Positions 1 through 64,000 of a stretch of DNA of 64,000 bases are shown one piece after another (the first letter of the stretch is position 1; the number at the start of each line of letters is the position of its first letter). The DNA comes from Acetobacter sacchari (lineage in GTDB: Bacteria > Pseudomonadota > Alphaproteobacteria > Acetobacterales > Acetobacteraceae), in contig NZ_JAFVMF010000003.1 in assembly GCF_017377715.1 (NCBI RefSeq), forward strand, positions 1-64,000, read 5' to 3'. A program made the translations under genes and the position numbers. The notes beneath the pieces were generated by a model that was given only the letters and a program-made list of their open reading frames with translations, did not search any database and was not told the DNA's origin.

Positions 1-954
1 GCGCCAATCTCATGCGCAGAAATGCTCACCCGTGATTTTCCAAACAGGCTCTTAGAGAAACAATCGAGAAGATTGGGTATTCTCAATGAAGTAAGTTATG
101 GCTTCGTGCGAGATGCGGGCGGGGCTGAGCGAGGAGTATACGGCGCTCACAAAGCGGCATCCAAACTCCGCGGCGAAAATCCATGGGCATTTAAAGCAGA
201 TATTTCAAAGTTTTTTGATACGATCGACCGAAAGGATTTGTCTGACCGTTTTTGTCGGGCCTTTCGTCAAAAGTCGCTAGCTCCTCTATTTTTGGCAGCA
301 ATCAACTGTGAGGTATTGGAGCGAGGAGACCGGACAAGGATTGCAATATCCCAAAATAATATAAAGACGGGAGTCGGCTTGCGTCAGGGAATGCCTCTTT
401 CGCCTATTCTAAGTAATTTTGTACTTGGAGATTTTGACAAGATTATAGGTTCTAAATACCCAATGGTAAGGTACGCTGATGACCTTATTATTTTTACTAA
501 GACGGAAGCCTCGTGTGCCGAGGCCAAAGTTCGGGTTGAAAGCGAGCTGGAAAAATTGGGATTAAAGCTAAGTGCGGAAAAAAGTTATATAAGATGTCCA
601 GATGAACCAGTTGAATTTCTCGGCATGCAGTTGGCGCTTAATGGATATAGAAAATATGAATTAATTATATCTGAGGAACAAGTATTGGAAATTCGAAGTA
701 ATATTAGAAAATATCATGATTTGTCGTTCCTTAGATCTCGCGGAATTGATGCGCCCAAGCTCTTCAAACGGCTAGAGTTAATGCGCAGCGGGTATTTATC
801 TGCTTACGCTTACGCCGCTAATAGAGATAAATTTGAGCGTCGTCTGACGCAATGGATTCAAGGGTGTTCTTATAAAGTATATGCTTCAATCTTCGGTCGC
901 GCAGCAGTTGATAACCTTAGTAATGATCAAAGGAAATTCCTGATGCTTCCGTAA
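1..954 (+). CDS. Reverse transcriptase, 5' end cut by window edge
   Basis: RNA-directed DNA polymerase. The frame is open from base 1 and the first Met is at 22, but starting there would lose the early RT blocks, so the gene probably begins upstream of the window. Counting from that Met, the palm shows the first catalytic Asp in FKADISKFF (about 58-65), the RQGMPLSPILSN block (121-132), the YADD active site (151-154), GLKLSAEKS (180-188) and VEFLGMQL (197-204). A short thumb-like tail follows. I see no maturase zinc or HNH domain after it, so it is not an obvious full group II intron protein. Retron, DRT/unknown-group and intron-derived RTs all remain possible. Base composition is AT-rich compared with its neighbours, which suggests recent transfer. 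It converges on the integrase. Confidence 0.85.
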   Translation, partial: APISCAEMLTRDFPNRLLEKQSRRLGILNEVSYGFVRDAGGAERGVYGAHKAASKLRGENPWAFKADISKFFDTIDRKDLSDRFCRAFRQKSLAPLFLAAINCEVLERGDRTRIAISQNNIKTGVGLRQGMPLSPILSNFVLGDFDKIIGSKYPMVRYADDLIIFTKTEASCAEAKVRVESELEKLGLKLSAEKSYIRCPDEPVEFLGMQLALNGYRKYELIISEEQVLEIRSNIRKYHDLSFLRSRGIDAPKLFKRLELMRSGYLSAYAYAANRDKFERRLTQWIQGCSYKVYASIFGRAAVDNLSNDQRKFLMLP

Positions 955-1045
955 GGTATATTATTTTAATTAACGCAATATATATATTATTTATTAAGTG
1001 ATAAATCAATCAAATAGTTTGCGGCGTATTTTTCTTTTAGGTCTT

Positions 1046-2188
1046 TTAACCTAAAGATTCTGCTATGCAATTTGATATCTTATTTGCCGTTTCTCTGATG
1101 GGATCGGTCTTGAGGTGGGCATACCGTGCGGTGGTCTGCACCTGCGTGTGGCCCAATAACCGCCCGATCATGGTCAGGTCCGCGCCAAGCTGGAGCGCGT
1201 CCGATGCGAAAGAATGGCGCAGGTCGTGGATGCGTAGCGTGTCCAGCCCGGCCCGCGCGCGCAGCCGCCGCCACGGTTTCTGGATGTCGGTCAGATACTG
1301 GCCCTCCACCTTCCCGGTGATCACATAGGGATTGCCGTCGATCCGGGGAATGTCCGCCAGAACGTCCAGCGCCGCCTTGCCGATGGGCACGATTTTAGCT
1401 CCGGTCTTGGAATCCGGCAGGCGCAGCACACCGGCCCGAAAATCCACATACTCCCATTTCAGCGTCTGGATTTCCCCCAAGCGGCACCCGGTTAACAGCA
1501 ACAGGCGAATGCAGGTCGCGGCTTCCGGTTCGCCGTCTGCTTCACGGAGCACCTTGCCTAGCCGGGCCAGTTCATCCGGTGTCAGGTAACGCTCGCGCTT
1601 CACCTCTTTGTAGCGTTTGACCTTCCAGCACGGATTGATCCCATCTGACCGTATGCCCCAGGTGTCGGCCAGAGTGAACATGATCGACAGCACGCCCAAC
1701 ACCCGGTTGGCCTGATAGGGCGTCTCTTTCAGCCCTTGGTGCAATTCGACGACATCGGCGCGGGTCACGTCGATGACCTTGAGTGTTCCCAGCTTCGGCG
1801 TGATGAACAGGTCCACGCAGCGACGATACTCGTACTGTGTCGAGGGCTTGCAGTGCGAGGCGACGTGTTCGTCAAGGAACCGCTTGCCAAACTCCTTCAT
1901 GGTCGCGGCGGCACGGAGTCGGTCGCGCTGCGCGCCGGGATCGCTGCCGAGCCGGACATCGGACAGATGTTTCATCGCCTCGGTGCGGGCCTGGTCCGGG
2001 GTTATGGGACCATGCGGGCCGATATTGACCCGGCGGATGCGCCCGCCCGCGCGGAACTGGGCGAGGTAGATTTTCCGGCCCGAGGGATGGACCCTGAGGC
2101 CGAAGCCCCGAAGCTCGTCGTCCCAGAGGAAATACTCCTTGCCCGTCCTAGCGGCGGCCTCGACGGAACGTTTCGTGATCTTGACCAT
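1046..2188 (-). CDS. Tyrosine recombinase / island integrase
   Basis: Site-specific tyrosine integrase, 380 aa. I chose the ATG at 2188, where a GGAGG sits about 7 bases upstream, over the in-frame ATG at 2224. The N-terminus (KRSVEAAARTGKEYFLWDDELRGFGLRV) is the arm-binding DUF4102-like domain of phage P4-type integrases, followed by a core-binding domain. The catalytic domain shows TGCRLGEIQTLKW (first Arg), HDLRHSFAS (His-x-x-Arg), LGHTQVQTTARYAHL (His and the nucleophilic Tyr). All active-site residues appear present, so it should be functional. It starts about 175 bases from the tRNA-Met fragment at 2366-2410, its likely attachment site. Confidence 0.93.
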   Translation of the reverse strand: MVKITKRSVEAAARTGKEYFLWDDELRGFGLRVHPSGRKIYLAQFRAGGRIRRVNIGPHGPITPDQARTEAMKHLSDVRLGSDPGAQRDRLRAAATMKEFGKRFLDEHVASHCKPSTQYEYRRCVDLFITPKLGTLKVIDVTRADVVELHQGLKETPYQANRVLGVLSIMFTLADTWGIRSDGINPCWKVKRYKEVKRERYLTPDELARLGKVLREADGEPEAATCIRLLLLTGCRLGEIQTLKWEYVDFRAGVLRLPDSKTGAKIVPIGKAALDVLADIPRIDGNPYVITGKVEGQYLTDIQKPWRRLRARAGLDTLRIHDLRHSFASDALQLGADLTMIGRLLGHTQVQTTARYAHLKTDPIRETANKISNCIAESLG

Positions 2189-2365
2189 GCTCCTGCCTCC
2201 CTCGGCTGGAATCACTGGAATCAAATAGGAATCATCTGGGGGAGAAATGGGGCGATTCCAGTCGTAGGGGAGTGTACCATGTTCTGAGTAAAAACGTAAT
2301 AAAAACCGCCATTTATCGTAGAAAAACTGGTCGTGTGCGACAAAAGTGTAAGTATTAGACTGGAA

Positions 2366-2410
2366 CTCATAACCTGAAGGTCACAGGTTCAAATCCTGTC
2401 CCCGCAACCA
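2366..2410 (+). other. tRNA-Met 3' fragment (probable att site)
   Basis: The segment holds a CTCATAA anticodon loop (CAT anticodon at 2368-2370), the 3' half of the anticodon stem, variable loop, a T arm containing GGTTCAAATCC, a 3' acceptor strand and an encoded CCA at 2408-2410. The five bases before the loop do not pair with CCTGA, and no D arm or 5' acceptor strand is visible upstream, so this is not a complete tRNA. That is what integration into the 3' end of a tRNA gene leaves at the integrase-proximal end of an island. The CAT anticodon means Met, or less likely lysidine-modified Ile. Confidence 0.75.
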
Positions 2411-2438
2411 ACGATACTTGCGATACGAACGCATCACG

Positions 2439-2471
2439 AACGCCACTGTCCCGATGGACCGTGGCGTTTTT
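2439..2471 (+). terminator. Rho-independent terminator after tRNA fragment
   Basis: An 8-bp perfect stem (AACGCCAC at 2439-2446 with GTGGCGTT at 2461-2468), a 14-base loop and a run of five T at 2467-2471. It lies just downstream of the tRNA fragment in the same direction and probably was the original terminator of that tRNA gene. Confidence 0.7.
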
Positions 2472-2616
2472 CTCGTGCGCCGCGAACTGCAGGATCGCCA
2501 TAAGATCGCAACCGACGTCAGTCTAAAACCCTAGTCAAAAGGCCAACAGATAACCTTTGCGCTCAGTAGTCCGTTGTAACTACTGAGCCACTCATAACAA
2601 AAAGTAGATGGCCTGT

Positions 2617-4407
2617 TTAAAGCGCCACTACTGCCTCCGTAACAATCCGACCGGTCATACCATCAGTGATCCCGAGATCCGTGACATGTGGGCCCGGATT
2701 GCAGGCGAGGCTCGCGCCAATGACCAGCTTGACCAACGGCGCTGGAACGTTTGTGGCGACATCTAAAGACGCTGCGCGCACAGCTGCGAACCTCTCGGCT
2801 ACAACCAGCGGCGGATCTTCAGAGAGTAGTCCGCAGACTGGCAGGTCGAGCACGCAGGTCGGCTTGCCGTTGATCACGGCGGCCATGCCGCCTCCGCACT
2901 CAATCAGGGCGTTCGCCGCCGCAGCCAGATCGGCAGGATTGCGACCGAACACCGCGAGGTTGTGGCTATCGTGCAGAATCGTCGTCGCGAAGGCGCCACG
3001 CCACTCGCCCCAACCTTCCATCACACCGATGCCCGGCTTGTCGGACATACCGTAACGGTTGAACACCGCCATGATGATGCAGTCCTCCGGCAGGACAACG
3101 GCGCCATCTCTGACGTCGACATCGCGTTCCGCCCAGCGGGTGAAGCGTGGCGTATGGACGGTGTGAATGCGGACTTTTTCGCCGTCGGCCACACCCGGCG
3201 CGAGAATGCGGAACGCAGCTTCCGCCACCGGGGCGAGCTTCATCGTGCCTTTCGGCGCGACCAGCGTGTCCGGTCGGGGTGCGGTCGTCAGCGCGCCGTC
3301 TATGGCTGCTTCCTGTCCCGACACGAAGACCCGCTGGATTGGAAGGGAGGACAGGTCGCCATAGATGACCATGTCAGCCCGGCGACCCGGCGCAATCAGG
3401 CCGAGATCGTTACGCCCCAACCAACGCGCTGCGTTCAGCGTTCCGCAACGCAGGACATCCAGCGGCTTCATGCCTGCCGCGACCAGCAGGCGCACGAGAG
3501 CGATCACGCCGCCTTTGGCGACGAGGTCGTCCGGAAAGATATCGTCCGTACAGAGCGTCACCGTCTGCGGTACATGGCCCAGCGTCTCGAACGCCTTTAC
3601 CGCTTCGATCGCCATGTCGGGGTGGGACCCGCGAAGTTCGAGCGTGAGCCCTGCGCGGAGTTTGGAGAGCACGTCCTGCTCGCCGGTCAGTTCGTGGTCG
3701 GATTCAACGCCCGCAGCGCAGAACGCCTGTAAAGGAGCGCCGGACAGGCCGCGCGCGTGCCCGAAGACGCGTTTGCCGCTGTCGAGACCGGCCTGAACAA
3801 TGCTGCTCATATGAGGCGAACGTTCGATGACGCCGCGCATGTCCATGACTTCGGCGACGCCGATGATCTCCGGCCAGGAAAGCATTTCCGCCATGGCGGA
3901 AGCGTCGAACACGGCGCCGGCGCGTTCCAGGCCCGGAGCGGATGGCACGCAGGACGGCGCCTCCACGAGAATGCGTAGTGGCAGGTCGCGTGCGGCTGCG
4001 ACCGCCCAGCGCACGGCGTCGAGGCCGCCGACATTGCCGACTTCATGCGGGTCCCAGCAGATTGTCGTGGTGCCTTGCGGAACAACGACTTCCGCGTAGC
4101 TGCGCGGCGTGATCATCGAGCTTTCGATATGAAGATGCGTGTCGATCAGGCCGGGCGCCACTACCGCGCCGTCCAGTGCGATGGTGCGCGCGGCGTCCGC
4201 TCGTTCGCCTCTCGGATGCACGCTTGCGATCAGCGGCCCAACCAGACCGACATCTGCTTCCCGCAGTTCGCCAGTCACCATATCGGCAACGACGCCGCCA
4301 GTCAGAAGAATATCGAAAGGATGTTCGCCAGCCGCCGCCTTTACTGCACGGTCGCGCAGCGCAGGATCATCGAGGTCGGCTCCCGGCTTCGCCTTTGTCT
4401 CTGTCAT
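2617..4407 (-). CDS. ade: Adenine deaminase
   Basis: Converts adenine to hypoxanthine and ammonia in the cytoplasm. The 596-aa length fits the bacterial Ade family. Visible motifs are the amidohydrolase signature GLIDTHLHIESSMITP near residue 90, DPHEVGNVGG, the metal/active-site segment GHARGLSGAPLQAFCAAGVESDHE near 220, CTDDIFPDDL, and the Ade-specific C-terminal domain with VMEGWGEWRGAFATTILHDSHN. An AAGGA lies 9 bases before the ATG. It is the last gene of a minus-strand run, 23 bases after the purine permease, so the operon delivers free base and deaminates it. Confidence 0.93.
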   Translation of the reverse strand: MTETKAKPGADLDDPALRDRAVKAAAGEHPFDILLTGGVVADMVTGELREADVGLVGPLIASVHPRGERADAARTIALDGAVVAPGLIDTHLHIESSMITPRSYAEVVVPQGTTTICWDPHEVGNVGGLDAVRWAVAAARDLPLRILVEAPSCVPSAPGLERAGAVFDASAMAEMLSWPEIIGVAEVMDMRGVIERSPHMSSIVQAGLDSGKRVFGHARGLSGAPLQAFCAAGVESDHELTGEQDVLSKLRAGLTLELRGSHPDMAIEAVKAFETLGHVPQTVTLCTDDIFPDDLVAKGGVIALVRLLVAAGMKPLDVLRCGTLNAARWLGRNDLGLIAPGRRADMVIYGDLSSLPIQRVFVSGQEAAIDGALTTAPRPDTLVAPKGTMKLAPVAEAAFRILAPGVADGEKVRIHTVHTPRFTRWAERDVDVRDGAVVLPEDCIIMAVFNRYGMSDKPGIGVMEGWGEWRGAFATTILHDSHNLAVFGRNPADLAAAANALIECGGGMAAVINGKPTCVLDLPVCGLLSEDPPLVVAERFAAVRAASLDVATNVPAPLVKLVIGASLACNPGPHVTDLGITDGMTGRIVTEAVVAL

Positions 4408-4430
4408 TTTTGATGATCCTTTCGGGAATT

Positions 4431-5747
4431 TCAGTGATGCAGCGTCAAGGCGCTAAGCGCGACATAAACCGCCAGCAATACGTCGGTGAGCAGCAGCACG
4501 GGCGCCACCCGGATACGCAGGACGAGGGCCATCAACGTGTAGGCAAAGGAGCCGGCAGCAAGCCCGATTACAAGATTGCCCGTTGTGACGGTCAGAAGCA
4601 TGATCAGAACGGCGCTGACTGTATTTTCCAGCTTCGAACAGTCGAGATGGCGGATGCCCTCCATCATCATCACGCCGACCATGACCAGCGCAGGCGTGGT
4701 GGCCTGAGCGGGAACGGCGGCGATCAGCGGCCAGAAGAACATCGCGAAGGTGAACAGGATCGCCACGAGGATAGCGGTCAAACCGGTTCTGCCGCCTGTT
4801 TCGACTCCGGTCGCGGACTCGACATACGCTGCGATTGTAGGGCTGCCGATGCAGGAACCGACCATTGAGGCCAGCCCGTCCGCAAGATAGGCGGCGCGTG
4901 CGTTCGGCAGCTTTCCGTCAGCATTCATCAACCCCGCCCGGCGGGTGACGCCGATAAGGGTCGCCGTCGCCGAGAAGAAGTCGCCCAGGAAGAAATACCC
5001 GGCGAGCGGCAAAGCCAACGCCAGATGGTTCATGAACGATCCGAAATCGAACGCGAACGTATAGTCGCTGGGCCATGGCGGCATCTGCACCGGAGCGGCT
5101 GGAAGGTGCGTAAGCGCGCCACCATGCGCTCCCGGTACGAACAGACCGATCAACGTCACAGCGACGATCGAAAGCAGCAACGCCGCCGGCACGCGCAGAG
5201 CCAACAGAACGGGAGTCGCCAATAGAGCGGCCCCGGCGAGCATCACGGACGGCTCCCGCAGATCGCCGAAATGCCCGTCGCGGGTCAGCAGTCCGCCGCC
5301 CATAAGGCCAAGCTTCGCGATGAATAGTCCAAGGCCACATTGCAGCCCCGTGCGTATCGCTTCGGGGAAGGCCATCACCACCTGTTCACGCAGGCGACTC
5401 GCCGAGAACAGCGTGAAGACGATGCCCCCGACCAGGACCATCACCAGCGCTGTCCCGTAGGACACGCCACTCCCGGCCACGGCCATGGCGAACACGGTGT
5501 TGGTGCCCATGGCGGGGGCCAGAGCGATCGGCAGACGCCCGATCAGCCCCATGAAAAGTGACCCGACGATCGCCGCGAGCGCCGTGATGACGATCAACGC
5601 GTGCCGATCTGCGCCCGTGACCGACAGGATCTGCGGGTTCACGACCACGACATATCCCATGGCGCCGAATGTCGTCAGCGCGGCCAGCAACTCGCGTGTG
5701 AGACTTGTTTCAGGCGGATTGGCCCGGTCCGGCGACAAAAAACGCAA
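4431..5747 (-). CDS. NCS2/AzgA-type purine permease
   Basis: Inner-membrane purine base permease of the nucleobase-cation symporter 2 family (AzgA-like branch), 438 aa. The N-terminus TSLTRELLAALTTFGAMGY then VVVVNPQIL is the typical first helix, LAPAMGTNTVFA is the conserved second region, and SPTIAAYVESATGVETGGRTGLTA is the family signature near residue 300. There are about 12-13 hydrophobic segments. The start codon at 5747 is TTG; no ATG is available upstream of the first helix. It lies between the nucleoside hydrolase and adenine deaminase, so its substrate is probably adenine or another purine base released in the periplasm. Confidence 0.9.
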   Translation of the reverse strand: MRFLSPDRANPPETSLTRELLAALTTFGAMGYVVVVNPQILSVTGADRHALIVITALAAIVGSLFMGLIGRLPIALAPAMGTNTVFAMAVAGSGVSYGTALVMVLVGGIVFTLFSASRLREQVVMAFPEAIRTGLQCGLGLFIAKLGLMGGGLLTRDGHFGDLREPSVMLAGAALLATPVLLALRVPAALLLSIVAVTLIGLFVPGAHGGALTHLPAAPVQMPPWPSDYTFAFDFGSFMNHLALALPLAGYFFLGDFFSATATLIGVTRRAGLMNADGKLPNARAAYLADGLASMVGSCIGSPTIAAYVESATGVETGGRTGLTAILVAILFTFAMFFWPLIAAVPAQATTPALVMVGVMMMEGIRHLDCSKLENTVSAVLIMLLTVTTGNLVIGLAAGSFAYTLMALVLRIRVAPVLLLTDVLLAVYVALSALTLHH

Positions 5748-5861
5748 AATGCCGCCACCAGAAGGGGGCGCCGCGGGCAGGTCGGGGGTGGACAGGGCCT
5801 GTCTCCTTCGTCAGGGCGATGAACGGCGTCTGTAGCATCAACGTTTCGGTTCAGGAATTGA

Positions 5862-5883
5862 GGCCGCGTTTCAAGAGGCGGCC
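5862..5883 (-). other. Intercistronic hairpin
   Basis: GGCCGC at 5862-5867 pairs with GCGGCC at 5878-5883, lying in the 146-base gap between nucleoside hydrolase and permease. No T run follows on the minus strand, so it may stabilise or process the mRNA instead of ending transcription. Confidence 0.35.
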
Positions 5884-5893
5884 GACCCGTTGT

Positions 5894-7030
5894 TTACTGC
5901 GAACAACGGGCAGGGCCATCAAACCCGGCGGCGAAGATCTGATAAAACTTTGCAGCATCAACCGCCGTAACGATGTGCACCACCGGCGCGCCCTTCAAGG
6001 ACAGCGACAGCGGGCGGGCGTGGGCGCGCCCATAGAACATCCCTTGCGCAATCTCGACGTCCATCGTGGCGTCTACGGACGACGTCACCAGTTCCGGATG
6101 CAGCGCGACCGCCGTGGTCAGTTCATCCCACATCGGGATGCCAGGTTGCGCGTAACGTGCGAAATATGCGGCGAGCGGCGCTTTCTTTCCTTTGGCCTGT
6201 TCACGTAGTTCCGTCTCCAGCAGGACGCCGAGCGTAACATTTCCCATATTGGTGATGCTGTGCCACGGAGCGGTAAGCACGATATGCGCCGCTTCCGGGT
6301 CAAAGATCATGTTGAAATCGGTGTAGAAATCGATCTCGTGTGTTTTTTCGACAGCGATCTGGGGATGATCCGTGTCCAGCAGGCCGCCCATGAAGACCAG
6401 CTGTTTGGCGAGCCTGGCGAATTCACTGTCCAGCTTGATTGCAAGCGCGACGTCGGTGAGGGGGCCGCCCGCCACGATCGTCACCTGATGCGGGTAACGA
6501 TGGACCGCGTCGATCATGGCGTGAGCGGCGCTCTCCCCATGAGGAAGCGTCGGCGTAAACCCTTCAGGCATCGTCGGGATCAGGGACGGTTGATCTGGGT
6601 GTCCTGTCGGGTGACGGGGGCTCGCGGGCTGCCAGGCGCCTTTCCAGATGATGCGGCCGTATTGGGCCTCCCAGGCGTACATCTCGTTTGCAGTACGGAC
6701 CAGGGGCATTTCCGCGCCCATATAGAGCGGGAGTGAAGGGCATCCAACCTGTTTGAGGAACGCGAGGAGATGGGCGGCGCCCTCGTCACGCCACGCGTCG
6801 CCCGTTACGGCTCCGACGCCCAGAAGCTTGGTGTGCGGATCGGACAGCGCAGGATAGAGAGACTCGATATTGGTCTCTCCCGGTCCTGAAAAATCGTTAT
6901 CGATAAAAACGAGATTCTGATCGACCTCAGTCGGCGAGGCTGCTTTGGTCGTCGCGACGGTCGACAGCGCCAGGGCTGCGGCGAGTGAGACGCGGCGAAG
7001 GAAAGCGCCTGTCATCCGATCAGAAATCAT
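5894..7030 (-). CDS. Exported nucleoside hydrolase
   Basis: Inosine-uridine-type nucleoside hydrolase family, predicted to cleave nucleosides into ribose and base. From the ATG at 7030 the protein is 378 aa. This start has GGAGG 11 bases upstream and overlaps the receptor's 3' end by 11 bases; the ATG at 7015 is the alternative. Residues 1-31 form a signal peptide (basic residues, LAAALALSTVATTKA), so the enzyme should act in the periplasm. The usual DTDPGxDD metal motif is replaced by IDNDFSGPGETN (about 43-54). Other family segments are GVGAVTGDAWRDEGA, IVAGGPLTDVALAIKL and PEAAHIVLTAPW. Lying directly after a TonB receptor and before a base permease, it fits import of nucleosides, cleavage, then base uptake. 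Confidence 0.87.
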   Translation of the reverse strand: MISDRMTGAFLRRVSLAAALALSTVATTKAASPTEVDQNLVFIDNDFSGPGETNIESLYPALSDPHTKLLGVGAVTGDAWRDEGAAHLLAFLKQVGCPSLPLYMGAEMPLVRTANEMYAWEAQYGRIIWKGAWQPASPRHPTGHPDQPSLIPTMPEGFTPTLPHGESAAHAMIDAVHRYPHQVTIVAGGPLTDVALAIKLDSEFARLAKQLVFMGGLLDTDHPQIAVEKTHEIDFYTDFNMIFDPEAAHIVLTAPWHSITNMGNVTLGVLLETELREQAKGKKAPLAAYFARYAQPGIPMWDELTTAVALHPELVTSSVDATMDVEIAQGMFYGRAHARPLSLSLKGAPVVHIVTAVDAAKFYQIFAAGFDGPARCSQ

Positions 7031-9338
7031 ATCGTAACGAACCTCCGATGATACGTGGGTCGTTGATGTAACCGGTATAATTGTCGAAATCGAGCGCGCC
7101 GATGCCGACGACCTTGTTTGTGATGTTTCGAACGTAGACGCTGGCGGAGTAGTGATGCTTCGTGTCTTCGTAAGCGAGGCTTGCGCCGCCAAGGAGCAGG
7201 GCTTTGCCTTCAAACTCTACGGACCGGTAGAGCGTGAAGAATTCCTGACTACGCCATGACCAGTCCGTGGAAAGAACGAGCCGTTTCGTGTTGGTGAGCG
7301 GAATCCTGTAAGATGCATTCAGGTTCGCGATCCAGCGGGGCGCATAAGGCAGACCGTTGCCGTTGATTTTCGCGAGTCCGGTCGTCGCGTCGATCGGGTT
7401 GAGCATCGTGCAGCCTACGCCGCATGCGCCCGACTCCAGACCGGGGGAATGAATCTGGGTGAAATTGTAGCTCATGTTGGCGCTGATCGAGAGATTCTCG
7501 ATCGGATAAGTCTGTGCGCTGAATTCGAACCCGCGACCGACGACATGATCAGCGTTCAACAGCTGGATCTGGTTTGACGTTCCGCCCGACGCCGTCAGCT
7601 GCATGTTCTTGGTGTTCCACATATAGGCTGCGCCGGTCAGCTGAACGCGCCCCTGGGCGAGGTTCGCCTTGTAGCCCAGCTCAAACGACGTGTTGCGTTC
7701 TGCGGACGCCTTGGAAATGTAGCTGTTGCTTGTAAGACGACCCTGGAAGCTGGGGGCGAGAAAGCCCGTCGCGGCGCGGAAATAGACGCTCATGTTCGGC
7801 GTAATCTTGTAGTTTACGCTTGCGTCCCAGCTGATGTTGTTCGAGTGCGAAGCTTGGGACAGAGCCAGCGGGCCATCGCCGCCAAAAATGCGTGTCGCGC
7901 TGAAATTTTTGAAGTCGTATGTGTAACGAATCCCACCGGTGATGCTCAGATTATGCAAAATATCATAAGTCATGGAATCGAATACGCCGACTGAATTCTC
8001 GTTCTGACGCTGGTTGGCGAGTTCCGTCGTCTTCATGGTCGTCGAGTTATAGTTGTAATCGTAGTCGTCGAGAAATTCGTTGAAGTAGTAGACGCCAGCC
8101 TGATCAAAAAACTTTCCGGTTTTGACGGTATAGACGCGGAGTTCCTGCGTCGTCTGGCTGATTTTCGGCGCCGACGTTCCGGTTTGAACACTGAATGGAA
8201 CTGTTGAAGGATTTCCGCCGTCGATCGAGCCGATCGAGCCCAGGGAGCCCTCGGTCCATGAACTGATTAGCTGAACGCCGAAATGAGCGAAGTTTTTCGT
8301 GGCTTTGATATGTCCGCCCGCAGTCGTCAGATTTTGGGCGTTATCGCCGTTCTGCGAGACGTTGTAGATATCGTAGCCGGGACGAATGCCCTGATAACCA
8401 TGCTGGTACAAATTGGCGCGGAACAGGGTGGCTGTGCCCTCGACATGACGGGCGTTGACCTCGAAAAGGATATTGGCCGAATCATCAATGGTGTACAGGC
8501 CTTGCAGGCGCCCTGCGATATCTTCGTAACCCTCCAGGCTCTTCTTCCAGCGTGGTCCGTCATAGACGTTATGAACCCAGTTATCGCGGCGCTGGTTGAT
8601 GATCGAAAGCCGCATCGAGAACTTGTGCGGCACGACGGCGATATTCACAGCGCCTTGCGTAACTGCGGAATTGAACGTGCCATAACTCTGGCTGATATAG
8701 CCGGCCGTCTTGTCTTCCGGCCCCTTTGAGTGGATGTTGATGACGCCAGCAGGCGTATTGCGACCGAACAACGTCCCTTGCGGTCCGGCGAGCACTTCGG
8801 TGTCTGCGAGATCGAACAGCGGAAAGGAGCGCAGGACCGGGTTATCCAGCACCACGTCGTCATAGTACATCGCGACAGGCTGTGCCGAATTGGTGTCGAA
8901 GTTCGCGTTGCCTAGGCCGCGAATATAGATGCGCGGGAAGGTACGGCCGAAAGATGACTCGATATTGAGGCTTGGCGTACGACCGGCCAGAGAACGGATA
9001 TCGTCACCGGCGACGGTCAGCGTGGAAATCTGCGACGGCTTTATCGTGTACACGGCTTCAGGCACGTCGGTGGCGCGTTCATTGCGGCGCCGCGCCGTGA
9101 CGGTTACGGCTTCTTCGCCGCGGGGCAGTCGCCGCGCTGCAGGGCGCACTTTCGCCACCGGTCTGGAGGCAACGGCGACAGGCGCCGCCGGGCTGACGCT
9201 GTGCGCTGCTACAGCGCGTTTTTGGGGGTGGTGGGTAGTCGCCGAAACTGCTGTCGAGCTGCCCGCGATGACAAATGCGCCTATCGATCCGGTCATGAGA
9301 AGCACGGAACGAGCAGAGCAGAACTTAACAGGCGTCAT
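7020..9338 (-). CDS. TonB-dependent receptor (purine operon)
   Basis: Outer-membrane TonB-dependent receptor, 772 aa. An N-terminal export signal of about 32 residues (MTPVKFCSARSVLLMTGSIG) precedes a short Ala/Pro-rich segment. The TonB-box-like EAVTVTARRR and plug domain follow (DVPEAVYTIKPSQISTL, RIYIRGLGNANFDTNSAQPV, GPQGTLFGRNTPAGVINI). The rest is a beta barrel ending LRYDF with an aromatic C-terminal residue. It is first in the minus-strand run with nucleoside hydrolase, permease and adenine deaminase, so the likely ligand is a nucleoside or related purine compound. TonB receptors for nucleosides are not well described, and ferric complexes cannot be excluded from sequence. Confidence 0.9.
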   Translation of the reverse strand: MTPVKFCSARSVLLMTGSIGAFVIAGSSTAVSATTHHPQKRAVAAHSVSPAAPVAVASRPVAKVRPAARRLPRGEEAVTVTARRRNERATDVPEAVYTIKPSQISTLTVAGDDIRSLAGRTPSLNIESSFGRTFPRIYIRGLGNANFDTNSAQPVAMYYDDVVLDNPVLRSFPLFDLADTEVLAGPQGTLFGRNTPAGVINIHSKGPEDKTAGYISQSYGTFNSAVTQGAVNIAVVPHKFSMRLSIINQRRDNWVHNVYDGPRWKKSLEGYEDIAGRLQGLYTIDDSANILFEVNARHVEGTATLFRANLYQHGYQGIRPGYDIYNVSQNGDNAQNLTTAGGHIKATKNFAHFGVQLISSWTEGSLGSIGSIDGGNPSTVPFSVQTGTSAPKISQTTQELRVYTVKTGKFFDQAGVYYFNEFLDDYDYNYNSTTMKTTELANQRQNENSVGVFDSMTYDILHNLSITGGIRYTYDFKNFSATRIFGGDGPLALSQASHSNNISWDASVNYKITPNMSVYFRAATGFLAPSFQGRLTSNSYISKASAERNTSFELGYKANLAQGRVQLTGAAYMWNTKNMQLTASGGTSNQIQLLNADHVVGRGFEFSAQTYPIENLSISANMSYNFTQIHSPGLESGACGVGCTMLNPIDATTGLAKINGNGLPYAPRWIANLNASYRIPLTNTKRLVLSTDWSWRSQEFFTLYRSVEFEGKALLLGGASLAYEDTKHHYSASVYVRNITNKVVGIGALDFDNYTGYINDPRIIGGSLRYDF

Positions 9339-9481
9339 TTACCACCGCGGCGCTGAGGGTTGAGTTTTCTTTTGTGCCGAAGCACAGCCATTACCGCACA
9401 ATGTTGCGTTATCGTATCTTGTGCGCGCAAGTGCAATTTTTGTGGCCACCCGTTCTAAAAAACAGAACGCCAACTCGGCTG

Positions 9482-10291
9482 TCAAGGTGCGTGCGGGCGA
9501 GGCGCCTTTTTGAAGACTCGAAAGAAATTTTCCGTGGTCTGCGCCGCCAGTGCGTTTCGTGAAACTCCTCGCAGTTGGGCAAGAAAGTCGAGCGTGTGGA
9601 CAATGTGGGCGGGTTCGTTCCGCTGATTCTCGAAGGGTTTTGGCGCAAGCGACGGGGCGTCGGTCTCGAGAAGGATACGATCCGCCGGCAGTTGGGCGGC
9701 TATTTCGTGCAGGGCTTCGCGGCCATCATGGGTCAGGAGGCCGGAAAACGATATATAATGCCCAAGTTCAAGATTGGCGCGCGCCAGATCCCAGCCACCA
9801 GAAAAACAGTGCATGACAACGGGGAAACGTCCTTCGGCGTCCGCGCGACGCAGCGTGGCCTCCATTTCCCGGTCTTCGCCCACGGAATGAATGATCAGGG
9901 GCAGCTGTGTGCGTCTTGCCGCATCGATATGGACCAGAAGATTACGCATCTGCGCGTCCCACGGCGCATCGGTGAGGATGCGGTCCAGACCGACTTCGCC
10001 AATACCGATGACTTTGGGGTGAGCCGTCAGCGCAACGAGTTGCTCCGCAGTCACGTCATTTTCTTCGGCGGCCCAATGCGGGTGCGTGCCTACGGAATGA
10101 AAAATATCGTCGTGGTTCTGTGTGCGCTGTAGTGCGTATTGATGGCGGCTGACCTGAATGCCGATGTTTACGAAACGGCACACGCCCGCAGCTCTTGCTC
10201 GACTCAGAACGTCCTCGAAATCGGACTCCAGCTCGTCGAAATCGAGGTGGCAATGACTGTCGACCAGCACAAGCCCGTTGTTGGCGCTCAT
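9482..10291 (-). CDS. TatD family metal-dependent hydrolase
   Basis: TatD-type TIM-barrel hydrolase, 269 aa, predicted metal-dependent nuclease or esterase in the cytoplasm. Motifs: VDSHCHLDF at residues 10-18 (metal His pair), VIGIGEVGLD near 95 (Glu ligand), IIHSVGEDREM, VVMHCFSGGW near 160 and RILLETDAPSLAPKP near 205. All metal ligands of the family are present. Its ATG overlaps the stop of the allantoate-amidohydrolase-like gene by 4 bases (ATGA), so the two are translated together. A direct role in purine or ureide breakdown is not established for this family. Confidence 0.9.
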   Translation of the reverse strand: MSANNGLVLVDSHCHLDFDELESDFEDVLSRARAAGVCRFVNIGIQVSRHQYALQRTQNHDDIFHSVGTHPHWAAEENDVTAEQLVALTAHPKVIGIGEVGLDRILTDAPWDAQMRNLLVHIDAARRTQLPLIIHSVGEDREMEATLRRADAEGRFPVVMHCFSGGWDLARANLELGHYISFSGLLTHDGREALHEIAAQLPADRILLETDAPSLAPKPFENQRNEPAHIVHTLDFLAQLRGVSRNALAAQTTENFFRVFKKAPRPHAP

Positions 10292-11574
10292 TGCATTTCT
10301 CCTTCGGGACGCACGCGCCGCGCGTCGAGCGATGAGACAAATGTCATCATGACGTCGAACGCAGCGGCGACATCTTTCAATTCGACGGTTTCTGCGGGGT
10401 GGTGGCTGATTCCCCCCGGACTACGGATAAAGAGCATGGTTGTGGGAATCCAGTCGCACATCATCATCGCGTCATGTCCGGCCCCGCTTACAAGGCGTTT
10501 GCGTGGGTGCCCGGCTGTCTCGATACAGTCTTCAAGCAGTGTGGTGAGGCGTGTGTCGCACAAGGCTGGCTCGAAATCCTGTCTATCGAAAATCGTCGCT
10601 GAAATGTTCCGCTTCGCGCAGATGGCCTCGATAAGCGATGTCACATTCAGAACGCTGCAATCCAGACCAGAATGATCGGCGGATCGCAATTCGACGGTAA
10701 AGGCGACCCGGCCAGGTATGATATTTATGGCCCCGGGAAAGGCTTCGGACTTCCCTACGGTCGCGCGCAGCTGTCCTTCGCTCTGATTGGCGTAGGCCTC
10801 TATCCCCAGAACGATTTCACTCGCGGCGGCGAGGGCGTCGCGACGCATTTCCATCGGGACGGTGCCCGCATGGCCAGCTTCGCCCTTCAGGATGACGTGA
10901 AAGCGCCTGATGCCGACAATGGCCTCAACTGCCGCAACCGACAGCCCCTCCTTATCCAGAATCGGCCCTTGCTCAATGTGGAGCTCCAAGTATCCTAAAA
11001 ACTCATGTGGCGAGCGACGCGCGCTCTCAAGGTAGGCAATGTCGAGGCCGACGCCTTTCAGTGCCTCTTGTAAGGTGACGCCGTCCTGATCCTGTATCTC
11101 GGCGACTGAGCCGACGGATTTGCCACTGAGCATGCGTGAGCCGAGCATGGATTGAGGGAAGCGAGAGCCCTCCTCGTCACCGAATGCAGCGATCTCGATG
11201 GCGTAAGGCAGGTGCTGGTTGTTCGAATGCAGCGCGGACACGCATTCAATCGCCAACAAGACCCCAAGCATGCCGTCAAAAGCGCCGCCGTTTCGAACGC
11301 TGTCTATATGCGAACCGATCAGCAAGGCCGGGGCGTCGGGCTGCGTTCCTTCATATCGGCCGATAAGGGTGCCTATCGCGTCGCGTCGGACCGACAGGCC
11401 CGCATCCTGCATCCATGATGTTACGCGTTCTGATGTGATGGTGTGCGCTGGTCCCAGAAAAGGACGAAAGAGACCGTCAGGGATGTCGCTGTAGGGCGTC
11501 TCACTCAATTCCCGGCATCGGTTCATCGCTCGCTGGGCGGATGATCGTGAGTGATGCGCGGTGAATCGATCCAT
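10288..11574 (-). CDS. M20 amidohydrolase, allantoate/N-carbamoyl amino acid type
   Basis: Zinc-dependent amidase of the peptidase M20 family, allantoate amidohydrolase/N-carbamoyl-L-amino acid hydrolase/beta-ureidopropionase branch, up to 428 aa. Metal-site segments: GSHIDSVRNGGAFDGMLG near residue 87, FGDEEGSRFP near 130, LELHIEQGP near 192, and SGAGHDAMMM near 380. The dimerisation domain follows the third block (VGIRRFHVILKGEAGHAGTVPM). The next in-frame ATG at 11526 is also plausible, since family homology starts near there. Given the adenine deaminase operon nearby, allantoate from purine breakdown is an attractive substrate, but the family cannot be split reliably by eye. Confidence 0.88.
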   Translation of the reverse strand: MDRFTAHHSRSSAQRAMNRCRELSETPYSDIPDGLFRPFLGPAHTITSERVTSWMQDAGLSVRRDAIGTLIGRYEGTQPDAPALLIGSHIDSVRNGGAFDGMLGVLLAIECVSALHSNNQHLPYAIEIAAFGDEEGSRFPQSMLGSRMLSGKSVGSVAEIQDQDGVTLQEALKGVGLDIAYLESARRSPHEFLGYLELHIEQGPILDKEGLSVAAVEAIVGIRRFHVILKGEAGHAGTVPMEMRRDALAAASEIVLGIEAYANQSEGQLRATVGKSEAFPGAINIIPGRVAFTVELRSADHSGLDCSVLNVTSLIEAICAKRNISATIFDRQDFEPALCDTRLTTLLEDCIETAGHPRKRLVSGAGHDAMMMCDWIPTTMLFIRSPGGISHHPAETVELKDVAAAFDVMMTFVSSLDARRVRPEGEMQ

Positions 11575-11626
11575 TTAGGTTCGCCGAAAATGAGTGAACG
11601 GGGCGCCGGCCTTGACGTCGCTTCAG

Positions 11627-11664
11627 CGCGGGCGGCGGCACTATAGGGAGTGCAGCCGCCCGCG
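11627..11664. other. GC-rich hairpin in divergent promoter region
   Basis: CGCGGGCGGC at 11627-11636 pairs perfectly with GCCGCCCGCG at 11655-11664; inside it GCACT (11638-11642) pairs with AGTGC (11649-11653). The 203-base gap separates the M20 amidohydrolase from the LysR gene. On the minus strand the hairpin would lie 53-90 bases before the amidohydrolase start, in its leader. No T run follows. Confidence 0.5.
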
Positions 11665-11777
11665 AGAAAGGTTGGAATTTCGCACGGAATGTTGCCTTTT
11701 TTAGAACGCGTGATTTAAGAACTGTGCGATGATCTCGGTCGCGCCGGGGAACACAGTTTTCAGATAAAGGGCGAGCG

Positions 11778-12692
11778 ATGGTCTTCCATTCGAAATTCTC
11801 CAGGTATTTCGAAGAGATCGTTTCGCAAGGATCAATGAGAAAGGCAGCGGACGTGCTTAACGTGGCGGCGTCCGCCGTGGACAGGCAGGTGCTGAATGCG
11901 GAGCAGACTCTGGGGGTGAAATTATTCGATCGGCTTCCGTCCGGCTTACGGCTGACGCCGGCAGGGAGTGCTGTTGCGCAACAGATCGCGCGTTGGTCGA
12001 ATGACGAAATCACGCTGCTTCAGCACATAGAGGAGTTGCGTAGCGGCAAGGGCGGGGAGGTGCGAATAGCTGTCGCCGATGGATTGGCGGTGAGCTTCAT
12101 TCCTGCGCTTGTCACGCGTCTTCATGAAGTCTCGCCGAAACTTCGCTTCAAGATCACCGTCGCCAATGCAGCGACCTCAGCAAACCTCATTCGCGCCAAC
12201 GAGTGCGACATTGCCTTGACGTTCGAGCCGCCGTCGTTCACGGGCCTGCGTGTGGAGGCGCAGGTGGTGTCGCGGATCGGAACGCTCGTACGCCTCGGAC
12301 ACCCGTTAACGAAAAAATCCCGTATTCGTCTGGCTGATTGTCTAGACTACCAAATTATAGCCCCGGACTCATCTACGGCTTTGTGGTCGACGGTGGAAAA
12401 TCTCTTCGCGGAAGCGTCTCTGGCGTTCAATGTCGTATTTACGTCAAATAACGTCGCGCTGTTGTGCGATATGGTCAAACGTGGCTTGGGGATCGCGATC
12501 ATGCGCGATTTCGACGCAGTGGGTCATCTGACGGATTGTAATTTTCTTCCGTTGCCCGGCGTAAAAACGGCGCCGCAAAATCTATCGTTAATAGTATCGA
12601 GCACCAATATATTACGGCCCGGATTGGAGCCCGTTATCCAGGAAATCAAGGCTGCGTTGGAAGCAATAGAGCGGAATGATTTACCTGCATGA
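11778..12692 (+). CDS. LysR-family transcriptional regulator
   Basis: LysR-type regulator, 304 aa. The N-terminal winged helix covers about residues 1-65 (YFEEIVSQGSMRKAADVLNV ... AEQTLGVKLFDRL) and the effector-binding domain about 90-295 (EVRIAVADGLAVSFIPALV, DIALTFEPP, KRGLGIAIMRDF). The first helix is slightly unusual, with SAVDRQV where SxVSxxI is common, as in regulators of the cyn/amino acid type. It is divergent from the M20 amidohydrolase/TatD pair across 203 bases, so it probably controls those genes. Confidence 0.92.
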   Translation: MVFHSKFSRYFEEIVSQGSMRKAADVLNVAASAVDRQVLNAEQTLGVKLFDRLPSGLRLTPAGSAVAQQIARWSNDEITLLQHIEELRSGKGGEVRIAVADGLAVSFIPALVTRLHEVSPKLRFKITVANAATSANLIRANECDIALTFEPPSFTGLRVEAQVVSRIGTLVRLGHPLTKKSRIRLADCLDYQIIAPDSSTALWSTVENLFAEASLAFNVVFTSNNVALLCDMVKRGLGIAIMRDFDAVGHLTDCNFLPLPGVKTAPQNLSLIVSSTNILRPGLEPVIQEIKAALEAIERNDLPA

Positions 12693-13179
12693 GAAGCTGG
12701 TAATACACGATTCTGACGACTTTGCGGATATTTGACGAAATTCGCCGTAATCAGGGCTCCGTTTGGCTTTCTCAGCGCCAATTTGAGGGACGTAGGCCGT
12801 CTTCAGATGTCGTGCGAACGCTTGTGAATCATATTTTGTGCAATGCCGGAGCTGCGTGATGTCACGGATCGAAAATCAGTTATTCGGTTTTGGACACCAA
12901 TATTTGCGACGCTTGGAACGAGCCTTTCTTTACATTTCCTAGATTGAACGGACCGCCAAGAAAACTTGCTGAGGTAATAATCGTCTACCTTGATCCGTAT
13001 TTCTTTCAAATACGGATCAAGGTAGACACACGGCGGTCTGGGGCGAGGCGCCTATCACGCCTTTCCGCTGCGGAACTAAGGGAAACCTCTAAAGCCATCT
13101 TTTTAATAACGAACAATACGCTGCGGAAAGCATATGTTAAATTCAAATGTTTTCCGCGTCATTTACAGGAAAAATTATA
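12693..13179. other. Intergenic, convergent genes; holds a long palindrome
   Basis: Non-coding gap of 487 bases between the LysR gene and the DUF4142 lipoprotein gene, which converge on it. It is more AT-rich than its surroundings and includes the perfect palindrome at 12983-13027. The small open frames here lack ribosome sites and family resemblance. Confidence 0.6.
12983..13027. repeat. Perfect 20-bp inverted repeat, 5-base loop
   Basis: The arms at 12983-13002 and 13008-13027 are exact reverse complements, with CTTTC as loop. The left arm begins GTCTACCTTG. There is no T run after either arm. The site lies between convergent genes, so it may act as a bidirectional terminator or be the trace of a mobile element; the sequence does not decide which. 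Confidence 0.7.
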
Positions 13180-13716
13180 TCAGAGCGAAGACTCATGTTC
13201 GTAGAACATACTCTCGGTACCTTTGGCGAGGCCGACGACGTCTGCATCTTGTGAGTTTTTGACTCTCTCCTGAAGCGCAGGCTTGAGTGTTCTGTAGCTT
13301 TTCTTGATGTAATTGACGTAGTCGCGATCGAACGCCGCGCCATGCACACCACTCATCTGGAGGATGATTCGCTGTCCCTCGTTCGAAGGGGCCGTGGCCA
13401 GCGTAAGGCCGTGTTGGGTGGCTATTTTCGCCAGCGCCGCCTGATTCGCGGTGTAATCTTTCAGAAGAGTGACGCTCAACGCCGCGATGTCGTTACGGGC
13501 GGCATGAGTCGCTGCAATTTTGGCCAACGCGATCTCTGTGAGATCCATATCGTTCAACTTCTGCACAAAATCGGCGTCGGCGCTCGCCAGCGCCGTCACT
13601 TTTTCCAACGCGGGCAGAGGCGGCGCGGGCGGTTGTCCTGGCCCTCCACAGCCTCCGAGCGCGAAGATGATTATGGCGGAACTGAACAGCGCCAGACGGT
13701 TTAACTGCTGAGGCAT
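13180..13716 (-). CDS. DUF4142 lipoprotein
   Basis: Predicted lipoprotein of 178 aa. Residues 1-23 form a lipoprotein signal with lipobox LGGC (Cys about 23), followed by a Pro/Gly-rich linker. The rest matches the DUF4142 all-helical domain (ADFVQKLNDMDLTEIALAKIAATHA, DIAALSVTLLKDYTANQAALAKIA, YVNYIKKSYRTLKPALQERVKNSQD), a ferritin-like fold of unknown role usually found in the periplasm. A GGAG lies 12 bases before the ATG. It is divergent from another small lipoprotein gene at 14126. Confidence 0.85.
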   Translation of the reverse strand: MPQQLNRLALFSSAIIIFALGGCGGPGQPPAPPLPALEKVTALASADADFVQKLNDMDLTEIALAKIAATHAARNDIAALSVTLLKDYTANQAALAKIATQHGLTLATAPSNEGQRIILQMSGVHGAAFDRDYVNYIKKSYRTLKPALQERVKNSQDADVVGLAKGTESMFYEHESSL

Positions 13717-14125
13717 GAGTAATGGGTTCTCCCTGAGCCCGCATCGCCATCCAGCCGAGTGAGTTTGGAGACGAAGAAAAGAGGGGCGTTTGTGTACAGA
13801 ACTCTGATCTTTGCATATCTGAATTCAAGGTCTACGCGCACAGTGCGCATATTTTTATAATGCAGACTGCTCATTGGAATGGCAATGGCGAAGTAGAGTG
13901 TCTCTTGTCTTGCCAGAGCGGGAGTGTAGTCAGAAGATACAATATGATATTATAAAAATCTTTACGAAACTTTTCGACTTGAATTTGAGGCGCTTCTTTT
14001 TCCGGTACAGCAAAAGCAATAGCCTTTTGCGGCTTGCGCAAACGTGAAAGAGCGAACTACGGTTGGCACGAAAGTGCGCTTTGACGCGTGCGTGCTGAAT
14101 CGTCATGCGGAGACTGACCGAACCA
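13717..14125. other. Divergent intergenic region between two lipoprotein genes
   Basis: About 410 bases, AT-rich in its middle part, between divergent genes, so it should hold promoters in both directions. I see no gene. A small GCAC-GAAA-GTGC hairpin lies shortly before the plus-strand lipoprotein gene. Confidence 0.5.
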
Positions 14126-14728
14126 ATGAATCGTCAAAGCCTTCTCAACCTTCTTGCGATGTCTTCTTTGTCCCTTAGTCTGGGGGGATGTGGGTACTTC
14201 GATTCACGGGCCGCGCACAAGGCGCAGATCACAATGATCGGGATGACATCCTACGATCTTCAGGCTTGTGCGGGAATCCCGGCCTCCACGAAGCAACTCA
14301 ACGATACGACTCAAATTTATGTTTATACAGGAACGCACGCACAAGCGAGTTACGGCGGTTCGACCCTGATTCCCATTGGCGATATTGCTACGACCATCGC
14401 GCAACTGGGCGGCGGCGGCGGCACCACGTGTTCCGCAGTCATTCGCCTGGACCATGATCGGGTGTCGGACGTGCACTATACTGGAGACGACGATGAAGTG
14501 ATCGGCACGGACGGTGTCTGTTCGATTATAACGCGCGGATGCGCACGCCAGCCTGAAGGGACTATGAAGAGTTCTGCTGGTGGGATATTCGGGCCGGTTT
14601 CTGCGTTCCACCCACCAAAGACACCAAACCAGTCGGCGGCAGGCACATATTCGACGCAGTCCGGGGGGACGATTCTCAATACGGACAAGAAGTCATCGGA
14701 TTCTGTTATAATCCCGCGCACGCAATGA
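14126..14728 (+). CDS. Hypothetical lipoprotein
   Basis: 200 aa from the ATG at 14126; an in-frame ATG at 14105 adds seven residues. The later start gives a compact lipoprotein signal, MNRQSLLNLL then AMSSLSLSLGGC, with the lipobox Cys at residue 22. The mature part has TMIGMTSYDLQACAGIPAST, which recalls small outer-membrane lipoproteins with an SmpA/OmlA-like turn, then a Gly-rich stretch (IAQLGGGGGTTCS) and a Ser/Thr/Gly-rich tail of low complexity. Three further Cys may form disulfides. I do not recognise a function. Confidence 0.7.
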   Translation: MNRQSLLNLLAMSSLSLSLGGCGYFDSRAAHKAQITMIGMTSYDLQACAGIPASTKQLNDTTQIYVYTGTHAQASYGGSTLIPIGDIATTIAQLGGGGGTTCSAVIRLDHDRVSDVHYTGDDDEVIGTDGVCSIITRGCARQPEGTMKSSAGGIFGPVSAFHPPKTPNQSAAGTYSTQSGGTILNTDKKSSDSVIIPRTQ

Positions 14729-15131
14729 TGTCGGTCTGATTTACAGGGCCATTGCAAAGCTCACCAGGTTTGGTGGGCTTTGGGGGCTCCGAATTACCTC
14801 CAGAAGAAACTTTCCAGCCCCCATTCCCTGTTCGGGCATCGGGGGCGTCCTTCGGACGAGAAAATTTCCGGCACGCAGATTACCGCCATTTCTCGTCGAT
14901 GAATATGGATAGTTCCAATTTCGTAACTATGTGGCCGGTTAAGCGTCTGTGGTGCGATATGCCGTAACTGACGCTAGCGCTGTCACGCCACTCTGATGTG
15001 ACGCAACATTTACGTAGGCAAGCTTAAATATGGAAGACTGTTTTTAGCAGATCCCTACCGAAAACGGCTTTGGCTTCATCATCCAAACTGTCCGCCCGGT
15101 TCGTTGTGCAAGCGCCCCAACGGGGCAATGC
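14729..15131. other. Intergenic, convergent genes
   Basis: About 400 bases between the lipoprotein gene and the MFS carrier gene, which converge. Apart from the hairpin at 14756-14781 I see no structured element and no supported gene. Confidence 0.5.
14756..14781 (+). terminator. Possible terminator hairpin
   Basis: AAAGCTCACCA at 14756-14766 pairs with TGGTGGGCTTT at 14771-14781, with one G-U pair. It lies 27 bases after the lipoprotein stop. No long T run follows, so termination is uncertain. Confidence 0.4.
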
Positions 15132-16514
15132 TCAGGGAAGCGACTTCTTCGGGTCACGCTTCAACAGACGGCTACCACTGACCGTCGCGGTGATCAGAGC
15201 GCACGATGAAGCCAACGCCAGGCAGAGCATCGACGCCCGTGACGGTAGATACATGAACAGGCAGGCGACGGATGTAGCTCCCAGTGTTTGCCCGCTCAGA
15301 CGTGAAAGAGAGACCATCCCGCTGGCCCCGCCTTCGCGGCCCGCCCTTGCGGAGGCCATCATCGCGCGATTGTTCGGCGGCTGGAATATCCCAAAGCCGG
15401 TTCCTGCGATCAGAATCGTGGCGGCGATCACTAAATTCGGCGCCGTTGGTGGCAGGCAGCACAGAGCGAAGAACCCGACGCCCGTCAGCAATAGGCCGAG
15501 AGAAGAGACAAGTCCCACAGGCAATCTGTCCGCCAACCTGCCCGAGACGGGCGAAGCGATCGTGACGCCGATCGGCCATGCAGTGATCAGCAGGCCCGTC
15601 AGAGACGCACTCTTTGCAAAAACGGTTTCCAGAGTGAACGGGATCGAAATCATGAACAGGTTGGAGGTCAGAAACCCCATCACGCCGACCAGAAAGGCCG
15701 TGCGAAATGGGCCATGCTTTAAAAGATCAGCCGGAAAGATTGGGTCCGGGCGGTCATGCTGTCGGCTCCACAATATGCCGATCGCAAGCGCCCCGAGCAG
15801 GAGCGGTCCGAATCCCGTAAGGCCCAGATGGCCATGGGCGAATTCGTCCAGCCCTAGCGCGATGCCCCCAAGGGCGAGAACAGACAACAGAGCGTGCGGC
15901 GCATCATAGGGTGCAGAGGAACGCGGCGTTTGGGGAAGAGTGAAGGACGCCAGAGCCAATGCGGCGCCTCCAAGGGGCACGTTCAGCCAGAATATCCAGG
16001 GCCAGCTCGTTACGCTCAGAACTGCGGCGCCGATGCTTGGACCGAGCGCCACGCCCACTCCGATCACCAGACCGTTGAGGCCGATGCCCTTGCCCAACTC
16101 CGCCGGCGGGTAAATGAACCGGACAAGCGCCAGATTGACGCTTAGAATGCAGGCGCTGCCCAGTCCCTGCAGAACGCGCGCCAGGGAAATTTCAACAAGC
16201 GTGTGCGACAGCGCGCACAGAACCGACGCGACAATAAAGATGGCGGTGCCGATGCGGCACATGCGTGCGAATCCGACACGTGACCCGAGGGCGGCGAATG
16301 GCAGCAGCGCGACGAGGGATGCGAACTGGTAAGCATTGACCACCCAGATTGAGTCGGATGGCGCGACATGCAGATCGTGACCGATCGTGGGCAACGCCAC
16401 GTTCGCCACCGAGTAATCGAGAACTGCGAGAAGCAGGCCGAGCGCGACGGCGGTCATGGCCGAGGCCCGCGCGAGACCGTAAAGGCCCGGCCCGGGAACA
16501 GTGGGGCTCGTCAT
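15132..16514 (-). CDS. MFS transporter, DHA2-like
   Basis: Inner-membrane drug/proton or metabolite antiporter of the major facilitator superfamily, 460 aa, with about 14 hydrophobic segments as in the EmrB/QacA (DHA2) group. Family marks: LLAVLDYSVANVALPTIGHDL in the first helix, the loop GSRVGFARMCRIG, RVLQGLGSACILSVNLAL, and GVALGPSIGAAVLSVTSWPWIFWLNVPLG (motif C region). It lies 109 bases after the D-2-hydroxyacid dehydrogenase on the same strand and is the likely last gene of the hydantoinase run. It could export a product of that pathway. Confidence 0.88.
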   Translation of the reverse strand: MTSPTVPGPGLYGLARASAMTAVALGLLLAVLDYSVANVALPTIGHDLHVAPSDSIWVVNAYQFASLVALLPFAALGSRVGFARMCRIGTAIFIVASVLCALSHTLVEISLARVLQGLGSACILSVNLALVRFIYPPAELGKGIGLNGLVIGVGVALGPSIGAAVLSVTSWPWIFWLNVPLGGAALALASFTLPQTPRSSAPYDAPHALLSVLALGGIALGLDEFAHGHLGLTGFGPLLLGALAIGILWSRQHDRPDPIFPADLLKHGPFRTAFLVGVMGFLTSNLFMISIPFTLETVFAKSASLTGLLITAWPIGVTIASPVSGRLADRLPVGLVSSLGLLLTGVGFFALCCLPPTAPNLVIAATILIAGTGFGIFQPPNNRAMMASARAGREGGASGMVSLSRLSGQTLGATSVACLFMYLPSRASMLCLALASSCALITATVSGSRLLKRDPKKSLP

Positions 16515-16623
16515 GACGACAGTTTCCGAGGACCTGCGGGGCTCATGCTCCTGTGTGAGGAAAGAGAGATCTGCAGAAGGAGCGGGACTGACATGACGGG
16601 AAGGTTAAGTCCAAAAAGCGCCA

Positions 16624-17574
16624 TCACAACGCGTGCGGCGGGATGCGCCCGGAGAACACGTCGATAATCTGATGGGCGCACATCATGGCGGTCCGCAGAA
16701 GGGCTTCCTCCGTCGCCGCGCCGATATGCGGGGAGAACACGATCCGCTCGCACTGAAGAAGAGGATCGTCAGACCTTGGCGGCTCCTGCTGCAAGACGTC
16801 AAGCCCGGCTCCGGCCAACCGCCCCGATGTGATCGCTGACAGCAAAGCCTGATGGTCCACCGCTGCGCCACGGCTGCTGTTCAGCAGGATCGATCCGGGA
16901 CGCAGGGAGCGGATCGTCTCTTCCGTAATGACCGGGGAGGCATCGCCCGGCCGTTCGGCGGGACGATGCAGGGAGACGACGTCTGACGCGCCCAGCAGGG
17001 TGGGAATGTCCGACACGGGCGTCACGCCATGCTCCGCGAAGACCTCCGTAGGCACACTGGGCGACCATGCCAGCACTTTCATGCCGAAGCCGTTGGCGGC
17101 GATCCGGGCGACTTCGCGGGCGATGGCGCCGAACCCGACCAGACCCAGAGTCTTCCCATACAGCTCCTTGCCGCCAGCGCGATAGCGAAACGCCCAGTCA
17201 TTTGCGCGCACGGCTCGGTCGGCCTCGCCGATACGGCGGGCCACGGCGAGCATGAGCCCGATTGTCAGTTCTGCGACCGACCGGCTGTTTGTGCCGGGTG
17301 CGCGTGTGACCGTTACGCTGCGGGCCTTGGCGGAGTCCACGGCGATCCGGTTTGTGCCGGAGCCATGACAGGCGACGATGCGCAAGGCCGGAGCTGCGGC
17401 CAGAGCTTCCGCGCTGAATCCCAGATCGCGTGTGATGACGGCTTCGGATGAACCGACTTCCGCTATGACGGCGCCCATCGCCATGCTGGATGCGAAGCGA
17501 ATCTCGACTCCCTGATTGCGCAGAAAGTCGACCGCTTTTTCAGCGATGGGTTGGGTAATGAAACACGTCGGCAT
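16624..17574 (-). CDS. D-isomer-specific 2-hydroxyacid dehydrogenase
   Basis: NAD(P)-dependent D-2-hydroxyacid dehydrogenase, 316 aa, related to D-3-phosphoglycerate dehydrogenase and glyoxylate/hydroxypyruvate reductases. The Rossmann motif LGLVGFGAIAREVA is near residue 145. Catalytic Arg is in LLNSSRGAAVD near 235, Glu in VLQQEPPRSDDPLL near 265, and His in VFSPHIGAATEEA near 285. The true substrate cannot be told by eye. It follows the hydantoinase/oxoprolinase subunits with a 41-base gap, which suggests it handles a hydroxy- or keto-acid made by that pathway. Confidence 0.9.
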   Translation of the reverse strand: MPTCFITQPIAEKAVDFLRNQGVEIRFASSMAMGAVIAEVGSSEAVITRDLGFSAEALAAAPALRIVACHGSGTNRIAVDSAKARSVTVTRAPGTNSRSVAELTIGLMLAVARRIGEADRAVRANDWAFRYRAGGKELYGKTLGLVGFGAIAREVARIAANGFGMKVLAWSPSVPTEVFAEHGVTPVSDIPTLLGASDVVSLHRPAERPGDASPVITEETIRSLRPGSILLNSSRGAAVDHQALLSAITSGRLAGAGLDVLQQEPPRSDDPLLQCERIVFSPHIGAATEEALLRTAMMCAHQIIDVFSGRIPPHAL

Positions 17575-17615
17575 ATAAATTGGTGTCCAGATCTACAGAA
17601 AAGCGGATATTGCGT

Positions 17616-19211
17616 TCAGGGCGCGCCGAGGCCGCCGCCGCCGGGCGTCAGCAAATGCAGCCGCTCATCCGACGCGATGACATGTAGCCCTTTCGACGCC
17701 AGTGATCGCCCCTTTGATGTTTTTACGATACCGGCGGCGCCGTCGCTCCCGCCCAGCGCGCCGCGCGGCGGGTGCTTTACGCGATCGAACGCCGCCAGCA
17801 GTTCGAACGGTGCGTCATTTGTTGTGCCGATCTCCATAATCTGTCCGTCGCCGCCACGGGTTTGGCCCGCGCCGCCGCTCCCTTCACGCAGCTCCTTCTT
17901 CCAGAAAATGAGAGGGCACTGGTTTTCGGCGATCTCCACCGGAGTGCCGTGGACGCCGGACGGAAACGCCGTAGCTGATAAGCCATCCAGACCGGGTCGT
18001 GCGCCGGTGCCGCCATTGGTGGTGATCGCCAGAGCGAAGGCTCTGGGTTTCGCATAGCCATCAGGAGACCAGACTCCTCGCACAGCGATGTTCCACAGAC
18101 AGGACGTGCCTTCGGCGGGGACGCGATCCGGCAAGGGCGTGCGCAGGCAGCCAAACACCATGTCGGGCAACATCTGCCCGATGATGTGCCGGGATGAGAC
18201 CGGGGCGGGACGGAGCGCGTTCAGAACCGATCCCGCAGGCGCGTCCACGTGATAGGGCGCGAGCGAACCGGCGTTGTTCGGTACGTCCGGCGAGATGGTG
18301 CAGGCGAGGCCAAACACAGTGTACGCCTTCGTGTAGGCCAGCGGCACGTTGATCCCGCGTGTGACGGCCGGGGGAGAGCCGTCGTAGGAGACGGTTACTC
18401 CGTCGTTGGCGACGGTCAGCGTCGCCTTCAGTTCGAGCGGGGCGTCGTACCCATCCACCGTCATGGCATATGACCAGCACCCTTTCGGAAGTGAGGCGAT
18501 TTTTTCGAGGACGGCCTGACGGGAGCGATCGATGATGTAGTTCGCCAGAGGTTCAATCGTGTCGATGCCGAACTCATCCATCATGTCGCGCAGGGCGACG
18601 GAGCCGGCCTCGTTGCAAGCGACCAGAGAATAGGTGTCGCCTTCCGTGTCCACTGGCAGGCGTGTGTTGGCGCGGATCATGGCCATCAACGTCTCGTTCA
18701 CCGTGCCCTGATCGACCAGCTTGAGCATGGGGATCGACAGACCTTCCATGAACACGTCGGTGGCGTCGGGGCCATTGCCCAGACCGCCGATGTCCATCAA
18801 ATGACCTGTGCAGGAAAACAGCGCCACCAGCTTTCCGCGATAAAAGGTGGGCGTGGTGATGACGAAATCGTTCAGATGTCCAGTGCCCATCCACGGATCG
18901 TTGGTGATGTAAGCGTCGCCTTCCTTCATCGTCTCAACAGGAAAGTGACGCAAAAAATGGCTGACCGATTCCGCCATGGAATTCACATGGCCCGGCGTGC
19001 CGGTGACGGCCTGCGCCACCATGCGGCCCTGCGTATCGAAGACGCCGGCAGAAATGTCCTCGCACTCGCGCACGATCGGGCTGAAGGCGGTGCGGATCAG
19101 GATGCGCGCCTGTTCCCCTACGACGGAAATCAGGCGATTCCACATGATCTGGAACCGGATCTCCTGTTGCGCGTCCGTTGGTGCGCCGGTGTGGGAGGCG
19201 TTCGTCGTCAT
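17616..19211 (-). CDS. Hydantoinase B/oxoprolinase family protein (subunit B)
   Basis: Hydantoinase_B family subunit, 531 aa, the partner of HyuA-type subunits in ATP-dependent ring-opening or carboxylation of hydantoins, 5-oxoproline, lactams or acetone/acetophenone. Family segments: SVVGEQARILIRTAFSPIVRECEDISAGVFD near the N-terminus, GDAYITNDPWMGTGHLNDFVITTPTF, MLPDMVFGCLRTPLPDRVPAEG, and the Gly-rich end HLLTPGGGGLGAP. The start overlaps the stop of subunit A by 4 bases (ATGA), implying coupled translation of a heteromeric enzyme. The substrate is not determined by sequence. Confidence 0.92.
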   Translation of the reverse strand: MTTNASHTGAPTDAQQEIRFQIMWNRLISVVGEQARILIRTAFSPIVRECEDISAGVFDTQGRMVAQAVTGTPGHVNSMAESVSHFLRHFPVETMKEGDAYITNDPWMGTGHLNDFVITTPTFYRGKLVALFSCTGHLMDIGGLGNGPDATDVFMEGLSIPMLKLVDQGTVNETLMAMIRANTRLPVDTEGDTYSLVACNEAGSVALRDMMDEFGIDTIEPLANYIIDRSRQAVLEKIASLPKGCWSYAMTVDGYDAPLELKATLTVANDGVTVSYDGSPPAVTRGINVPLAYTKAYTVFGLACTISPDVPNNAGSLAPYHVDAPAGSVLNALRPAPVSSRHIIGQMLPDMVFGCLRTPLPDRVPAEGTSCLWNIAVRGVWSPDGYAKPRAFALAITTNGGTGARPGLDGLSATAFPSGVHGTPVEIAENQCPLIFWKKELREGSGGAGQTRGGDGQIMEIGTTNDAPFELLAAFDRVKHPPRGALGGSDGAAGIVKTSKGRSLASKGLHVIASDERLHLLTPGGGGLGAP

Positions 19212-21301
19212 GCCGCAGATTCTTTCATGGTCAGGACAATGTTGCCGCTGCCGTCGATATGCGCGTCATATCGGGCGGACACGTAGGTTGTTGTTTCGTC
19301 CTCGCGGATCAGTGCAGGACCGCTCAGGGCGTCGCCGGGGTGCATGGTCTTGCGATAATGGACCGGCAGATCGACGACCGTGCCGATGTCGCCGGAGAAG
19401 AAATCACAGCGTTCGTCGGGTTGGGTCTGTTGTAGTGGCGGCGTGGGCGCATAAGGCTCCGGCGTCTCAACAGGCGCCGAAATAGTGACGGACCAGTTCA
19501 TCACCTCGACAGCAGCCCCCGGAATGGCGCGTGAGAACTGGCGCGCATAATCCTGTTCGAAGGCCGCACGGAGGGCGGCGACATCGGAGAATTCATCGTC
19601 ACCGTCCGGCAGGCGCACAGTGATCTCATGACCCTGCCCGACGTAACGCATGAACGCGTTACGTTCGACGCGAAGAGCGTCCCGGCGAGAGTCCTGCGCC
19701 AACACAGCCATGATGGAGTCCGCCATGTCGCCAAGCAATGCGGAAATGGCCGCCACATCGAAACTATCGTCAATGCGCATCGGGTAAGAGCGGACGATCT
19801 CAAAGGCCAGAGGCGCGGCGAGAAAGCCGACAGCTGAACCAACGCCTGCGTTGGACGGGATCACGAGGCGACGCACGCCCAGCTTTTCCGCCACCCGAGC
19901 GGCGTGGAGGGGGGCTGCGCCGCCGAAGGCGATCATCGTGTGTTCCGCGATGGCGACGCCTCGCTCCACGGCGTGAACGCGCGCGGCGCTGGCCATGTTT
20001 TCGCACACCATCTCGTAAACCGCGTGGGCCGCCATTTCCGCTGTCAGGCCAAGCGGTTCGCCAATATCCGAGAGCAGCGCCTGCTTCGCGAGTTCGGGGC
20101 GCAACGTCATGCTGCCTCCCGCGAAGCCTTCCGGGCGCAGCAGACCAAGCGCGATATCGGCGTCCGTAACGGCGGGCCGCGCGCCGCCGAGGCCGTAGCA
20201 GGCGGGTCCGGGAACTGAAGATGCGCTTTCCGGTCCGACCGTCACCCGCTTCATCGCGTCGAGATGCGCGATGGAGCCGCCGCCCGCCCCGATTTCGACC
20301 ATTTCAATGACGGGAATACGCAACGGCAGGCCAGACCCCTTCATAAAGCGTGTCGTGCGATCAACCTCAAAGGTGCGCGACGAGGTGGGGCGAAAATGTT
20401 CGACAAGGCAGACCTTGGCCGTCGTGCCGCCCATATCGAAGGACAACACATGAGAGTCGTTCATCTTCTGCGCGCATTGCGCGGCAAAGATCGCGCCACC
20501 CGCCGGGCCGGACTCCACCAGGCGCACGGGAAACTGACTGGCGGTCTCAAGGGAGGTCAGCGCCCCGCTCGACGTGACGAGATAGAGCGCGCCTTTAAAA
20601 CCGTCTCGGGACAAGCCGTTGCGCAGACGACCCAGATAGCCCGCCATCAAAGGTTGTACATAAGCATTGGCGACCGTCGTGGAGGTGCGCTCGTACTCGC
20701 GAACTTCCGGGCAAACTTCGCTGGAAATCGATATGGTGGCATGAGGAAGAGCTGCTGAAAGAATATCGCGCGCACGCGTTTCGTGCGAGTGGTTGGCGTA
20801 TGAGTGGAGGAAAGCGATGGCGATGCTTTCGATCCCGATTTTTCGAAGCTCGTCAGCGATCTTTAGCAATTCCCTCTCATCAAGAGGTTTTCTGATCTGT
20901 CCGCGGGCGTCCATGCGCTCTGGCGCCGTGAAGCGCAGGGCGCGGGGCACGAGCGGCGCAGGCTTTCGAAGCATCAGATCATATTGGTTAAAGCGACTCT
21001 CCGTGCCGATTTCGATTACGTCACGAAATCCCTCCGTGCCGATGAGAGCTGTTTTGGCGCCCCGTCTTTCGATGATCGCGTTTGTCGCAAGGGTCGTGCC
21101 GTGAACGAATTCGTCGACGTCCGACAGATTGGTTCGGGCGTCCTGCAACGCCAACGCGGCGCCGTTCATCACGCCTTCCTCCGGAGCGGACGGCGTCGTC
21201 AGCACTTTGCGCGTATAGCGCCCGTCTGGAGTGTCGAGCACCACGTCGGTGAATGTGCCGCCGATATCGACGGCGAGGCGAATGGCGGTTCTGTCAGTCA
21301 T
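19208..21301 (-). CDS. Hydantoinase A/oxoprolinase family protein (subunit A)
   Basis: HyuA-type subunit with an actin/ASKHA ATPase fold, 697 aa from the ATG at 21301; an in-frame ATG at 21346 adds 15 residues unrelated to the family. The N-terminus RLAVDIGGTFTDVVLD is the phosphate-1 motif; GTTLATNAIIERRGAKTALI, SFDMGGTTAKVCLVE and the GAGGGSIAHLD block are also typical. The family splits into N-methylhydantoinase, 5-oxoprolinase, acetone carboxylase and lactam hydrolase (OplA/CapA) types. With subunit B it forms an ATP-dependent enzyme for a cyclic amide or related compound. It is divergent from the winged-helix regulator, 81 bases away. Confidence 0.92.
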   Translation of the reverse strand: MTDRTAIRLAVDIGGTFTDVVLDTPDGRYTRKVLTTPSAPEEGVMNGAALALQDARTNLSDVDEFVHGTTLATNAIIERRGAKTALIGTEGFRDVIEIGTESRFNQYDLMLRKPAPLVPRALRFTAPERMDARGQIRKPLDERELLKIADELRKIGIESIAIAFLHSYANHSHETRARDILSAALPHATISISSEVCPEVREYERTSTTVANAYVQPLMAGYLGRLRNGLSRDGFKGALYLVTSSGALTSLETASQFPVRLVESGPAGGAIFAAQCAQKMNDSHVLSFDMGGTTAKVCLVEHFRPTSSRTFEVDRTTRFMKGSGLPLRIPVIEMVEIGAGGGSIAHLDAMKRVTVGPESASSVPGPACYGLGGARPAVTDADIALGLLRPEGFAGGSMTLRPELAKQALLSDIGEPLGLTAEMAAHAVYEMVCENMASAARVHAVERGVAIAEHTMIAFGGAAPLHAARVAEKLGVRRLVIPSNAGVGSAVGFLAAPLAFEIVRSYPMRIDDSFDVAAISALLGDMADSIMAVLAQDSRRDALRVERNAFMRYVGQGHEITVRLPDGDDEFSDVAALRAAFEQDYARQFSRAIPGAAVEVMNWSVTISAPVETPEPYAPTPPLQQTQPDERCDFFSGDIGTVVDLPVHYRKTMHPGDALSGPALIREDETTTYVSARYDAHIDGSGNIVLTMKESAA

Positions 21302-21382
21302 GATGTTCGTCGATGTCCTGAAAGATGTTAAGCTTGCTCGCGGCATGCGCTACGGCGCACAGGAAGCCGGAGGGGGTAAGCA

Positions 21383-21961
21383 ATGGCTCTACGAGGGCGC
21401 GGAAAAGGGGAAGTTGGCGAAATGGACGGAGGCGCGAACGCCCGAGAGCAGGAGAGGCGGCCGTTCATTGTCTCGTCCTCGCATCTTGCGACGCCTGGGA
21501 GCGAGGACCTGAGCGAATTCGAATTTTCTCTGACGGTCGCCAATAATGCTTTTCAGCATTGGATCGTCCGCTGCATGGCGGCGGCGGGCTTGCCGGAACT
21601 GTCGGCGATCGAGACGCTGATCCTGCATCACGTCAACCATCGTGCGAAGGAAAAGAGTATTCCAGACCTGATGTTCGCGCTGAATATCTCCGAACGACAT
21701 TATCTGAATTACGCCATGAAGAAGCTCGACGCGCGCGGACTGATCGAACGACGCAAGCAGGGCAAGGAGGTTTTTGTTCGGACGTCGGTTGCGGGCGCCG
21801 GGTACTGTGCGGATTACGCCCGTCTTAGAAACGCCTGCCTGCTGGAACTGATCCCGGATGATCGTCGGGTCGGCGGTACGGTCATCGCAGAAGTCGCAAA
21901 AGCGTTGCGCATTCTCAATGGATTTTATGAGCAGGCGTCGAGATCCGTGTCGTCTCTCTAA
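21383..21961 (+). CDS. Winged-helix transcriptional regulator (MarR-like, COG5631 type)
   Basis: Predicted DNA-binding regulator of 192 aa. A GGAGGGGG ribosome site lies just before the ATG at 21383; an ATG at 21422 would also give a good protein. The core from about residue 45 (EFSLTVANNAFQHWIVRCM, then SAIETLILHHVNHRAKEKSI and ISERHYLNYAMKKLDARGLI) is a winged helix of the predicted MarR-like group often found beside catabolic operons. It is divergent from hyuA-like and converges on the lactam operon, ending 17 bases from its last gene. It may sense a cyclic amide and control one or both operons; this is inference. Confidence 0.8.
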   Translation: MALRGRGKGEVGEMDGGANAREQERRPFIVSSSHLATPGSEDLSEFEFSLTVANNAFQHWIVRCMAAAGLPELSAIETLILHHVNHRAKEKSIPDLMFALNISERHYLNYAMKKLDARGLIERRKQGKEVFVRTSVAGAGYCADYARLRNACLLELIPDDRRVGGTVIAEVAKALRILNGFYEQASRSVSSL

Positions 21962-21968
21962 TCGTGAT

Positions 21969-22002
21969 ATCCGACCTGTCATGATGTGATCACAGGTCGG
22001 AT
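21969..22002. terminator. Hairpin between convergent genes
   Basis: ATCCGACCTGT at 21969-21979 pairs perfectly with ACAGGTCGGAT at 21992-22002 (11 bp, 12-base loop). It overlaps the last codons and stop of the biotinyl-like gene and lies just after the regulator's stop, so it can serve both strands. T runs are absent. Confidence 0.55.
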
Positions 22003-22413
22003 GCGGAAAACTGCTTCCTGATACCCTATCGGCGTACCGTCGCGCACAAGCTCCTCGGTGATGAGTCCATCCGTCGGCGCCCGGATCGCAAGCCGCAATG
22101 GTCCGACACACACGAAGCCGACCACATCATTTCGCATGACGGAATCCCCGATACTTTTTCCTGCGCTTGCGAAGAGTCCAAGCTCTGGACTTTTTACAAA
22201 AACATCGAATTCGGCCTCTGGATGAGCATTGCCCGTGTCAGGCGATGTATCCAGCGGAATATCAGGGCTTTCGGCCTCCAGCACGACAGACAGGAACGTG
22301 TCTTCGTTTTCAAATTCGAACACGCCTGCGCCATGACGACGCATGGCTGCGACGAGGCTTTCAAGAAAATCACCCGCGATCGGATCTTCGGTCTCGTCTT
22401 TCTGTTGCCTCAT
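21979..22413 (-). CDS. Biotin-carrier-like protein without biotin lysine
   Basis: 144-aa protein with the sequence pattern of the biotinyl/lipoyl domain in its second half (VFVKSPELGLFASAGKSIGD, then VVGFVCVGPLRLAIRAPTDG and LITEELVRDGTPIGYQEAVF). Where carriers have the E-A/V-M-K-M/T hairpin with the modified Lys, this protein has VGFVCVGPLRLAI (98-110) with no Lys in the region. The N-terminal half (FLESLVAAMRRHG) resembles the helical start of AccB proteins. The gene overlaps the biotin carboxylase by 4 bases, so it is made together with it. It may be a structural or regulatory subunit of the carboxylase; it should not be biotinylated. Confidence 0.8.
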   Translation of the reverse strand: MRQQKDETEDPIAGDFLESLVAAMRRHGAGVFEFENEDTFLSVVLEAESPDIPLDTSPDTGNAHPEAEFDVFVKSPELGLFASAGKSIGDSVMRNDVVGFVCVGPLRLAIRAPTDGLITEELVRDGTPIGYQEAVFRIRPVITS

Positions 22414-23765
22414 GACTGCTCTCCCGTGCGGCGTCGGTCGAGAGTATGAACGGTGAAAATGCCAGCTCGAAAATCCGGATCATTCAGAAGACGCACTTGC
22501 CGCGATGCAGTCGTCGGGACGCCGTCGATTTGCAACTCTTCAAGCGCTGTCGACATTCGGCGGATCGCGTCGTTCCGGTCGGAACCATGGACTATGAGTT
22601 TGGCGATCAGAGAATCATAATGCGGCGGGATGGCGTATCCGTCGTAGATGTGGGTATCCACCCGGACGCCGGGACCGCCAGGTGCACGCCATTTTTTTAT
22701 GGTCCCCGGCGCGGGCGCGAAATTTTCCGGATCTTCCGCGTTGATACGACACTCTAGCGCGTGGCCGTTTGTTCTGACGTCGGCCTGTGTGAACGACAGG
22801 GGCGCGCCGGTCGCGATCATGATTTGCTCACGCACGATGTCTACGCCGGACGTCATCTCCGTCACAGGATGTTCGACCTGCAGACGCGTATTCATCTCGA
22901 TAAAGTTGAAATTTCCGTCTTCATAAAGAAATTCGAACGTGCCCGCGCCTGTGTATCCGATGCGGGCGGCAGCGTCCGCGCACGCCAAGCCAAGATCTGA
23001 AATCCGATACTCAGGAATGCCGGGCGGAGGCGCTTCTTCAATCAACTTCTGATGACGCCTCTGCACCGAGCAGTCACGGGCGCCCAGCCATACAGCATTT
23101 CCGTGAGCGTCCGCGAGAATCTGGATTTCCACATGGCGCGGTTCACGCAAAAATCGCTCTACATAAACATCAGCATTTCCAAATGCGAGACCGGATTCTT
23201 TACGAGCGCTCTCAACGGCGTCGAGTAATTCTTCAGCTTTCATGACGACGCGCATGCCCCTTCCGCCACCGCCGCCAGCCGCCTTCACGATGAGCGGATA
23301 TCCGATCGCATCGCATATCGTTCGGATTTCGTCGGGATCGAGAGGTAACGCGGCATCTGAGCCGGGCAGACAAGGCACGCCGTTGGCCTTCATGGCGCGC
23401 CGGGCGCTGATTTTGTCGCCCATAAGGCGCATGACGGATGAAGCAGGACCAATCAGGATCAGTCCTGCCCGTTCGACGGCTTTGGCAAAATCCGGATTTT
23501 CCGAAAGGAAGCCATAACCTGGATGAATTGCGTCCGCTCCCGTCAAGGTCGCTGCGCGAAGTATGCGCTCGCCGTCGAGATAACTATGCGTAGCTGCCGC
23601 TGGGCCGATGCAGATGGCGTGATCAACCAGTCTCAAATGCGCCAATCCGGCGTCGGCCTCGGAATAGACGCCCACTGTGCGCAGTCCAAGAAGCTTGCAC
23701 GCGCGCACGATACGCAACGCGATCTCGCCCCGGTTGGCGATGAGGACCGTCCTGATATCAGGCAT
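22410..23765 (-). CDS. Biotin carboxylase subunit (AccC-like)
   Basis: ATP-dependent biotin carboxylase, 451 aa from the ATG at 23765, which overlaps the upstream carrier gene by 8 bases. It carboxylates the biotin carried by the neighbouring BCCP. Motifs: VLIANRGEIALRIVRACKLLG at the N-terminus, PGYGFLSENPDFA, the ATP-grasp glycine loop KAAGGGGGRGMR near 165, RDCSVQRRHQKLIEEAP near 240, and EMNTRLQVEHPVTEM near 295. All catalytic residues appear intact. Its place inside a PxpBCA operon, and away from any accA or accD, argues for a dedicated carboxylase and not fatty acid synthesis. Confidence 0.92.
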   Translation of the reverse strand: MPDIRTVLIANRGEIALRIVRACKLLGLRTVGVYSEADAGLAHLRLVDHAICIGPAAATHSYLDGERILRAATLTGADAIHPGYGFLSENPDFAKAVERAGLILIGPASSVMRLMGDKISARRAMKANGVPCLPGSDAALPLDPDEIRTICDAIGYPLIVKAAGGGGGRGMRVVMKAEELLDAVESARKESGLAFGNADVYVERFLREPRHVEIQILADAHGNAVWLGARDCSVQRRHQKLIEEAPPPGIPEYRISDLGLACADAAARIGYTGAGTFEFLYEDGNFNFIEMNTRLQVEHPVTEMTSGVDIVREQIMIATGAPLSFTQADVRTNGHALECRINAEDPENFAPAPGTIKKWRAPGGPGVRVDTHIYDGYAIPPHYDSLIAKLIVHGSDRNDAIRRMSTALEELQIDGVPTTASRQVRLLNDPDFRAGIFTVHTLDRRRTGEQS

Positions 23766-24204
23766 CAACCGTCTCCACTGCAAACAGTGGATCGCCCGGT
23801 TCTACGGCCTGTCCGTCTTCGGCTATGATTTCGACGATCTTGCACGGGAACTCGGCCCCGACCCGAGAAAGGGTTTTCATGACTTCGAGAATGTAGAGCG
23901 TCTGCCCTTCTTGCACTGCTGCGCCAACGTCAACGAAAGGGGGTTGCCCTGGTCCTGCGGCCCGGTAGAAGACGCCATGCATGGACGATGACACGATACG
24001 GGTCGAGGGTCCGCCCGCTGACGTTTTTGTAGAAACAGGCGAAGATATGTGTCCAGTCTGGGGGGCGACGGAAGCAACGCCTGATGCGACCGCCTGACGA
24101 ACGATGCGGTAACGCTCTGCGGCGTGTCTGACTTCCAGTTCCGCCACGCCAAGCTTTTGCATGCGCTCCATCAGGGCTTCGGCGCGATTTAAATCGATCG
24201 TCAT
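23758..24204 (-). CDS. Biotin carboxyl carrier protein (AccB-like)
   Basis: 148 aa from the ATG at 24204; an in-frame ATG at 24222 adds six residues. Its layout is that of AccB: an N-terminal helical segment (ALMERMQKLGVAELEVRHAAERYRI), a Ser/Pro/Ala-rich linker, and a C-terminal biotinyl domain from about residue 75. The biotin site is YILEVMKTLSRV, with the modified Lys at residue 110 (116 from the longer start). It follows PxpA directly and precedes biotin carboxylase, so it should carry carboxybiotin to the PxpB/PxpC pair. Confidence 0.9.
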   Translation of the reverse strand: MTIDLNRAEALMERMQKLGVAELEVRHAAERYRIVRQAVASGVASVAPQTGHISSPVSTKTSAGGPSTRIVSSSMHGVFYRAAGPGQPPFVDVGAAVQEGQTLYILEVMKTLSRVGAEFPCKIVEIIAEDGQAVEPGDPLFAVETVDA

Positions 24205-24222
24205 CGACGTCGCATCTTCCAC

Positions 24223-24987
24223 TTATGTTCTTGCTTTTACGGATATTCCCGCCGCTTCAAGTTGGGCGCGCACTTTTCGGGCCACGTCGACAGAATGAGC
24301 GTTATCGCCATGCACGCAAATCGTGTCGATTTGCGCTGGCAGCATCGTGCCGGAGCGGGTTTCGATGGCGCCGCTGGAAATCATGCGGACCGCGCGCTCC
24401 GCAGCGAAATCAGCATCGTGAAGAACGGCGTCGGCTTCCTTGCGCGACACCAGGTGGCCATCTTCCGTGTACGCGCGGTCCGCAAAAATTTCCGAGAATA
24501 CGGTCATACCGCGTTCTCGCCCGATCCGCTCCAGATGGCTCAGCGCGATGGCCATGATCGGCAACGTCGGATCTACGCTACGAACCGCGTTGGCGACCGC
24601 CGTTGCGACGGATTCGTCCCGTTCGGTCAAATTGCCGAGGGCCCCATGCGTTTTCAGGTAGGTAATTTTGTGCCCGGCATAAGCAGCAAGAGCCTGAGCG
24701 GCGCCAAGTTGATAGGCGATGATGCGTTCAATTTCGCTTGGGTTGAACGGCATGACGCGTCGTCCGAAGCCCCACAGATCTGGAAAACCGGGGTGGGCGC
24801 CGACGGCGACGCCCTTTTCGCGCGCCATGGCGAACGTAGCGGCCATCACCTCGGGATCGCCGCCATGGAACCCGCAGGCGACGTTGGCCGACGTCACGAT
24901 GTCCAGCATGTCGGAATCACTTCCGATTGTGTAGTGGCCGAAGCTTTCACCAAGATCGGCGTTCAGGTCGACAGTCAGATCGGGCAT
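24223..24987 (-). CDS. pxpA: LamB/YcsF family, 5-oxoprolinase subunit A
   Basis: PxpA/LamB/YcsF family, 254 aa from the ATG at 24987, with AAGGA 10 bases upstream; the open frame runs 40 codons further but family similarity starts here. Marks: VDLNADLGESFGHYTIGSD at the N-terminus, SANVACGFHGGDPEVM near 33, AVGAHPGFPDLWGFGRR near 62, HGALGNL near 120, and ICVHGDNAHSV near 228. With PxpB and PxpC it makes the prokaryotic ATP-dependent 5-oxoprolinase. Here a biotin carrier and carboxylase follow in the same operon, so the substrate may be another lactam. Confidence 0.93.
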   Translation of the reverse strand: MPDLTVDLNADLGESFGHYTIGSDSDMLDIVTSANVACGFHGGDPEVMAATFAMAREKGVAVGAHPGFPDLWGFGRRVMPFNPSEIERIIAYQLGAAQALAAYAGHKITYLKTHGALGNLTERDESVATAVANAVRSVDPTLPIMAIALSHLERIGRERGMTVFSEIFADRAYTEDGHLVSRKEADAVLHDADFAAERAVRMISSGAIETRSGTMLPAQIDTICVHGDNAHSVDVARKVRAQLEAAGISVKART

Positions 24988-25012
24988 CCCGCAAAGTCCT
25001 TCGTGAAACGCG

Positions 25013-25984
25013 TTATCGGGCGAGGAGCGTCGCGCGTGCAGATTGCAAGGCGAGACCAAGTTCATGCATTCGGATGGCGTCCGCCCGAACGGCTGCAACG
25101 GCTTCATCCAGTTCGACGCGGATAAAACGTATCTGCCGACCTGTCTGGGTCTGGGCCAGAAGGCGCAGGTCCGGTTCGATCACATTCGCGATCTTGGGGT
25201 AACCGCCGCAGGTGTTGGCGTCAGCCATCTGGACAATGGGCATTCCGGCGGACGGGACCTGAATCGTTCCGGGGACGATTCCGTGCGACAACAGCTCCAA
25301 CGGGGAGCGCAGGCTCAATGGCGTCTCGCTCTCCAGCCGATAGCCAAGGCGGTTTGCTGTCCTTGTGACCGTCCATAGTTGCTCAAAGAACAGCGCCTGT
25401 GAATCATCAGTGAACGCATCGAATTCGGCGGCAGGCAGGCAGCGAACCTCAGCCACGTTCTCAGGGAGGTCGCACGGATGCGCCAGCCCATACCCACTGG
25501 ATGGCATGTCCTTTGCGTCAGAGGGAAACGCGGCCAGCCGTGTCCCGGCTTCCAACGCTCGCCCCTGATATCCTCCAAACCCCCCCTTCATGTCCGTCGA
25601 TCGGGATCCCAGAACAACCGGAACATCAAGCCCCCCGGCAAATGTCACATAACTTCGCGCGCCGTTGGCCGGAGCGTGCAGAGTCAGGATCTGCCCCGCC
25701 CGAGCCTTTGCGGCCCAATCGGGAGGCAAAGGCTCGTCATCGAGACGAGCGACCCCGCGGGCGCCTGTTACCGCGAAGGCTTGATCAGCATGAAAACGAA
25801 CCTTGAATGGAAAGAAGACGACTTCGATCCCAGCGGCGTCGATATCGTTCCCCAGCAGCAGATTGCCCAGCTTCAAGGCCGCGGAGTCCATGGCTCCTCC
25901 CCGGGATACGCCGAGCGTCATCGTTCGGGGGCGCCCGAGATCCTGGATGGTGTTGAGCGGAGAGCCCGTCAGGACTTCGATCAT
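25013..25984 (-). CDS. pxpC: Biotin-dependent carboxyltransferase-like protein, 5-oxoprolinase subunit C
   Basis: PxpC/KipA family, 323 aa, homologous to the AHS2 (carboxyltransferase) part of urea carboxylase. Marks: IEVLTGSPLNTIQDLGRP at the N-terminus, GVSRGGAMDSAALKLGNLLLGN near 27, EVVFFPFKVRF, GGYQGRALEAG near 140, SHGIVPGTIQVPSAGMPIVQMADANTCGGYPKIANV near 235. Its ATG overlaps the PxpB stop by 4 bases, as expected for a tight heterodimer. In the usual oxoprolinase PxpBC phosphorylates or activates the lactam; with AccB/AccC present a carboxyl transfer to the lactam nitrogen is possible. Confidence 0.92.
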   Translation of the reverse strand: MIEVLTGSPLNTIQDLGRPRTMTLGVSRGGAMDSAALKLGNLLLGNDIDAAGIEVVFFPFKVRFHADQAFAVTGARGVARLDDEPLPPDWAAKARAGQILTLHAPANGARSYVTFAGGLDVPVVLGSRSTDMKGGFGGYQGRALEAGTRLAAFPSDAKDMPSSGYGLAHPCDLPENVAEVRCLPAAEFDAFTDDSQALFFEQLWTVTRTANRLGYRLESETPLSLRSPLELLSHGIVPGTIQVPSAGMPIVQMADANTCGGYPKIANVIEPDLRLLAQTQTGRQIRFIRVELDEAVAAVRADAIRMHELGLALQSARATLLAR

Positions 25985-26622
25985 CCGACTCTCCTGAACT
26001 TTACGCGATCACCCAGTCGAAACAGGCAGGGTTCGGCACGATGCGCGTCGAAGAGAATTTCCTCGGTTTTGCCGAGAATATGCCACCCTGTTGGTGATGT
26101 GCAGGGCATGACGCCGGCCTGTCCGCCGCCGATGGAAACCGCGCCTTGCTCGACACTGACGCGCGGCGACGCTCGTCTGGGTATCGCGAGGCGTGGGTCG
26201 AGACCCGTCAGGTATGCAAAGCCCGGCATCGCTCCGATTGCGGCTACGCGGTATTCGCCCGAGACGTGAGCCGCAATGACTTCTTCCTCAGTCAAGCCCG
26301 CAAAACGCGCTACGACCGGTATATCCTCCCCGAAAGTTCCACCGTAGGTCACGGGCAGCACGATTTCGCGAGCCGGTGAGGCGTCGACCAACGTGTCTTC
26401 CCAAACCGCTCGCAGGCTATGTTCGAGTGTAGCCGGATCATATTGAACAGCGTCGAAAACGATCAGGAGGTTATTCACGCCCGGCACGGCCTGAAGAATT
26501 TCCGGCTGAGCGGCCATGCGTCGTGCGACCGCCCAGATGCGTTCCTGCACGCTGTCGTTGAATGCGCCGTGCGCGGCGTCGAGTAACAGGGCGCCTGCTC
26601 CTGCACAGCTGATGCGAATCAT
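25981..26622 (-). CDS. pxpB: Allophanate hydrolase subunit 1 family, 5-oxoprolinase subunit B
   Basis: PxpB/KipI family, 213 aa, homologous to the AHS1 region of urea carboxylase. Marks: ISCAGAGALLLDAA at the N-terminus, LQAVPGVNNLLIVFDAV near 45, LPVTYGG near 98, DIPVVARFAGLTEEEVIAAHVSGEYRVAAIGAMPGFAYLTGLDPRL (about 108-155), and SVEQGAVSIGGGQAGVMPCTSPTGWHILGKT. Overlaps of 4 bases with both the upstream MFS carrier and the downstream pxpC show a tightly coupled operon. Confidence 0.92.
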   Translation of the reverse strand: MIRISCAGAGALLLDAAHGAFNDSVQERIWAVARRMAAQPEILQAVPGVNNLLIVFDAVQYDPATLEHSLRAVWEDTLVDASPAREIVLPVTYGGTFGEDIPVVARFAGLTEEEVIAAHVSGEYRVAAIGAMPGFAYLTGLDPRLAIPRRASPRVSVEQGAVSIGGGQAGVMPCTSPTGWHILGKTEEILFDAHRAEPCLFRLGDRVKFRRVG

Positions 26623-27875
26623 GACGTAATGGTCCGGTGCGCGTGAATATGGCGACGCGGCATCAGAAACACCGCAACTGAGCCGACAAGAATGATGAAA
26701 GCCGCAATATAGAAAACAGCATGAAAGTTACCTGTGGCCTGAAGAAGATAACCCGTGAGGACTGGCGCTGCGATCCCAAGTCCATTGCTGAATGTCAAGG
26801 TCAGACCGGTCACCGAACCAAGACTGCCGCGCTCCACGAGGAGATCGGCCAGAAGCGCCATGTTGGCCCCGGTGCCCGCTGTCACACAGGCGATGGCGAC
26901 AATCAGCAAAGCGATGGCCGCAAAGGGAGAGTGACAGAGCGGGAATGCGCCCAGCATGGAGGCCATGGCTAGAAAAAAACTTACGGCATGGCGCCGAGTT
27001 CCGGCTGTCGTTTCGGCATTCCGGACCGAACGTTCGCCGAGCTTGCCAAGCGCCAGAGACAGCATGGTGGCGCCAAGGTAACTGTAGGCCGTGTATAATC
27101 CCGACTGCATGAGAGACAGATGGAACGTGTCGCGCAGAATTGTCGGTAGCCATGACATTAGAAGAAAATTGGCATAATTTCCGCAACATTGCGGAATTAC
27201 TATACCCCAGAAATCGCGAGATCGAAACAGGGTCGGGATTGAAATTAACGCGAACGCATCTCGCGTATCGCTCACCTGCAATGCGGATTTGGAGGGATAT
27301 ATCCAGAGCCATGCCAATGACCACATAAGGCCGAGTGCGCCAAGGATTGAAAATGTTGACCGCCAACCGAATGTTTCCACCAACCACGCGCTGGCGATTG
27401 CTCCGGTCGCGAGGCCAATAGGAATGCCGCAGATAAAGGCCGTCATCATCAGCCCCCGTTCGCCGGGGCGCGCCCAATACCGCATGACCTTATTGCCGAG
27501 GGCGAAAGTCGGAGATTCCCCGACCCCAAGCAAAATGCGTGTCGCGATAAAGGCGGGAACCGTTGTCGCCACGCTGCCGAAAATCATGGCGAGAGACCAC
27601 AATGTCACGGCGGCGGCGCCTACAAGACGCGTGCCGATCCGATCAAGCGTGATGGCGCTGGGTAAGTTCAGAAAGAAATACGACCATAGAAAACTGGATA
27701 ACACCCAGCCGGTTTCGCTGGGGGAAAGGCCGAATTCCTTCGCGACGCGAGGCATGGCGACCGAAAGGGCCGCGCGATCCCCATAGCATATGACGCACAT
27801 GATGATCGTCAATGCGTAGATCGTGAAACGGAGCCGACGTGATGCGTCCGCTCCGGACGTGTATGAAGACGGCAA
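26619..27875 (-). CDS. MFS transporter, anion:cation symporter-like
   Basis: Inner-membrane carrier, 418 aa, starting at a TTG (27875) with GCGAGG about 8 bases upstream; the open frame continues 107 codons upstream but runs into the receptor gene and has no transporter character. About 12 hydrophobic segments. Typical of the ACS/phthalate-glucarate group: ICYGDRAALSVAMPRVAKEFGLSPSETGWVLSSFLWSYF at the first two helices, NLPSAITLDRIGTRLVGA, ATRILLGVGESPTFALGNKVMRYW, GERGLMMTAFICGIPIGLATG. Its position between the TonB receptor and PxpB makes it the likely inner-membrane importer for the operon's substrate. Confidence 0.88.
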   Translation of the reverse strand: MPSSYTSGADASRRLRFTIYALTIIMCVICYGDRAALSVAMPRVAKEFGLSPSETGWVLSSFLWSYFFLNLPSAITLDRIGTRLVGAAAVTLWSLAMIFGSVATTVPAFIATRILLGVGESPTFALGNKVMRYWARPGERGLMMTAFICGIPIGLATGAIASAWLVETFGWRSTFSILGALGLMWSLAWLWIYPSKSALQVSDTRDAFALISIPTLFRSRDFWGIVIPQCCGNYANFLLMSWLPTILRDTFHLSLMQSGLYTAYSYLGATMLSLALGKLGERSVRNAETTAGTRRHAVSFFLAMASMLGAFPLCHSPFAAIALLIVAIACVTAGTGANMALLADLLVERGSLGSVTGLTLTFSNGLGIAAPVLTGYLLQATGNFHAVFYIAAFIILVGSVAVFLMPRRHIHAHRTITS

Positions 27876-27904
27876 TGCTGGCACCTCGCGATATGTGAGG
27901 ACGG

Positions 27905-30406
27905 TCAGAACGAGAAATTCGTCCTGACGTAATACATGCCGCCATTGAAACCATAAGGCGAGTAATAAGAGTACTTGTAAGCGCCGAACAACGGTCCCGA
28001 GATGGATTTCGGAATGCGGGTCGGATATTTGTTCCCCAGATTGTTGGCGCCGATCGCCAGGCTCCACTGCGGCAGAATCTTGTAGGATACCTCGAGGTTG
28101 GTCAAAAAAGCCGGGCGCTGCGTGACGCCGGCTGCTGTCGGGCTCGCCAAAAACAGCGTCGAACCATAACGCTGCTCCTGCACGAAGACGCCCCATCGCC
28201 CGCGATTCCAGTTCAGCGACAGGCTTTCCCGGTTTTTCGGAGCCGAATGTAGCAGCATTTGTTCGGCGTATTTATTGTAACTGCTGAGACCGTACTGCGC
28301 GAGCACAGCCGGGGTTTTGTTGTAGCTTCGAACTTCGTTGTCAGAATAATTGAAAGTGAAGGCGAATTTGAACGTGCCCGCCCGCTGCGTGTGCAAGGTA
28401 TAATCGGTGCTGATGTCCCCGCCGTAAGTCTGCGTGTTTAGTGGGTTTGTGTAGTATGAGGCGTATGTGACGTTCTGCAGTCCGGAAGATGCGAGGATAT
28501 CCGCAACTTCAGTTCCGCCGAGCGTGGTCGTGCTGGCGAGGCGATCATTGATCGCGATGTAGTAAAGGTTCCCCGTGAAATGCCAGTTCTCCAACGGCGT
28601 TGCATCCAGACCAACGCTGTAGCTGCGGGAGTACTCGCCTTTGATCTTGCCTGCGCCAAGAGCTTGCGCTGCTGCGCTGCTGTTCGGTAGCTGATCTACG
28701 GAGTAGGTGGCGAAGGGCGCGTTGTAGAAATAATAGGTCTGGCCGAGAGTTGGCGGACGATATCCAGTGTTGACGCTGGCGCGGATCGCCCAGTTGCGAT
28801 TGAAATTGTAGCGTGTGCCGATACTGCCGGTTTCGACTGTCGCCAAGTGGGAGTAACTGGTGGCTCGGCCGCCAATTGTCCATTCCCAATTCTTCGTGAC
28901 AAAAAAATCGAGATTGACGTTGCCTTCGTAAATGTCACGACTGCGGTTTGTCGCAGCTGCAGGTATGTTTCCGCCATGATCGGTCGCGCCGAGGCCGTAC
29001 CAGGAGTCCCGCTCGCCCTCGGTCATCTGGAATGTATCGCGGCGGTATTCGCCGCCGAACCGCAAGCCGATCGGCTTCGGCAACCATGACGTCCGGAATT
29101 CGCGAGAGCCGCGCACACCGGCTGATAATTCGGACGTAATGGCTTTTCCGTCGTAAAAATTTCGCGGGCTGCTGTCGCCGAGGGAGACGTTATTGCTGTG
29201 AATCGTGGAATATGCCTGATCGTCACGTCCATAATTGACGTAGGCGTCCCATGAAAAGCCCAGCGCATGAGCCTTGATCCCATTGTCGGTCTCAAAGTCG
29301 TACTGGTCCATCGCGATGTAGGGGATGGCGCCATTTGGCCAGAGCGTGCTGTTGGTCAGGCTGTTGGCGGCGCTGCGGTAGGTCTCCGCGACATTGACGC
29401 GACGGTGACCGAACGTACTGGTACTGTAGAGATTCACGTTGTGCGCGAGAGGGATTTCCATGTTTTCGCTAAGCGTTTCCATCGTAGACTTTGGAACGCC
29501 GAGCATGCGATTGACGTCACGACTTGCCGTCTCGTTGCGTGAATCGCCTGTGGGGTAAAGTTGCCCGACGAAATCCCCGCTTCGGTTGCTGGGTTGTTGA
29601 TGCGTCACCTGGGCGGCAAGATCGAGATAGCCGCCCTGTCTTCCCAGCTTCATGCCGTAGTCGGCGTATCCGTTCACGGCCTGCCCGTCGCCAGCGTAGA
29701 AGCCGCTGTTCTGGAAGTTGACCGATCCACCATGATCTCGGTTTTTCAGGACGATATTGACTGCGCCAGCGATCGCGTCTGCGCCGTACAGGGCGGATGC
29801 GCCCTCGGTTATGACTTCGATATGATCGATTGCGGAAATGGGAATCAGCGATATGTCGGCGGGCTCGGTGCCCCAGTTGGGCCCGGCGTTCGCGTTGAAA
29901 TTGGCGCCGAGATGACGGCGGTGGCCGTTGACCAGAATCAGCGTGTCGTCAGCGGATTGGCCGCGAAGCTGCATGGTCTGCACGAATGCGTTGTTGCCGA
30001 CGCCAGGTTGTGGCGGAGCCGTGATCGCAGCCGAGGCCTGCGCCAGAGCACTCATCACGTTGGTCTGACCGGTGCTGAGCAATTGTGCGCCAGAGACCAC
30101 CGTCACCTGCGTGGTGCTGTGTACTGGCGTAGACGGGGACAGGACCGAAGTGCCGATAGTACGCCCTGCCACGTCTATTTGTTCAGGAGACGCGTTGGCG
30201 CGGACGGCGCTTCGCTGCGAGCGGGCGACGATGTGCGGGCGACCGCCAGCTGCAGGAATGGAGGTCGACGCGGGCGGAACGGGCGAGATGTGTTTGTGTG
30301 CGATATGCTTCGTCGCCGTGGCGCTTGACGCAGCATAGGTGAATGTAGGGGTGACTAGGGCGATACCGCAAAGGAGGACTGATTTTAAACCGATGAGACG
30401 AGTCAT
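27905..30406 (-). CDS. TonB-dependent receptor (lactam operon)
   Basis: Outer-membrane receptor, 833 aa, first gene of the operon. Signal peptide about residues 1-26 (LIGLKSVLLCGIALVTPTFT), then a His/Pro/Ala-rich segment. The plug runs from about residue 75 (VVSGAQLLSTGQTNVMSALA, MQLRGQSADDTLILVNGHRR, ISAIDHIEVITEGASALYGADAIAGAVNIVLK), then a beta barrel ending VRTNFSF with an aromatic terminus. The plug is of the type seen in receptors for organic substrates, where ILVNGHRRHL and SALYGADAIAGAVNI recur. The operon context points to a cyclic amide, small peptide or a complex containing one as ligand. Confidence 0.9.
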   Translation of the reverse strand: MTRLIGLKSVLLCGIALVTPTFTYAASSATATKHIAHKHISPVPPASTSIPAAGGRPHIVARSQRSAVRANASPEQIDVAGRTIGTSVLSPSTPVHSTTQVTVVSGAQLLSTGQTNVMSALAQASAAITAPPQPGVGNNAFVQTMQLRGQSADDTLILVNGHRRHLGANFNANAGPNWGTEPADISLIPISAIDHIEVITEGASALYGADAIAGAVNIVLKNRDHGGSVNFQNSGFYAGDGQAVNGYADYGMKLGRQGGYLDLAAQVTHQQPSNRSGDFVGQLYPTGDSRNETASRDVNRMLGVPKSTMETLSENMEIPLAHNVNLYSTSTFGHRRVNVAETYRSAANSLTNSTLWPNGAIPYIAMDQYDFETDNGIKAHALGFSWDAYVNYGRDDQAYSTIHSNNVSLGDSSPRNFYDGKAITSELSAGVRGSREFRTSWLPKPIGLRFGGEYRRDTFQMTEGERDSWYGLGATDHGGNIPAAATNRSRDIYEGNVNLDFFVTKNWEWTIGGRATSYSHLATVETGSIGTRYNFNRNWAIRASVNTGYRPPTLGQTYYFYNAPFATYSVDQLPNSSAAAQALGAGKIKGEYSRSYSVGLDATPLENWHFTGNLYYIAINDRLASTTTLGGTEVADILASSGLQNVTYASYYTNPLNTQTYGGDISTDYTLHTQRAGTFKFAFTFNYSDNEVRSYNKTPAVLAQYGLSSYNKYAEQMLLHSAPKNRESLSLNWNRGRWGVFVQEQRYGSTLFLASPTAAGVTQRPAFLTNLEVSYKILPQWSLAIGANNLGNKYPTRIPKSISGPLFGAYKYSYYSPYGFNGGMYYVRTNFSF

Positions 30407-30877
30407 CTATCGACCTTGTGCTCTGGAGGCCTGCAGCGCGGCATCTCATGTGATTACGTGTTCATAATATATGTAAATCATACACGATGCGGATTCGCAA
30501 CATAAAATGTCTCGACATCGAACCATAAAATGGCAGAGAATTTTATGTATGATTGCTTCGTTACGCTTGGTTGGGTGCGTTTGTGAGCTATATCCGTTTG
30601 AAGAATCAGAGAAAAATAATCACCTGATAGATCGGGGGCCATAAGCCCCTGAATATGTGATCTGCATGCATGTTTGAGAACGGTCCGACCATCGGAAGTG
30701 CGAATGGAGGGGCCTCTGCTTGAGGGTGGCGGCTGGTTCAACGTTACGATCGCGGACGTGACCATGATGACTTAATCGTCTGCCGACGCAGCGCAGTCGC
30801 ATAAACCATAAAAACAGACGCCGGGATGAAGTCGAACGTATCGTGATGCACGCAAAGAGTGCCTCACGTCCTGACGG
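30407..30877. other. Intergenic region upstream of the lactam operon
   Basis: About 470 bases between the receptor start and the 3' end of arfB. It must hold the lactam operon promoter; the part next to the receptor gene is AT-rich and includes the CATAAAAT motif array. No gene is supported here. Confidence 0.55.
30501..30547. promoter_or_regulatory. Three-copy CATAAAAT motif upstream of receptor gene
   Basis: CATAAAAT occurs at 30501-30508 and 30524-30531, and its reverse complement ATTTTATG at 30540-30547. The last two form a perfect 8-bp palindrome with an 8-base spacer. They lie 95-141 bases upstream of the receptor start, in an AT-rich region, which is a good position for regulator binding sites. 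Confidence 0.45.
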
Positions 30878-31300
30878 CTAATCGTCGCTACGCACGCTCC
30901 GGTTGCGTTTGATGCCGGCCCGATGAGCCTTGCCGTCCAGTCTGCGCTGCCGGGCGGCGCGACCCGGTCTGGTGGCCACGCGGAACGCGGGCCTGTGCGC
31001 GGCCTCACGGATCATCTCGGCCAATCGTTCGATCGCGTCCTCGCGGTTGCGTTGCTGTGTGCGAAAGCGCCGCGCAGTGATGACGATAACGCCGTTACGC
31101 GTGACGCGACTTCCTGCAATTTCCAGCAGGCGGACGCGCACTCGTTCCGGCAGGGACGAAGAGAGGGCGGCGTCAAAGCGCAATTGAGCCGCCGTCGCCA
31201 CCTTGTTGACGTTCTGCCCGCCGGGGCCTGATGCAAGGATGTAGCTGACCTCCAGCTCGGACTCGGCCAGGGACAGTCCGGGAAGGATCATGATCGCCAT
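30878..31300 (-). CDS. arfB: Alternative ribosome-rescue factor ArfB (peptidyl-tRNA hydrolase)
   Basis: 140-aa class I release-factor-like protein that frees ribosomes stalled without a stop codon. The catalytic GGQ is in ILASGPGGQNVNKVATAAQLRFD (residues about 22-44). No codon-recognition domain is present, and the C-terminus is the basic tail (RPGRAARQRRLDGKAHRAGIKRNRS) that enters the empty mRNA channel in ArfB/YaeJ. Length and layout match ArfB. It is a single housekeeping gene between two catabolic operons. Confidence 0.93.
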   Translation of the reverse strand: MAIMILPGLSLAESELEVSYILASGPGGQNVNKVATAAQLRFDAALSSSLPERVRVRLLEIAGSRVTRNGVIVITARRFRTQQRNREDAIERLAEMIREAAHRPAFRVATRPGRAARQRRLDGKAHRAGIKRNRSVRSDD

Positions 31301-31841
31301 GCGGGTTCGGATAGCACGTTTTGCTTCGGGAGTGTGTCCGGCCAGCGAACAGTGGCCCGTTGGCCTCTATACGAAACTGACCATCAGAGACGTTTCTGAA
31401 TCCAGAACGCCGCCGACTTGCGGACTTTGCTCCAGATGAGGAAACGATCCGGCGGCTTCGGGCGCGCGGCATAGGCCGGTACGATCGGGCGTTTAATTGA
31501 TCGTTTCGATGCGAGCCTGCGGAAAGCGGGCAGTCTCTCGAGATCGGCCCAAGACCCGGATGCCACATCGATCGCGGTTCCAAGGAGCCGTAATACCAAC
31601 GGTGAAAAGCGGGTCTCTGCGCAGACCGCATCCCTCTGAGAAGGCGGAAAAACCGTTACGTCAGGCTTGGCATGCGCGCTGGACGCTGAAGTTCACGAAG
31701 GCGGAGCGGCGGGGGGACGGAATCACACCCATAACAGCCCCTGTCATCGCGTTCTCTGGCTACAGGTCTCATATTTCCATCGGCCAAAATTTAGGTCAAT
31801 TTCCACGATCAAGACAAGTATTGGATATTTCTACAAGTATA
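31301..31841. other. Intergenic region, possible gene remnant
   Basis: 540 bases with no confident gene. A minus-strand frame at 31384-31599 (71 aa, ending with RFLIWSKVRKSAAFWIQKRL) has a protein-like tail but no recognisable family and no clear ribosome site; it may be the degraded end of an older gene. The last 100 bases before 31841 are AT-rich. Confidence 0.35.
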
Positions 31842-32864
31842 TCACTTTTTTAGTCGGCCGAATGTCGCGGTTCCCCTTGAGCCCGAAGGAAGAGCCAGTT
31901 CGCCACGTTCAACTTTCCTTACAAGATACTGGTAGGTCTGCAGCGCCTGCGACCACATGTGATCGCCGATCTTCAAGACTTCATAACCACTGTCTTCCTC
32001 TGCGAACGCGGGAAGCGGTTTGATTGCAGTGTGGTAATCGCACGCGTAGAAAAGCGGAAAGGAATAGCGTTCCTCTCCGACCTTGCGGACGCGATGCGCC
32101 GTGGCGACGAACGCGCCCGCAGTCATCACTTCCAGCATATCACCGATATTGACGACGAATGTTCCGGGGCGCGGCGGCGCGTCGATCCATTCGCCACGTT
32201 CGTTCATGACCTCCAGTCCCGGTGCGTCCGCAAGGAGGATGGTGAAGCATTCGTAATCCGTATGGGCGCCGATGCCTGGCGCGTCCTGGGCTTCCGCGTC
32301 GAATGGGTAATGGATCATGCGCAGTTTGGACGGTGGATATTTGGCCATGTCGTCAAACGTGTTTTCAGGGAGCCCCAGGGCCAGAGCGAATCCCTGAAAC
32401 AAAGTCCGCCCAAGCTCGAACACCGCTCGGTAATAGGCTTCGGCGCGCTCCCTGAAGCCGGGAACGTCCGGCCAGTCGTTGGGGCCAAGTAGAGGGGTCC
32501 CGGCCAGCACCAGCGGGTTGTCAGCAGGAACCTCGTAGCCGATATCGAAGGCTTCCTTATGGTCCGGGCGGCCTGTTCCGTATACTTCTTCGCCTTCGGG
32601 GACATAGCCTTTGTGGGTGGCTGAGCGCCCGATGTAATACGCCATCTTGCGTTCCATCGGCAGGGCGAAGAGATCCCGTGCGGCACTCCTCACGCCGTCG
32701 ATGAGCGTCGGGTCTACCCGGTGCCCGGAGATATAAAGGAAGCCGATATTGCGCGCAGCGTCGCCCAGTTCGCAGGCGACGGCCTCGCGCTTTTCAAGAT
32801 CGGGCGAATAGAGGCCAGAAATATCAACCTCAGGAATTGAGGTAAAAGATTTCGTATCCGCCAT
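31842..32864 (-). CDS. 2-oxoglutarate/Fe(II) oxygenase, isopenicillin N synthase-like
   Basis: Non-haem iron oxygenase of the IPNS-like family, 340 aa from the ATG at 32864; the open frame extends upstream but without family similarity. N-terminal DIOX_N domain (IPEVDISGLYSPDLEKREAV) and C-terminal 2OG-FeII domain. Iron ligands are His201 and Asp203 in GAHTDYECFTIL and His257 in ATAHRVRK; Arg266 and Ser268 in RYSFPLFY bind 2-oxoglutarate. Fe(II) and 2OG sites are complete. It lies 151 bases after the YtcJ-like amidohydrolase gene on the same strand, probably in the same operon, and would hydroxylate or otherwise oxidise the unknown substrate. Confidence 0.9.
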   Translation of the reverse strand: MADTKSFTSIPEVDISGLYSPDLEKREAVACELGDAARNIGFLYISGHRVDPTLIDGVRSAARDLFALPMERKMAYYIGRSATHKGYVPEGEEVYGTGRPDHKEAFDIGYEVPADNPLVLAGTPLLGPNDWPDVPGFRERAEAYYRAVFELGRTLFQGFALALGLPENTFDDMAKYPPSKLRMIHYPFDAEAQDAPGIGAHTDYECFTILLADAPGLEVMNERGEWIDAPPRPGTFVVNIGDMLEVMTAGAFVATAHRVRKVGEERYSFPLFYACDYHTAIKPLPAFAEEDSGYEVLKIGDHMWSQALQTYQYLVRKVERGELALPSGSRGTATFGRLKK

Positions 32865-33015
32865 GGTCTGCATCTTTCTGATTTTTTGTGGAAAAGTCGG
32901 ATTGATTTTTCGCGGGAGTTTAACGTGAACTGTCGACGCTTCGAACACAGGGGCGGCGATGGGCGGAGGTCGTTGGATCAAAAAACAGGTTTGACACCGA
33001 CCGCCGCGGGAGAAT

Positions 33016-34881
33016 TTATAACGCTCCGGAACCTCTTCCACCCGTGCGCAGCTCGGGACCGTGCGTGACCGGCGCGACCTCCCCGGTGCTCCAGACGATA
33101 TCGCCGCCGACCATCGTCAGCAGCACCTTCGTGTGGGAAATCTCCTGAGCTGGAATCGTCATGACGTTACGATCAAGGACGATCAGGTCGGCGAGTTTTC
33201 CAGGTTCGATCGAGCCGGTCATATTCTCCTGCCGCAATTCGTATGAAGAGTTCATAGTGATCGCACGCAGCGCGGACGCGCGCGAGAGAGGAGGCTGCGA
33301 GCCAAGCGGGCCACGATATTGCGCCCCGGCTTCCGGATCGTTTTCGCGAGTGACGCCAACTTTCAGAGCGAACCACTCATTGAGCGGGTCGACCGGCCAA
33401 TCGGAGCCATACGCGATGCGGGCGCCTGCTTTCTCCAGCGCGTACGCAGGCTCCATCGCGGCGACGCGGATCGGGCCAAGCGCGTCTTCTGTGGCGCCGG
33501 TCGTATCGGGAGCGCGTTTCTCCCACTGGAAGGACAGGACCGGAATCGCCTCAAGCTGCGCGAAACGGGGGAGGTCCGATGCGATGACCATTTCGTCATG
33601 CGCCAGAGCCGGCCGGAAATCAGAGCCCGGCAACGCAGATCGGACCTGCTCGACGGCGTTGAGCGCGATATGGACTGCTCCGTCGCCATCCGCGTGCATA
33701 TGCGGATCGAAGCCAGCCTTGACCAGTTCCTCAAGCAGTGGCGTCAGCACTGCGGGCGGAAAATAAGGGGTTGGACCGAACGACGTTCCGGGCTCCCAGT
33801 CCGGTCGCGCCGCCGTGCCCTTGTTGACGCGGTAGGGCTCCGAGACGATTCCGGTCAGCGCCGGCGCGGAAATCACTCCGTCCATGAACAACTTGACGTT
33901 TCGGATGGTGACGCTCGGCGATTGTACGATCGGTCCCTGATCGTACAATCGCCGCATGCGGATCGCGTAATCGGTCGCCCCTTTTGCGTCTGGCCCCATA
34001 GTGGGAGTGATCAGGGGTGCGAGATGCGCGCGTGCAGTGAGGACGCCCTTCTTCTGAGCGGCCGTAAATGCGTGGAAATCCTGTTCCCGAGCCATTGCGT
34101 CTAGAAAGCTTGTGACGCCCTGCGCTCGCAGGGCGGCAAGCGCCGCCTGAGCGGCTTGAAGGTAGGCGGCTTCGTCCGGCGGTGGTTCGGCCTTGACCAC
34201 ATAGTCCATGGCGCTGTCTTCGAGCAGGCCGGTCGGTTGGCCGGAGGCGTCATGATGGATCTCCCCGCCTTCCGGAGTCTTGGTCGTGGCGTCGATCCCG
34301 GCCGCTTTCAGCGCGGCGGTGTTCAAGAGCGCGGAATGACCGAAGGAAGAATGGAGGACGATCGGATGCACCGGGTCGATCCTGTCGAGCGTGGCGCGGG
34401 TCAGGACCGTTCCCTTGGGTAGCATGGCTTCCTGAAACCACGCGTTAACGATGAGCCATCCGCCGGGCCGCGGTATCGATGGATCGTTGCGACAGGCCGT
34501 GACGCGCGTGACCAGTTCAGCCTCCGTCAGCGCACGATATTGCAGGGAGCAGAAGAGCAGCAGAAGTCCGCCGTCGAGCGGGTGCATGTGCCCGTCCACC
34601 AGCCCCGGCATAAGCATCCGGCCATGCAGGTCTATGACTTTGGCATGCGGACCTACGCTGGCGCGAACCGTCGCGTTGTTTCCGACAGTAATGATCTTTC
34701 CGTCCCGAACCGAGACGCCTTCGGCGACGCTACCTGTTGCGTCCACTGTGTAGACATAGCCGTTGACAAACGCTGTTTCGGGAGAGGGCGCCGCTGCGGC
34801 GTGGGCGCTCGCGACAAGGGCTGCGAGAAGGGGCGGCATGGTGACGCTCCGGATCGCAGTCCGGACGTTTGTCTTCTTCAT
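33016..34881 (-). CDS. YtcJ-like exported amidohydrolase
   Basis: Amidohydrolase family 3 (YtcJ/nitrilase-associated group), 621 aa from the ATG at 34881, which overlaps the isomerase-like gene by 4 bases (ATGA). A signal peptide is likely in the first 31 residues (TAIRSVTMPPLLAALVASAHAAAA), suggesting periplasmic action. Motifs: LMPGLVDGHMHPLDGG (metal HxH near residue 90), HADGDGAVHIALNAV near 375, and YGSDWPVDPLNEWFALKVGVTREN near 500. Probably a deformylase or C-N hydrolase; the family is broad and its substrates are mostly unknown. Confidence 0.88.
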   Translation of the reverse strand: MKKTNVRTAIRSVTMPPLLAALVASAHAAAAPSPETAFVNGYVYTVDATGSVAEGVSVRDGKIITVGNNATVRASVGPHAKVIDLHGRMLMPGLVDGHMHPLDGGLLLLFCSLQYRALTEAELVTRVTACRNDPSIPRPGGWLIVNAWFQEAMLPKGTVLTRATLDRIDPVHPIVLHSSFGHSALLNTAALKAAGIDATTKTPEGGEIHHDASGQPTGLLEDSAMDYVVKAEPPPDEAAYLQAAQAALAALRAQGVTSFLDAMAREQDFHAFTAAQKKGVLTARAHLAPLITPTMGPDAKGATDYAIRMRRLYDQGPIVQSPSVTIRNVKLFMDGVISAPALTGIVSEPYRVNKGTAARPDWEPGTSFGPTPYFPPAVLTPLLEELVKAGFDPHMHADGDGAVHIALNAVEQVRSALPGSDFRPALAHDEMVIASDLPRFAQLEAIPVLSFQWEKRAPDTTGATEDALGPIRVAAMEPAYALEKAGARIAYGSDWPVDPLNEWFALKVGVTRENDPEAGAQYRGPLGSQPPLSRASALRAITMNSSYELRQENMTGSIEPGKLADLIVLDRNVMTIPAQEISHTKVLLTMVGGDIVWSTGEVAPVTHGPELRTGGRGSGAL

Positions 34882-35732
34882 GGCCAGCGCCTTTCCATAT
34901 TCCAGTGGTTGAAATGGCGACGCTCCTCGTCCGCCATCCAGCGATTGAGTTCCCACAGGTTTGCGACTGGCGCGTCCGTGAAGGGAAGGGTGTGCAGATA
35001 GCCGTCCGGTCCAAACTCAGGCGTCATCGTCGTGGTCTCGTAACCTCGCCGACTCTGGGAGAGCCATACGGATTCCCAGAAGCTCTGATGAAATGTCCGT
35101 TCTTTCCCATATTCCGGAGCGGCGGGGTGCGGGACCTGAGGCCCCTGCGCGTAACCGATCCGGGCCTGAATATGGTGCACGCGTTCCACGAACAGGGAAA
35201 GATCGTCTGTGGGGTCGTCAAGAAGCCGTTCGCAGACGACGACCCAATGACTGATGTCAGCGGTAAATAACGCGTCGGGACAACGCGGCAGGACGTCCAG
35301 CGTGATCCACGGCGAGGCAAGAATGCGCGAGCGATGCGTCTCGAAAACGCACCGAACGCCCCGCTCGAGGCCGATTTCGTGGGCCTTGTTGATAAAATCC
35401 GCCTGAAGCCCGGCATTCCACCGATCATTGCCGCCCAGCACGTTAACGAACAGCGGGCGCATTGGCGCGACGCGGTCCAGCGCGGCGAGCAGATCGTCAA
35501 GATGATCGTCGAATGTCGCGGACTGGCTGGGAATCACGCCGCCGCCGGTCAAGGCGATGGCAATATACTGCATTCCGCTGTCTGAAAGAATCTGTGCTTT
35601 CTCGCTTGCTTCGGTAGATGTTTCCGGAGCTCGCGCCTCTACGCCCGTGAAACCGGCAGCGTGAGTTTCGGGAAGGATGTCTCGCCATCCACGCCAGTCT
35701 CCCCAGAGCGTCCGGAACAGGTCAAGCCGCAT
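34878..35732 (-). CDS. Sugar phosphate isomerase/epimerase-like TIM barrel protein
   Basis: Xylose-isomerase-like TIM barrel (AP-endonuclease 2 fold), 284 aa, cytoplasmic. Features include AAGFTGVEARAP near residue 30, RCVFETHRSRIL with the metal-binding Glu near 130, DISHWVVVCERLL with Asp and His near 160, VHHIQARIGYAQGPQ with His near 190, and TMTPEFGPDGY with Glu near 238. These are the metal-site positions of the family. It follows the TonB receptor after 226 bases and is translationally coupled to the amidohydrolase. The substrate is unknown; inositol, hydroxypyruvate and tagatose type reactions all occur in this fold. Confidence 0.85.
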   Translation of the reverse strand: MRLDLFRTLWGDWRGWRDILPETHAAGFTGVEARAPETSTEASEKAQILSDSGMQYIAIALTGGGVIPSQSATFDDHLDDLLAALDRVAPMRPLFVNVLGGNDRWNAGLQADFINKAHEIGLERGVRCVFETHRSRILASPWITLDVLPRCPDALFTADISHWVVVCERLLDDPTDDLSLFVERVHHIQARIGYAQGPQVPHPAAPEYGKERTFHQSFWESVWLSQSRRGYETTTMTPEFGPDGYLHTLPFTDAPVANLWELNRWMADEERRHFNHWNMERRWP

Positions 35733-35958
35733 GATTTCCTTACGGGATCAGAGTTCAAAACAACGAAACAACGAAACAACAATGTCTGGAAAATGAAAAC
35801 TTGCAAGAAAACGGCGTCTCACGTTTCCCGTCGATTGGCGCGGGATGAAGACACCTTGACGCTTCGTCTGATCGGACTGCCGCGTCCAATTGTAGAATGA
35901 CGTTCGCGAAGGACAGGGGTTGAGTCCGTATCGATCAACGAAGCACGGAGATACGGTT

Positions 35959-38220
35959 TTAGAAATTGTAACGCAGATCGAAACCGACCCAGCGGGGCGT
36001 CTGGATATACTGAGCCCGACTGTTGTCGCTGCCGGTAAAATCGTAGTTGACGCCATGCTTGTTGAGCATGTTGTCGACATAGACCGCGGCGGTCCATCTG
36101 CCGGTTTTCGGACCGACTTCCATGCGCATTCCCATGGAGCTGATCTTGTCGGTGACGCCGTTAGGATCACCGAGCGCCACCAGCATCTTGTCTTTCCAGG
36201 TGTAGCTGACCTGCAGCGTCACGCGGTATTTCGCCGACACGTCGATGCCGTAACGAGCATAGGCGCTCCATGAGAAACGTGGAGCAAACGGCAGGGAAGA
36301 GTGCGCGGAGACGTTGGTTAGCAGAGGCAGGCCAGAGATGTTGGTGACTGGAGAGGTAACCTGACCATCAAGGTAGGCGAAAGAGCCGTGCAGATCGAGA
36401 TTGGGTACGAGATTGTGCAGCGTGCCGGACAATTCGCCGCCACGGGTGCGGGAGCGTGAGATAGGTCCAAGACTCAGTGATGTGATCCCTCCCGGCATCT
36501 CGGCCACGAACAGGGTCTGCCGGTTGTGATACTCGTAATCGAACAACGCCCCTTCCAGCTGAATCCTGTCGTGAAGCAGGCTGGTCTTGGCGCCGATCTC
36601 GTAGGCGATCAGATTTTCGGGACGCACATAGTCCAGCGCGCTGGCGGCGCTGACAGGCGCCGCGAAATATGCGCCGGGCTTGTAACCGTTGGAAATCGAG
36701 CCATAGACGATCGTTCCCGGCATGATCGTATAGCGCAGGCCAACCTTTCCGGTCAGACGCTCGTAGTCATACGTGGAGTTACGGTGGGTCAGGCTCGCGC
36801 CGGGCGTCCCTGTCAATGCGCCGCCATCGTCCACTGTGCCGCCGTGGAAGCCGCGTTCATCATAAGACAGACGGCCCGCTGCGATAAAATCCAGCCCCTT
36901 GACGATATGGGTGACGGTGTTGACGTAAAGCCCGGTGGACAGATTCTGCTGCACAAAGTGATCGGTAAGATTGCCGTTCGGGGTGTCGAGCAGGAAGGAA
37001 CGGAAGCTGGTGTAGGCTCCATTGATCTTGTCGAAGGATTCATACACGCCGACAGTCAGGTCGAGCCTGTGGGCCAGATTCATACGCATGTGCATATCGT
37101 GCGACTGTGCGATGTAGGTGTCGTTCCAGCGGTAGTCGCCGATATGGACTGCCTCGCCGTCATAGTTGTCGTAATCGTCGCGGCGGTAGAAATCGATTCC
37201 GGTTGCGGAAGTGAATGTGCCGAAGTCGAACTGCCGCGTATAGTTAAGGCCGACGCCACCGCCATTTTCATTACGCCGCACAGGAGTGTCGCCCACGTTG
37301 ACGGCGTTGGCGGCGGGGTTGGGTCCAAGGCCGATCGTTCCGTTGGGCAGGCCGTTGACTGCATCGCCAGTCACGTTCTGCGGCGAGGCCGGCGTGCCCT
37401 TGTCGCGCGTATAGTGGATGTTCAGCATGAGCGACGAGCGGTCATCGATATCGAACCGCGTCAGATTGCGCAGGCCGAGAATATCCTGTGCGCCGTACAG
37501 GGAACCGGTCTTGATGTCATGCTGCCATCCGTCGCCCTTGATGTAGCTGAACGAGAACCGGTTGAAGATGTGGTCGGTGATCGGCGTGTTGATGGCGCCG
37601 CGCGCCGTGTTCGTGTTGTAGCTGCTGTAGCCCCATTCAAGATATCCACCGAAATGATCGGATGGCTTGATGGATTCCACATTGATGGATCCGCCGGTCG
37701 TGCTGCGTCCGTATTCGAATCCCTGCGGGCCTTTCTCGACGCTCACGTTCTGCACGTCGAACATCTGGCCATTGTAAAAAACAGGATAGGGCGCGAACAC
37801 GCCGTCCTGATAGATGCCGATTCCTCCCATGTTCGTGCCGATATAATCGTCAAGTCCGATGCCTCGGATTGAAAAGATCGGCGTCGTGCCGGACGTGGCG
37901 TTGACGGCGGTGACGCCCGGAACGAACGCGGCTATTTCCTTGGGACTGACGATGTGGAGCTGTTCGATCTGCCGCCCGCTCAGCACGTTGACGGTGTTGG
38001 CCGCGGTGCGAAAGCGACGCGCCAGCGAGCTGGTTACGGTGATCGCTTCCGGGTCGCTGTGAGGCGAGGCGTGGGTTTTCGTAGCGTCGGCAACGGATTT
38101 CTTGGGAACCGTGGCGGCGACGGCAGCCGGGCTGACGCCCGACAGAAAGAGCGCCGCCAGAGCCATCCGGCGAAGCGAGACCGGACGCGTGTTTCCGCGA
38201 GAAACAGAGTGAACCGCCAC
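35959..38220 (-). CDS. TonB-dependent receptor (oxygenase operon)
   Basis: Outer-membrane receptor, 753 aa, starting at a GTG (38220) with AAGGAG 6 bases upstream. The signal region is about residues 1-36 (RRMALAALFLSGVSPAAVAA). Plug: ITVTSSLARRFRTAANTVNV (TonB-box-like start near 59), PIFSIRGIGLDDYIGTNMGG, VEKGPQGFEYGRSTTGGSINV. The barrel ends with VGFDLRYNF. It resembles FecA/FyuA-type receptors used for organic ligands as well as siderophores. It heads the run with the isomerase-like, amidohydrolase and oxygenase genes, so it may import their substrate. Confidence 0.9.
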   Translation of the reverse strand: MAVHSVSRGNTRPVSLRRMALAALFLSGVSPAAVAATVPKKSVADATKTHASPHSDPEAITVTSSLARRFRTAANTVNVLSGRQIEQLHIVSPKEIAAFVPGVTAVNATSGTTPIFSIRGIGLDDYIGTNMGGIGIYQDGVFAPYPVFYNGQMFDVQNVSVEKGPQGFEYGRSTTGGSINVESIKPSDHFGGYLEWGYSSYNTNTARGAINTPITDHIFNRFSFSYIKGDGWQHDIKTGSLYGAQDILGLRNLTRFDIDDRSSLMLNIHYTRDKGTPASPQNVTGDAVNGLPNGTIGLGPNPAANAVNVGDTPVRRNENGGGVGLNYTRQFDFGTFTSATGIDFYRRDDYDNYDGEAVHIGDYRWNDTYIAQSHDMHMRMNLAHRLDLTVGVYESFDKINGAYTSFRSFLLDTPNGNLTDHFVQQNLSTGLYVNTVTHIVKGLDFIAAGRLSYDERGFHGGTVDDGGALTGTPGASLTHRNSTYDYERLTGKVGLRYTIMPGTIVYGSISNGYKPGAYFAAPVSAASALDYVRPENLIAYEIGAKTSLLHDRIQLEGALFDYEYHNRQTLFVAEMPGGITSLSLGPISRSRTRGGELSGTLHNLVPNLDLHGSFAYLDGQVTSPVTNISGLPLLTNVSAHSSLPFAPRFSWSAYARYGIDVSAKYRVTLQVSYTWKDKMLVALGDPNGVTDKISSMGMRMEVGPKTGRWTAAVYVDNMLNKHGVNYDFTGSDNSRAQYIQTPRWVGFDLRYNF

Positions 38221-38617
38221 TGCGCGCTCCTTGTTATGGCTCCCGATTTTTCGGGCTCATCTTATGTTGCAAATACAAAACAAGTATCTTTCGCATTCGT
38301 TATAAATATTCGAAAGATCACTTTTGATAGCGTATAACTTTCTTCGTTCTGGTTGGCTGTCACGAGCGGAGGATCCCATATTTCCTGCGCCCTCCGGCGG
38401 AAGACGGTCACGTCAGGACGCCGCGGGCCATCAGCGCGTCACGCAGCCCGCGGCGGCGACATTTTCGCATGATCCTGCGTTCAGGGCTCGCAGTTTGATG
38501 TGTCTGTTCGAAGATCATTGTCGCCCGCTATGATGGTTTGTGACGGACGATCAAAAGACGCCATCGCCTTCCGTCCGCATGATCAGGACGGCTCGGAGAG
38601 GCGACGCTCGCAGGGCT
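38221..38617. other. Intergenic region with receptor promoter
   Basis: About 400 bases between the receptor start and the ABC ATPase stop. It holds the inverted repeat at 38286-38318 and a short CCCGA/TCGGG hairpin at 38242-38255 in the receptor leader. No gene is supported. Confidence 0.5.
38286..38318. promoter_or_regulatory. Inverted repeat in receptor promoter
   Basis: ATCTTTCG at 38286-38293 and CGAAAGAT at 38311-38318 form a perfect 8-bp inverted repeat with a 17-base spacer in an AT-rich stretch 66-98 bases upstream of the receptor start. This is a plausible operator; no matching regulator gene lies beside it. Confidence 0.4.
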
Positions 38618-39376
38618 TCAGAAGCGGATCATCTCGTTCAGAAAGGCGCGGGCGCGGGCGCTGCGGGGCGCGGTGAAGAATTCTTCTGGCGGGGTGATCT
38701 CCTGCACGCGTCCCTTGTCCATGAAGACGATCCGGTCAGCGATCCGACGTGCGAACCCCATCTCGTGCGTAACGCAGACGGTCGTGATTCCCTGCGCGGC
38801 AAGATCGTTGATGATCAACACCACGCCGGAGATCGCTTCCGGGTCGAGCGCCGCCGTAGGTTCGTCGAACAGAATGATCTCGGGGTCCATGCACAGCGCG
38901 CGTGCGATCGCCACGCGTTGCTGCTGTCCACCGGACAACTGAATTGGGTATTTCGACGCCTGTTCGGCGATTCCGACCTGCGCCAGAATGCGGCGGGCCG
39001 TATCTTCGGCCTGCCCGCGCGGAATGCTGCGGACCAGACGCGGGGCGACGGCGCAGTTCTCGAGCACGGTAAGGTGAGGGAAAAGGTTGTAATTCTGGAA
39101 AACCATACCGACCCGTCCACGGAGTTCGGTAAGGTCTGTTTTCTGGTCGATGATTTTTCCGTCGATCATCAGAACGCCGCTGTTATGCGGCTCGATCCTG
39201 TTGAGGCAACGGATGAAAGTCGATTTTCCGGAGCCCGACGGACCCAAAACCACGATCTTCTCACCTTGCTCGATGTCGAGGTTTATGTGGTCCAGCGCCA
39301 CAAATTCATTGTAGAGCTTGCTGAGATCGCGGATGGAGAGCCGTTTTCCCGGGTCAGGAAGGCGATTAAGCGTCAT
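38618..39376 (-). CDS. Polar amino acid ABC transporter, ATP-binding protein
   Basis: ABC ATPase of the GlnQ/HisP group, 252 aa from the ATG at 39376, which overlaps the permease end by 11 bases; the open frame starts 20 codons earlier within the permease gene. Walker A VVLGPSGSGKST near residue 45, Q-loop MVFQNYNLFPHLTVLENC, signature QLSGGQQQRVAIARAL near 145, Walker B IILFDEPTAALDPEA near 165 and switch His in VCVTHEMGFARRIADR. It powers the fused binding-protein/permease encoded just upstream. Confidence 0.93.
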   Translation of the reverse strand: MTLNRLPDPGKRLSIRDLSKLYNEFVALDHINLDIEQGEKIVVLGPSGSGKSTFIRCLNRIEPHNSGVLMIDGKIIDQKTDLTELRGRVGMVFQNYNLFPHLTVLENCAVAPRLVRSIPRGQAEDTARRILAQVGIAEQASKYPIQLSGGQQQRVAIARALCMDPEIILFDEPTAALDPEAISGVVLIINDLAAQGITTVCVTHEMGFARRIADRIVFMDKGRVQEITPPEEFFTAPRSARARAFLNEMIRF

Positions 39377-40904
39377 GGGCCGCAGCCTTGTCCCGATCGG
39401 CCCATGTGAAGCGGCGTTCAATTCGCTTTTGCACATAAAGGAAGAAAAAAACGATCCCGAGGTACCACACGAGAGCTGCGGAGTAATACTCCGTGAACTG
39501 AAACGTGCGGGCCACCTGAATCTGCGTCACCGCAAGAAGTTCCTGCAGAGATATGACAGAGGCGAGGGAGGTCGTCTTCAGCAGGCTGATGAAATCATTG
39601 ATGGTCGGCGGCAGTGCGATCCGAAGCGCCTGTGGAAAGACGATATGCCAGTAGACATGGGATTTCTTCATGCCCAGCGCTTCGGCGGCGAGTGACTGCC
39701 CACGATCGACGGCGCGCAGAGCGGCGCGGTTGATCTCGACCTGATAGGCGGATTCGTTGATAGAAAGCGAAATCCACGCGGCGAGGAACGGCGTGAACCA
39801 GCTCTCCCTGAAGATCGGAAGGAACTGCGGCAATGCGTTCCAGATGAAGAGGAGCTGGAGCAGCGTCGGAGCCCCCCGGAAGACTGCGACATAGGCGCTC
39901 AGTACCGGTTGGATCAGCGAGCGGCGCCCGTTGAGCGCCAGAGCGATGGGGATAGAGATCGCGATCGCCGTCACGTGCGACAGCAGCGCCATGATCAGCG
40001 TCATCGATGCGCCCTTGAAAAAAGCGCGGGAGACCAGGGCCGAAAGGAACGTCTGAACGTCGAAGCGGGACGGAGCTCCGCGCGTCGGAGCGGCCTCCTC
40101 CAACGTGTCGTCGATATTCCATTTGTGCGCGAGCGCAGTCAGCGTCCCGCGCCGACGCAGCTCGTCTACGGCTTGCTCCAGACGCGCCTTGTCCACGGAA
40201 TCCTTGCGAATATAGATCGCGAAATCATGGAAGTCAGGAATATCCGGCTTGAAAATCGTGGTTACTTTGCCGCCGAGTTGCCGCCTGCGGTAAAGCACCT
40301 CCACGTCCTGGCTCATCGCGGCGTGCGCACGGCCGAGCAGAACCTGCTGGATGACCTGATCCTCGCTCGGATAAAGCTGCACCCGGATGGGCGGCTTTCC
40401 GCGCGCCGCTAGAGCGGCGTTCTCGATTTCGATCAGCCGACCATAGCTTGTCCCGGTTTCAATGGCGACTGTCTGTCCGGAAAGCTCGGAAAAGGACGAT
40501 ATCTTCGGCGTTCCCGTGCGGGCGATGACGACCATCGCGGACTCGTAATAAGGGATCGCGTCGAAATTCCGCTCCCGCGTCGCCTGTCGCATGACGCCGC
40601 TTATGACCATGCCGCAGCGTCCGGCGGAGAGGCTGGGAAACATCCCTTCAAAATCCATCTGCACGATGTCCGGCCGCAGATTCCAGACGCCAGCGATCTC
40701 ACGGACCAGGTCGATGTCGAAGCCAGCCAGCGCACTGGCCTCCGCGCCGTTCACGAAGGTCATCGGCGGCAGGGTCGGGTTGGTGCAGGCCGTCAGCGTT
40801 CCATTGGCGGCGAACGAAGGAGGCGCCTCGGCCCGGGCGGAGATCGTGGCGAGCATTGTCACGAGCCCGGCGATGAGGACGCCCAGCAGGCCTGTGCGTC
40901 TCAA
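39366..40904 (-). CDS. ABC transporter binding-protein/permease fusion
   Basis: 512-aa fusion of two usually separate subunits. Residues 1-26 form a signal (LLGVLIAGLVTMLATISARA), about 30-265 a periplasmic amino-acid-binding domain (GFDIDLVREIAGVWNLRPDI, SGQTVAIETGTSYG, FAIYIRKDS), and about 285-505 a HisM/GlnP-type permease (GASMTLIMALLSHVTAIAIS, AVFRGAPTLLQLLFIWNALP, the EAA loop EALGMKKSHVYWHIVFPQALRIALPP, FISLLKTTSLASVISLQEL). Its ATG overlaps the upstream LysR stop by 4 bases and its stop overlaps the ATPase gene. With DDAH-like nearby, a guanidino amino acid is the likely cargo. Confidence 0.92.
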   Translation of the reverse strand: MRRTGLLGVLIAGLVTMLATISARAEAPPSFAANGTLTACTNPTLPPMTFVNGAEASALAGFDIDLVREIAGVWNLRPDIVQMDFEGMFPSLSAGRCGMVISGVMRQATRERNFDAIPYYESAMVVIARTGTPKISSFSELSGQTVAIETGTSYGRLIEIENAALAARGKPPIRVQLYPSEDQVIQQVLLGRAHAAMSQDVEVLYRRRQLGGKVTTIFKPDIPDFHDFAIYIRKDSVDKARLEQAVDELRRRGTLTALAHKWNIDDTLEEAAPTRGAPSRFDVQTFLSALVSRAFFKGASMTLIMALLSHVTAIAISIPIALALNGRRSLIQPVLSAYVAVFRGAPTLLQLLFIWNALPQFLPIFRESWFTPFLAAWISLSINESAYQVEINRAALRAVDRGQSLAAEALGMKKSHVYWHIVFPQALRIALPPTINDFISLLKTTSLASVISLQELLAVTQIQVARTFQFTEYYSAALVWYLGIVFFFLYVQKRIERRFTWADRDKAAAHDA

Positions 40905-41785
40905 GGGCGTACCTCGTCGAGAATCGCGCGGAATGCGTCGATCATGACCTGTGTCTCCGGAGACGGCCGGGTCAGAAGATAAAACCCGTGGGTCACCAAG
41001 AGTCCGTCGAACGGAATCCGCCGCAGGCGTCCTTCAGCTTCCATAGGGGCGGCGAAAAGTTCGGGGAGGAAGCCGATATAGACGCCCGAGAGAATCAGAA
41101 GCGCGCGGGAATCGATATTTTCCGCCGTGGCGGAGTAATTCATTTCATTGCGCAGATCGTCCCAGCGAGGGGACGAGGCCGCTTCAGACACCGCGATCAT
41201 GCGTGCGGAAGCCAGCATTGCCCGGGTAATTGCGCCGTCGGTAGCGGAAAAGAACGGATGACCTCGTCCGCAGTAAAGGAACGAGGCCTCCTGGAAGAGC
41301 GCGGTCGTCTGCATTTCGGGACGCTGTTGTGGGTAGAGTGTGATACCCGCCGTCGCGGCGCCGCTGCGTACGGCGAATTCGACCTCGCGGGGCGAGGCGG
41401 AATGCACGTCCAGATGGACGGCGGCGTAGCGCGTCGCGAAACGTTCGATGGCGGGGAGCAACGCCGTGTCGCTGTGAATCTGGATGGTGTCCGGTAGATA
41501 AAGACTGAAACGACCGGTGAGCGTGCCGCTGGCGTCGTTCACGCGTTTCTGAAAGGCGTCCAGATCGGCGAATAGCTTCTGCGTTGCGTCCAGCACGATG
41601 GCGCCGGCGGGGGTGAGTGCGAAACCGCTGCGACCACGCTGGCACAGCACCAGATTCAACCGCTTTTCCAAAGAGGAGATGTCGATGCTGACTGCCGATT
41701 TACTTTTACCCAGCGCCACTTCGGCTGCGGCGAAGCCTCCATGCGCGGCGACGCTCGCGAATACGCGCAGGAGCCGTAGATCCAC
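40901..41785 (-). CDS. LysR-family regulator of the ABC transporter
   Basis: LysR-type regulator of 294 aa starting at a GTG (41785); the open frame extends 45 codons further upstream without family similarity. Winged helix about residues 1-60 (VDLRLLRVFASVAAHGGFAA, SKSAVSIDISSLEKRLNLVLCQRGR), effector domain about 90-285. It overlaps the transporter gene by 4 bases, so regulator and transporter share one transcript, which is uncommon for LysR genes and suggests autoregulation. It is divergent from the dimethylarginine-hydrolase-like gene. Confidence 0.88.
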   Translation of the reverse strand: MDLRLLRVFASVAAHGGFAAAEVALGKSKSAVSIDISSLEKRLNLVLCQRGRSGFALTPAGAIVLDATQKLFADLDAFQKRVNDASGTLTGRFSLYLPDTIQIHSDTALLPAIERFATRYAAVHLDVHSASPREVEFAVRSGAATAGITLYPQQRPEMQTTALFQEASFLYCGRGHPFFSATDGAITRAMLASARMIAVSEAASSPRWDDLRNEMNYSATAENIDSRALLILSGVYIGFLPELFAAPMEAEGRLRRIPFDGLLVTHGFYLLTRPSPETQVMIDAFRAILDEVRP

Positions 41786-42107
41786 TTCGGCGACCCGGCC
41801 AGCAAAACCGCTTGAGGGGTGGCGGGGCGTCGGTCGACGGGATCTGACGGCCTGACTGCGGGGCAATAACCTGTCCGTTGTTGCGTTGGTTGATCGTTTC
41901 ACAATCCAATCAAATTGCAAGACGTTCCGTCAAGAGAAAAGTATTTTATTTCCAAAATTGTGTTTGAAATTGGATATTTTGCCGAATGGTTTTGTATTTG
42001 CAAAAGTGAAATTAAGCAGAAAGAAGGCGAGACGTCCCGGCGATCCGTGATAGCGTCGACCAACGAGACACAAGTGATTCCACAGATCTTACGGGAGGAC
42101 GAACCGG
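41786..42107. promoter_or_regulatory. Divergent promoter region, LysR/DDAH-like
   Basis: 322 bases, strongly AT-rich from about 41880 to 42030, between divergent genes. TCCAA at 41951-41955 and TTGGA at 41970-41974 form an inverted repeat inside an A/T stretch, a candidate LysR box. A strong GGGAGG ribosome site lies 9 bases before the GTG start at 42108. Confidence 0.5.
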
Positions 42108-42980
42108 GTGACGGCGAACAAATGGTTCATCGACAGCGAGACAGGCGATCTGTCGGACGTGCTGCTCTGTCGGCCGGATTATTACTCCTGGATTCCGAGC
42201 AACGACATTGCGATCGAGACGCTGGAGCGGAACGGTCGCCTTGATCGGCAGGCGTTGCAAGGGCAGTTCGACGAACTGGTGCATGCGTTGGGCGCGAATG
42301 ACGTCACCTGCCATTTTCTTACGCCGCGGCAGGGCATGCCTTATCAGGTCTATACGCGCGACAGTTCGCAGACCACGCCATTCGGCACCGTCGTCACGAA
42401 GCTGATGCGTGATGAGCGTGTCGGCGAGGAGGCGGAGATCCGCAGCTTCTATGGTGACGACGCGGTCTGGCGCTCATGCGCCAAAGGGCACATTGAAGGT
42501 GGTGACATCCATATCATCCGGCCGGGTCTTGTTGTCGTTGGCGTCACCGGATGCCGTACCGACGAAGCAGGAGCGGCCGAATTTCTCGGGTGGTTCGAGG
42601 AAGCCGGGTGGACGACCCGCGTCATACGTTTTCCAAAGCACTTCCTGCATCTCGACGTGATTTTCGCCATGGTGGCGGAAAATCTGGCCCTGTGCGCAGT
42701 CGATGTTCTGGCTGACGAGGATCTGGACTGGTTCCGTGCGCAGGGGATACGGCTTCTGCCAGTCACGTACAAGGAAGTCATGCGTGACATGGGCTGCAAT
42801 GTGCTGGCCTTGGGGCGCGAACGCGTCGTAAGTCCGCGTCATTCCAAACGCGTGAATGAGATGCTGCGTGCGGAAGGGTTGACGGTGGTCGATCCGGAGT
42901 TGAACCAGTTCTCGCAAGGCGGAGGCAGCGTGCATTGCATGACCATGCCACTTCGCCGCCGCTCTCTGGCGGCGTCCTGA
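42108..42980 (+). CDS. Dimethylarginine dimethylaminohydrolase-like amidinotransferase
   Basis: Guanidino-group-modifying enzyme of the pentein superfamily, 290 aa, starting at GTG with GGGAGG upstream. The active site is visible: HIEGGDIHI with Glu130/Asp133, HFLHLDVIFAMV with His181, and the nucleophile Cys277 in GGGSVHCMTMPLRR. Substrate-binding segments include VYTRDSSQTTPFG near 81. This order (EGGD, HLD, C-terminal Cys) fits DDAH, which converts methylated arginines to citrulline and a methylamine, or a related arginine deiminase-like hydrolase. Its divergence from a LysR/ABC transporter operon fits uptake and hydrolysis of an arginine derivative. Confidence 0.88.
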   Translation: MTANKWFIDSETGDLSDVLLCRPDYYSWIPSNDIAIETLERNGRLDRQALQGQFDELVHALGANDVTCHFLTPRQGMPYQVYTRDSSQTTPFGTVVTKLMRDERVGEEAEIRSFYGDDAVWRSCAKGHIEGGDIHIIRPGLVVVGVTGCRTDEAGAAEFLGWFEEAGWTTRVIRFPKHFLHLDVIFAMVAENLALCAVDVLADEDLDWFRAQGIRLLPVTYKEVMRDMGCNVLALGRERVVSPRHSKRVNEMLRAEGLTVVDPELNQFSQGGGSVHCMTMPLRRRSLAAS

Positions 42981-43411
42981 GTAGATCGGAGCCATCTGAA
43001 TCGGACCTTCGGTCCGAGCGCGAGTAACTATGAAAGTCGATGGCGACGCTCTCTTTCGTTGCAAGGAGACCTCAAGACGGAGGTCGATCCTTGCCGGCAG
43101 GTATGCTGTGGTCACGAACTCGGGACAGTAGGGAAGGCGTCGTCGGCTGAGCTCGGTCAGACGCGATGCAGGCTTTGACAGAGAATTCGAGATAGAAATG
43201 TTCCAAGCGCGATCAAATGTGGCGCGAGGGACTATGTCCGGGGTCGGCATGAGATGTATTGGACGCACATTGCGTCTGGAACTGCATTCAAATGGTTGCG
43301 CAGCAATGTGCACGCGCGATACCCCACCCTGCTTGGCTCACCCATCTGAGACTAGACGTTCTCGTCGCAAAGATTTTGAAAAGAGCACAGACAAGAACTG
43401 CTACTCCTTGT
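42981..43411. other. Intergenic region
   Basis: About 430 bases between convergent genes. A 7-bp hairpin TCGGACC/GGTCCGA at 43001-43017 lies 20 bases after the DDAH-like stop and may help end transcription. I see no supported gene in the rest. Confidence 0.5.
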
Positions 43412-44332
43412 TCAAGTCCGTCCGATAACCAGCTTGCGGCATACGCCGAACAGGCTCTCCCTAAGCCACTGATGCACCGGATCATTGTCGCGCCGGGGAT
43501 GCCAAGCCTGAAACGCCTCCACCTTCGACAGAACGAAGGGAAAGTCGAAGACTCGAAGGCCCAGCGCAGTAAGCGGAACGCGATCCAGCGCCATGCCCGG
43601 AAGCAGCAGGATGAAATCCGTGTCGCACATGCTGTCGATCATCGCCTTGTAGTTTGGGACAACCAAAACGACGCGTCGGGTCAGGCCGAAATGATCACGT
43701 AGCGCCCAGTCGAGAGGCCCGTGAGCCCGGCCTCGCCGCGATACACTGATGTGGTCGTAACGAGTCAGGCTCTGTGGCGTTATGCCCTCGTCGAAAATAG
43801 GGTGGTTCTGTCGGACCAGTGCGCGCATCCGGTCGTAAAAGATGGTCTGCCGCCTGATTTCCGGACTCAGCATGTCCGTGGCGCCGAGGTAGAGGTCAAT
43901 GCCTTCGTTGCGCAGCGCCTCGCTGGGCGGCTCGTCAATTTCCGGCGCGAAGACCAGTTCGCAATTCGGACATTCTTCCCGAAGCTTGCGCAGCAAGGGC
44001 AGCGCCACCGCCGCAGTGACGACGTCATTGGCGCGGATGGTGAATTTCGGCGTCATGTTGCGCAGGTTGGACAGGGCGCGCGTCTCGATCAGACCGTCCG
44101 CCGCTCGCACCACCTCCTGAACACGGTCGAGAATGCCCAGGGCGAAGGCGGATGCGGTCAACTGGCGCCCGGACGGAACAAGGATCGGGTCGCCGAACAC
44201 TCCGCGAAGCTTGGACAGGTGGCGGCTCATCGCCGGCTCGCTCACATGCATTCTTCGGGCTGCGCCGGAGACGCTTTCCTCTTCGATCAGAATTTGCAGA
44301 AAACGCAGCAGATCAAGGTCATATCCTCGCAT
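43412..44332 (-). CDS. LysR-family regulator of the efflux operon
   Basis: LysR-type regulator, 306 aa, of the NodD/LeuO-like branch. DNA-binding domain about residues 1-62 (LDLLRFLQILIEEESVSGAA, HVSEPAMSRHLSKLRGVFGDPILVPSG), effector domain about 95-300 (FTIRANDVVTAAVALPLLRKL, LDWALRDHFGLTRRVVLVVPNY). It is divergent from the MFS/HlyD/outer-membrane-factor operon with 77 bases between starts, so it should control that efflux system. Confidence 0.92.
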   Translation of the reverse strand: MRGYDLDLLRFLQILIEEESVSGAARRMHVSEPAMSRHLSKLRGVFGDPILVPSGRQLTASAFALGILDRVQEVVRAADGLIETRALSNLRNMTPKFTIRANDVVTAAVALPLLRKLREECPNCELVFAPEIDEPPSEALRNEGIDLYLGATDMLSPEIRRQTIFYDRMRALVRQNHPIFDEGITPQSLTRYDHISVSRRGRAHGPLDWALRDHFGLTRRVVLVVPNYKAMIDSMCDTDFILLLPGMALDRVPLTALGLRVFDFPFVLSKVEAFQAWHPRRDNDPVHQWLRESLFGVCRKLVIGRT

Positions 44333-44375
44333 CCGCCCATACTACTCTTCCAGATGAGTCACAGGCCACCGAAAA

Positions 44376-44413
44376 CCATTCCGAAAAGTGAAATCCAGAC
44401 TTAATCGGAATGG
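44376..44413. promoter_or_regulatory. 9-bp inverted repeat between LysR and efflux operon
   Basis: CCATTCCGA at 44376-44384 and TCGGAATGG at 44405-44413, perfect, 20-base spacer. The right half overlaps the first possible ATG of the MFS gene (44410). It is a strong candidate for the LysR binding site and raises the chance that translation starts at a downstream ATG (44440 or 44452). Confidence 0.5.
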
Positions 44414-46155
44414 AGGTTTTTCCGCATTCGATTGCGTTGATGATGCGGGCCATGATTTCGGAAGCTCGCGACATACATGGCGGCGAAGCCAGCCACCCAG
44501 CCTCGCCCGATGGGGCGTCGGCATCCCCGCCGCCCGTCGTCCCGTCGGCGGCGCCGGTCATTCATGCGTCGCCGCCCGTGCCATCGTACATTCCGCCTTT
44601 CGGGGTCCGGACGATCATTGGATGCGTCGGGATGCTGCTGGCTGTGCATGTCGCGGGCTTCAACGAACATGTGACGGAGAATGGTCTCGCCGACATTCTC
44701 GGGGCGATGCATATCGGCCACGACGACGGCACTTGGCTGATCACGATCTACGAGGCGTTCAATATCGCGGCCATGGCGTTCACGCCGTGGTTCTACATGA
44801 CGTTCTCGATCTACCGGTTCTCGATTTTCATGACGGCGTTGATGGCGCTGCTCGCCATTCCGGCGCCGTTCATGCCGGATGTGACGTCGCTGTGCGTGCT
44901 GCGCGCGTTTCAGGGCATGGCCGCAGGGTGTCTGCCGCCTGTGCTGATGACCGTCATGCTCAAATATCTACCGCCAGAAATTCGCGTTTTCGGCATTGGC
45001 GGGTACGCGATGAGCGCGACCTTTGGCCCGAATCTCGGCCTGCCGCTGGAAGCGTTCTGGTTCGAACATGTCGGGTGGCATTGGTTGTACTGGGAGATTA
45101 TTCCACTTGCTGCGTTGGCGGTTGCGATGATTGCTTACGGCCTTCCGCGCGATCCATTGCATATGGAGCGGTTCGAGAAATTCAACTGGTTCGGTCTGAT
45201 GGTCGGTTTGCCCGCTATCTGTTCGCTGGTGATTGTCCTTTATCAGGGGGACCGCCTGGACTGGTTCCGTTCGGCGACCATTACGCATCTTGCGTTCTGG
45301 GGAGGAGCGGCGTTCGTCGTCTTCCTTATCAACGAGGCGTTCCACCCGAGCCCGTATTTCAAGATTCAATACTGGCGCTCACGCAACATTCAGGCGTCGC
45401 TGATTTCTCTGGTCGGTATTCTCGCGATCTGCGGGTTGCTGTCTGAACTTCCGGCGACATACCTGGAAGAGATCCGCGGTTATCGTCCGATCCAGACGGC
45501 CCCGGTCGCTCTCGTGGTGGCGTTGCCGCAACTCATCATGCTTCCGTTGATCGCCGCCATCTGCAACAGCCGCCGTGTTGATTGCCGTTATGTGTTGGCG
45601 GGGGGAATGGCGTGTCTGGCGGCGGCGGCGTGGTTCGGCACATGGCTGACGTCTGACTGGGTTCGCGACAATTTCTACGTCATCCAGATCCTGCAGGTGT
45701 TCGGACAGCCGATGACGGTCATCCCGACGCTGATGCTGGCGACGCTTGCGCTAGGTCCTGCGGACGGTCCCTTCATCTCCGGCATGGTCAACATGCTTAA
45801 AGGACTGGCGAATGCTGTAGCTTTCGCCATCTTCGCCGCCGTGACCCGCCGTCGCGAGCAGTATCATTCCGTGATGTTGCTCGACCACCACGGCGCCAAC
45901 GGAACGACGCTTCAGGGGTTGGGCGACCCGATCCAGCAACAGTTGGCCGGCACGTCGCCCGATGCGGGCCATGTCGCGCACAACGCCCTCGAAGTCTTCC
46001 ACACATACGTCCACGAGCAATCTGTCGTTCTCGGGCTTGCCGATATCTATTTCGGCCTGATCTGGGTCTGTCTCGGCTATGCGGTCCTGAACGTCCTCCT
46101 GCCTCGTCGTGTCTATCCGCCTCGCGCTCCGGCGGCGACGGCTCCCGCTCACTGA
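44410..46155 (+). CDS. MFS multidrug efflux transporter (EmrB-like, DHA2)
   Basis: Inner-membrane component of a tripartite efflux pump, 581 aa from the first ATG. The first 60 residues are Pro/Ala/Ser-rich and cytoplasmic; a start at 44440 or 44452 is possible. About 14 hydrophobic segments follow, with TIIGCVGMLLAVHVAGFNEH, GTWLITIYEAFNIAAMAF, LRAFQGMAAGCLPPVLMTVML and FGPNLGLPLEAFWFEHVGWHWLYW, which fit the DHA2/EmrB family. The HlyD-like adaptor gene follows after 20 bases and an outer membrane factor after that. Confidence 0.9.
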   Translation: MEVFPHSIALMMRAMISEARDIHGGEASHPASPDGASASPPPVVPSAAPVIHASPPVPSYIPPFGVRTIIGCVGMLLAVHVAGFNEHVTENGLADILGAMHIGHDDGTWLITIYEAFNIAAMAFTPWFYMTFSIYRFSIFMTALMALLAIPAPFMPDVTSLCVLRAFQGMAAGCLPPVLMTVMLKYLPPEIRVFGIGGYAMSATFGPNLGLPLEAFWFEHVGWHWLYWEIIPLAALAVAMIAYGLPRDPLHMERFEKFNWFGLMVGLPAICSLVIVLYQGDRLDWFRSATITHLAFWGGAAFVVFLINEAFHPSPYFKIQYWRSRNIQASLISLVGILAICGLLSELPATYLEEIRGYRPIQTAPVALVVALPQLIMLPLIAAICNSRRVDCRYVLAGGMACLAAAAWFGTWLTSDWVRDNFYVIQILQVFGQPMTVIPTLMLATLALGPADGPFISGMVNMLKGLANAVAFAIFAAVTRRREQYHSVMLLDHHGANGTTLQGLGDPIQQQLAGTSPDAGHVAHNALEVFHTYVHEQSVVLGLADIYFGLIWVCLGYAVLNVLLPRRVYPPRAPAATAPAH

Positions 46156-46175
46156 ATTTCGCGGATCTGAATATA

Positions 46176-47252
46176 ATGATTTACAGAAAACCACTGCTTT
46201 ACGCTGGCTGCGCCGCAGCCGTGCTCGCGATCGCGGCTTGGGGCGGCAGTCGGCTCGTTTTGGGCGACGGCGTGAATCAATACACCAACGACGCGTATGT
46301 CACTGCCGATTTCACGGCAGTCGCGCCCAAGGTGTCGGGGCGTATCGACCGCGTTCTGGCCGAAGATAACGAAGCCGTACGCGCGGGCGAAGAACTCGCC
46401 CATATCGAAGACGACGATTACCGAGCCGCTCTCGACGCCGCAAAGGGCCGTCTTCTTGCCGCACAGGGCGCTGCGCGAAATCTTGAGGCGGAGCTGACGC
46501 GGCAGGATTCTGTCATCGCCGGAACTCGTGCGGCCGTGGAGGCGGATCGGGCCGACCAACTGTTCGCTCAACAAAACATGCAGCGGTATCGCACCCTGTC
46601 TTCTGGCGGCGCAGGCACCATCGAGCAGAAGCAGTCCAGCGAGGCGAAAGACAAGGAAGCGGAGGCCGCCATTGCGCGGGATCAGGCCGCGACGGACGCC
46701 GCTATCCGTCAGGTCGATGTCCTTAAAGCGCGACTGGTTGAGGCGCAGGGACAGGTCATGCAGGCGCAGGCCGACGAAAAGCAGGCCGAACTGAACCTGT
46801 CCTACTGCACGATCCCGGCGCCAGTCTCCGGCGTCGTTGGCGAACGTGGCGTTCGTGTGGGCGCTTATGTGCATCCCGGCACGGCGATTCTCGCTATCGT
46901 GCCGACGCAGGCCGCCTACGTGCTCGCCAATTTTCAGGAAACGCAACTGACCAAAGTGCAGACCGGGCAGGCCGCCACTGTCCGTGTGGACACATTCCCG
47001 GGGCGATCGCTGAAAGCGCATGTGGACTCTGTAGCGCCTGCGACCGGCGTCGCGTTTGCGCCGATCCAGCCGGACAACGCAACCGGCAACTTCACCAAGG
47101 TGGTGCAGCGCGTCCCGGTGAAGCTGACCTTCGATCCGGGGCAGCCTCTTGCTTCCAGGGTTAGAGTGGGCATGTCGGTGGAAGTCAGCATCGACACAGG
47201 TTCCCGCCTATCCGGTCCTCATGCTGACGACGCCCGCTATGTCTGGCGCTGA
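46176..47252 (+). CDS. HlyD-family membrane fusion protein (EmrA-like)
   Basis: Periplasmic adaptor of the efflux pump, 358 aa. One N-terminal membrane segment (LLYAGCAAAVLAIAAWGG). The barrel-sandwich start is NDAYVTADFTAVAPKVSGRIDRVLAEDNEAVRAGE near 35-70. A long coiled-coil hairpin spans about 85-205, rich in Ala, Glu and Gln (AAKGRLLAAQGAARNLEAEL, QSSEAKDKEAEAAIARDQAA). The second lipoyl half is CTIPAPVSGVVGERGVRVGAYVHPG near 212, then a beta-barrel domain (ANFQETQLTKVQTGQAATVRVDTFPG). The layout is standard for EmrA. Confidence 0.93.
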   Translation: MIYRKPLLYAGCAAAVLAIAAWGGSRLVLGDGVNQYTNDAYVTADFTAVAPKVSGRIDRVLAEDNEAVRAGEELAHIEDDDYRAALDAAKGRLLAAQGAARNLEAELTRQDSVIAGTRAAVEADRADQLFAQQNMQRYRTLSSGGAGTIEQKQSSEAKDKEAEAAIARDQAATDAAIRQVDVLKARLVEAQGQVMQAQADEKQAELNLSYCTIPAPVSGVVGERGVRVGAYVHPGTAILAIVPTQAAYVLANFQETQLTKVQTGQAATVRVDTFPGRSLKAHVDSVAPATGVAFAPIQPDNATGNFTKVVQRVPVKLTFDPGQPLASRVRVGMSVEVSIDTGSRLSGPHADDARYVWR

Positions 47253-47253
47253 C

Positions 47254-48828
47254 ATGCTCAGTGCAAACAGGCCGGACGCTGCCGAAGGTCGCAAACGCCA
47301 ACTCCGCCCGACGCTGGCGGCGACGCTCTGCCTTGGAGCGCTGACCGCATGCACGGTGGGGCCGGATTACCACAAGCCCGAGATCAGGAGCGCAGCGAAC
47401 TGGCGCCAGAGTCTGCCGCCTTCGGAAAGTCGCCCTGTCGAGACAATGGCCGACCCGCAATGGTGGCGCCTGTTCAACGATCCGACGCTGACGGCGCTGG
47501 AGAACGACGTCACGGCCGCGAATCTCGATCTTCAGGCCGCGTCCCTGCGCCTGATGGAGAGTAACGCTGAACGCAAGATCGCCAGCGCTGCGCAGATGCC
47601 TCATATGGAGGCAAACGCCTCTTACGCTCGTGAGCGGGCCAGCACAAACGGCATCCTTGGTCTGCTCGGGACCATGGAGCGGGAGCAGGCGGGGTCGATC
47701 GCCAGCGGCCAGCAGGGGTTCGGTCCGACCGCGCTGCCGGGCAGCGTCGGCAACCCGTCGTTCAACCTGCCGCAGTACGGGATGAGCGCATCGTGGGAAG
47801 TCGATCTCTGGGGGCATGTCCGTCGACAGGTCGAAGCGGCTACGGCGGCGGTGCATGCGACGGAAGACATGCGCCGCGATCTGCTCGTGTCGCTGATGGC
47901 CGAGACCGCGCAGGATTATATCGACCTACGGGGCGTGCAGGCGCGCATCGGCATTCTCGACCACAACATTCAGATTGCGCGTGACAGCGTGCGTCTGACG
48001 ACGCTTCGTTTCGAGCAGGGCGCGGCCACGCGTCTCGACGTTGCGGATTCGACCGGGCAGCTTCACACCTTCGAAGCCCAACGCGGTCCTTTGGAGAGGG
48101 AGGAGGTGCATCTTCTGAACGCGCTGAGCTTCCTCGTCGCGCAGGCGCCGGGCGCTCTGAACGCCCGTCTGGGCAAGCCGTCGGCGATTCCGCCTGTGCC
48201 TGCGAGTGTGCCGGTCGGCCTGCCGTCTCAGCTTGCCGAACGGCGGCCAGATATCCGCGCGGCAGAGGATCGTCTGCACGCAACGACCGCTTCCGTTGGC
48301 GTCGCGGTGGCGGATTTCTTCCCGCGCATCACCCTGTCAGGCAGCCTCGACATTCAGGCGCTGCAGTTCAGCGGCCTCGGGTCATGGGCCTCCCGCCAGT
48401 ATGGTTTCGGCCCCACCGCGACCTTGCCGTTGTTCGAGGGGGGGCGTCTGACCGGGCAATTGCATCTGCGCAAGGCGCAGCAGAAGGAGGCGGCGATCTT
48501 CCTGCAGCGGACTGTGCTCAAGGCCTGGCAGGAAGTCGACGACGCAATGGCCGATCTGTCGGCCTCGCAGTCCGAGCGCGATCGGTTGCAGGAGGCCGTT
48601 CACGAAAATCAGATCGCGGTGGAGACTGCGCAGGCTCAGTACAAATCGGGTTCGTCCGACTTTCTCAACGTGCTGACCATGCAAAACGCGCTTCTTGCTT
48701 CTCAGGGACAGTTGGTCGACGCCACCACGGAGGTGTCTCGCTCCGTGACGCGGCTTTACCGCGCGCTCGGCGGAGGTTGGGAGGCGACCTATCCCGTCGC
48801 GTCGCGCCCCGCGACGTCTAACGGCTGA
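47254..48828 (+). CDS. Outer membrane efflux lipoprotein, NodT/TolC family
   Basis: Outer membrane factor, 524 aa from the ATG at 47254, two bases after the adaptor stop; upstream in-frame ATGs at 47221 and 47242 overlap the adaptor gene. The N-terminus has a lipoprotein signal with lipobox LTAC (Cys about 33) followed by TVGPDYHKPEIRSAANW, the usual NodT start. Two OEP repeats follow (about 75-280 and 290-510) with SWEVDLWGHVRRQVEAATAAVHA and LAERRPDIRAAEDRLHATTASVGVAVADFFP as marks. It completes the MFS tripartite pump. Confidence 0.92.
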   Translation: MLSANRPDAAEGRKRQLRPTLAATLCLGALTACTVGPDYHKPEIRSAANWRQSLPPSESRPVETMADPQWWRLFNDPTLTALENDVTAANLDLQAASLRLMESNAERKIASAAQMPHMEANASYARERASTNGILGLLGTMEREQAGSIASGQQGFGPTALPGSVGNPSFNLPQYGMSASWEVDLWGHVRRQVEAATAAVHATEDMRRDLLVSLMAETAQDYIDLRGVQARIGILDHNIQIARDSVRLTTLRFEQGAATRLDVADSTGQLHTFEAQRGPLEREEVHLLNALSFLVAQAPGALNARLGKPSAIPPVPASVPVGLPSQLAERRPDIRAAEDRLHATTASVGVAVADFFPRITLSGSLDIQALQFSGLGSWASRQYGFGPTATLPLFEGGRLTGQLHLRKAQQKEAAIFLQRTVLKAWQEVDDAMADLSASQSERDRLQEAVHENQIAVETAQAQYKSGSSDFLNVLTMQNALLASQGQLVDATTEVSRSVTRLYRALGGGWEATYPVASRPATSNG

Positions 48829-48845
48829 GCGGAGATTCGACAAAC

Positions 48846-49580
48846 ATGATCACGATCCGCCGCGTCGATATGCTTGGGACAATCCAGGAGGCAGGAGTCG
48901 ATCTCCGTTGTCATTTTGCGTTCGGCTCCTTTCAGGATGCCGCATATGTCCATGATGGCCGCCTGCGCGTCGTCAACGCCATGCGTATCGCATCGGGAGC
49001 GCAGTTCCGCCTCGGAGCGGAGCAGAATGTAGATATCGTGACATGGGTGGCCGACGGCGCGCTGAGCGCGACGTCTGGACTGTTTCCATCCGAGACGATC
49101 ACGACCGGGGGGCTCCACGCGATCAGCACCGCAAGCGGGTGTCAGTCGTTCGGCTGGCGCGCCGGGCCGGTCGGAGCGTCGTGCCTTCAATTCTGGTTTC
49201 TTGCCGATAACGAAGGCGGAGAGCCGTCGCAGGAGACGCGTCCGGATTTTCCTGAGGCCGAAGAGGGAAGTTTTCGTATTATCGCATCCGGTTTTCCAGA
49301 AGATGATCCCGAAGGAGCGGAGGCTGTCATCGACGGCTCCCCTGTGACGTTGCGGTCCAGATCCCGTCTCCTGCGCGCGACGTTGCGTGCCGGGGAGGGC
49401 GCTCTCTATCGGACAACCCCTGGCCGCACCCTGTACATGATCGTCGCGAAAGGCGCGGCTTCGCTGGGACGGGAGTTTCTTGCCGCTGGAGACGCCGCAA
49501 GGATCGACGGGCAGGAGGAAACGGTTGTCCTTGCGACGCAGGATGCTGTAATTCTGCTTGCGGATACCGCTAACGGGTAA
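48846..49580 (+). CDS. Pirin-like bicupin, metal site lost
   Basis: 244-aa protein with the pirin family pattern: FAFGSFQDAAYVHDGRLRVVNAMRIASG near residues 24-51, TWVADGALSATS near 66, GLHAISTASGCQSFGW near 89, and LQFWFLAD. Pirins bind iron through three His and one Glu, in an HPH segment near 56-58 and an HxE near 101-103. Here these read GAQFRLGAEQN and GCQSFGW, with none of the ligands. So it may bind no metal. GGAG lies 11 bases before the start. It is the fourth gene after an efflux pump, 17 bases behind the outer membrane factor, so it is probably cotranscribed. Its role is unknown. Confidence 0.8.
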   Translation: MITIRRVDMLGTIQEAGVDLRCHFAFGSFQDAAYVHDGRLRVVNAMRIASGAQFRLGAEQNVDIVTWVADGALSATSGLFPSETITTGGLHAISTASGCQSFGWRAGPVGASCLQFWFLADNEGGEPSQETRPDFPEAEEGSFRIIASGFPEDDPEGAEAVIDGSPVTLRSRSRLLRATLRAGEGALYRTTPGRTLYMIVAKGAASLGREFLAAGDAARIDGQEETVVLATQDAVILLADTANG

Positions 49581-50002
49581 AACTTCCATCCAAAATCCTT
49601 CTGCTATTGCACGAATACGGTCTCTCAGTGTGCAGTCACGCCCGTGTCTCCTGAAGCTCCAGTCACACGCGTCGGCTTACGGGTGAAACTTCGCAATGTC
49701 GCCTTGCATGTATTTTTAGCTGAGCGGCGGGGTTCCTTTTATCGGATAGCCCCCTGATCGCTCGTCTCCGCGACGGCGTTTACCGCACGCGCTTCGGGCA
49801 CGGTGCGATTGCCTTGGCGCATTTTCAGGGAACTCTGGACGCACGGCGTGTGGTCGCGACGGGAGGCTTGCGCGACTGAGAGCGTCGGTGGCGGCAGGAG
49901 AAGCTGGTTTGCGTCGCCATATCGCTGTGTTGAATATTTCTCGTTTTTCCCAAAGCGTCGAACTTGTCACCCTCCGGTTCTGTCCAGAAACGGGAGACGA
50001 CG
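49581..50002. other. Intergenic region upstream of the monooxygenase genes
   Basis: About 420 bases with no supported gene. It should contain the monooxygenase promoter. A GGGAG ribosome site directly before 50003 marks the start of the next gene. Confidence 0.5.
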
Positions 50003-51358
50003 ATGGCCGCGACAACCCGGCGACAGCTCAAGCTTGGAGCTATCCTTGCAGGGGCGGGAACGGATTTTACCCAATGGCGTGACCCGGATCTTCCGGGCGA
50101 TGCAAGCGTAGACATCGGTTGGTATATCGAAAACGCCCGGCTGGCCGAGGCGGCGAAATTCGACCTGGTTTTCATAGTCGACAGCCCGTTCATTACTCCG
50201 AACACCGCGCCGCATTTCCTGAACCGTCTTGAACCGTTGACGCTGCTGTCGGCGCTGGCGGTTTCGACGTCCCGGATCGGGCTGGTCGGCACGCTGACCA
50301 CGACGTACTGGGAGCCGTATAACGTAGCGCGTCTGTTCGGTTCTCTCGATCAGATCAGTCATGGGCGCGCAGGCTGGAACGTGGTGACGACCGGTCTGGA
50401 AGGCGCCGCGCGCAATTACAACCAGCAGGCCCATCTGGATCATGCGGTTCGTTATCGGCGCGCGCGCGAATTCGTCGACGTCGTGCAGGGGTTGTGGGAC
50501 AGCTACGAGGACGACGCTTTTCCCCGTGACAAGAGCACAGGCGTATTTCTCGATAAATCGAAGCAACATGCACTGAATCACAGGGGCGAATTCTTCTCCG
50601 TCGATGGGCCTCTGGCGCTCGCCCGCTCGCCTCAGGGCCAGCCGGTAATTTTTCAGGCAGGGGACAGCGACGCCGGGAGACGGCTTGGGGCGGAGATAGC
50701 CGACGCCACGTTCGCCGGGGTGGACGATCTGGAGTCCGCTCAGGCCTATTACCGTGATCTGAAGTCCCGGGCGGTCGCATTGGGCAGGGACCCTGCGTCG
50801 ATCACCGTAATGCCCGGTATAGCGCCGATCCTCGCCGAGACGGATGAGGAAGCGCTCGCCCTCGGGGAGAGCCGCAACGAACACCAGAGCATCGAAAAGA
50901 AACTCGTCGAGTTGGGCCGGGCCTTCAATTATCATGATTTCAGCCAATATCCGCTCGACGGACCATTCCCGGACGTCAGCAACCTGACGCTGAACAGCTA
51001 TAAAGGACGAGCGGAACGGATCCTTCGTGGGGTGAAGGCTGGCGGCCTGTCCTTGCGCGAAGCCGCAGAGCGTTATGGCGCCTCCCGCTTCGGGTTCGTG
51101 GGCTCTCCGGAAACCGTCGCCCGACAGATCGAGAACTGGTTCCTCAATGAAGCGGCGGACGGTTTCAACATACGTGTGACTTCGCCGCGTGATTTTCATC
51201 TTTTTCGCACGCGGGTAGTTCCCATCCTGCAGCAGCGCGGTCTCTTTCGAACCGAATACGATGCGGACACGCTGCGCGGCCATCTGGGTCTACCGATCCC
51301 GGAGAACCGGTGGACAACGCAGCGCAAGGCTCCCTCCAGCGCCCTCGACGCAGCTTGA
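50003..51358 (+). CDS. FMN-dependent monooxygenase, NtaA/SnaA/DszA family
   Basis: Flavin-dependent monooxygenase of the luciferase-like NtaA/SnaA/DszA(SoxA) group, 451 aa from the ATG at 50003, with GGGAG six bases upstream. Such enzymes use FMNH2 supplied by a separate reductase to oxidise chelators, sulfur or nitrogen compounds. Marks: QLKLGAILAGAGTDFTQWRDP at the N-terminus, FDLVFIVDSPF near 52, LEPLTLLSALAVSTSRIGLVGTLTTTYWEPYNVAR near 77-110, GRAGWNVVTT near 125, SPQGQPVIFQAGDSDAGR near 214. A second, related copy follows after 18 bases. Substrate unknown. Confidence 0.9.
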   Translation: MAATTRRQLKLGAILAGAGTDFTQWRDPDLPGDASVDIGWYIENARLAEAAKFDLVFIVDSPFITPNTAPHFLNRLEPLTLLSALAVSTSRIGLVGTLTTTYWEPYNVARLFGSLDQISHGRAGWNVVTTGLEGAARNYNQQAHLDHAVRYRRAREFVDVVQGLWDSYEDDAFPRDKSTGVFLDKSKQHALNHRGEFFSVDGPLALARSPQGQPVIFQAGDSDAGRRLGAEIADATFAGVDDLESAQAYYRDLKSRAVALGRDPASITVMPGIAPILAETDEEALALGESRNEHQSIEKKLVELGRAFNYHDFSQYPLDGPFPDVSNLTLNSYKGRAERILRGVKAGGLSLREAAERYGASRFGFVGSPETVARQIENWFLNEAADGFNIRVTSPRDFHLFRTRVVPILQQRGLFRTEYDADTLRGHLGLPIPENRWTTQRKAPSSALDAA

Positions 51359-51376
51359 CAGGACGGAGCCACCAAG

Positions 51377-52708
51377 ATGCCGCAAGAACGCAAGATTAAG
51401 CTGGGTCTCATCCTTCATGGCGTTGGGCGCACATGGGATGATTGGCGACATCCCGACAGGGATGTCCGCGCGAGCACCAGCCTCTCATTCTATCGGGCGC
51501 AGGCGCAACAAGCGGAAAGAGGGAGATTTGACTTTCTGTTCGTCGCTGATTCTCTATCGATTAATGAGAAATCCAGTCCCCACTATCTGTATCGTTTCGA
51601 GCCGCTGACCATCCTTTCGGCGCTCGCCGCAGTGACAGAGCATATTGGCCTCGTCGGCACGTTGAGCGTCAGCTACACAGAGCCATTCAATGTCGCGCGC
51701 CAGTTCGCGTCGCTGGATCATATCAGCGGCGGTCGCGCAGGGTGGAACGTCGTGACGTCATGGTTGAGCGATACGGCGGCGAACTTCGGCAAGGCGGCTC
51801 ATCCGGCGCATCATGAACGGTATCGTATCGCCGCCGAGCATCTTTCCGTCGTGCAGGGCCTGTGGGATAGCTGGGAGGACGACGCGCTGGTTGGCGACAA
51901 GCAGGGCGGCGTCTTTGTCGATGCGGCAAAGCTGCATCGTCTGGATCACGTCGGTCCCTACTTTCAGGTGAGGGGGCCGCTGAACATCGGACGTTCGCCG
52001 CAAGGTCAGCCGGTGATCTTTCAGGCAGGCGCTTCCGAGGATGGAAAAGATTTCGCGGCGCGCCACGCAGAGGTTGTCTTCTGTGGACCGCAGAACCTTG
52101 AAGAGGCCCAGACTTATTATCGTGATCTGAAAGCGCGTGCCGAGCGCCTGGGCCGCCCCGACGGCGCTCCGTTCATCCTCCCGGGCGCTGCTCCGATCGT
52201 CGGACGTACCGATGAGGAGGCTGAGGCGTATTATCAGGAATTATCCGAGCTGACCTCGATCGATACGGGACTTGGCTTTCTCTCCCGCGCATTTAACGAT
52301 CATGATTTCCGTCAATACGATCTCGATGGCCCCTTTCCAGATGTCGCGCGTATTGGCCAGGACAGCAACCAGAGTGCGTCGCAGCGTATTCTGGAGCGGG
52401 TGCGGGCGGGAAATCTGACGGTCCGTCAGATCGCGCGAGAACTCAGTACGCCACGCGGCGACTTCGTCGGGTCACCGGAAAAAGTTGCGGATGCGCTTCA
52501 GCGCTGGTTCGAGAACGAGGGGGCGGACGGGTTCGTTATCTTCGAGGCGTTGCCCGGTCAGCTCGAGCGATTCGTCGATCTCGTGGTCCCGGTGCTTCAG
52601 CAACGCGGTCTGCTGCGCGTCGAATATGAGCATGACACGTTTCGCGAGAATCTTGGGCTGCCTTTCCCGTCCAACCGCTACGTCGCAGAGAATAAGCGCG
52701 CTGGCTGA
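51377..52708 (+). CDS. FMN-dependent monooxygenase, NtaA/SnaA/DszA family (second copy)
   Basis: 443-aa paralogue of the preceding enzyme with the same domain layout: KIKLGLILHGVGRTWDDWRHP, FDFLFVADSL, LEPLTILSALAAVTEHIGLVGTLSVSYTEPFNVAR-like block (here FEPL), GRAGWNVVTSW, GRSPQGQPVIFQAGASEDGKDFA. Differences along the whole length show an old duplication, not a recent one. No flavin reductase lies in the window, so FMNH2 must come from elsewhere. The pair probably acts on two related substrates or successive steps. Confidence 0.9.
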   Translation: MPQERKIKLGLILHGVGRTWDDWRHPDRDVRASTSLSFYRAQAQQAERGRFDFLFVADSLSINEKSSPHYLYRFEPLTILSALAAVTEHIGLVGTLSVSYTEPFNVARQFASLDHISGGRAGWNVVTSWLSDTAANFGKAAHPAHHERYRIAAEHLSVVQGLWDSWEDDALVGDKQGGVFVDAAKLHRLDHVGPYFQVRGPLNIGRSPQGQPVIFQAGASEDGKDFAARHAEVVFCGPQNLEEAQTYYRDLKARAERLGRPDGAPFILPGAAPIVGRTDEEAEAYYQELSELTSIDTGLGFLSRAFNDHDFRQYDLDGPFPDVARIGQDSNQSASQRILERVRAGNLTVRQIARELSTPRGDFVGSPEKVADALQRWFENEGADGFVIFEALPGQLERFVDLVVPVLQQRGLLRVEYEHDTFRENLGLPFPSNRYVAENKRAG

Positions 52709-52901
52709 AATGCGCGGGGCGTCGTGCGGTCAAATGGCGGCGCCTCCAGAACTATTTCCAAAAACGTGCCTCAAGCGCGCCGGTGGCGCGCTTCGGTCTG
52801 TTCCGATCAGGCTCGGATCAGTTTACTCACAAACCACGATAGAGTGAGCCACGGCGAGCTGACGTCACGTAGTCAGGCTCGCCTCGGTGGATGTCGATCG
52901 C

Positions 52902-53327
52902 TCAGCGCGTCGCCAGGGCGGGCATGGGCAGGCGGAGGGCGAAGCGTCCCGGACCCGCGACGGCCAGAGCGACAAGGCCGCCCGCGATGCTGATGTTCTT
53001 GTAGAAGTGGATCATCATGTCGTAGCGAATCGCTCCGTCCATGGTCCAGAAATGATGGCCGATGAAGCCGGTCACTACCGTGTAGAGGGCAAGCGCAATG
53101 GCGAGAGGGCTGACCAGTACGCCCAGAACGAGCGCCAGCCCGATCCCAAGCTCGGCCAGTATCGCGACGATCGCTGCGACCGCTGGAACAGGCGCGCCGG
53201 TCTGCGCCATGTAGGCGACTGCGCCGGAATAATCCGACAGTTTGCCCCAGCCCATGATGATGAACAGGAGAGAGAGTGCGAGGCGGGCGGCGAGAAGAAG
53301 GGCGTCGCGGGAGATGATGGCGTTCAT
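52902..53327 (-). CDS. DoxX family membrane protein
   Basis: 141 aa from the ATG at 53327 (the open frame begins 21 codons earlier). Four hydrophobic helices: LLLAARLALSLLFIIMGWGK, VAAIVAILAELGIGLALVLG, LAIALALYTVVTGFIGHHF, and NISIAGGLVALAVAGPG. The MGWGKLSDYSGAVAYMAQTGAP and FYKNISIAGGL segments are typical of the DoxX/DoxD family, small inner-membrane proteins linked to thiosulfate or redox stress. A palindrome 88-130 bases upstream is a candidate operator. Confidence 0.9.
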   Translation of the reverse strand: MNAIISRDALLLAARLALSLLFIIMGWGKLSDYSGAVAYMAQTGAPVPAVAAIVAILAELGIGLALVLGVLVSPLAIALALYTVVTGFIGHHFWTMDGAIRYDMMIHFYKNISIAGGLVALAVAGPGRFALRLPMPALATR

Positions 53328-53414
53328 GAGGGCGTCTCTTTTCGAGGTCAGGTTCGGCGGGAGCAGTTGTTTTCTTCCCCGCTGTTGCACTCACGATACG
53401 ATCATGTTTTGCCA

Positions 53415-53456
53415 AAATAAATGGAAACAATAGAAACTGATCGGTTCCATTTATTT
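53415..53456. promoter_or_regulatory. 12-bp inverted repeat upstream of doxX-like gene
   Basis: AAATAAATGGAA at 53415-53426 and TTCCATTTATTT at 53445-53456 are exact reverse complements with an 18-base spacer, in an AT-rich stretch 88-129 bases upstream of the DoxX start and 30 bases from the insertion sequence. This is a plausible operator of a dimeric regulator whose gene is not next to it. Confidence 0.5.
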
Positions 53457-53485
53457 ATCACCCTCTCCCGATCCGGCATGCAGGG

Positions 53486-53533
53486 TGTTAGCGCCGGATT
53501 AAAATGTCCGCTTTGAGCCGAATAGAAATGTCC
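53486..53533 (+). repeat. Left terminal inverted repeat of the IS
   Basis: About 48 bases that match the right end in inverted orientation with mismatches. It contains two spaced copies of a CCGxATxxAAATG motif, probably transposase binding sites. Confidence 0.8.
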
Positions 53534-53594
53534 TCCCTGCCGGTTCTGGCGTTAGCGTGTCATCGCCACGGTTGTGCGGTTTGGGAGGCCGGAC

Positions 53595-54929
53595 ATGGGA
53601 CTGGTGCTGATGGACGATCGAGACCTGCGCCGGGTTGGCGTGCTGGCCGAGGTGCTGTGCGGATCCCGCACGACCGCGTCGGCGGCGGATCTTCTGGGGA
53701 TAACGACGCGCCAGACGCGTCGCCTTCTGGAACGCCTGCGCGATCGCGGCGCCGGCGGCCTCGCGCATGGCGGACGCGGACGTCCGTCGAACCACCGCAG
53801 GCCGGAGAGTCTTCGCGCCCAGGTGCTGGCGCTGCTGCGCGTGCATTATCCCTCCTACGGGCCGACGCTTGCGTCCGAGACTCTGCAGGAGCGCCACGGG
53901 CTTGTCGTTCCGCGTGAGACGCTGCGCGGCTGGATGCACGCTGACGGGCTTTGGCTGACGCGTTCGCAGCGCAAAAGCTTTCACCAGAGCCGGATCCGCC
54001 GTGAACGGCTGGGCGAACTGGTGCAGATCGACGGGTCGGAACATCGCTGGTTTGGCCCCGATCGCCCGTCCTGCACGTTGCTGGTGTTCGTCGACGACGC
54101 CACCAGCCGGCTGATGACCCTGCGGTTTGTTCCCAGCGAGAGCACGGACAGCTATTTCGAGGCGCTGGAGATGTATCTGAACGCCTATGGACGGCCGACG
54201 GCGTTCTATTCGGACCGGCATTCCATCTTTCGGGTGGCCAGAGCGGATGCGACCGGCGGTCAGGGCGTCACGCAGTTTGGCCGGGCCCTGGCGGAACTGA
54301 ATGTCGAGATGATGTGCGCCAACAGCTCGCAGGCCAAGGGGCGTGTGGAACGGGCCAACCGGACGCTGCAGGACCGTCTGGTCAAGGAGCTGGCGCTCGA
54401 GGGCCTGACGACGATGGACCAGGCCAACGCGTTCCTGCCTGGGTTTGTCGAGCGGTACAACGCGAAGTTCTCTGTTCCGCCGGCCCGCCCCGAGGACGCG
54501 CATCGGCCGCTGGGCGTGGCGTCGTCGATTCTGCGCGACATCCTGTGCCGCCGCGAGATGCGCTATGTCGGGCGCCAGCTCAGCGTGTCGTGGAAACGCC
54601 GCCTGCTGATCCTCGAGCGCAACGCGCTCACCGAAGGGCTGGTCGGCAAATACGTGGAGATCTACGATTTTGACGGCGGGCCTCTGGAAATACGCCATCA
54701 GGGCGCATCCCTGCCCTATCGCAGCTTCGACAAGGACCAGCGTGTGGATCAGGGCGCCGTGGTCGAGAACAAGCGGCTGTCCGAAGCGCTGGCGCTCGCG
54801 GCGGAAATGCAGGCCCAGCCGCGTCCCTCGCCGCGCGTAAAAACGAACAGCGAGAAAGGCGGCTATGTGCCGACGGGCGCGAAACGCGGCAGAAGATCGG
54901 ACTCGCCTCGGCGCAAGCGGCCCGCATAA
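53595..54929 (+). CDS. IS1202-like (ISNCY) DDE transposase
   Basis: Transposase of 444 aa from the ATG at 53595, with GGGAGG six bases upstream; an in-frame GTG at 53574 lacks a ribosome site. N-terminal helix-turn-helix about residues 15-60 (TASAADLLGITTRQTRRLLERL), a second DNA-binding part to 130, then the retroviral-type integrase core. Catalytic residues are Asp146 in VQIDGSEHRWFG, Asp207 in FYSDRHSIF, and Glu252 in AKGRVERANRTLQDRL. No frameshift is visible, so the element should be active. Confidence 0.93.
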   Translation: MGLVLMDDRDLRRVGVLAEVLCGSRTTASAADLLGITTRQTRRLLERLRDRGAGGLAHGGRGRPSNHRRPESLRAQVLALLRVHYPSYGPTLASETLQERHGLVVPRETLRGWMHADGLWLTRSQRKSFHQSRIRRERLGELVQIDGSEHRWFGPDRPSCTLLVFVDDATSRLMTLRFVPSESTDSYFEALEMYLNAYGRPTAFYSDRHSIFRVARADATGGQGVTQFGRALAELNVEMMCANSSQAKGRVERANRTLQDRLVKELALEGLTTMDQANAFLPGFVERYNAKFSVPPARPEDAHRPLGVASSILRDILCRREMRYVGRQLSVSWKRRLLILERNALTEGLVGKYVEIYDFDGGPLEIRHQGASLPYRSFDKDQRVDQGAVVENKRLSEALALAAEMQAQPRPSPRVKTNSEKGGYVPTGAKRGRRSDSPRRKRPA

Positions 54930-55227
54930 AATTCAGTTGTGAATGGTGCTTCTAAAAACGCGGAAGGTCTGGCTTTGGGAAGGTATTTGATGACGCACAC
55001 GTATTGACGCTGTTTTTGTAATACTTCTTGAGCCTCGTCGGCGCCTCGACTAATGTTTTGCTTGTTAAGGGCACGCGCGGCCTGCCGCCTGCACTCGGTC
55101 TGTCCGAGAACGGTGAACGCGGAGACGAGTAGTTAGAGCAACGGCTTTGCCATCATTGGATGTGCGACAGTCGGCAATGCAGGCACCGAATTTTCTCCAT
55201 CGTCGCACAGAAACTGGTGGAGGCTGC
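54930..55227. other. Gap inside the IS between transposase and passenger genes
   Basis: About 300 bases without a gene. No copy of the terminal repeat is seen here, so the passenger genes are not a separate insertion next to a normal short IS. It probably holds the passenger promoter. Confidence 0.5.
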
Positions 55228-56010
55228 GTGTCCGATTACCCCGACCCCAAAGCGATGGCCCGTGCGCTGCGTGTTGCAATGGCCACTCGTAATGTGGCTC
55301 TAAGCCACTCTGACGCTCTTGAAATTGTTGCCCGCCAATTGGGAAGCACAAATTGGAATTCTTTGACCGCTGCGTTGAAAAGCCGTCCGCTGACGTCTTT
55401 GCGCTCCAAGCCGCTCGCAGGAATACCGCAAGGATGGACCCTACGAGGGCGCACAGACCTCTTCGCTCATAGCCTGCTGCCAAACGGCGGTCGAACCGGC
55501 GGCCCGGCGATCTCCATCACCAGCCGCGCTCGCCCTGATGATGAGCGTGTGCCGCAGGTAGGCGAATTCCTGACTGTCATGCAAAGCATCAACGCCAGGC
55601 CCTATCACATGCAACGCCTTACATTTTCGGCCGCCATTCGGACACAGGATGTCACAGGATACGGACGTGTGTGGTTCCGGACAAGGAACGTGCAAGGGCG
55701 GCCAATCTCCGGCGGCAATCTAGGCATGGCGGATAGTCCAGCAGGGCCAGTGCGTGGTACAACGAACTGGACGCGACGCCATGTCACCCTTGATGTCACA
55801 GACGACGCGGAGACGTTGAACTTCGGCGTCATGTTCGGCGGTGGCTGTGGCGCCTATTACGCCAGTGATTTTCACTTTGGCCCTCCTCGGCTACACGAGG
55901 ACCTCGAAATACTGCCAGATGCGCCTGTCAATCTGACTATGTCGGTAGCCCCGCATCGAGAACATTCAGACAAAGACGCCACATTCGAAGAGAGGAGCGT
56001 GTCTCTATGA
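55228..56010 (+). CDS. IS passenger gene 1: glyoxalase-superfamily-like N-terminus with jelly-roll-like domain
   Basis: 260 aa from a GTG (55228) with GGTGGAGG five bases before it; longer starts at 55147 (TTG) and 55177 exist. Residues 1-45 (VSDYPDPKAMARALRVAMAT, LSHSDALEIVARQLGSTNWN) match the small helical domain found at the start of proteins annotated as glyoxalase superfamily. The remainder, about 70-215 (GWTLRGRTDLFAHSLLPNGG, RTQDVTGYGRVWFRTRNVQG, GTTNWTRRHVTLDVTDDAET, LNFGVMFGGGCGAYYASDFHFG), resembles carbohydrate-binding-like beta-sandwich domains that follow some regulators. It has no glyoxalase active site that I can see. Function unknown; translationally coupled to the next gene. 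Confidence 0.7.
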   Translation: MSDYPDPKAMARALRVAMATRNVALSHSDALEIVARQLGSTNWNSLTAALKSRPLTSLRSKPLAGIPQGWTLRGRTDLFAHSLLPNGGRTGGPAISITSRARPDDERVPQVGEFLTVMQSINARPYHMQRLTFSAAIRTQDVTGYGRVWFRTRNVQGRPISGGNLGMADSPAGPVRGTTNWTRRHVTLDVTDDAETLNFGVMFGGGCGAYYASDFHFGPPRLHEDLEILPDAPVNLTMSVAPHREHSDKDATFEERSVSL

Positions 56011-57044
56011 AGCGTCTCGTCCTGTGCAGCAGCGTTTCCGGGCAAGGTCACATCAAGCACGCACGATATGCTGATCGTGTCATCAACACCTTCAAGGGAA
56101 CAGACTTTCCCGAGAAGTTTCCGCTCTCTATCTTTGGGCCTCTCCCCGAATATAGAGAAACCACGGCGTATTTTCAAACCTGGCAGTGGTTGCGACGTCA
56201 GGAAACAGTTACTCTGGGAGGAGTAGAAAATCCATCCCGTGAGCACTTCGCGCCTGGAGCGGACCTTTTTCAGTATATGAAAACATTCGACAGTGTAGAG
56301 TGCTGGTTCGATCCGACGACATCTGGGCAGGTCGCGCTGGTTCACTTTCTCGTCTACGTCGCAAGGCACGCGTATATTCCGACCAATGTCCTGCTTATTC
56401 ATTCCACGACACGTACCGGAGAAACAGATGCCGAAACGTTTCTTCAGCTGACGCCCGAAAAAATCCCTCTCTGCAACGAGCATCTACAGGCCGCTTTACG
56501 TTTCTGGGATGCTTACGGGCAACCCAATCCGTGTGCGTTCGCAAACCTGAAACCGAGTGAAATTGAGGCTTTACCGCTTCTTTATGATGTTGGCAGGGCG
56601 ATGCTCACTGAATTGCCAGCTCATGACACCGCACTGACCGCGACAGAAACCGCATTTGTAAAAGCGACGAAACATTCATCGGCAACACCGATAACGGTGA
56701 CCGGAGATGCCATGAGGGAACTGGGCGAATGTCGCTTCGATCTTCACTATTTTGATGACAGCCTTGTCAGGCTAGGCTGCGGGCTGAGTCCGGTGATCGA
56801 CGGTCTCCTTCCCGACCCAATCCGACGACCGCCCCTTAAAGGAGAGCCGTTTCCAGATGAAGCATACAAGGCTTATCGGAACGCTCGTCTTCGGCTGACG
56901 GCGCTTGGACAATTGCTGGCGGAACGACAAGCCGACATGTCCGCCCATAACCTGATTCACTATTGGTGGGGTAATACCGAAATCAAGAACGACAATCTCT
57001 GGCGTTGGAACGAGGAAGATCAACGTGTGGTCGCTCCGCACTGA
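56007..57044 (+). CDS. IS passenger gene 2: DUF1835/DUF3658-like protein
   Basis: 345 aa; its ATG overlaps the stop of passenger gene 1 by 4 bases, and GAGGAG lies 9 bases upstream. The N-terminal part (KRLVLCSSVSGQGHIKHARY, FPLSIFGPLPEYRE) has the DUF1835 pattern, and SVECWFDPTTSGQVALVHFLVYVA, LQAALRFWDAYGQPNPCAFANL and LLYDVGRAMLTELPAHDTALTATETAF match that family's middle segments. The C-terminal part (GRFDLHYFDDSLVRLGC-like) recalls DUF3658. The role of these domains is not known. Being carried within an IS, it may help the host or the element, but nothing in it resembles a known resistance enzyme. Confidence 0.65.
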   Translation: MKRLVLCSSVSGQGHIKHARYADRVINTFKGTDFPEKFPLSIFGPLPEYRETTAYFQTWQWLRRQETVTLGGVENPSREHFAPGADLFQYMKTFDSVECWFDPTTSGQVALVHFLVYVARHAYIPTNVLLIHSTTRTGETDAETFLQLTPEKIPLCNEHLQAALRFWDAYGQPNPCAFANLKPSEIEALPLLYDVGRAMLTELPAHDTALTATETAFVKATKHSSATPITVTGDAMRELGECRFDLHYFDDSLVRLGCGLSPVIDGLLPDPIRRPPLKGEPFPDEAYKAYRNARLRLTALGQLLAERQADMSAHNLIHYWWGNTEIKNDNLWRWNEEDQRVVAPH

Positions 57045-57217
57045 ACACGTTCCAACCGGAGTGCGGATGTCTTCTACACCATGCCGGGCTTACGATAGCA
57101 GAGCCTTCAAAGCACGCGTCTGACAGATTTTGCGTCACCCGCCGTTACGCCGCAACAGAAGGGGCGACTGCCGCCCGTCTCCTTTCCGTGAGCCCCCTCA
57201 AAAATAGCTGCCCGTCC

Positions 57218-57266
57218 CGTGTTGTGAGCCCTGTTCCGCCTACGGCTGCACAGGGCTCACAACACG
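57218..57266. repeat. 17-bp perfect inverted repeat near the IS right end
   Basis: Arms 57218-57234 and 57250-57266 are exact reverse complements (core TGTTGTGAGCCCTGT) with a 15-base loop. It lies 174 bases after the last passenger gene and just inside the right terminal repeat. Likely the terminator of the passenger genes, although no T run follows, or a transcription barrier that insulates the IS end. Confidence 0.65.
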
Positions 57267-57283
57267 AAGAACATGCGAGACCG

Positions 57284-57331
57284 GACATTTCTATTCGGCG
57301 CTCAGGCGGTCATTTCTATCCGGTTGCAACA
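57284..57331 (-). repeat. Right terminal inverted repeat of the IS
   Basis: Mirror of the left end, with the same pair of spaced CCG-AT-GAAATG motifs (GGACATTTCTATTCGG from 57284 and CATTTCTATCCGG from 57311). It is followed directly by the CAGGG target duplication. Confidence 0.8.
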
Positions 57332-57742
57332 CAGGGCATGTTGAGGCGTTGCTTTATGCCAACAGATCGCCGCGCTGCGCGTTGCTCTCAATCACCGGCG
57401 CCGGAGACTCAGTGATCCGCCGAGCAGCAGAAGACGTTATGGCTTCGCATCATCAGAATAATCGTTGGCGTCTAACTGCCTGAATGTTCTTTTTCAGGAC
57501 GTAAGGTTAGGAGTTTATTGAATGGCTTTCGGAAGAAAAGTGAAAATTTATCTAACTAAATTGTAGTTTTGGGAGATATCTTACGGGGCGATTGATGCAT
57601 TCTCCGGCTGAAACACCGCATCTTTCGCTGTCCATAACCTTGGCGTAATCTGAAAGACGGTTGCGCTTTCCCTGCATGAAGCCGACAGACGGAAGCATGA
57701 CCTGAATGGCTCGGGATGACACAAAGCGAACCGGATGGCCGT
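57332..57742. other. Intergenic region right of the IS
   Basis: About 410 bases between the IS and the thiolase stop. It contains a small CCTGAA/TTCAGG hairpin at 57479-57498 and a 14-codon open frame at 57522-57566 with a TTAGGAG before it, too short to call a gene. An AT-rich block near 57510-57580 stands out from its GC-rich neighbours. Confidence 0.45.
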
Positions 57743-58930
57743 TCAGGGCAGTTCGACCGCGATGGCGATTGCTTCTCCGCCGCCGATACAGGCCGATGCG
57801 ACGCCGCGTCGTTCGCCGCGCGCTTTGAGTGCATAGAGCAACGTAGTGACGATGCGTGCGCCCGTGGCGCCGATCGGATGCCCCAGAGCGCAGGCCCCGC
57901 CGTGCACGTTGAGACGCTCTGCGGGAATCTCCAGTTCCTGCCGAGCCAGCATGGCGGTGACGGCGAAGGCTTCATTGACCTCCCAAAGATCGACGTCGCC
58001 CACGCTCCAGCCGACGCGCTCCAGCAGAGTGCGCATCGCCGGAACGGGCGCTACGGTGAAGTCACGGGGCGCCATGGAATGAATGGCGAAGCCGCGGATC
58101 AGCGCCTGAACAGGCAGGCCAAGGCGTTCGGCTGAACTGCGTCGCGCGAGCACGACGGCGGCCCCGCCATCTGCGATGCCCGACGAACTGGCGGCGGTGA
58201 TGGAGCCGTTCTTCCCGAATGCTGGCCGCAGTCCGGGAATTTTCTCCGGTTGCGCCTTCAGGGGGTTCTCATCGGCGTCGATAACGACCTCGCCTTTGCG
58301 GGAGGCGACCGTAACGGGTGCGATCTCGGCTGCGAACGCGCCGCTTTCGACCGCATGGCGGGCGCGCCGCAGGGTTTCAATCGCGTAATCGTCCTGCGCC
58401 GCTCGGGTGAAGCCGTTTTCTTCCGCAGTCTTTTCCGCGAAATGCCCCATGAGCTGGCCGGGCTCATAGGCGTCTTCCAGCCCGTCGAGGAACATATGGT
58501 CGAAAATCTCGCCATGGCCGAGACGATAGCCGCCGCGCGCCTTGGGGAGGATATAGGGGGCGTTGGTCATGGACTCGAGACCGCCCGCCACGACCAGTTC
58601 GTTTGTTCCGGCGACGAGCGAGTCATGCCCGAAGCCGATCGCCATCATCCCGGAGCCGCAAAGCTTGTTGATCGTGACTGCGCCCGTGCTGAACGGGGCG
58701 CCAGCGACGTGGGCGGCCTGTCGAGCCGGATTTTGTCCGAGGCCGGCGGGCAGGACGTTGCCCATGATGACTGCCCCGATCTGTGAGGGTTGCAACCCCG
58801 CACGTTCCAGCGCCGCCTTGATTGCGGCCGCGCCCAGTTCGGTCGCCTTCACGCCGTTGAACTGACCCTGAAACCAGCCGATGGGCGTGCGGGCGGCGCT
58901 GACGATGACGATAGGATCTTCAGTGCTCAT
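57743..58930 (-). CDS. Acetyl-CoA C-acetyltransferase (thiolase)
   Basis: Thiolase of 395 aa, condensing or cleaving acetoacetyl-CoA type substrates. AGGAA lies 8 bases before the ATG. Nucleophile Cys is in INKLCGSGMMAIG near residue 90, His in WEVNEAFAVTAM near 345, and the second active-site Cys in GVASACIGGGEAIAIAVE near 380; GGACALGHPIGATGARI also fits. It is the PhaA/AtoB type in length. It lies 233 bases downstream of an acyl-CoA dehydrogenase on the same strand, so both may act in fatty acid or branched acyl-CoA breakdown. Confidence 0.93.
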   Translation of the reverse strand: MSTEDPIVIVSAARTPIGWFQGQFNGVKATELGAAAIKAALERAGLQPSQIGAVIMGNVLPAGLGQNPARQAAHVAGAPFSTGAVTINKLCGSGMMAIGFGHDSLVAGTNELVVAGGLESMTNAPYILPKARGGYRLGHGEIFDHMFLDGLEDAYEPGQLMGHFAEKTAEENGFTRAAQDDYAIETLRRARHAVESGAFAAEIAPVTVASRKGEVVIDADENPLKAQPEKIPGLRPAFGKNGSITAASSSGIADGGAAVVLARRSSAERLGLPVQALIRGFAIHSMAPRDFTVAPVPAMRTLLERVGWSVGDVDLWEVNEAFAVTAMLARQELEIPAERLNVHGGACALGHPIGATGARIVTTLLYALKARGERRGVASACIGGGEAIAIAVELP

Positions 58931-59163
58931 GACGGGGTTTCCTGAATGGCTGTGACTGAACGTTTTCTGTTGGTCAGGCGGTGGCTAAGACTTGGCGATC
59001 GTGACCTGGAAGAGCGGCATTCTTTCCCTGCGCGTGAAACGCTCCTCGGCTCTCCGCGTGATGATCCTGCCGTGTGCGTTGTTCGCGCGCGTGGGAGGGT
59101 GTGTGCGTCATGTTTTCGAAAGTATAGAGCGTTATTGGAGATTTTGTGTATGATGCACGAGGG

Positions 59164-60927
59164 TCAGAACCAGCTGGCTTCCGGCGCCATGAGCGGGGCG
59201 GCGCCCGCTGCGATCTGCCGGGCGAGCGACTGGCTCTGCGGCAGCATCCGCGTGGCGAAGAAACGGGCGGTGGCGAGTTTCCGACGACCGGTCGTCGTAA
59301 TGTCGCCAACCCGAAGCGCTGCATCGGCGATCCGCAGCCAGAGCCAGCCGTACGCCACCAGTGAGAAAAGACGCAGATAGTCGACGGCCGCCGCGTTTCG
59401 TTCGTCGGCTTCCGAAAGCGCGCCGCCAAGACGCGCAGTGACGCCATCGAGGTGTCCCAGAGCCTCAGAAAGTGCATCGCGTTCTGTCGCCAGTTCGCCA
59501 CGATCCGACGTGGCCGCCAGAGTGTCGCGGATCAGGCCAAGAAAGCGCCGCAGCGGCGCGCCGCCGTCGTGGTCGAGTTTGCGGACCACCAGATCCTGCG
59601 CCTGTATGCCGTTCGTGCCTTCGTAGATCTGGGTGATGCGGGCGTCGCGCACATGCTGCTCCTGCCCCCATTCGCGGATATAGCCGTGTCCGCCCAGCAC
59701 CTGTTGCCCAAGAACCGCCGCTTCGAAGCCGAAATCAGTCAGCGCCGCCTTGATGACCGGGGTGAGCAGGGCGACAAGCCCTGCCGCTTCCGCCCGTGTG
59801 GCCGCATCGGGGTGAGAGGTTTCCTTGTCCATCTCCAGCGCAGTGAAGAGCACCAGCGCCCGCCCGGCCTCGATGGTCGAAAGCATGGTCAGAAGCATCC
59901 GGCGGACGTCCGGGTGGGCGATGATCGGCGCGGTCCCTGACGCGCCGGAGGCGCGGCCCTGAAGACGCTCCTTCGCATAGGCTGCTGCTGTCTGGTACGA
60001 GGCGTCCGCCACGCCGAGTCCTTGCACGCCGACGAACAGACGTTCAGCGTTCATCATGGTGAACATGGCGGCGAGCCCTCGATGTGGCTGGCCTACGAGC
60101 CAGCCCTGGCAACCGTCATAGTTCATCACGCAGGTCGGCTGCGCATGTATGCCCATCTTGTGCTCAAGCGCGCCGACCGAGAGCGTGTTGCGTGCGCCAA
60201 GAGAGCCGTCTTCGTTCACCAGAAATTTGGGGCAGAGAAAAAGACTGATGCCTTTGGTGCCGGGAGGGGCGTCGGGCAGCCGCGCGAGGACAAGGTGGAT
60301 GATGTTCTCCGCCATGTCGTGCTCGCCCGAGGAAATGAAGATCTTCGACCCGGTCACGGAATAAGAGCCGTCTTCGCGTGGCGCGGCCGTGGCCTTCAGA
60401 AGGCCGAGATCGGATCCGGCGTTGCCTTCGGTGAGGGCCATGGCGCCCGTCCACTCACCGGAAATCATGCGCGGGAGATAGGTGGATTTGAGATGCTCGT
60501 CCGCATGGGCCTCGATGGCCTCACAGGCGCCGCGCGTCAGGCCGGGAAACAGGCCGAAGGAGAGGTTGGCTCCGGACAGCATTTCATCGACCAAAATCTG
60601 TACGGCGCGCGGCAGCCCCTGACCGCCGAATTCCGACGACGCCGAAAGCCCGGTCCAGCCGCCGTCACGAAACGCCGCGTAAGCCTCGGCGAAGCCCTTT
60701 GGCGTATGGACGACGCCGTCGACCAGACGGCTCCCTTCCTCATCGCCGCTCCGGTTGAGTGGATGGAGCTTTTCCGCACAGAACTTGCCCGCTTCGTCGA
60801 GAATGCTCTCGATCATGACGAGATCCGTCTCAGCATGCGCCGGTAGTTGGGCGAGCGCGCCGGGCGCATCGAGCACGTCGCGCAGCAGAAACATCATGTC
60901 GGCGACTGGGGCGGTGTAACTGGGCAT
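59164..60927 (-). CDS. Acyl-CoA dehydrogenase, DmdC/FadE-like long form
   Basis: FAD-dependent acyl-CoA dehydrogenase of 587 aa, the long form with an extra C-terminal helical part seen in DmdC (3-methylmercaptopropionyl-CoA dehydrogenase) and similar enzymes. AAGGA lies 10 bases before the ATG. Marks: YTAPVADMMFLLRDVLDAPG at the N-terminus, GAMALTEGNAGSDLGLLKATA near 165, GSKIFISSGEHD near 192, QQVLGGHGYIREWGQEQHVRDARITQIYEGTNGIQAQDL near 430-468 with the catalytic Glu in YEGTNG. Substrate chain is not told by sequence. Confidence 0.92.
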   Translation of the reverse strand: MPSYTAPVADMMFLLRDVLDAPGALAQLPAHAETDLVMIESILDEAGKFCAEKLHPLNRSGDEEGSRLVDGVVHTPKGFAEAYAAFRDGGWTGLSASSEFGGQGLPRAVQILVDEMLSGANLSFGLFPGLTRGACEAIEAHADEHLKSTYLPRMISGEWTGAMALTEGNAGSDLGLLKATAAPREDGSYSVTGSKIFISSGEHDMAENIIHLVLARLPDAPPGTKGISLFLCPKFLVNEDGSLGARNTLSVGALEHKMGIHAQPTCVMNYDGCQGWLVGQPHRGLAAMFTMMNAERLFVGVQGLGVADASYQTAAAYAKERLQGRASGASGTAPIIAHPDVRRMLLTMLSTIEAGRALVLFTALEMDKETSHPDAATRAEAAGLVALLTPVIKAALTDFGFEAAVLGQQVLGGHGYIREWGQEQHVRDARITQIYEGTNGIQAQDLVVRKLDHDGGAPLRRFLGLIRDTLAATSDRGELATERDALSEALGHLDGVTARLGGALSEADERNAAAVDYLRLFSLVAYGWLWLRIADAALRVGDITTTGRRKLATARFFATRMLPQSQSLARQIAAGAAPLMAPEASWF

Positions 60928-61451
60928 GGTCCGCTGGTCCTTGGCGTGTAAGGGGCAACAGTTTCGGAAGGCTGGAAGTAAAGGTCGCGTTAGTTCGGGA
61001 GAGGTGCTGCACTGTCGATCAGGAAGCGGTGGCGATCTGGCGGCATCATTGCGTGGCGTCGACGCGTCTGGTCATGCGGCGCGCGACTTCAGGCCGCGCG
61101 CCGACGCGGATTCGGCCAAGGCGATGTTGTGCGCGATCGAGTCCCTGTCCTGCTGTTCCATGTTCGTATCCGACGCTCGAGAGACAAAATCAAACGATTG
61201 TTTGTTTTGTAGAGTAAGCATGGCGCATCGTCGTTGTCGATGCCCGTCGTTGGCCGCGGCTGTCACAGATGGTTGAACCGGTCCAATGTTGGTGGTCTTG
61301 GAGAGGTCTCGAAAGGTCAACCGCGACACGCCACGTCGACGCCGCGTGTTTATGAGGGCTGACTGCGGGCGCCTAGTCTGCTCAGGCTGTGGTCTCGCGG
61401 GTTTCGATAAGCGCCGAAATTAACGAAACCCATCCCGCAATCAGAGAATCC
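60928..61451. other. Intergenic region between acyl-CoA dehydrogenase and efflux gene
   Basis: About 520 bases. Contains the palindrome at 61191-61204 and is likely to hold the dehydrogenase promoter and the 3' end of the efflux transcript. Short open frames here (for example 61072-61329, minus) have no family character. Confidence 0.5.
61191..61204. promoter_or_regulatory. CAAAC-N4-GTTTG palindrome upstream of acyl-CoA dehydrogenase
   Basis: CAAACGATTGTTTG at 61191-61204 is a perfect 5-bp palindrome with a 4-base centre, flanked by ACAAAAT and TTTTGT. TetR-type fatty-acid regulators (PsrA/FadR-like) bind sites of this form. It is 264 bases upstream of the acyl-CoA dehydrogenase start; no such regulator lies beside it. 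Confidence 0.45.
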
Positions 61452-62936
61452 CTACGTAGGCCACCCGCCGCCGAGCGCTCTGAAGGAGCTGACCGCCGCG
61501 CGCGCTGCGTTGGCTCGGTTGAGGGCGAGTTGATCCTGCGAATCAAGAAGCTGCCGGTCTGCGTCGAGCACATCGGTCAAAGGAATGACGCCCGCCTGAA
61601 AAGATTGCTGCGAAAGATCGCGGGCGCGGGTCAGGGACGCAACCTCGATTCGCAATTCTTCTGTTCGCTGCTCACTTTGTACGAGAGTCGTGAAGGCGTT
61701 TTCGACGTCCTCTGCGGCATGAAGCACCGTCAGCCGGTAACGCGCCAGAGCTTCGGCGTTGGCGCCGCGCGCCTGTTGGACTTCGGCGTCGATCTTGCCG
61801 AAATCGAATATCCGCCAGCGAATGGCGCCAGACCCGGCCGCCTGAAAGCCTGGCGCAGTGAAGAGTCTTTGCGGATTGAGGCTTTGAAAGCCGAGCGCGC
61901 CAGACAGCGACAGCTTGGGATAATAGTCGCCGAGCGCCTGGCCGATGCGCGCGTTCGACGCCGCCAGACGGCGTTCCGCGGCGAGAATGTCCGGCCTGCG
62001 GCGAAGCATCTCCGCAGGCGTGTCGCCGTCAATGGCGGGGATGGCGGGGATATCGGCGCGTGCGTCCAGTTCTGCTGCGTAGCCGCCGGGTTGCGCGCCC
62101 ATCAGCACATCCAGGCGATTGAGTTGCGCTTCCAGTGCGATACGGATCAGCGGCGCGTTCTGACGCGCGGATTGCAGCAGAGCCTCGGCCTGCGCGACTT
62201 CGCGCTCATTTGAAACGCCGCTCGCGCGTCTTTGGCGAACCAGCTCCAGAAGGTGGCTGTCTACTGCGATCTGTTTTTCAACGACGGCGAGCCGCGCCTG
62301 ATCGCCCCTGATCTGGAAGTAGGCGTCGGCTGCGTCGGCCGCTACCGTGACGCGTTCGCCCACGCGCTCCGCCTGCGCAGCCTGCTCTTCATCCCGCGCG
62401 GCTTCCTGTCCGCGTCGCAGACCGCCGAACAGGTCGATCTCCCAGCTTGCTGCGCCGCTGACGTCATAAGTGCGATAGTCGCGATGTGATCCTGGAACTG
62501 TTCCAACCACATGTCCGATCAGGCTTTCGCGCGACATCCTGTTTACGGACGCTTCGGGAGCGAAATCCAGTGTCGGCAGCAGGCGCGCCGTCGCCGCCTC
62601 GGCTGCGCCGCTTGCCTGCCGGACGCGGGCGAGTGCGGCCGCGAGGTCAAGATTTTGACTCAATACGCGCTGCTCGATGCGAACAAGTTCCGGGTCGTGA
62701 AACCCGTTCCACCACGCGTCCAGAGACGGCGACGGCGCGGCACGGCGTGCGTTCACGGCTGCGGCGCTATGAAACGTATCGAGATGGGGGTTCGGCGCTT
62801 TGTAATCCGGCCCGACAGCGCAGGCGGATGACACGAACGCCAGAGACAATGCGACGCCGGGCCTTAACCAGCCGACAGTCTTGCGAACAGGCGAAGAGAT
62901 GACGTCCTGTTCTGCCGGGCGATGGGTGATCATCAT
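61452..62936 (-). CDS. Outer membrane efflux lipoprotein, NodT/OprM family
   Basis: Outer membrane factor, 494 aa, of the RND-associated NodT group. The lipoprotein signal is MMITHRPAEQDVISSPVRKT then VGWLRPGVALSLAFVSSAC, lipobox Cys at 39, followed by AVGPDYKAPNPHLDTF. Two OEP repeats: about 70-275 (SWEIDLFGGLRRGQEAARDE) and 285-490 (MLRRRPDILAAERRLAASNARIGQALGDYYP). It is divergent from the tetR gene; the adaptor gene begins downstream of tetR, so receptor channel and adaptor are split around the regulator. Confidence 0.92.
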   Translation of the reverse strand: MMITHRPAEQDVISSPVRKTVGWLRPGVALSLAFVSSACAVGPDYKAPNPHLDTFHSAAAVNARRAAPSPSLDAWWNGFHDPELVRIEQRVLSQNLDLAAALARVRQASGAAEAATARLLPTLDFAPEASVNRMSRESLIGHVVGTVPGSHRDYRTYDVSGAASWEIDLFGGLRRGQEAARDEEQAAQAERVGERVTVAADAADAYFQIRGDQARLAVVEKQIAVDSHLLELVRQRRASGVSNEREVAQAEALLQSARQNAPLIRIALEAQLNRLDVLMGAQPGGYAAELDARADIPAIPAIDGDTPAEMLRRRPDILAAERRLAASNARIGQALGDYYPKLSLSGALGFQSLNPQRLFTAPGFQAAGSGAIRWRIFDFGKIDAEVQQARGANAEALARYRLTVLHAAEDVENAFTTLVQSEQRTEELRIEVASLTRARDLSQQSFQAGVIPLTDVLDADRQLLDSQDQLALNRANAARAAVSSFRALGGGWPT

Positions 62937-62985
62937 GGATGCTCGACTTTCGAGGGGAGTCGGACATGGACTGTCCGGCTGTAGT

Positions 62986-63015
62986 CGAGTGACTAATAGA
63001 CATTATCGTCACTCG
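62986..63015. promoter_or_regulatory. Operator/promoter of the efflux channel gene
   Basis: CGAGTGAC at 62986-62993 and GTCACTCG at 63008-63015 form a perfect 8-bp inverted repeat. On the minus strand a TTGACA box overlaps its right side and a TATTAG box lies 18 bases on, so a repressor here would block the promoter. The GTCACTCG half also occurs at 63723-63730 in the adaptor promoter. Confidence 0.55.
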
Positions 63016-63076
63016 TTGTCAATTCGCCCCGCGTAGCCTACTTACAAAGCGCGAACCGTCAGCCACAGGAGTCAGG

Positions 63077-63685
63077 ATGCGTAAGCCCCAAAACGGACAG
63101 CGCGGTCCGGTGGACCACGAGCGTCGGGATCAGATCATAGCGGCGGCCATCGAACATTTCGGGCATTACGGGTACAAGAAGACCACAATCGCGGATCTGG
63201 CCGACGCGATCGGTCTTTCGAAGGCGTATATTTATAAATTCTTCGATTCGAAACGCGCGATCGGAGAGGCGATCTGCGCGCTTCAGCACGACAGGATGCG
63301 CGAAGACGTGCAGATGATCGTTGACGACGGGAAGGCGGCTTCGGACCGGATGCGCCGGGTCTTTCTGGCGCTTGCACGCAGTACCCTCCTTCTGTTCTCA
63401 CACGAACGGAGGCTGCACGACATCGTATATTCGGCCGTAGAGGAAGAATGGCCATCTTCGAAGTTCTTTCATGAAGCGTTGCGCGCCATGGTGGAACGTC
63501 TGATTCACGAAGGGCGCGATGGCGGCGAGTTCGAGCGCAAAACGCCGGTCGACGAGACCTCCAGCGCCATAATGCTTGTTCTGCAATCCATCTATCATCC
63601 TCTTTTGCTTGAGCAGCACATGGACACGCTGGAGGGCGATGCGGCGGTTCTGGCGAATCTCGTTCTGCGAAGTCTCGCCCCCTGA
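63077..63685 (+). CDS. TetR-family repressor of RND efflux
   Basis: TetR-type regulator, 202 aa, with AGGAG five bases before the ATG. Helix-turn-helix about residues 20-60 (HFGHYGYKKTTIADLADAIG, LSKAYIYKFFDSKRAIGEAI), then an all-helical ligand domain. It lies between the divergent outer membrane factor and the following adaptor gene, and related inverted repeats containing GTCACTCG occur in both promoters, so it most likely represses both arms of the pump. Confidence 0.93.
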   Translation: MRKPQNGQRGPVDHERRDQIIAAAIEHFGHYGYKKTTIADLADAIGLSKAYIYKFFDSKRAIGEAICALQHDRMREDVQMIVDDGKAASDRMRRVFLALARSTLLLFSHERRLHDIVYSAVEEEWPSSKFFHEALRAMVERLIHEGRDGGEFERKTPVDETSSAIMLVLQSIYHPLLLEQHMDTLEGDAAVLANLVLRSLAP

Positions 63686-63704
63686 GCCGGTAGAAAATAG
63701 AATC

Positions 63705-63739
63705 GTGACCAATTGACAATATGGTCACTCGTGTACAAT
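63705..63739 (+). promoter_or_regulatory. Adaptor gene promoter with TetR-like operator
   Basis: GTGACCA at 63705-63711 and TGGTCAC at 63722-63728 are perfect inverted halves around a TTGACA box (63713-63718); a TACAAT box follows at 63734-63739. Repressor binding would cover the -35 region. The spacing between the boxes, 15 bases, is a little short. Confidence 0.6.
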
Positions 63740-63770
63740 TTGGGCTCCCTAACCCAGTGGGAGCCAGATC

Positions 63771-64000
63771 ATGGCTGGAACACGCCTTTCCCTTCTCGCT
63801 GCAGCCAGCCTTTGCGTCGCTTTGGGGCTGTCGGCCTGTAAACAAAAAAATGAGCCAGATCCCCGCACGGCCGAGCGCATCGTCGAGGTCGTGCGGATCG
63901 ACCCTGCGGCGTCCGGCGGGCGTGTCTACACAGGGGTCGTAGCGGCGCACGTGCAAAGCGATCTCGGGTTCCGGGTTGCCGGCAAGATCGTCGAGAGACT
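63771..64000 (+). CDS. RND efflux periplasmic adaptor (N-terminal part only)
   Basis: The gene runs off the window end after 76 codons. The start is an ATG with GGGAG seven bases upstream. The N-terminus is a lipoprotein signal, MAGTRLSLLAAASLCVALGL then SAC, lipobox Cys at 23, followed by a charged linker and RIVEVVRIDPAASGGRVYTGVVAAHVQSDLGFRVAGKIVERL, the start of the beta-barrel and lipoyl parts of MFP adaptors of the AcrA/MexA type. It is probably followed by the RND pump gene. Confidence 0.85.
   Translation, partial: MAGTRLSLLAAASLCVALGLSACKQKNEPDPRTAERIVEVVRIDPAASGGRVYTGVVAAHVQSDLGFRVAGKIVER

Follow-up and report, generated by a model that had tools for sequence, protein, structure and literature searches.

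Why an operon for PxpA, PxpB and PxpC, the proteins of PxpABC 5-oxoprolinase, should also encode a biotin carboxylase (BC), a biotin carrier and a second carrier-like protein is the question raised by a stretch of Acetobacter sacchari DNA (64,000 nucleotides, positions 1 to 64,000 of contig NZ_JAFVMF010000003.1, here called the window). A sequence-only reading had described a single minus-strand run of eight genes; all eight were found (21979-30406), in the order TonB receptor, MFS carrier, PxpB, PxpC, PxpA, BCCP, BC and a 144-aa protein, and the operon is real. The answer to which we assign a probability of about 0.62 is that the operon encodes one six-subunit biotin-dependent lactam hydrolase, both its chemistry and its substrate being predicted.

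Seven of the eight products were recognised by Pfam and NCBIfam, the exception being the 144-aa protein. The run, in which every gene lies on the minus strand, begins with a TonB-dependent outer-membrane receptor of 833 aa (27905..30406; Pfam Plug and TonB_dep_Rec_b-barrel). The MFS carrier follows (26619..28196; Pfam MFS_1, 180 bits); its coordinates are those of the longest ORF and its start is uncertain, the MFS domain running from near residue 132, and its best NCBIfam match (TIGR00893, 180 bits) lies under the cut-off of 395. PxpB, with carboxyltransferase subdomains C/D (CT_C_D; 25981..26622), matches PF02682 at 220 bits and TIGR00370 at 181 (cut-off 145.55), and PxpC, with subdomains A/B (CT_A_B; 25013..25984), matches PF02626 at 282 bits and TIGR00724 at 285 (cut-off 230.2). 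PxpA (LamB/YcsF; 24223..24987; PF03746, 314 bits; NF003814, 359 against a cut-off of 226) was given as its start the ATG at the beginning of its domain, with 25107 as the start of the longest ORF; the three genes lie together, as in PxpABC 5-oxoprolinase. Next come a BCCP-type carrier (23758..24222; PF00364, Biotin_lipoyl, 47 bits), an AccC-like BC (22410..23765) with three BC Pfam domains, and the 144-aa protein (21979..22413).

Overlaps of 4 bases (MFS/PxpB, PxpB/PxpC and BC/144-aa) or 8 bases (BCCP/BC, provided that BC starts at ATG 23765) are seen at four of the seven junctions, in keeping with the overlaps of 4-8 bases claimed earlier for most genes; the PxpA and BCCP genes abut, and the gap between PxpC and PxpA is about 25 bases, provided that PxpA starts at 24987. 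Because the same order, from TonB receptor to 144-aa protein, was found again in Acetobacter, Gluconacetobacter and Gluconobacter loci, the arrangement is more than chance.

The biotin-handling proteins have intact sites. All 13 tested residues of E. coli BC, a list that we take to represent its active site, are kept in the operon BC at an offset of +8, and the carrier has Lys at the biotinyl column, in an MK motif, confirming the EVMKT site read from it at the outset. That these proteins are the cell's only acetyl-CoA carboxylase (ACC) parts, an outcome that the sequence-only reading had named as fatal to its proposal, is ruled out by a second set elsewhere in the genome, comprising accB, accC (C143), accD (C25) and accA (C151), of which accB, accC and accD pass their models. 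That they form half of a second acetyl-CoA or acyl-CoA carboxylase merely travelling with pxpABC is also very improbable. The operon BC does exceed the accC model TIGR00514 by 2 bits (628.7 vs 626.5), and its clade derives from the AccC family, but the genome's other AccC scores 724, the operon holds no copy of accA or accD, and its carrier reaches only 92 bits on the BCCP profile TIGR00531 (cut-off 115.2), compared with 122 for the genome's other BCCP. Because separate acc genes exist and the operon BC falls in a clade of its own, shared with other pxp-linked BCs, the BC and BCCP appear, from these comparisons, to serve the Pxp proteins and not fatty-acid synthesis.

Linkage of pxp genes to accB/accC-like genes, which had been proposed as a check, recurs across genomes. 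BC adjoins PxpB in 23 of 99 Pseudomonadota PxpB loci outside urea carboxylase, compared with about 0.9 expected by chance at a rate taken from 20 chosen genomes; such counts ignore relatedness and include many Gluconobacter near-copies, and Fisher values derived from them serve as description. The survey covered 99 PF02682 places outside the window with open frames under ~900 aa and one urea-carboxylase control, and 14 further long-frame places were added later; a weak match (G241) and other long-frame rows were left out, as were L246, which has no pxp genes, and L247 and L248, which repeat L132 and L170. A locus on a 3.1-kb contig (L261) was counted as having BC only. All but one of the 23 BC-linked loci also carry a carrier with the biotinyl lysine (Lys carrier) and PxpA, and the exception (L218) stops at a contig end. 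A further 20 loci from Acetobacteraceae were compared, made up of the 19 best and the 21st among 39 places other than the window. Their gene order is shuffled, and the gene set of BC, Lys carrier, lysine-less carrier (the family of the 144-aa protein), PxpB and PxpC is nonetheless kept in 16, of which 15 also hold PxpA.

Trees were built by quick searches with SH-aLRT as the measure of support, near-identical Acetobacteraceae rows being thinned from those of PxpBC, BC and the carriers; the BC tree included 24 AccC and 5 urea-carboxylase rows. Clades of BC-linked PxpBC match the BC clades, a further point against a carboxylase half that merely travels with pxpABC. Since the BCs of the window, fused and P. 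aeruginosa-like types fall into separate lineages, at least three in number, BC joined PxpBC more than once. The nearest BC-less relatives sit inside the window's own PxpBC clade, for which reason BC may be an add-on.

These data bear on an alternative in which PxpABC is an ordinary 5-oxoprolinase, PxpBC using ATP directly, and the BC, the carrier and the lysine-less protein are present for an unrelated reason. PxpA and PxpB exceed NCBIfam cut-offs, as would be expected, and loci without an adjacent BC are the commoner form (76/99), so that PxpABC evidently can act without a dedicated one; the Bacillus subtilis and E. coli proteins reportedly do act without any added biotin enzyme. Such a reading would not account for a gene set that survives reshuffling, for repeated recruitment of BC from at least three lineages, or for the PxpB and PxpC positions that change in step with the presence of the lysine-less carrier, and the window PxpC misses the cut-off of its equivalog model NF045499 (284 of 500 bits). 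We regard it as quite unlikely.

The 144-aa protein has no family match in Pfam or NCBIfam at E 0.001. The profile of its family, however, finds E. coli BCCP (4hr7_B) at E 2e-18, the match spanning positions 8-141 of the 144 in the profile, and AF2 predicts a biotinyl-domain fold, so the earlier description of a second carrier-like protein holds for sequence and predicted fold. It does not hold for the biotin attachment site: CVGPL stands where BCCP has EVMKT, and the biotinyl column is not Lys in any of the 43 loci carrying the family, which rules out that the protein also accepts biotin at the usual position. In the trees the family groups apart from the Lys carriers. BC and the Lys carrier accompany it in 42 of the 43 loci, the remaining one (L178) keeping PxpABC and the lysine-less carrier with neither a dedicated BC nor a Lys carrier, and it occurs in 0 of 18 loci of the fused or P. 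aeruginosa-like BC types. Most of the loci (36/43) belong to one bacterial family, with many near-copies. Although the protein evolves fast and its constraint is weak (dN/dS 0.32 and 0.59 against two relatives), values below 1 and its presence in 43 loci make a decaying gene unlikely. A wide distribution in Alphaproteobacteria was rejected: 2 of 385 genomes matched (E 1e-22) in a search that scored 10 candidates per genome where more existed, so that misses are likely; one of the two is the genome of the window itself, and in the second (G477) the match, L246, is an ordinary EAMKT carrier adjacent to BC.

Changes in the PxpB pocket accompany this carrier. Residue 131, in the GFxPGF motif, is Ala in the window; it is not Phe in 41 of the 43 lysine-less-carrier loci, and 96 of the 97 other loci have Phe. 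The single departure among the latter is L261, whose short, BC-bearing contig may be of the lysine-less-carrier type. The window PxpB therefore lacks the Phe131 that marks 5-oxoprolinase by a criterion derived from this same alignment (96/97 other loci). The equivalent position is Asp (Asp1584) in 15/15 urea carboxylases. Lys1605, the general base of urea carboxylase (PMC5770610), aligns with Arg149 of the window PxpB. Lys occupies this position in 15/15 urea carboxylases and in 6/6 P. aeruginosa-like BC loci, and Arg in all 43 lysine-less-carrier loci, all 12 fused-type loci and 77 of 78 BC-less loci, the last being a further point in favour of ordinary 5-oxoprolinase activity. The window PxpBC is thus without the general base of the urea-carboxylase class.

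A split urea (or guanidine) carboxylase would have the same domain set as the operon, and the separate-subunit set of one locus (L212) comes out as the sister group of urea carboxylase (SH-aLRT 97). PxpA, however, stands in place of allophanate hydrolase, for which the genome gave 10 matches that all fall short of the TIGR02713 cut-off of 511 bits, the best reaching 201, and both Lys1605 and Asp1584 are replaced, by Arg149 and Ala131. With these features lacking, a split urea carboxylase was rejected for the window operon, and we consider this reading very improbable.

The missing Lys also speaks for another alternative, in which PxpBC binds the BC complex in a regulatory or scaffolding role and not as a carboxyltransferase (it might divert or hold carboxybiotin, for instance), and ring opening is a separate matter. 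PDB entry 9yx5 (released 2025-11-26), to judge by its title, shows the PxpB/PxpC homologues MSMEG_0435-0436 of M. smegmatis bound to a long-chain acyl-CoA carboxylase complex, which could reflect docking rather than catalysis, and L178 combines PxpABC and the lysine-less carrier with no dedicated BC. Against this, urea carboxylase, which does transfer carboxyl groups, clusters in the tree with the BC-linked PxpBC, and the operon BC has no second carboxyltransferase of PF01039 type of its own, since the other PF01039 proteins of the genome are accA, accD and a biotin-independent malonate decarboxylase subunit; PxpB occurs once in the genome. A regulatory or scaffolding role seems to us rather unlikely. 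The sequence-only claim of a multi-chain biotin-dependent carboxylase accordingly gains from the dedicated BC and carrier, from their recurrent linkage and from 9yx5, and loses on the general base, replaced by Arg149.

Transport genes are a looser part of the locus. The operon's own TonB receptor, as claimed earlier, is present in the window; it is not general to the type, being found in 17 of 43 lysine-less-carrier loci at >=70% (at least 70%) of the query and in 20 when split (L015) and edge-cut (L254, L258) genes are counted. One stretch (L016) starts within the MFS gene, and any receptor outside the fetched stretches would have escaped the count. On these counts an obligatory receptor is unlikely. 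The MFS carrier is present in 25/43. Next to the operon, on the plus strand, a winged-helix regulator (21383..21961; PF13463, 52 bits) has relatives in 19 of 43 lysine-less-carrier loci vs 3 of 78 without BC. It lies between the operon and a neighbouring minus-strand unit encoding a HyuA/CapA-like ATP-dependent lactamase subunit (19208..21346; PF01968, 260 bits) and a HyuB/CapB-like subunit (17616..19211; PF02538, 487 bits), which overlap by 4 bases; the former, whose gene occurs in 17/43 loci, scores 480 bits on the caprolactamase-alpha profile, under the cut-off of 1000. Outside the window-like group, lysine-less-carrier loci often hold an SDR and an aminotransferase. Because the PxpB pocket is altered and these genes occur in related loci, plain 5-oxoproline is probably not what the enzyme acts on; its substrate is more likely a larger or otherwise different lactam.

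In the proposed lactam hydrolase, BC would carboxylate biotin on the EVMKT carrier using ATP and bicarbonate, and the carrier would swing to PxpB-PxpC, a homologue of the urea-carboxylase carboxyltransferase, where the ring amide would be activated by carboxylation. PxpA would then open the activated ring with release of CO2, and bicarbonate would therefore be catalytic, with ATP paying for the opening. The lysine-less BCCP paralogue may be a subunit without catalytic function that promotes the assembly of BC, carrier and PxpBC, a role like that of BADC in the acetyl-CoA carboxylase of plants. In this organism, uptake of the substrate would fall to the TonB receptor together with the MFS carrier. 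More tentatively, and with somewhat less than even confidence, the loci may represent a class of six-subunit biotin-dependent enzymes opening lactams larger than 5-oxoproline, whose assembly needs a lysine-less BCCP (a BADC counterpart arisen outside ACC) and which, outside the window-like group, feed SDR oxidation and transamination.

The gene set, carried by acetic acid bacteria, points to a little-studied use of CO2 to break cyclic amides. If this is true, a family hitherto viewed as an ordinary metabolite-damage enzyme becomes a branch of the biotin carboxylases, urea carboxylase would have a natural path of origin from separate subunits, and the recurrence of AccB/AccC-like genes beside pxpABC, including in the P. 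aeruginosa operon (PMC6249292), would be explained. A bacterial lysine-less BCCP subunit would mean that carboxylases built in this way are not confined to plants. The PxpB pocket signature and the linked SDR and aminotransferase make a search for the substrate practicable.

Several known systems share parts of this design. As in the PxpABC 5-oxoprolinase of B. subtilis, E. coli and C. glutamicum, PxpA, PxpB and PxpC are encoded by separate adjacent genes; the window differs in its dedicated BC, Lys carrier, lysine-less carrier, TonB receptor and adjoining hyuAB, and in having Ala for Phe131. The C. glutamicum pxpTABC system is a described example (PMC13274462), and the main text of that paper uses the terms carboxylase, accB and bicarbonate 0 times each. 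Caprolactamase CapAB/HyuAB, of which a homologous pair adjoins the operon, also opens a lactam at the expense of ATP and requires bicarbonate; it belongs to protein families unrelated to those of the Pxp operon, and its proposed mechanisms do without biotin (PMC8453981). Urea carboxylase/urea amidolyase (K. lactis 3va7 and 5i8i; PMC5770610) likewise combines BC, carrier and an AHS1/AHS2-type carboxyltransferase, whereas the window has separate chains, PxpA for allophanate hydrolase, Arg149 for Lys1605 and Ala131 for Asp1584.

The association of a PxpBC homologue with a biotin carboxylase complex is already known from 9yx5, in which, by entry title and chain names, PxpB/PxpC homologues occur together with the biotin carboxylase AccA3. 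Unlike in the window, the AccA3 chain carries both the biotin carboxylase and the biotinyl domain, and among the matches listed for the lysine-less family profile no lysine-less carrier chain of this entry appeared. The P. aeruginosa cluster PA0492-PA0496 is presumably of the PxpA-BCCP-BC-PxpB-PxpC type (e.g. L214, L216), if its remaining genes are, as we take them to be, YcsF/KipI/KipA homologues; unlike the window, this type has retained Lys as the general base and has no lysine-less carrier. The cluster is treated in PMC6249292 and PMC5521831, and the sequence-only reading, which knew of no described pathway with this exact set, is to be qualified to the extent that AccB/AccC-like genes had been noted in the PA0493-0496 operon, with a function stated to be unknown (PMC6249292).

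Plant BADC, called unique to plants in one paper, is a BCCP paralogue without a biotinylation motif and a partner of BC and BCCP (PMC11926652). Unlike BADC, the lysine-less carrier is bacterial, lies in a Pxp operon and is not a plastid ACC subunit, and it is known from its sequence and predicted fold. Like BADC, it is a BCCP-type protein with an N-terminal region and a carrier domain and no biotinylation motif, the features by which BADC is recognised in sequence, and it is the least expected part of the operon.

All eight genes of the proposed operon were found at the position and on the strand first assigned to them, in a minus-strand run at 21979-30406 that encodes a TonB receptor, an MFS carrier, PxpB, PxpC, PxpA, a BCCP-type carrier with a biotinyl lysine (EVMKT), a biotin carboxylase (BC) and a 144-aa protein, with overlaps of 4-8 bases at 4/7 junctions. 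Seven of the eight were matched by Pfam and NCBIfam families, while the 144-aa protein had no match to either at E 0.001; PxpC scored below the 5-oxoprolinase equivalog (284 bits, cut-off 500). A winged-helix regulator (21383-21961), on the strand opposite to the operon, separates it from hyuAB (17616-21346, minus strand), a second, CapAB-like pair for an ATP-dependent lactamase that is unrelated to Pxp and resembles caprolactamase, scoring under that model's cut-off. This genome has another HyuA-like match, on contig C143, and in the related locus L014 a second PxpA gene (11413-12213, minus strand) occupies the spot of hyuAB in most relatives. Upstream of the operon, a 140-aa RF-1 domain protein resembling peptide release factors (30878-31300, minus strand) is followed by a further catabolic-looking run (31842-40904, minus strand), comprising a 2OG-Fe(II) oxygenase, an Amidohydro_3 protein, a TIM-barrel isomerase-like protein, a second TonB receptor and an ABC transporter with a family-3 binding protein.

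Conserved linkage of pxpABC with BC and carrier genes, which the sequence-only reading had proposed as a check, was borne out. CT_C_D was present in 103 of 299 Pseudomonadota genomes searched, and among 99 places fetched outside urea carboxylase, BC was inside the fetched stretch at 23, against a chance expectation of 0.9 estimated from how densely BCs occur in 20 chosen genomes. All but one of these 23 also carried PxpA and a carrier with the biotinyl lysine, the exception (L218) stopping at a contig end. Four arrangements were distinguished: the acetic-acid type of the window; BCCP-BC-lysine-less carrier-PxpB-PxpC-PxpA, with variants; a PxpB-PxpC fusion with a BC-BCCP fusion and PxpA (PxpB and PxpC are unfused in L183); and PxpA-BCCP-BC-PxpB-PxpC, the Pseudomonas aeruginosa-like type. 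In a tree of joined PxpB and PxpC (124 rows), every BC-linked row, 18 BC-less rows and 15 urea carboxylases made up a single part of 66 rows (support 86), and the remaining 58 rows were all BC-less. Separate clades were formed by fused-type BCs (100), P. aeruginosa-like BCs (98), window-type BCs (98) and those of urea carboxylase (100). That one and the same carboxyltransferase should have acquired a BC several times is difficult to account for unless PxpBC works with carboxybiotin or, at the least, associates with the BC complex. The sister of urea carboxylase in the PxpB-PxpC tree (SH-aLRT 97) was L212, in which PxpB, PxpC, a short carrier (ELMKQ) and BC are separate chains (7357-11002); this locus is possibly a relic of the state before fusion into single-chain urea carboxylase.

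The operon BC and carrier are not the housekeeping carboxylase. In this genome (4.55 Mb, 166 contigs, estimated completeness 99.7%), one additional BC and BCCP lie adjacent to each other on contig C143 and pass the accC (724 bits) and BCCP (122 bits) models. The operon BC passes the accC model (628.7 bits, cut-off 626.5), and the operon carrier fails to reach the BCCP cut-off (92 bits, cut-off 115.2). With accB/accC on C143, accD on C25 and accA on C151, it is ruled out that the operon supplies the cell's only acetyl-CoA carboxylase parts. The third PF01039 match (C143, 21770-22327) encodes the beta subunit of a malonate decarboxylase of the biotin-independent kind, and the genome has a single PxpB. 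A 61-member BC tree placed the operon BC in a 13-member clade of pxp-linked enzymes (SH-aLRT 98), nested in a 26-member branch (99) with mostly gammaproteobacterial AccC; the genome's own AccC grouped with other alphaproteobacterial AccC. All 13 active-site residues of E. coli BC that were compared are kept in the operon BC.

One residue speaks against carboxyl transfer. K1605 is the lysine general base of urea carboxylase (PMC5770610), and PxpB Arg149 of the operon aligns with it. Lys occupies this column in 15/15 urea carboxylases, in 6/6 P. aeruginosa-like BC loci and in L219, a PxpABC locus of the P. aeruginosa-like clade with no BC found in the fetched stretch; Arg does so in 43/43 loci with the lysine-less carrier, 12/12 fused-type loci and 77/78 BC-less loci. 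Either the arginine has a different role in a carboxyl transfer of another kind, or the window-type enzyme activates its substrate by other means. Furthermore, BC-less relatives within the window's PxpBC clade come from genomes with a single BC each (G166, G279 and G110), which shows that PxpBC of this clade can work without a dedicated BC; these relatives perhaps borrow the housekeeping BC. The sequence-only reading had proposed a urea-carboxylase-like cyclic-amide carboxylase on separate chains: that the operon encodes a multi-subunit biotin enzyme as a functional unit is well supported (probability about 0.85), and that this enzyme acts as a carboxylase is moderately so.

A literature search of titles and abstract openings found no description of a biotin-dependent PxpABC. 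Judged by its entry title and chain names, PDB 9yx5 ('Structure of the long chain acyl-CoA carboxylase complex from Mycobacterium smegmatis with MSMEG_0435-MSMEG_0436 bound') holds PxpC- and PxpB-like chains together with AccA3. The P. aeruginosa PA0493-0496 operon contains an AccB- and AccC-like pair, its function being given as unknown in the passage concerned (PMC6249292), and split carboxyltransferase genes were pointed out in 2011, none yet studied according to that account (PMC3199775).

The operon's most unusual part is the 144-aa protein. A 12-row family profile matched E. coli BCCP in the BC-BCCP complex entry 4hr7 (E 2e-18, positions 8-141/144). The structure predicted for it (mean pLDDT 78.9) shows a helix at the N-terminus; the carrier domain is well determined, with pLDDT of 92-96 over residues 71-140, against values under 50 at 1-10 and 49-65, and Foldseek retrieved biotinyl domains, with 1bdo first and 4hr7 and plant BCCP 9a87 in the top 17. 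The sequence-only reading had noticed this second carrier-like protein and passed over its missing biotinyl lysine: this column was Lys in 0/43 loci. A tree built from 81 carrier rows has few columns and leaves 31/78 inner branches open; in it a single branch sets the lysine-less proteins apart (support 92, or 99 for the 31 other than L132). Against two close relatives, their dN/dS of 0.32 and 0.59 indicates fast evolution; values were 0.28 and 0.39 for the lysine-bearing carrier and 0.09 and 0.08 for BC.

Among 140 loci outside urea carboxylase, 42 had BC and the lysine-less carrier, 19 BC only, one the lysine-less carrier only (L178) and 78 neither. The lysine-bearing carrier was present in 42/42 of the first group, and the BC-only loci comprised 12 fused-type, six P. 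aeruginosa-like and L261, on a 3.1-kb contig. Acetobacteraceae account for 36/43 lysine-less-carrier loci, made up of the window, 19 named loci and 16 from other genomes of its family, and the others stand under four further family labels. The gene set was kept in 16/20 further Acetobacteraceae loci despite differing gene order, the lysine-less gene adjoining BC in some, separating PxpC from PxpA in others, or standing in a divergent operon; BC was absent from the fetched stretch at L260, L264 and L267, and L261 is incomplete. L178 (1747-8157) encodes PxpABC, the lysine-less carrier, an SDR and an aminotransferase, with no dedicated BC or lysine-bearing carrier found nearby; BC matches in its genome were one AccC-like and two urea-carboxylase frames. 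Here the lysine-less protein goes with PxpBC rather than BC, perhaps through direct contact with PxpBC or as part of a complex that includes the housekeeping carrier; L178 is a natural test of its binding partner.

The PxpB pocket differs along the same lines. The Phe of the GFxPGF motif was kept in 96/97 other loci and replaced in 41/43 lysine-less-carrier loci (Ala 20, Ser 19, Val 2; the exceptions are L027 and L132). The single non-Phe among the others was Ser in L261, a BC-bearing locus that may be of the lysine-less-carrier type. In 15/15 urea carboxylases this column is Asp (Asp1584 in K. lactis). With Phe in the 5-oxoprolinase type, Asp for urea and a small residue here, the alignment suggests a pocket that would fit another, larger ring. 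PxpC A185 co-varies, being Ala in 40/43 lysine-less-carrier loci and Gly in 84/96 of the others. Outside the 20 window-like loci, 16/23 lysine-less-carrier loci encode an SDR at least 50% identical to that of L256, and 20/23 an aminotransferase at least 46% identical to that of L251; none reached these levels in the 78 BC-less and 19 BC-only loci (best 34% and 35%). The fetched flanks of the 20 window-like loci yielded no SDR or aminotransferase of this kind; in their place, hyuA is present at 17 of these loci. The closest model for the SDR is that of YdfG, a 3-hydroxy acid dehydrogenase, and for the aminotransferase an aspartate transaminase model, with scores below cut-off in both cases. Together, pocket residues and linked genes point to breakdown of a substituted lactam.

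Of all these features, the second carrier's lack of a biotinyl lysine is the likeliest to be new. It has a parallel in plant BADC, likewise a BCCP paralogue without the biotinylation motif, which is described as gluing BC and BCCP together and which a 2025 paper regards as unique to the plant enzyme (PMC11926652); the parallel is one of anatomy only.
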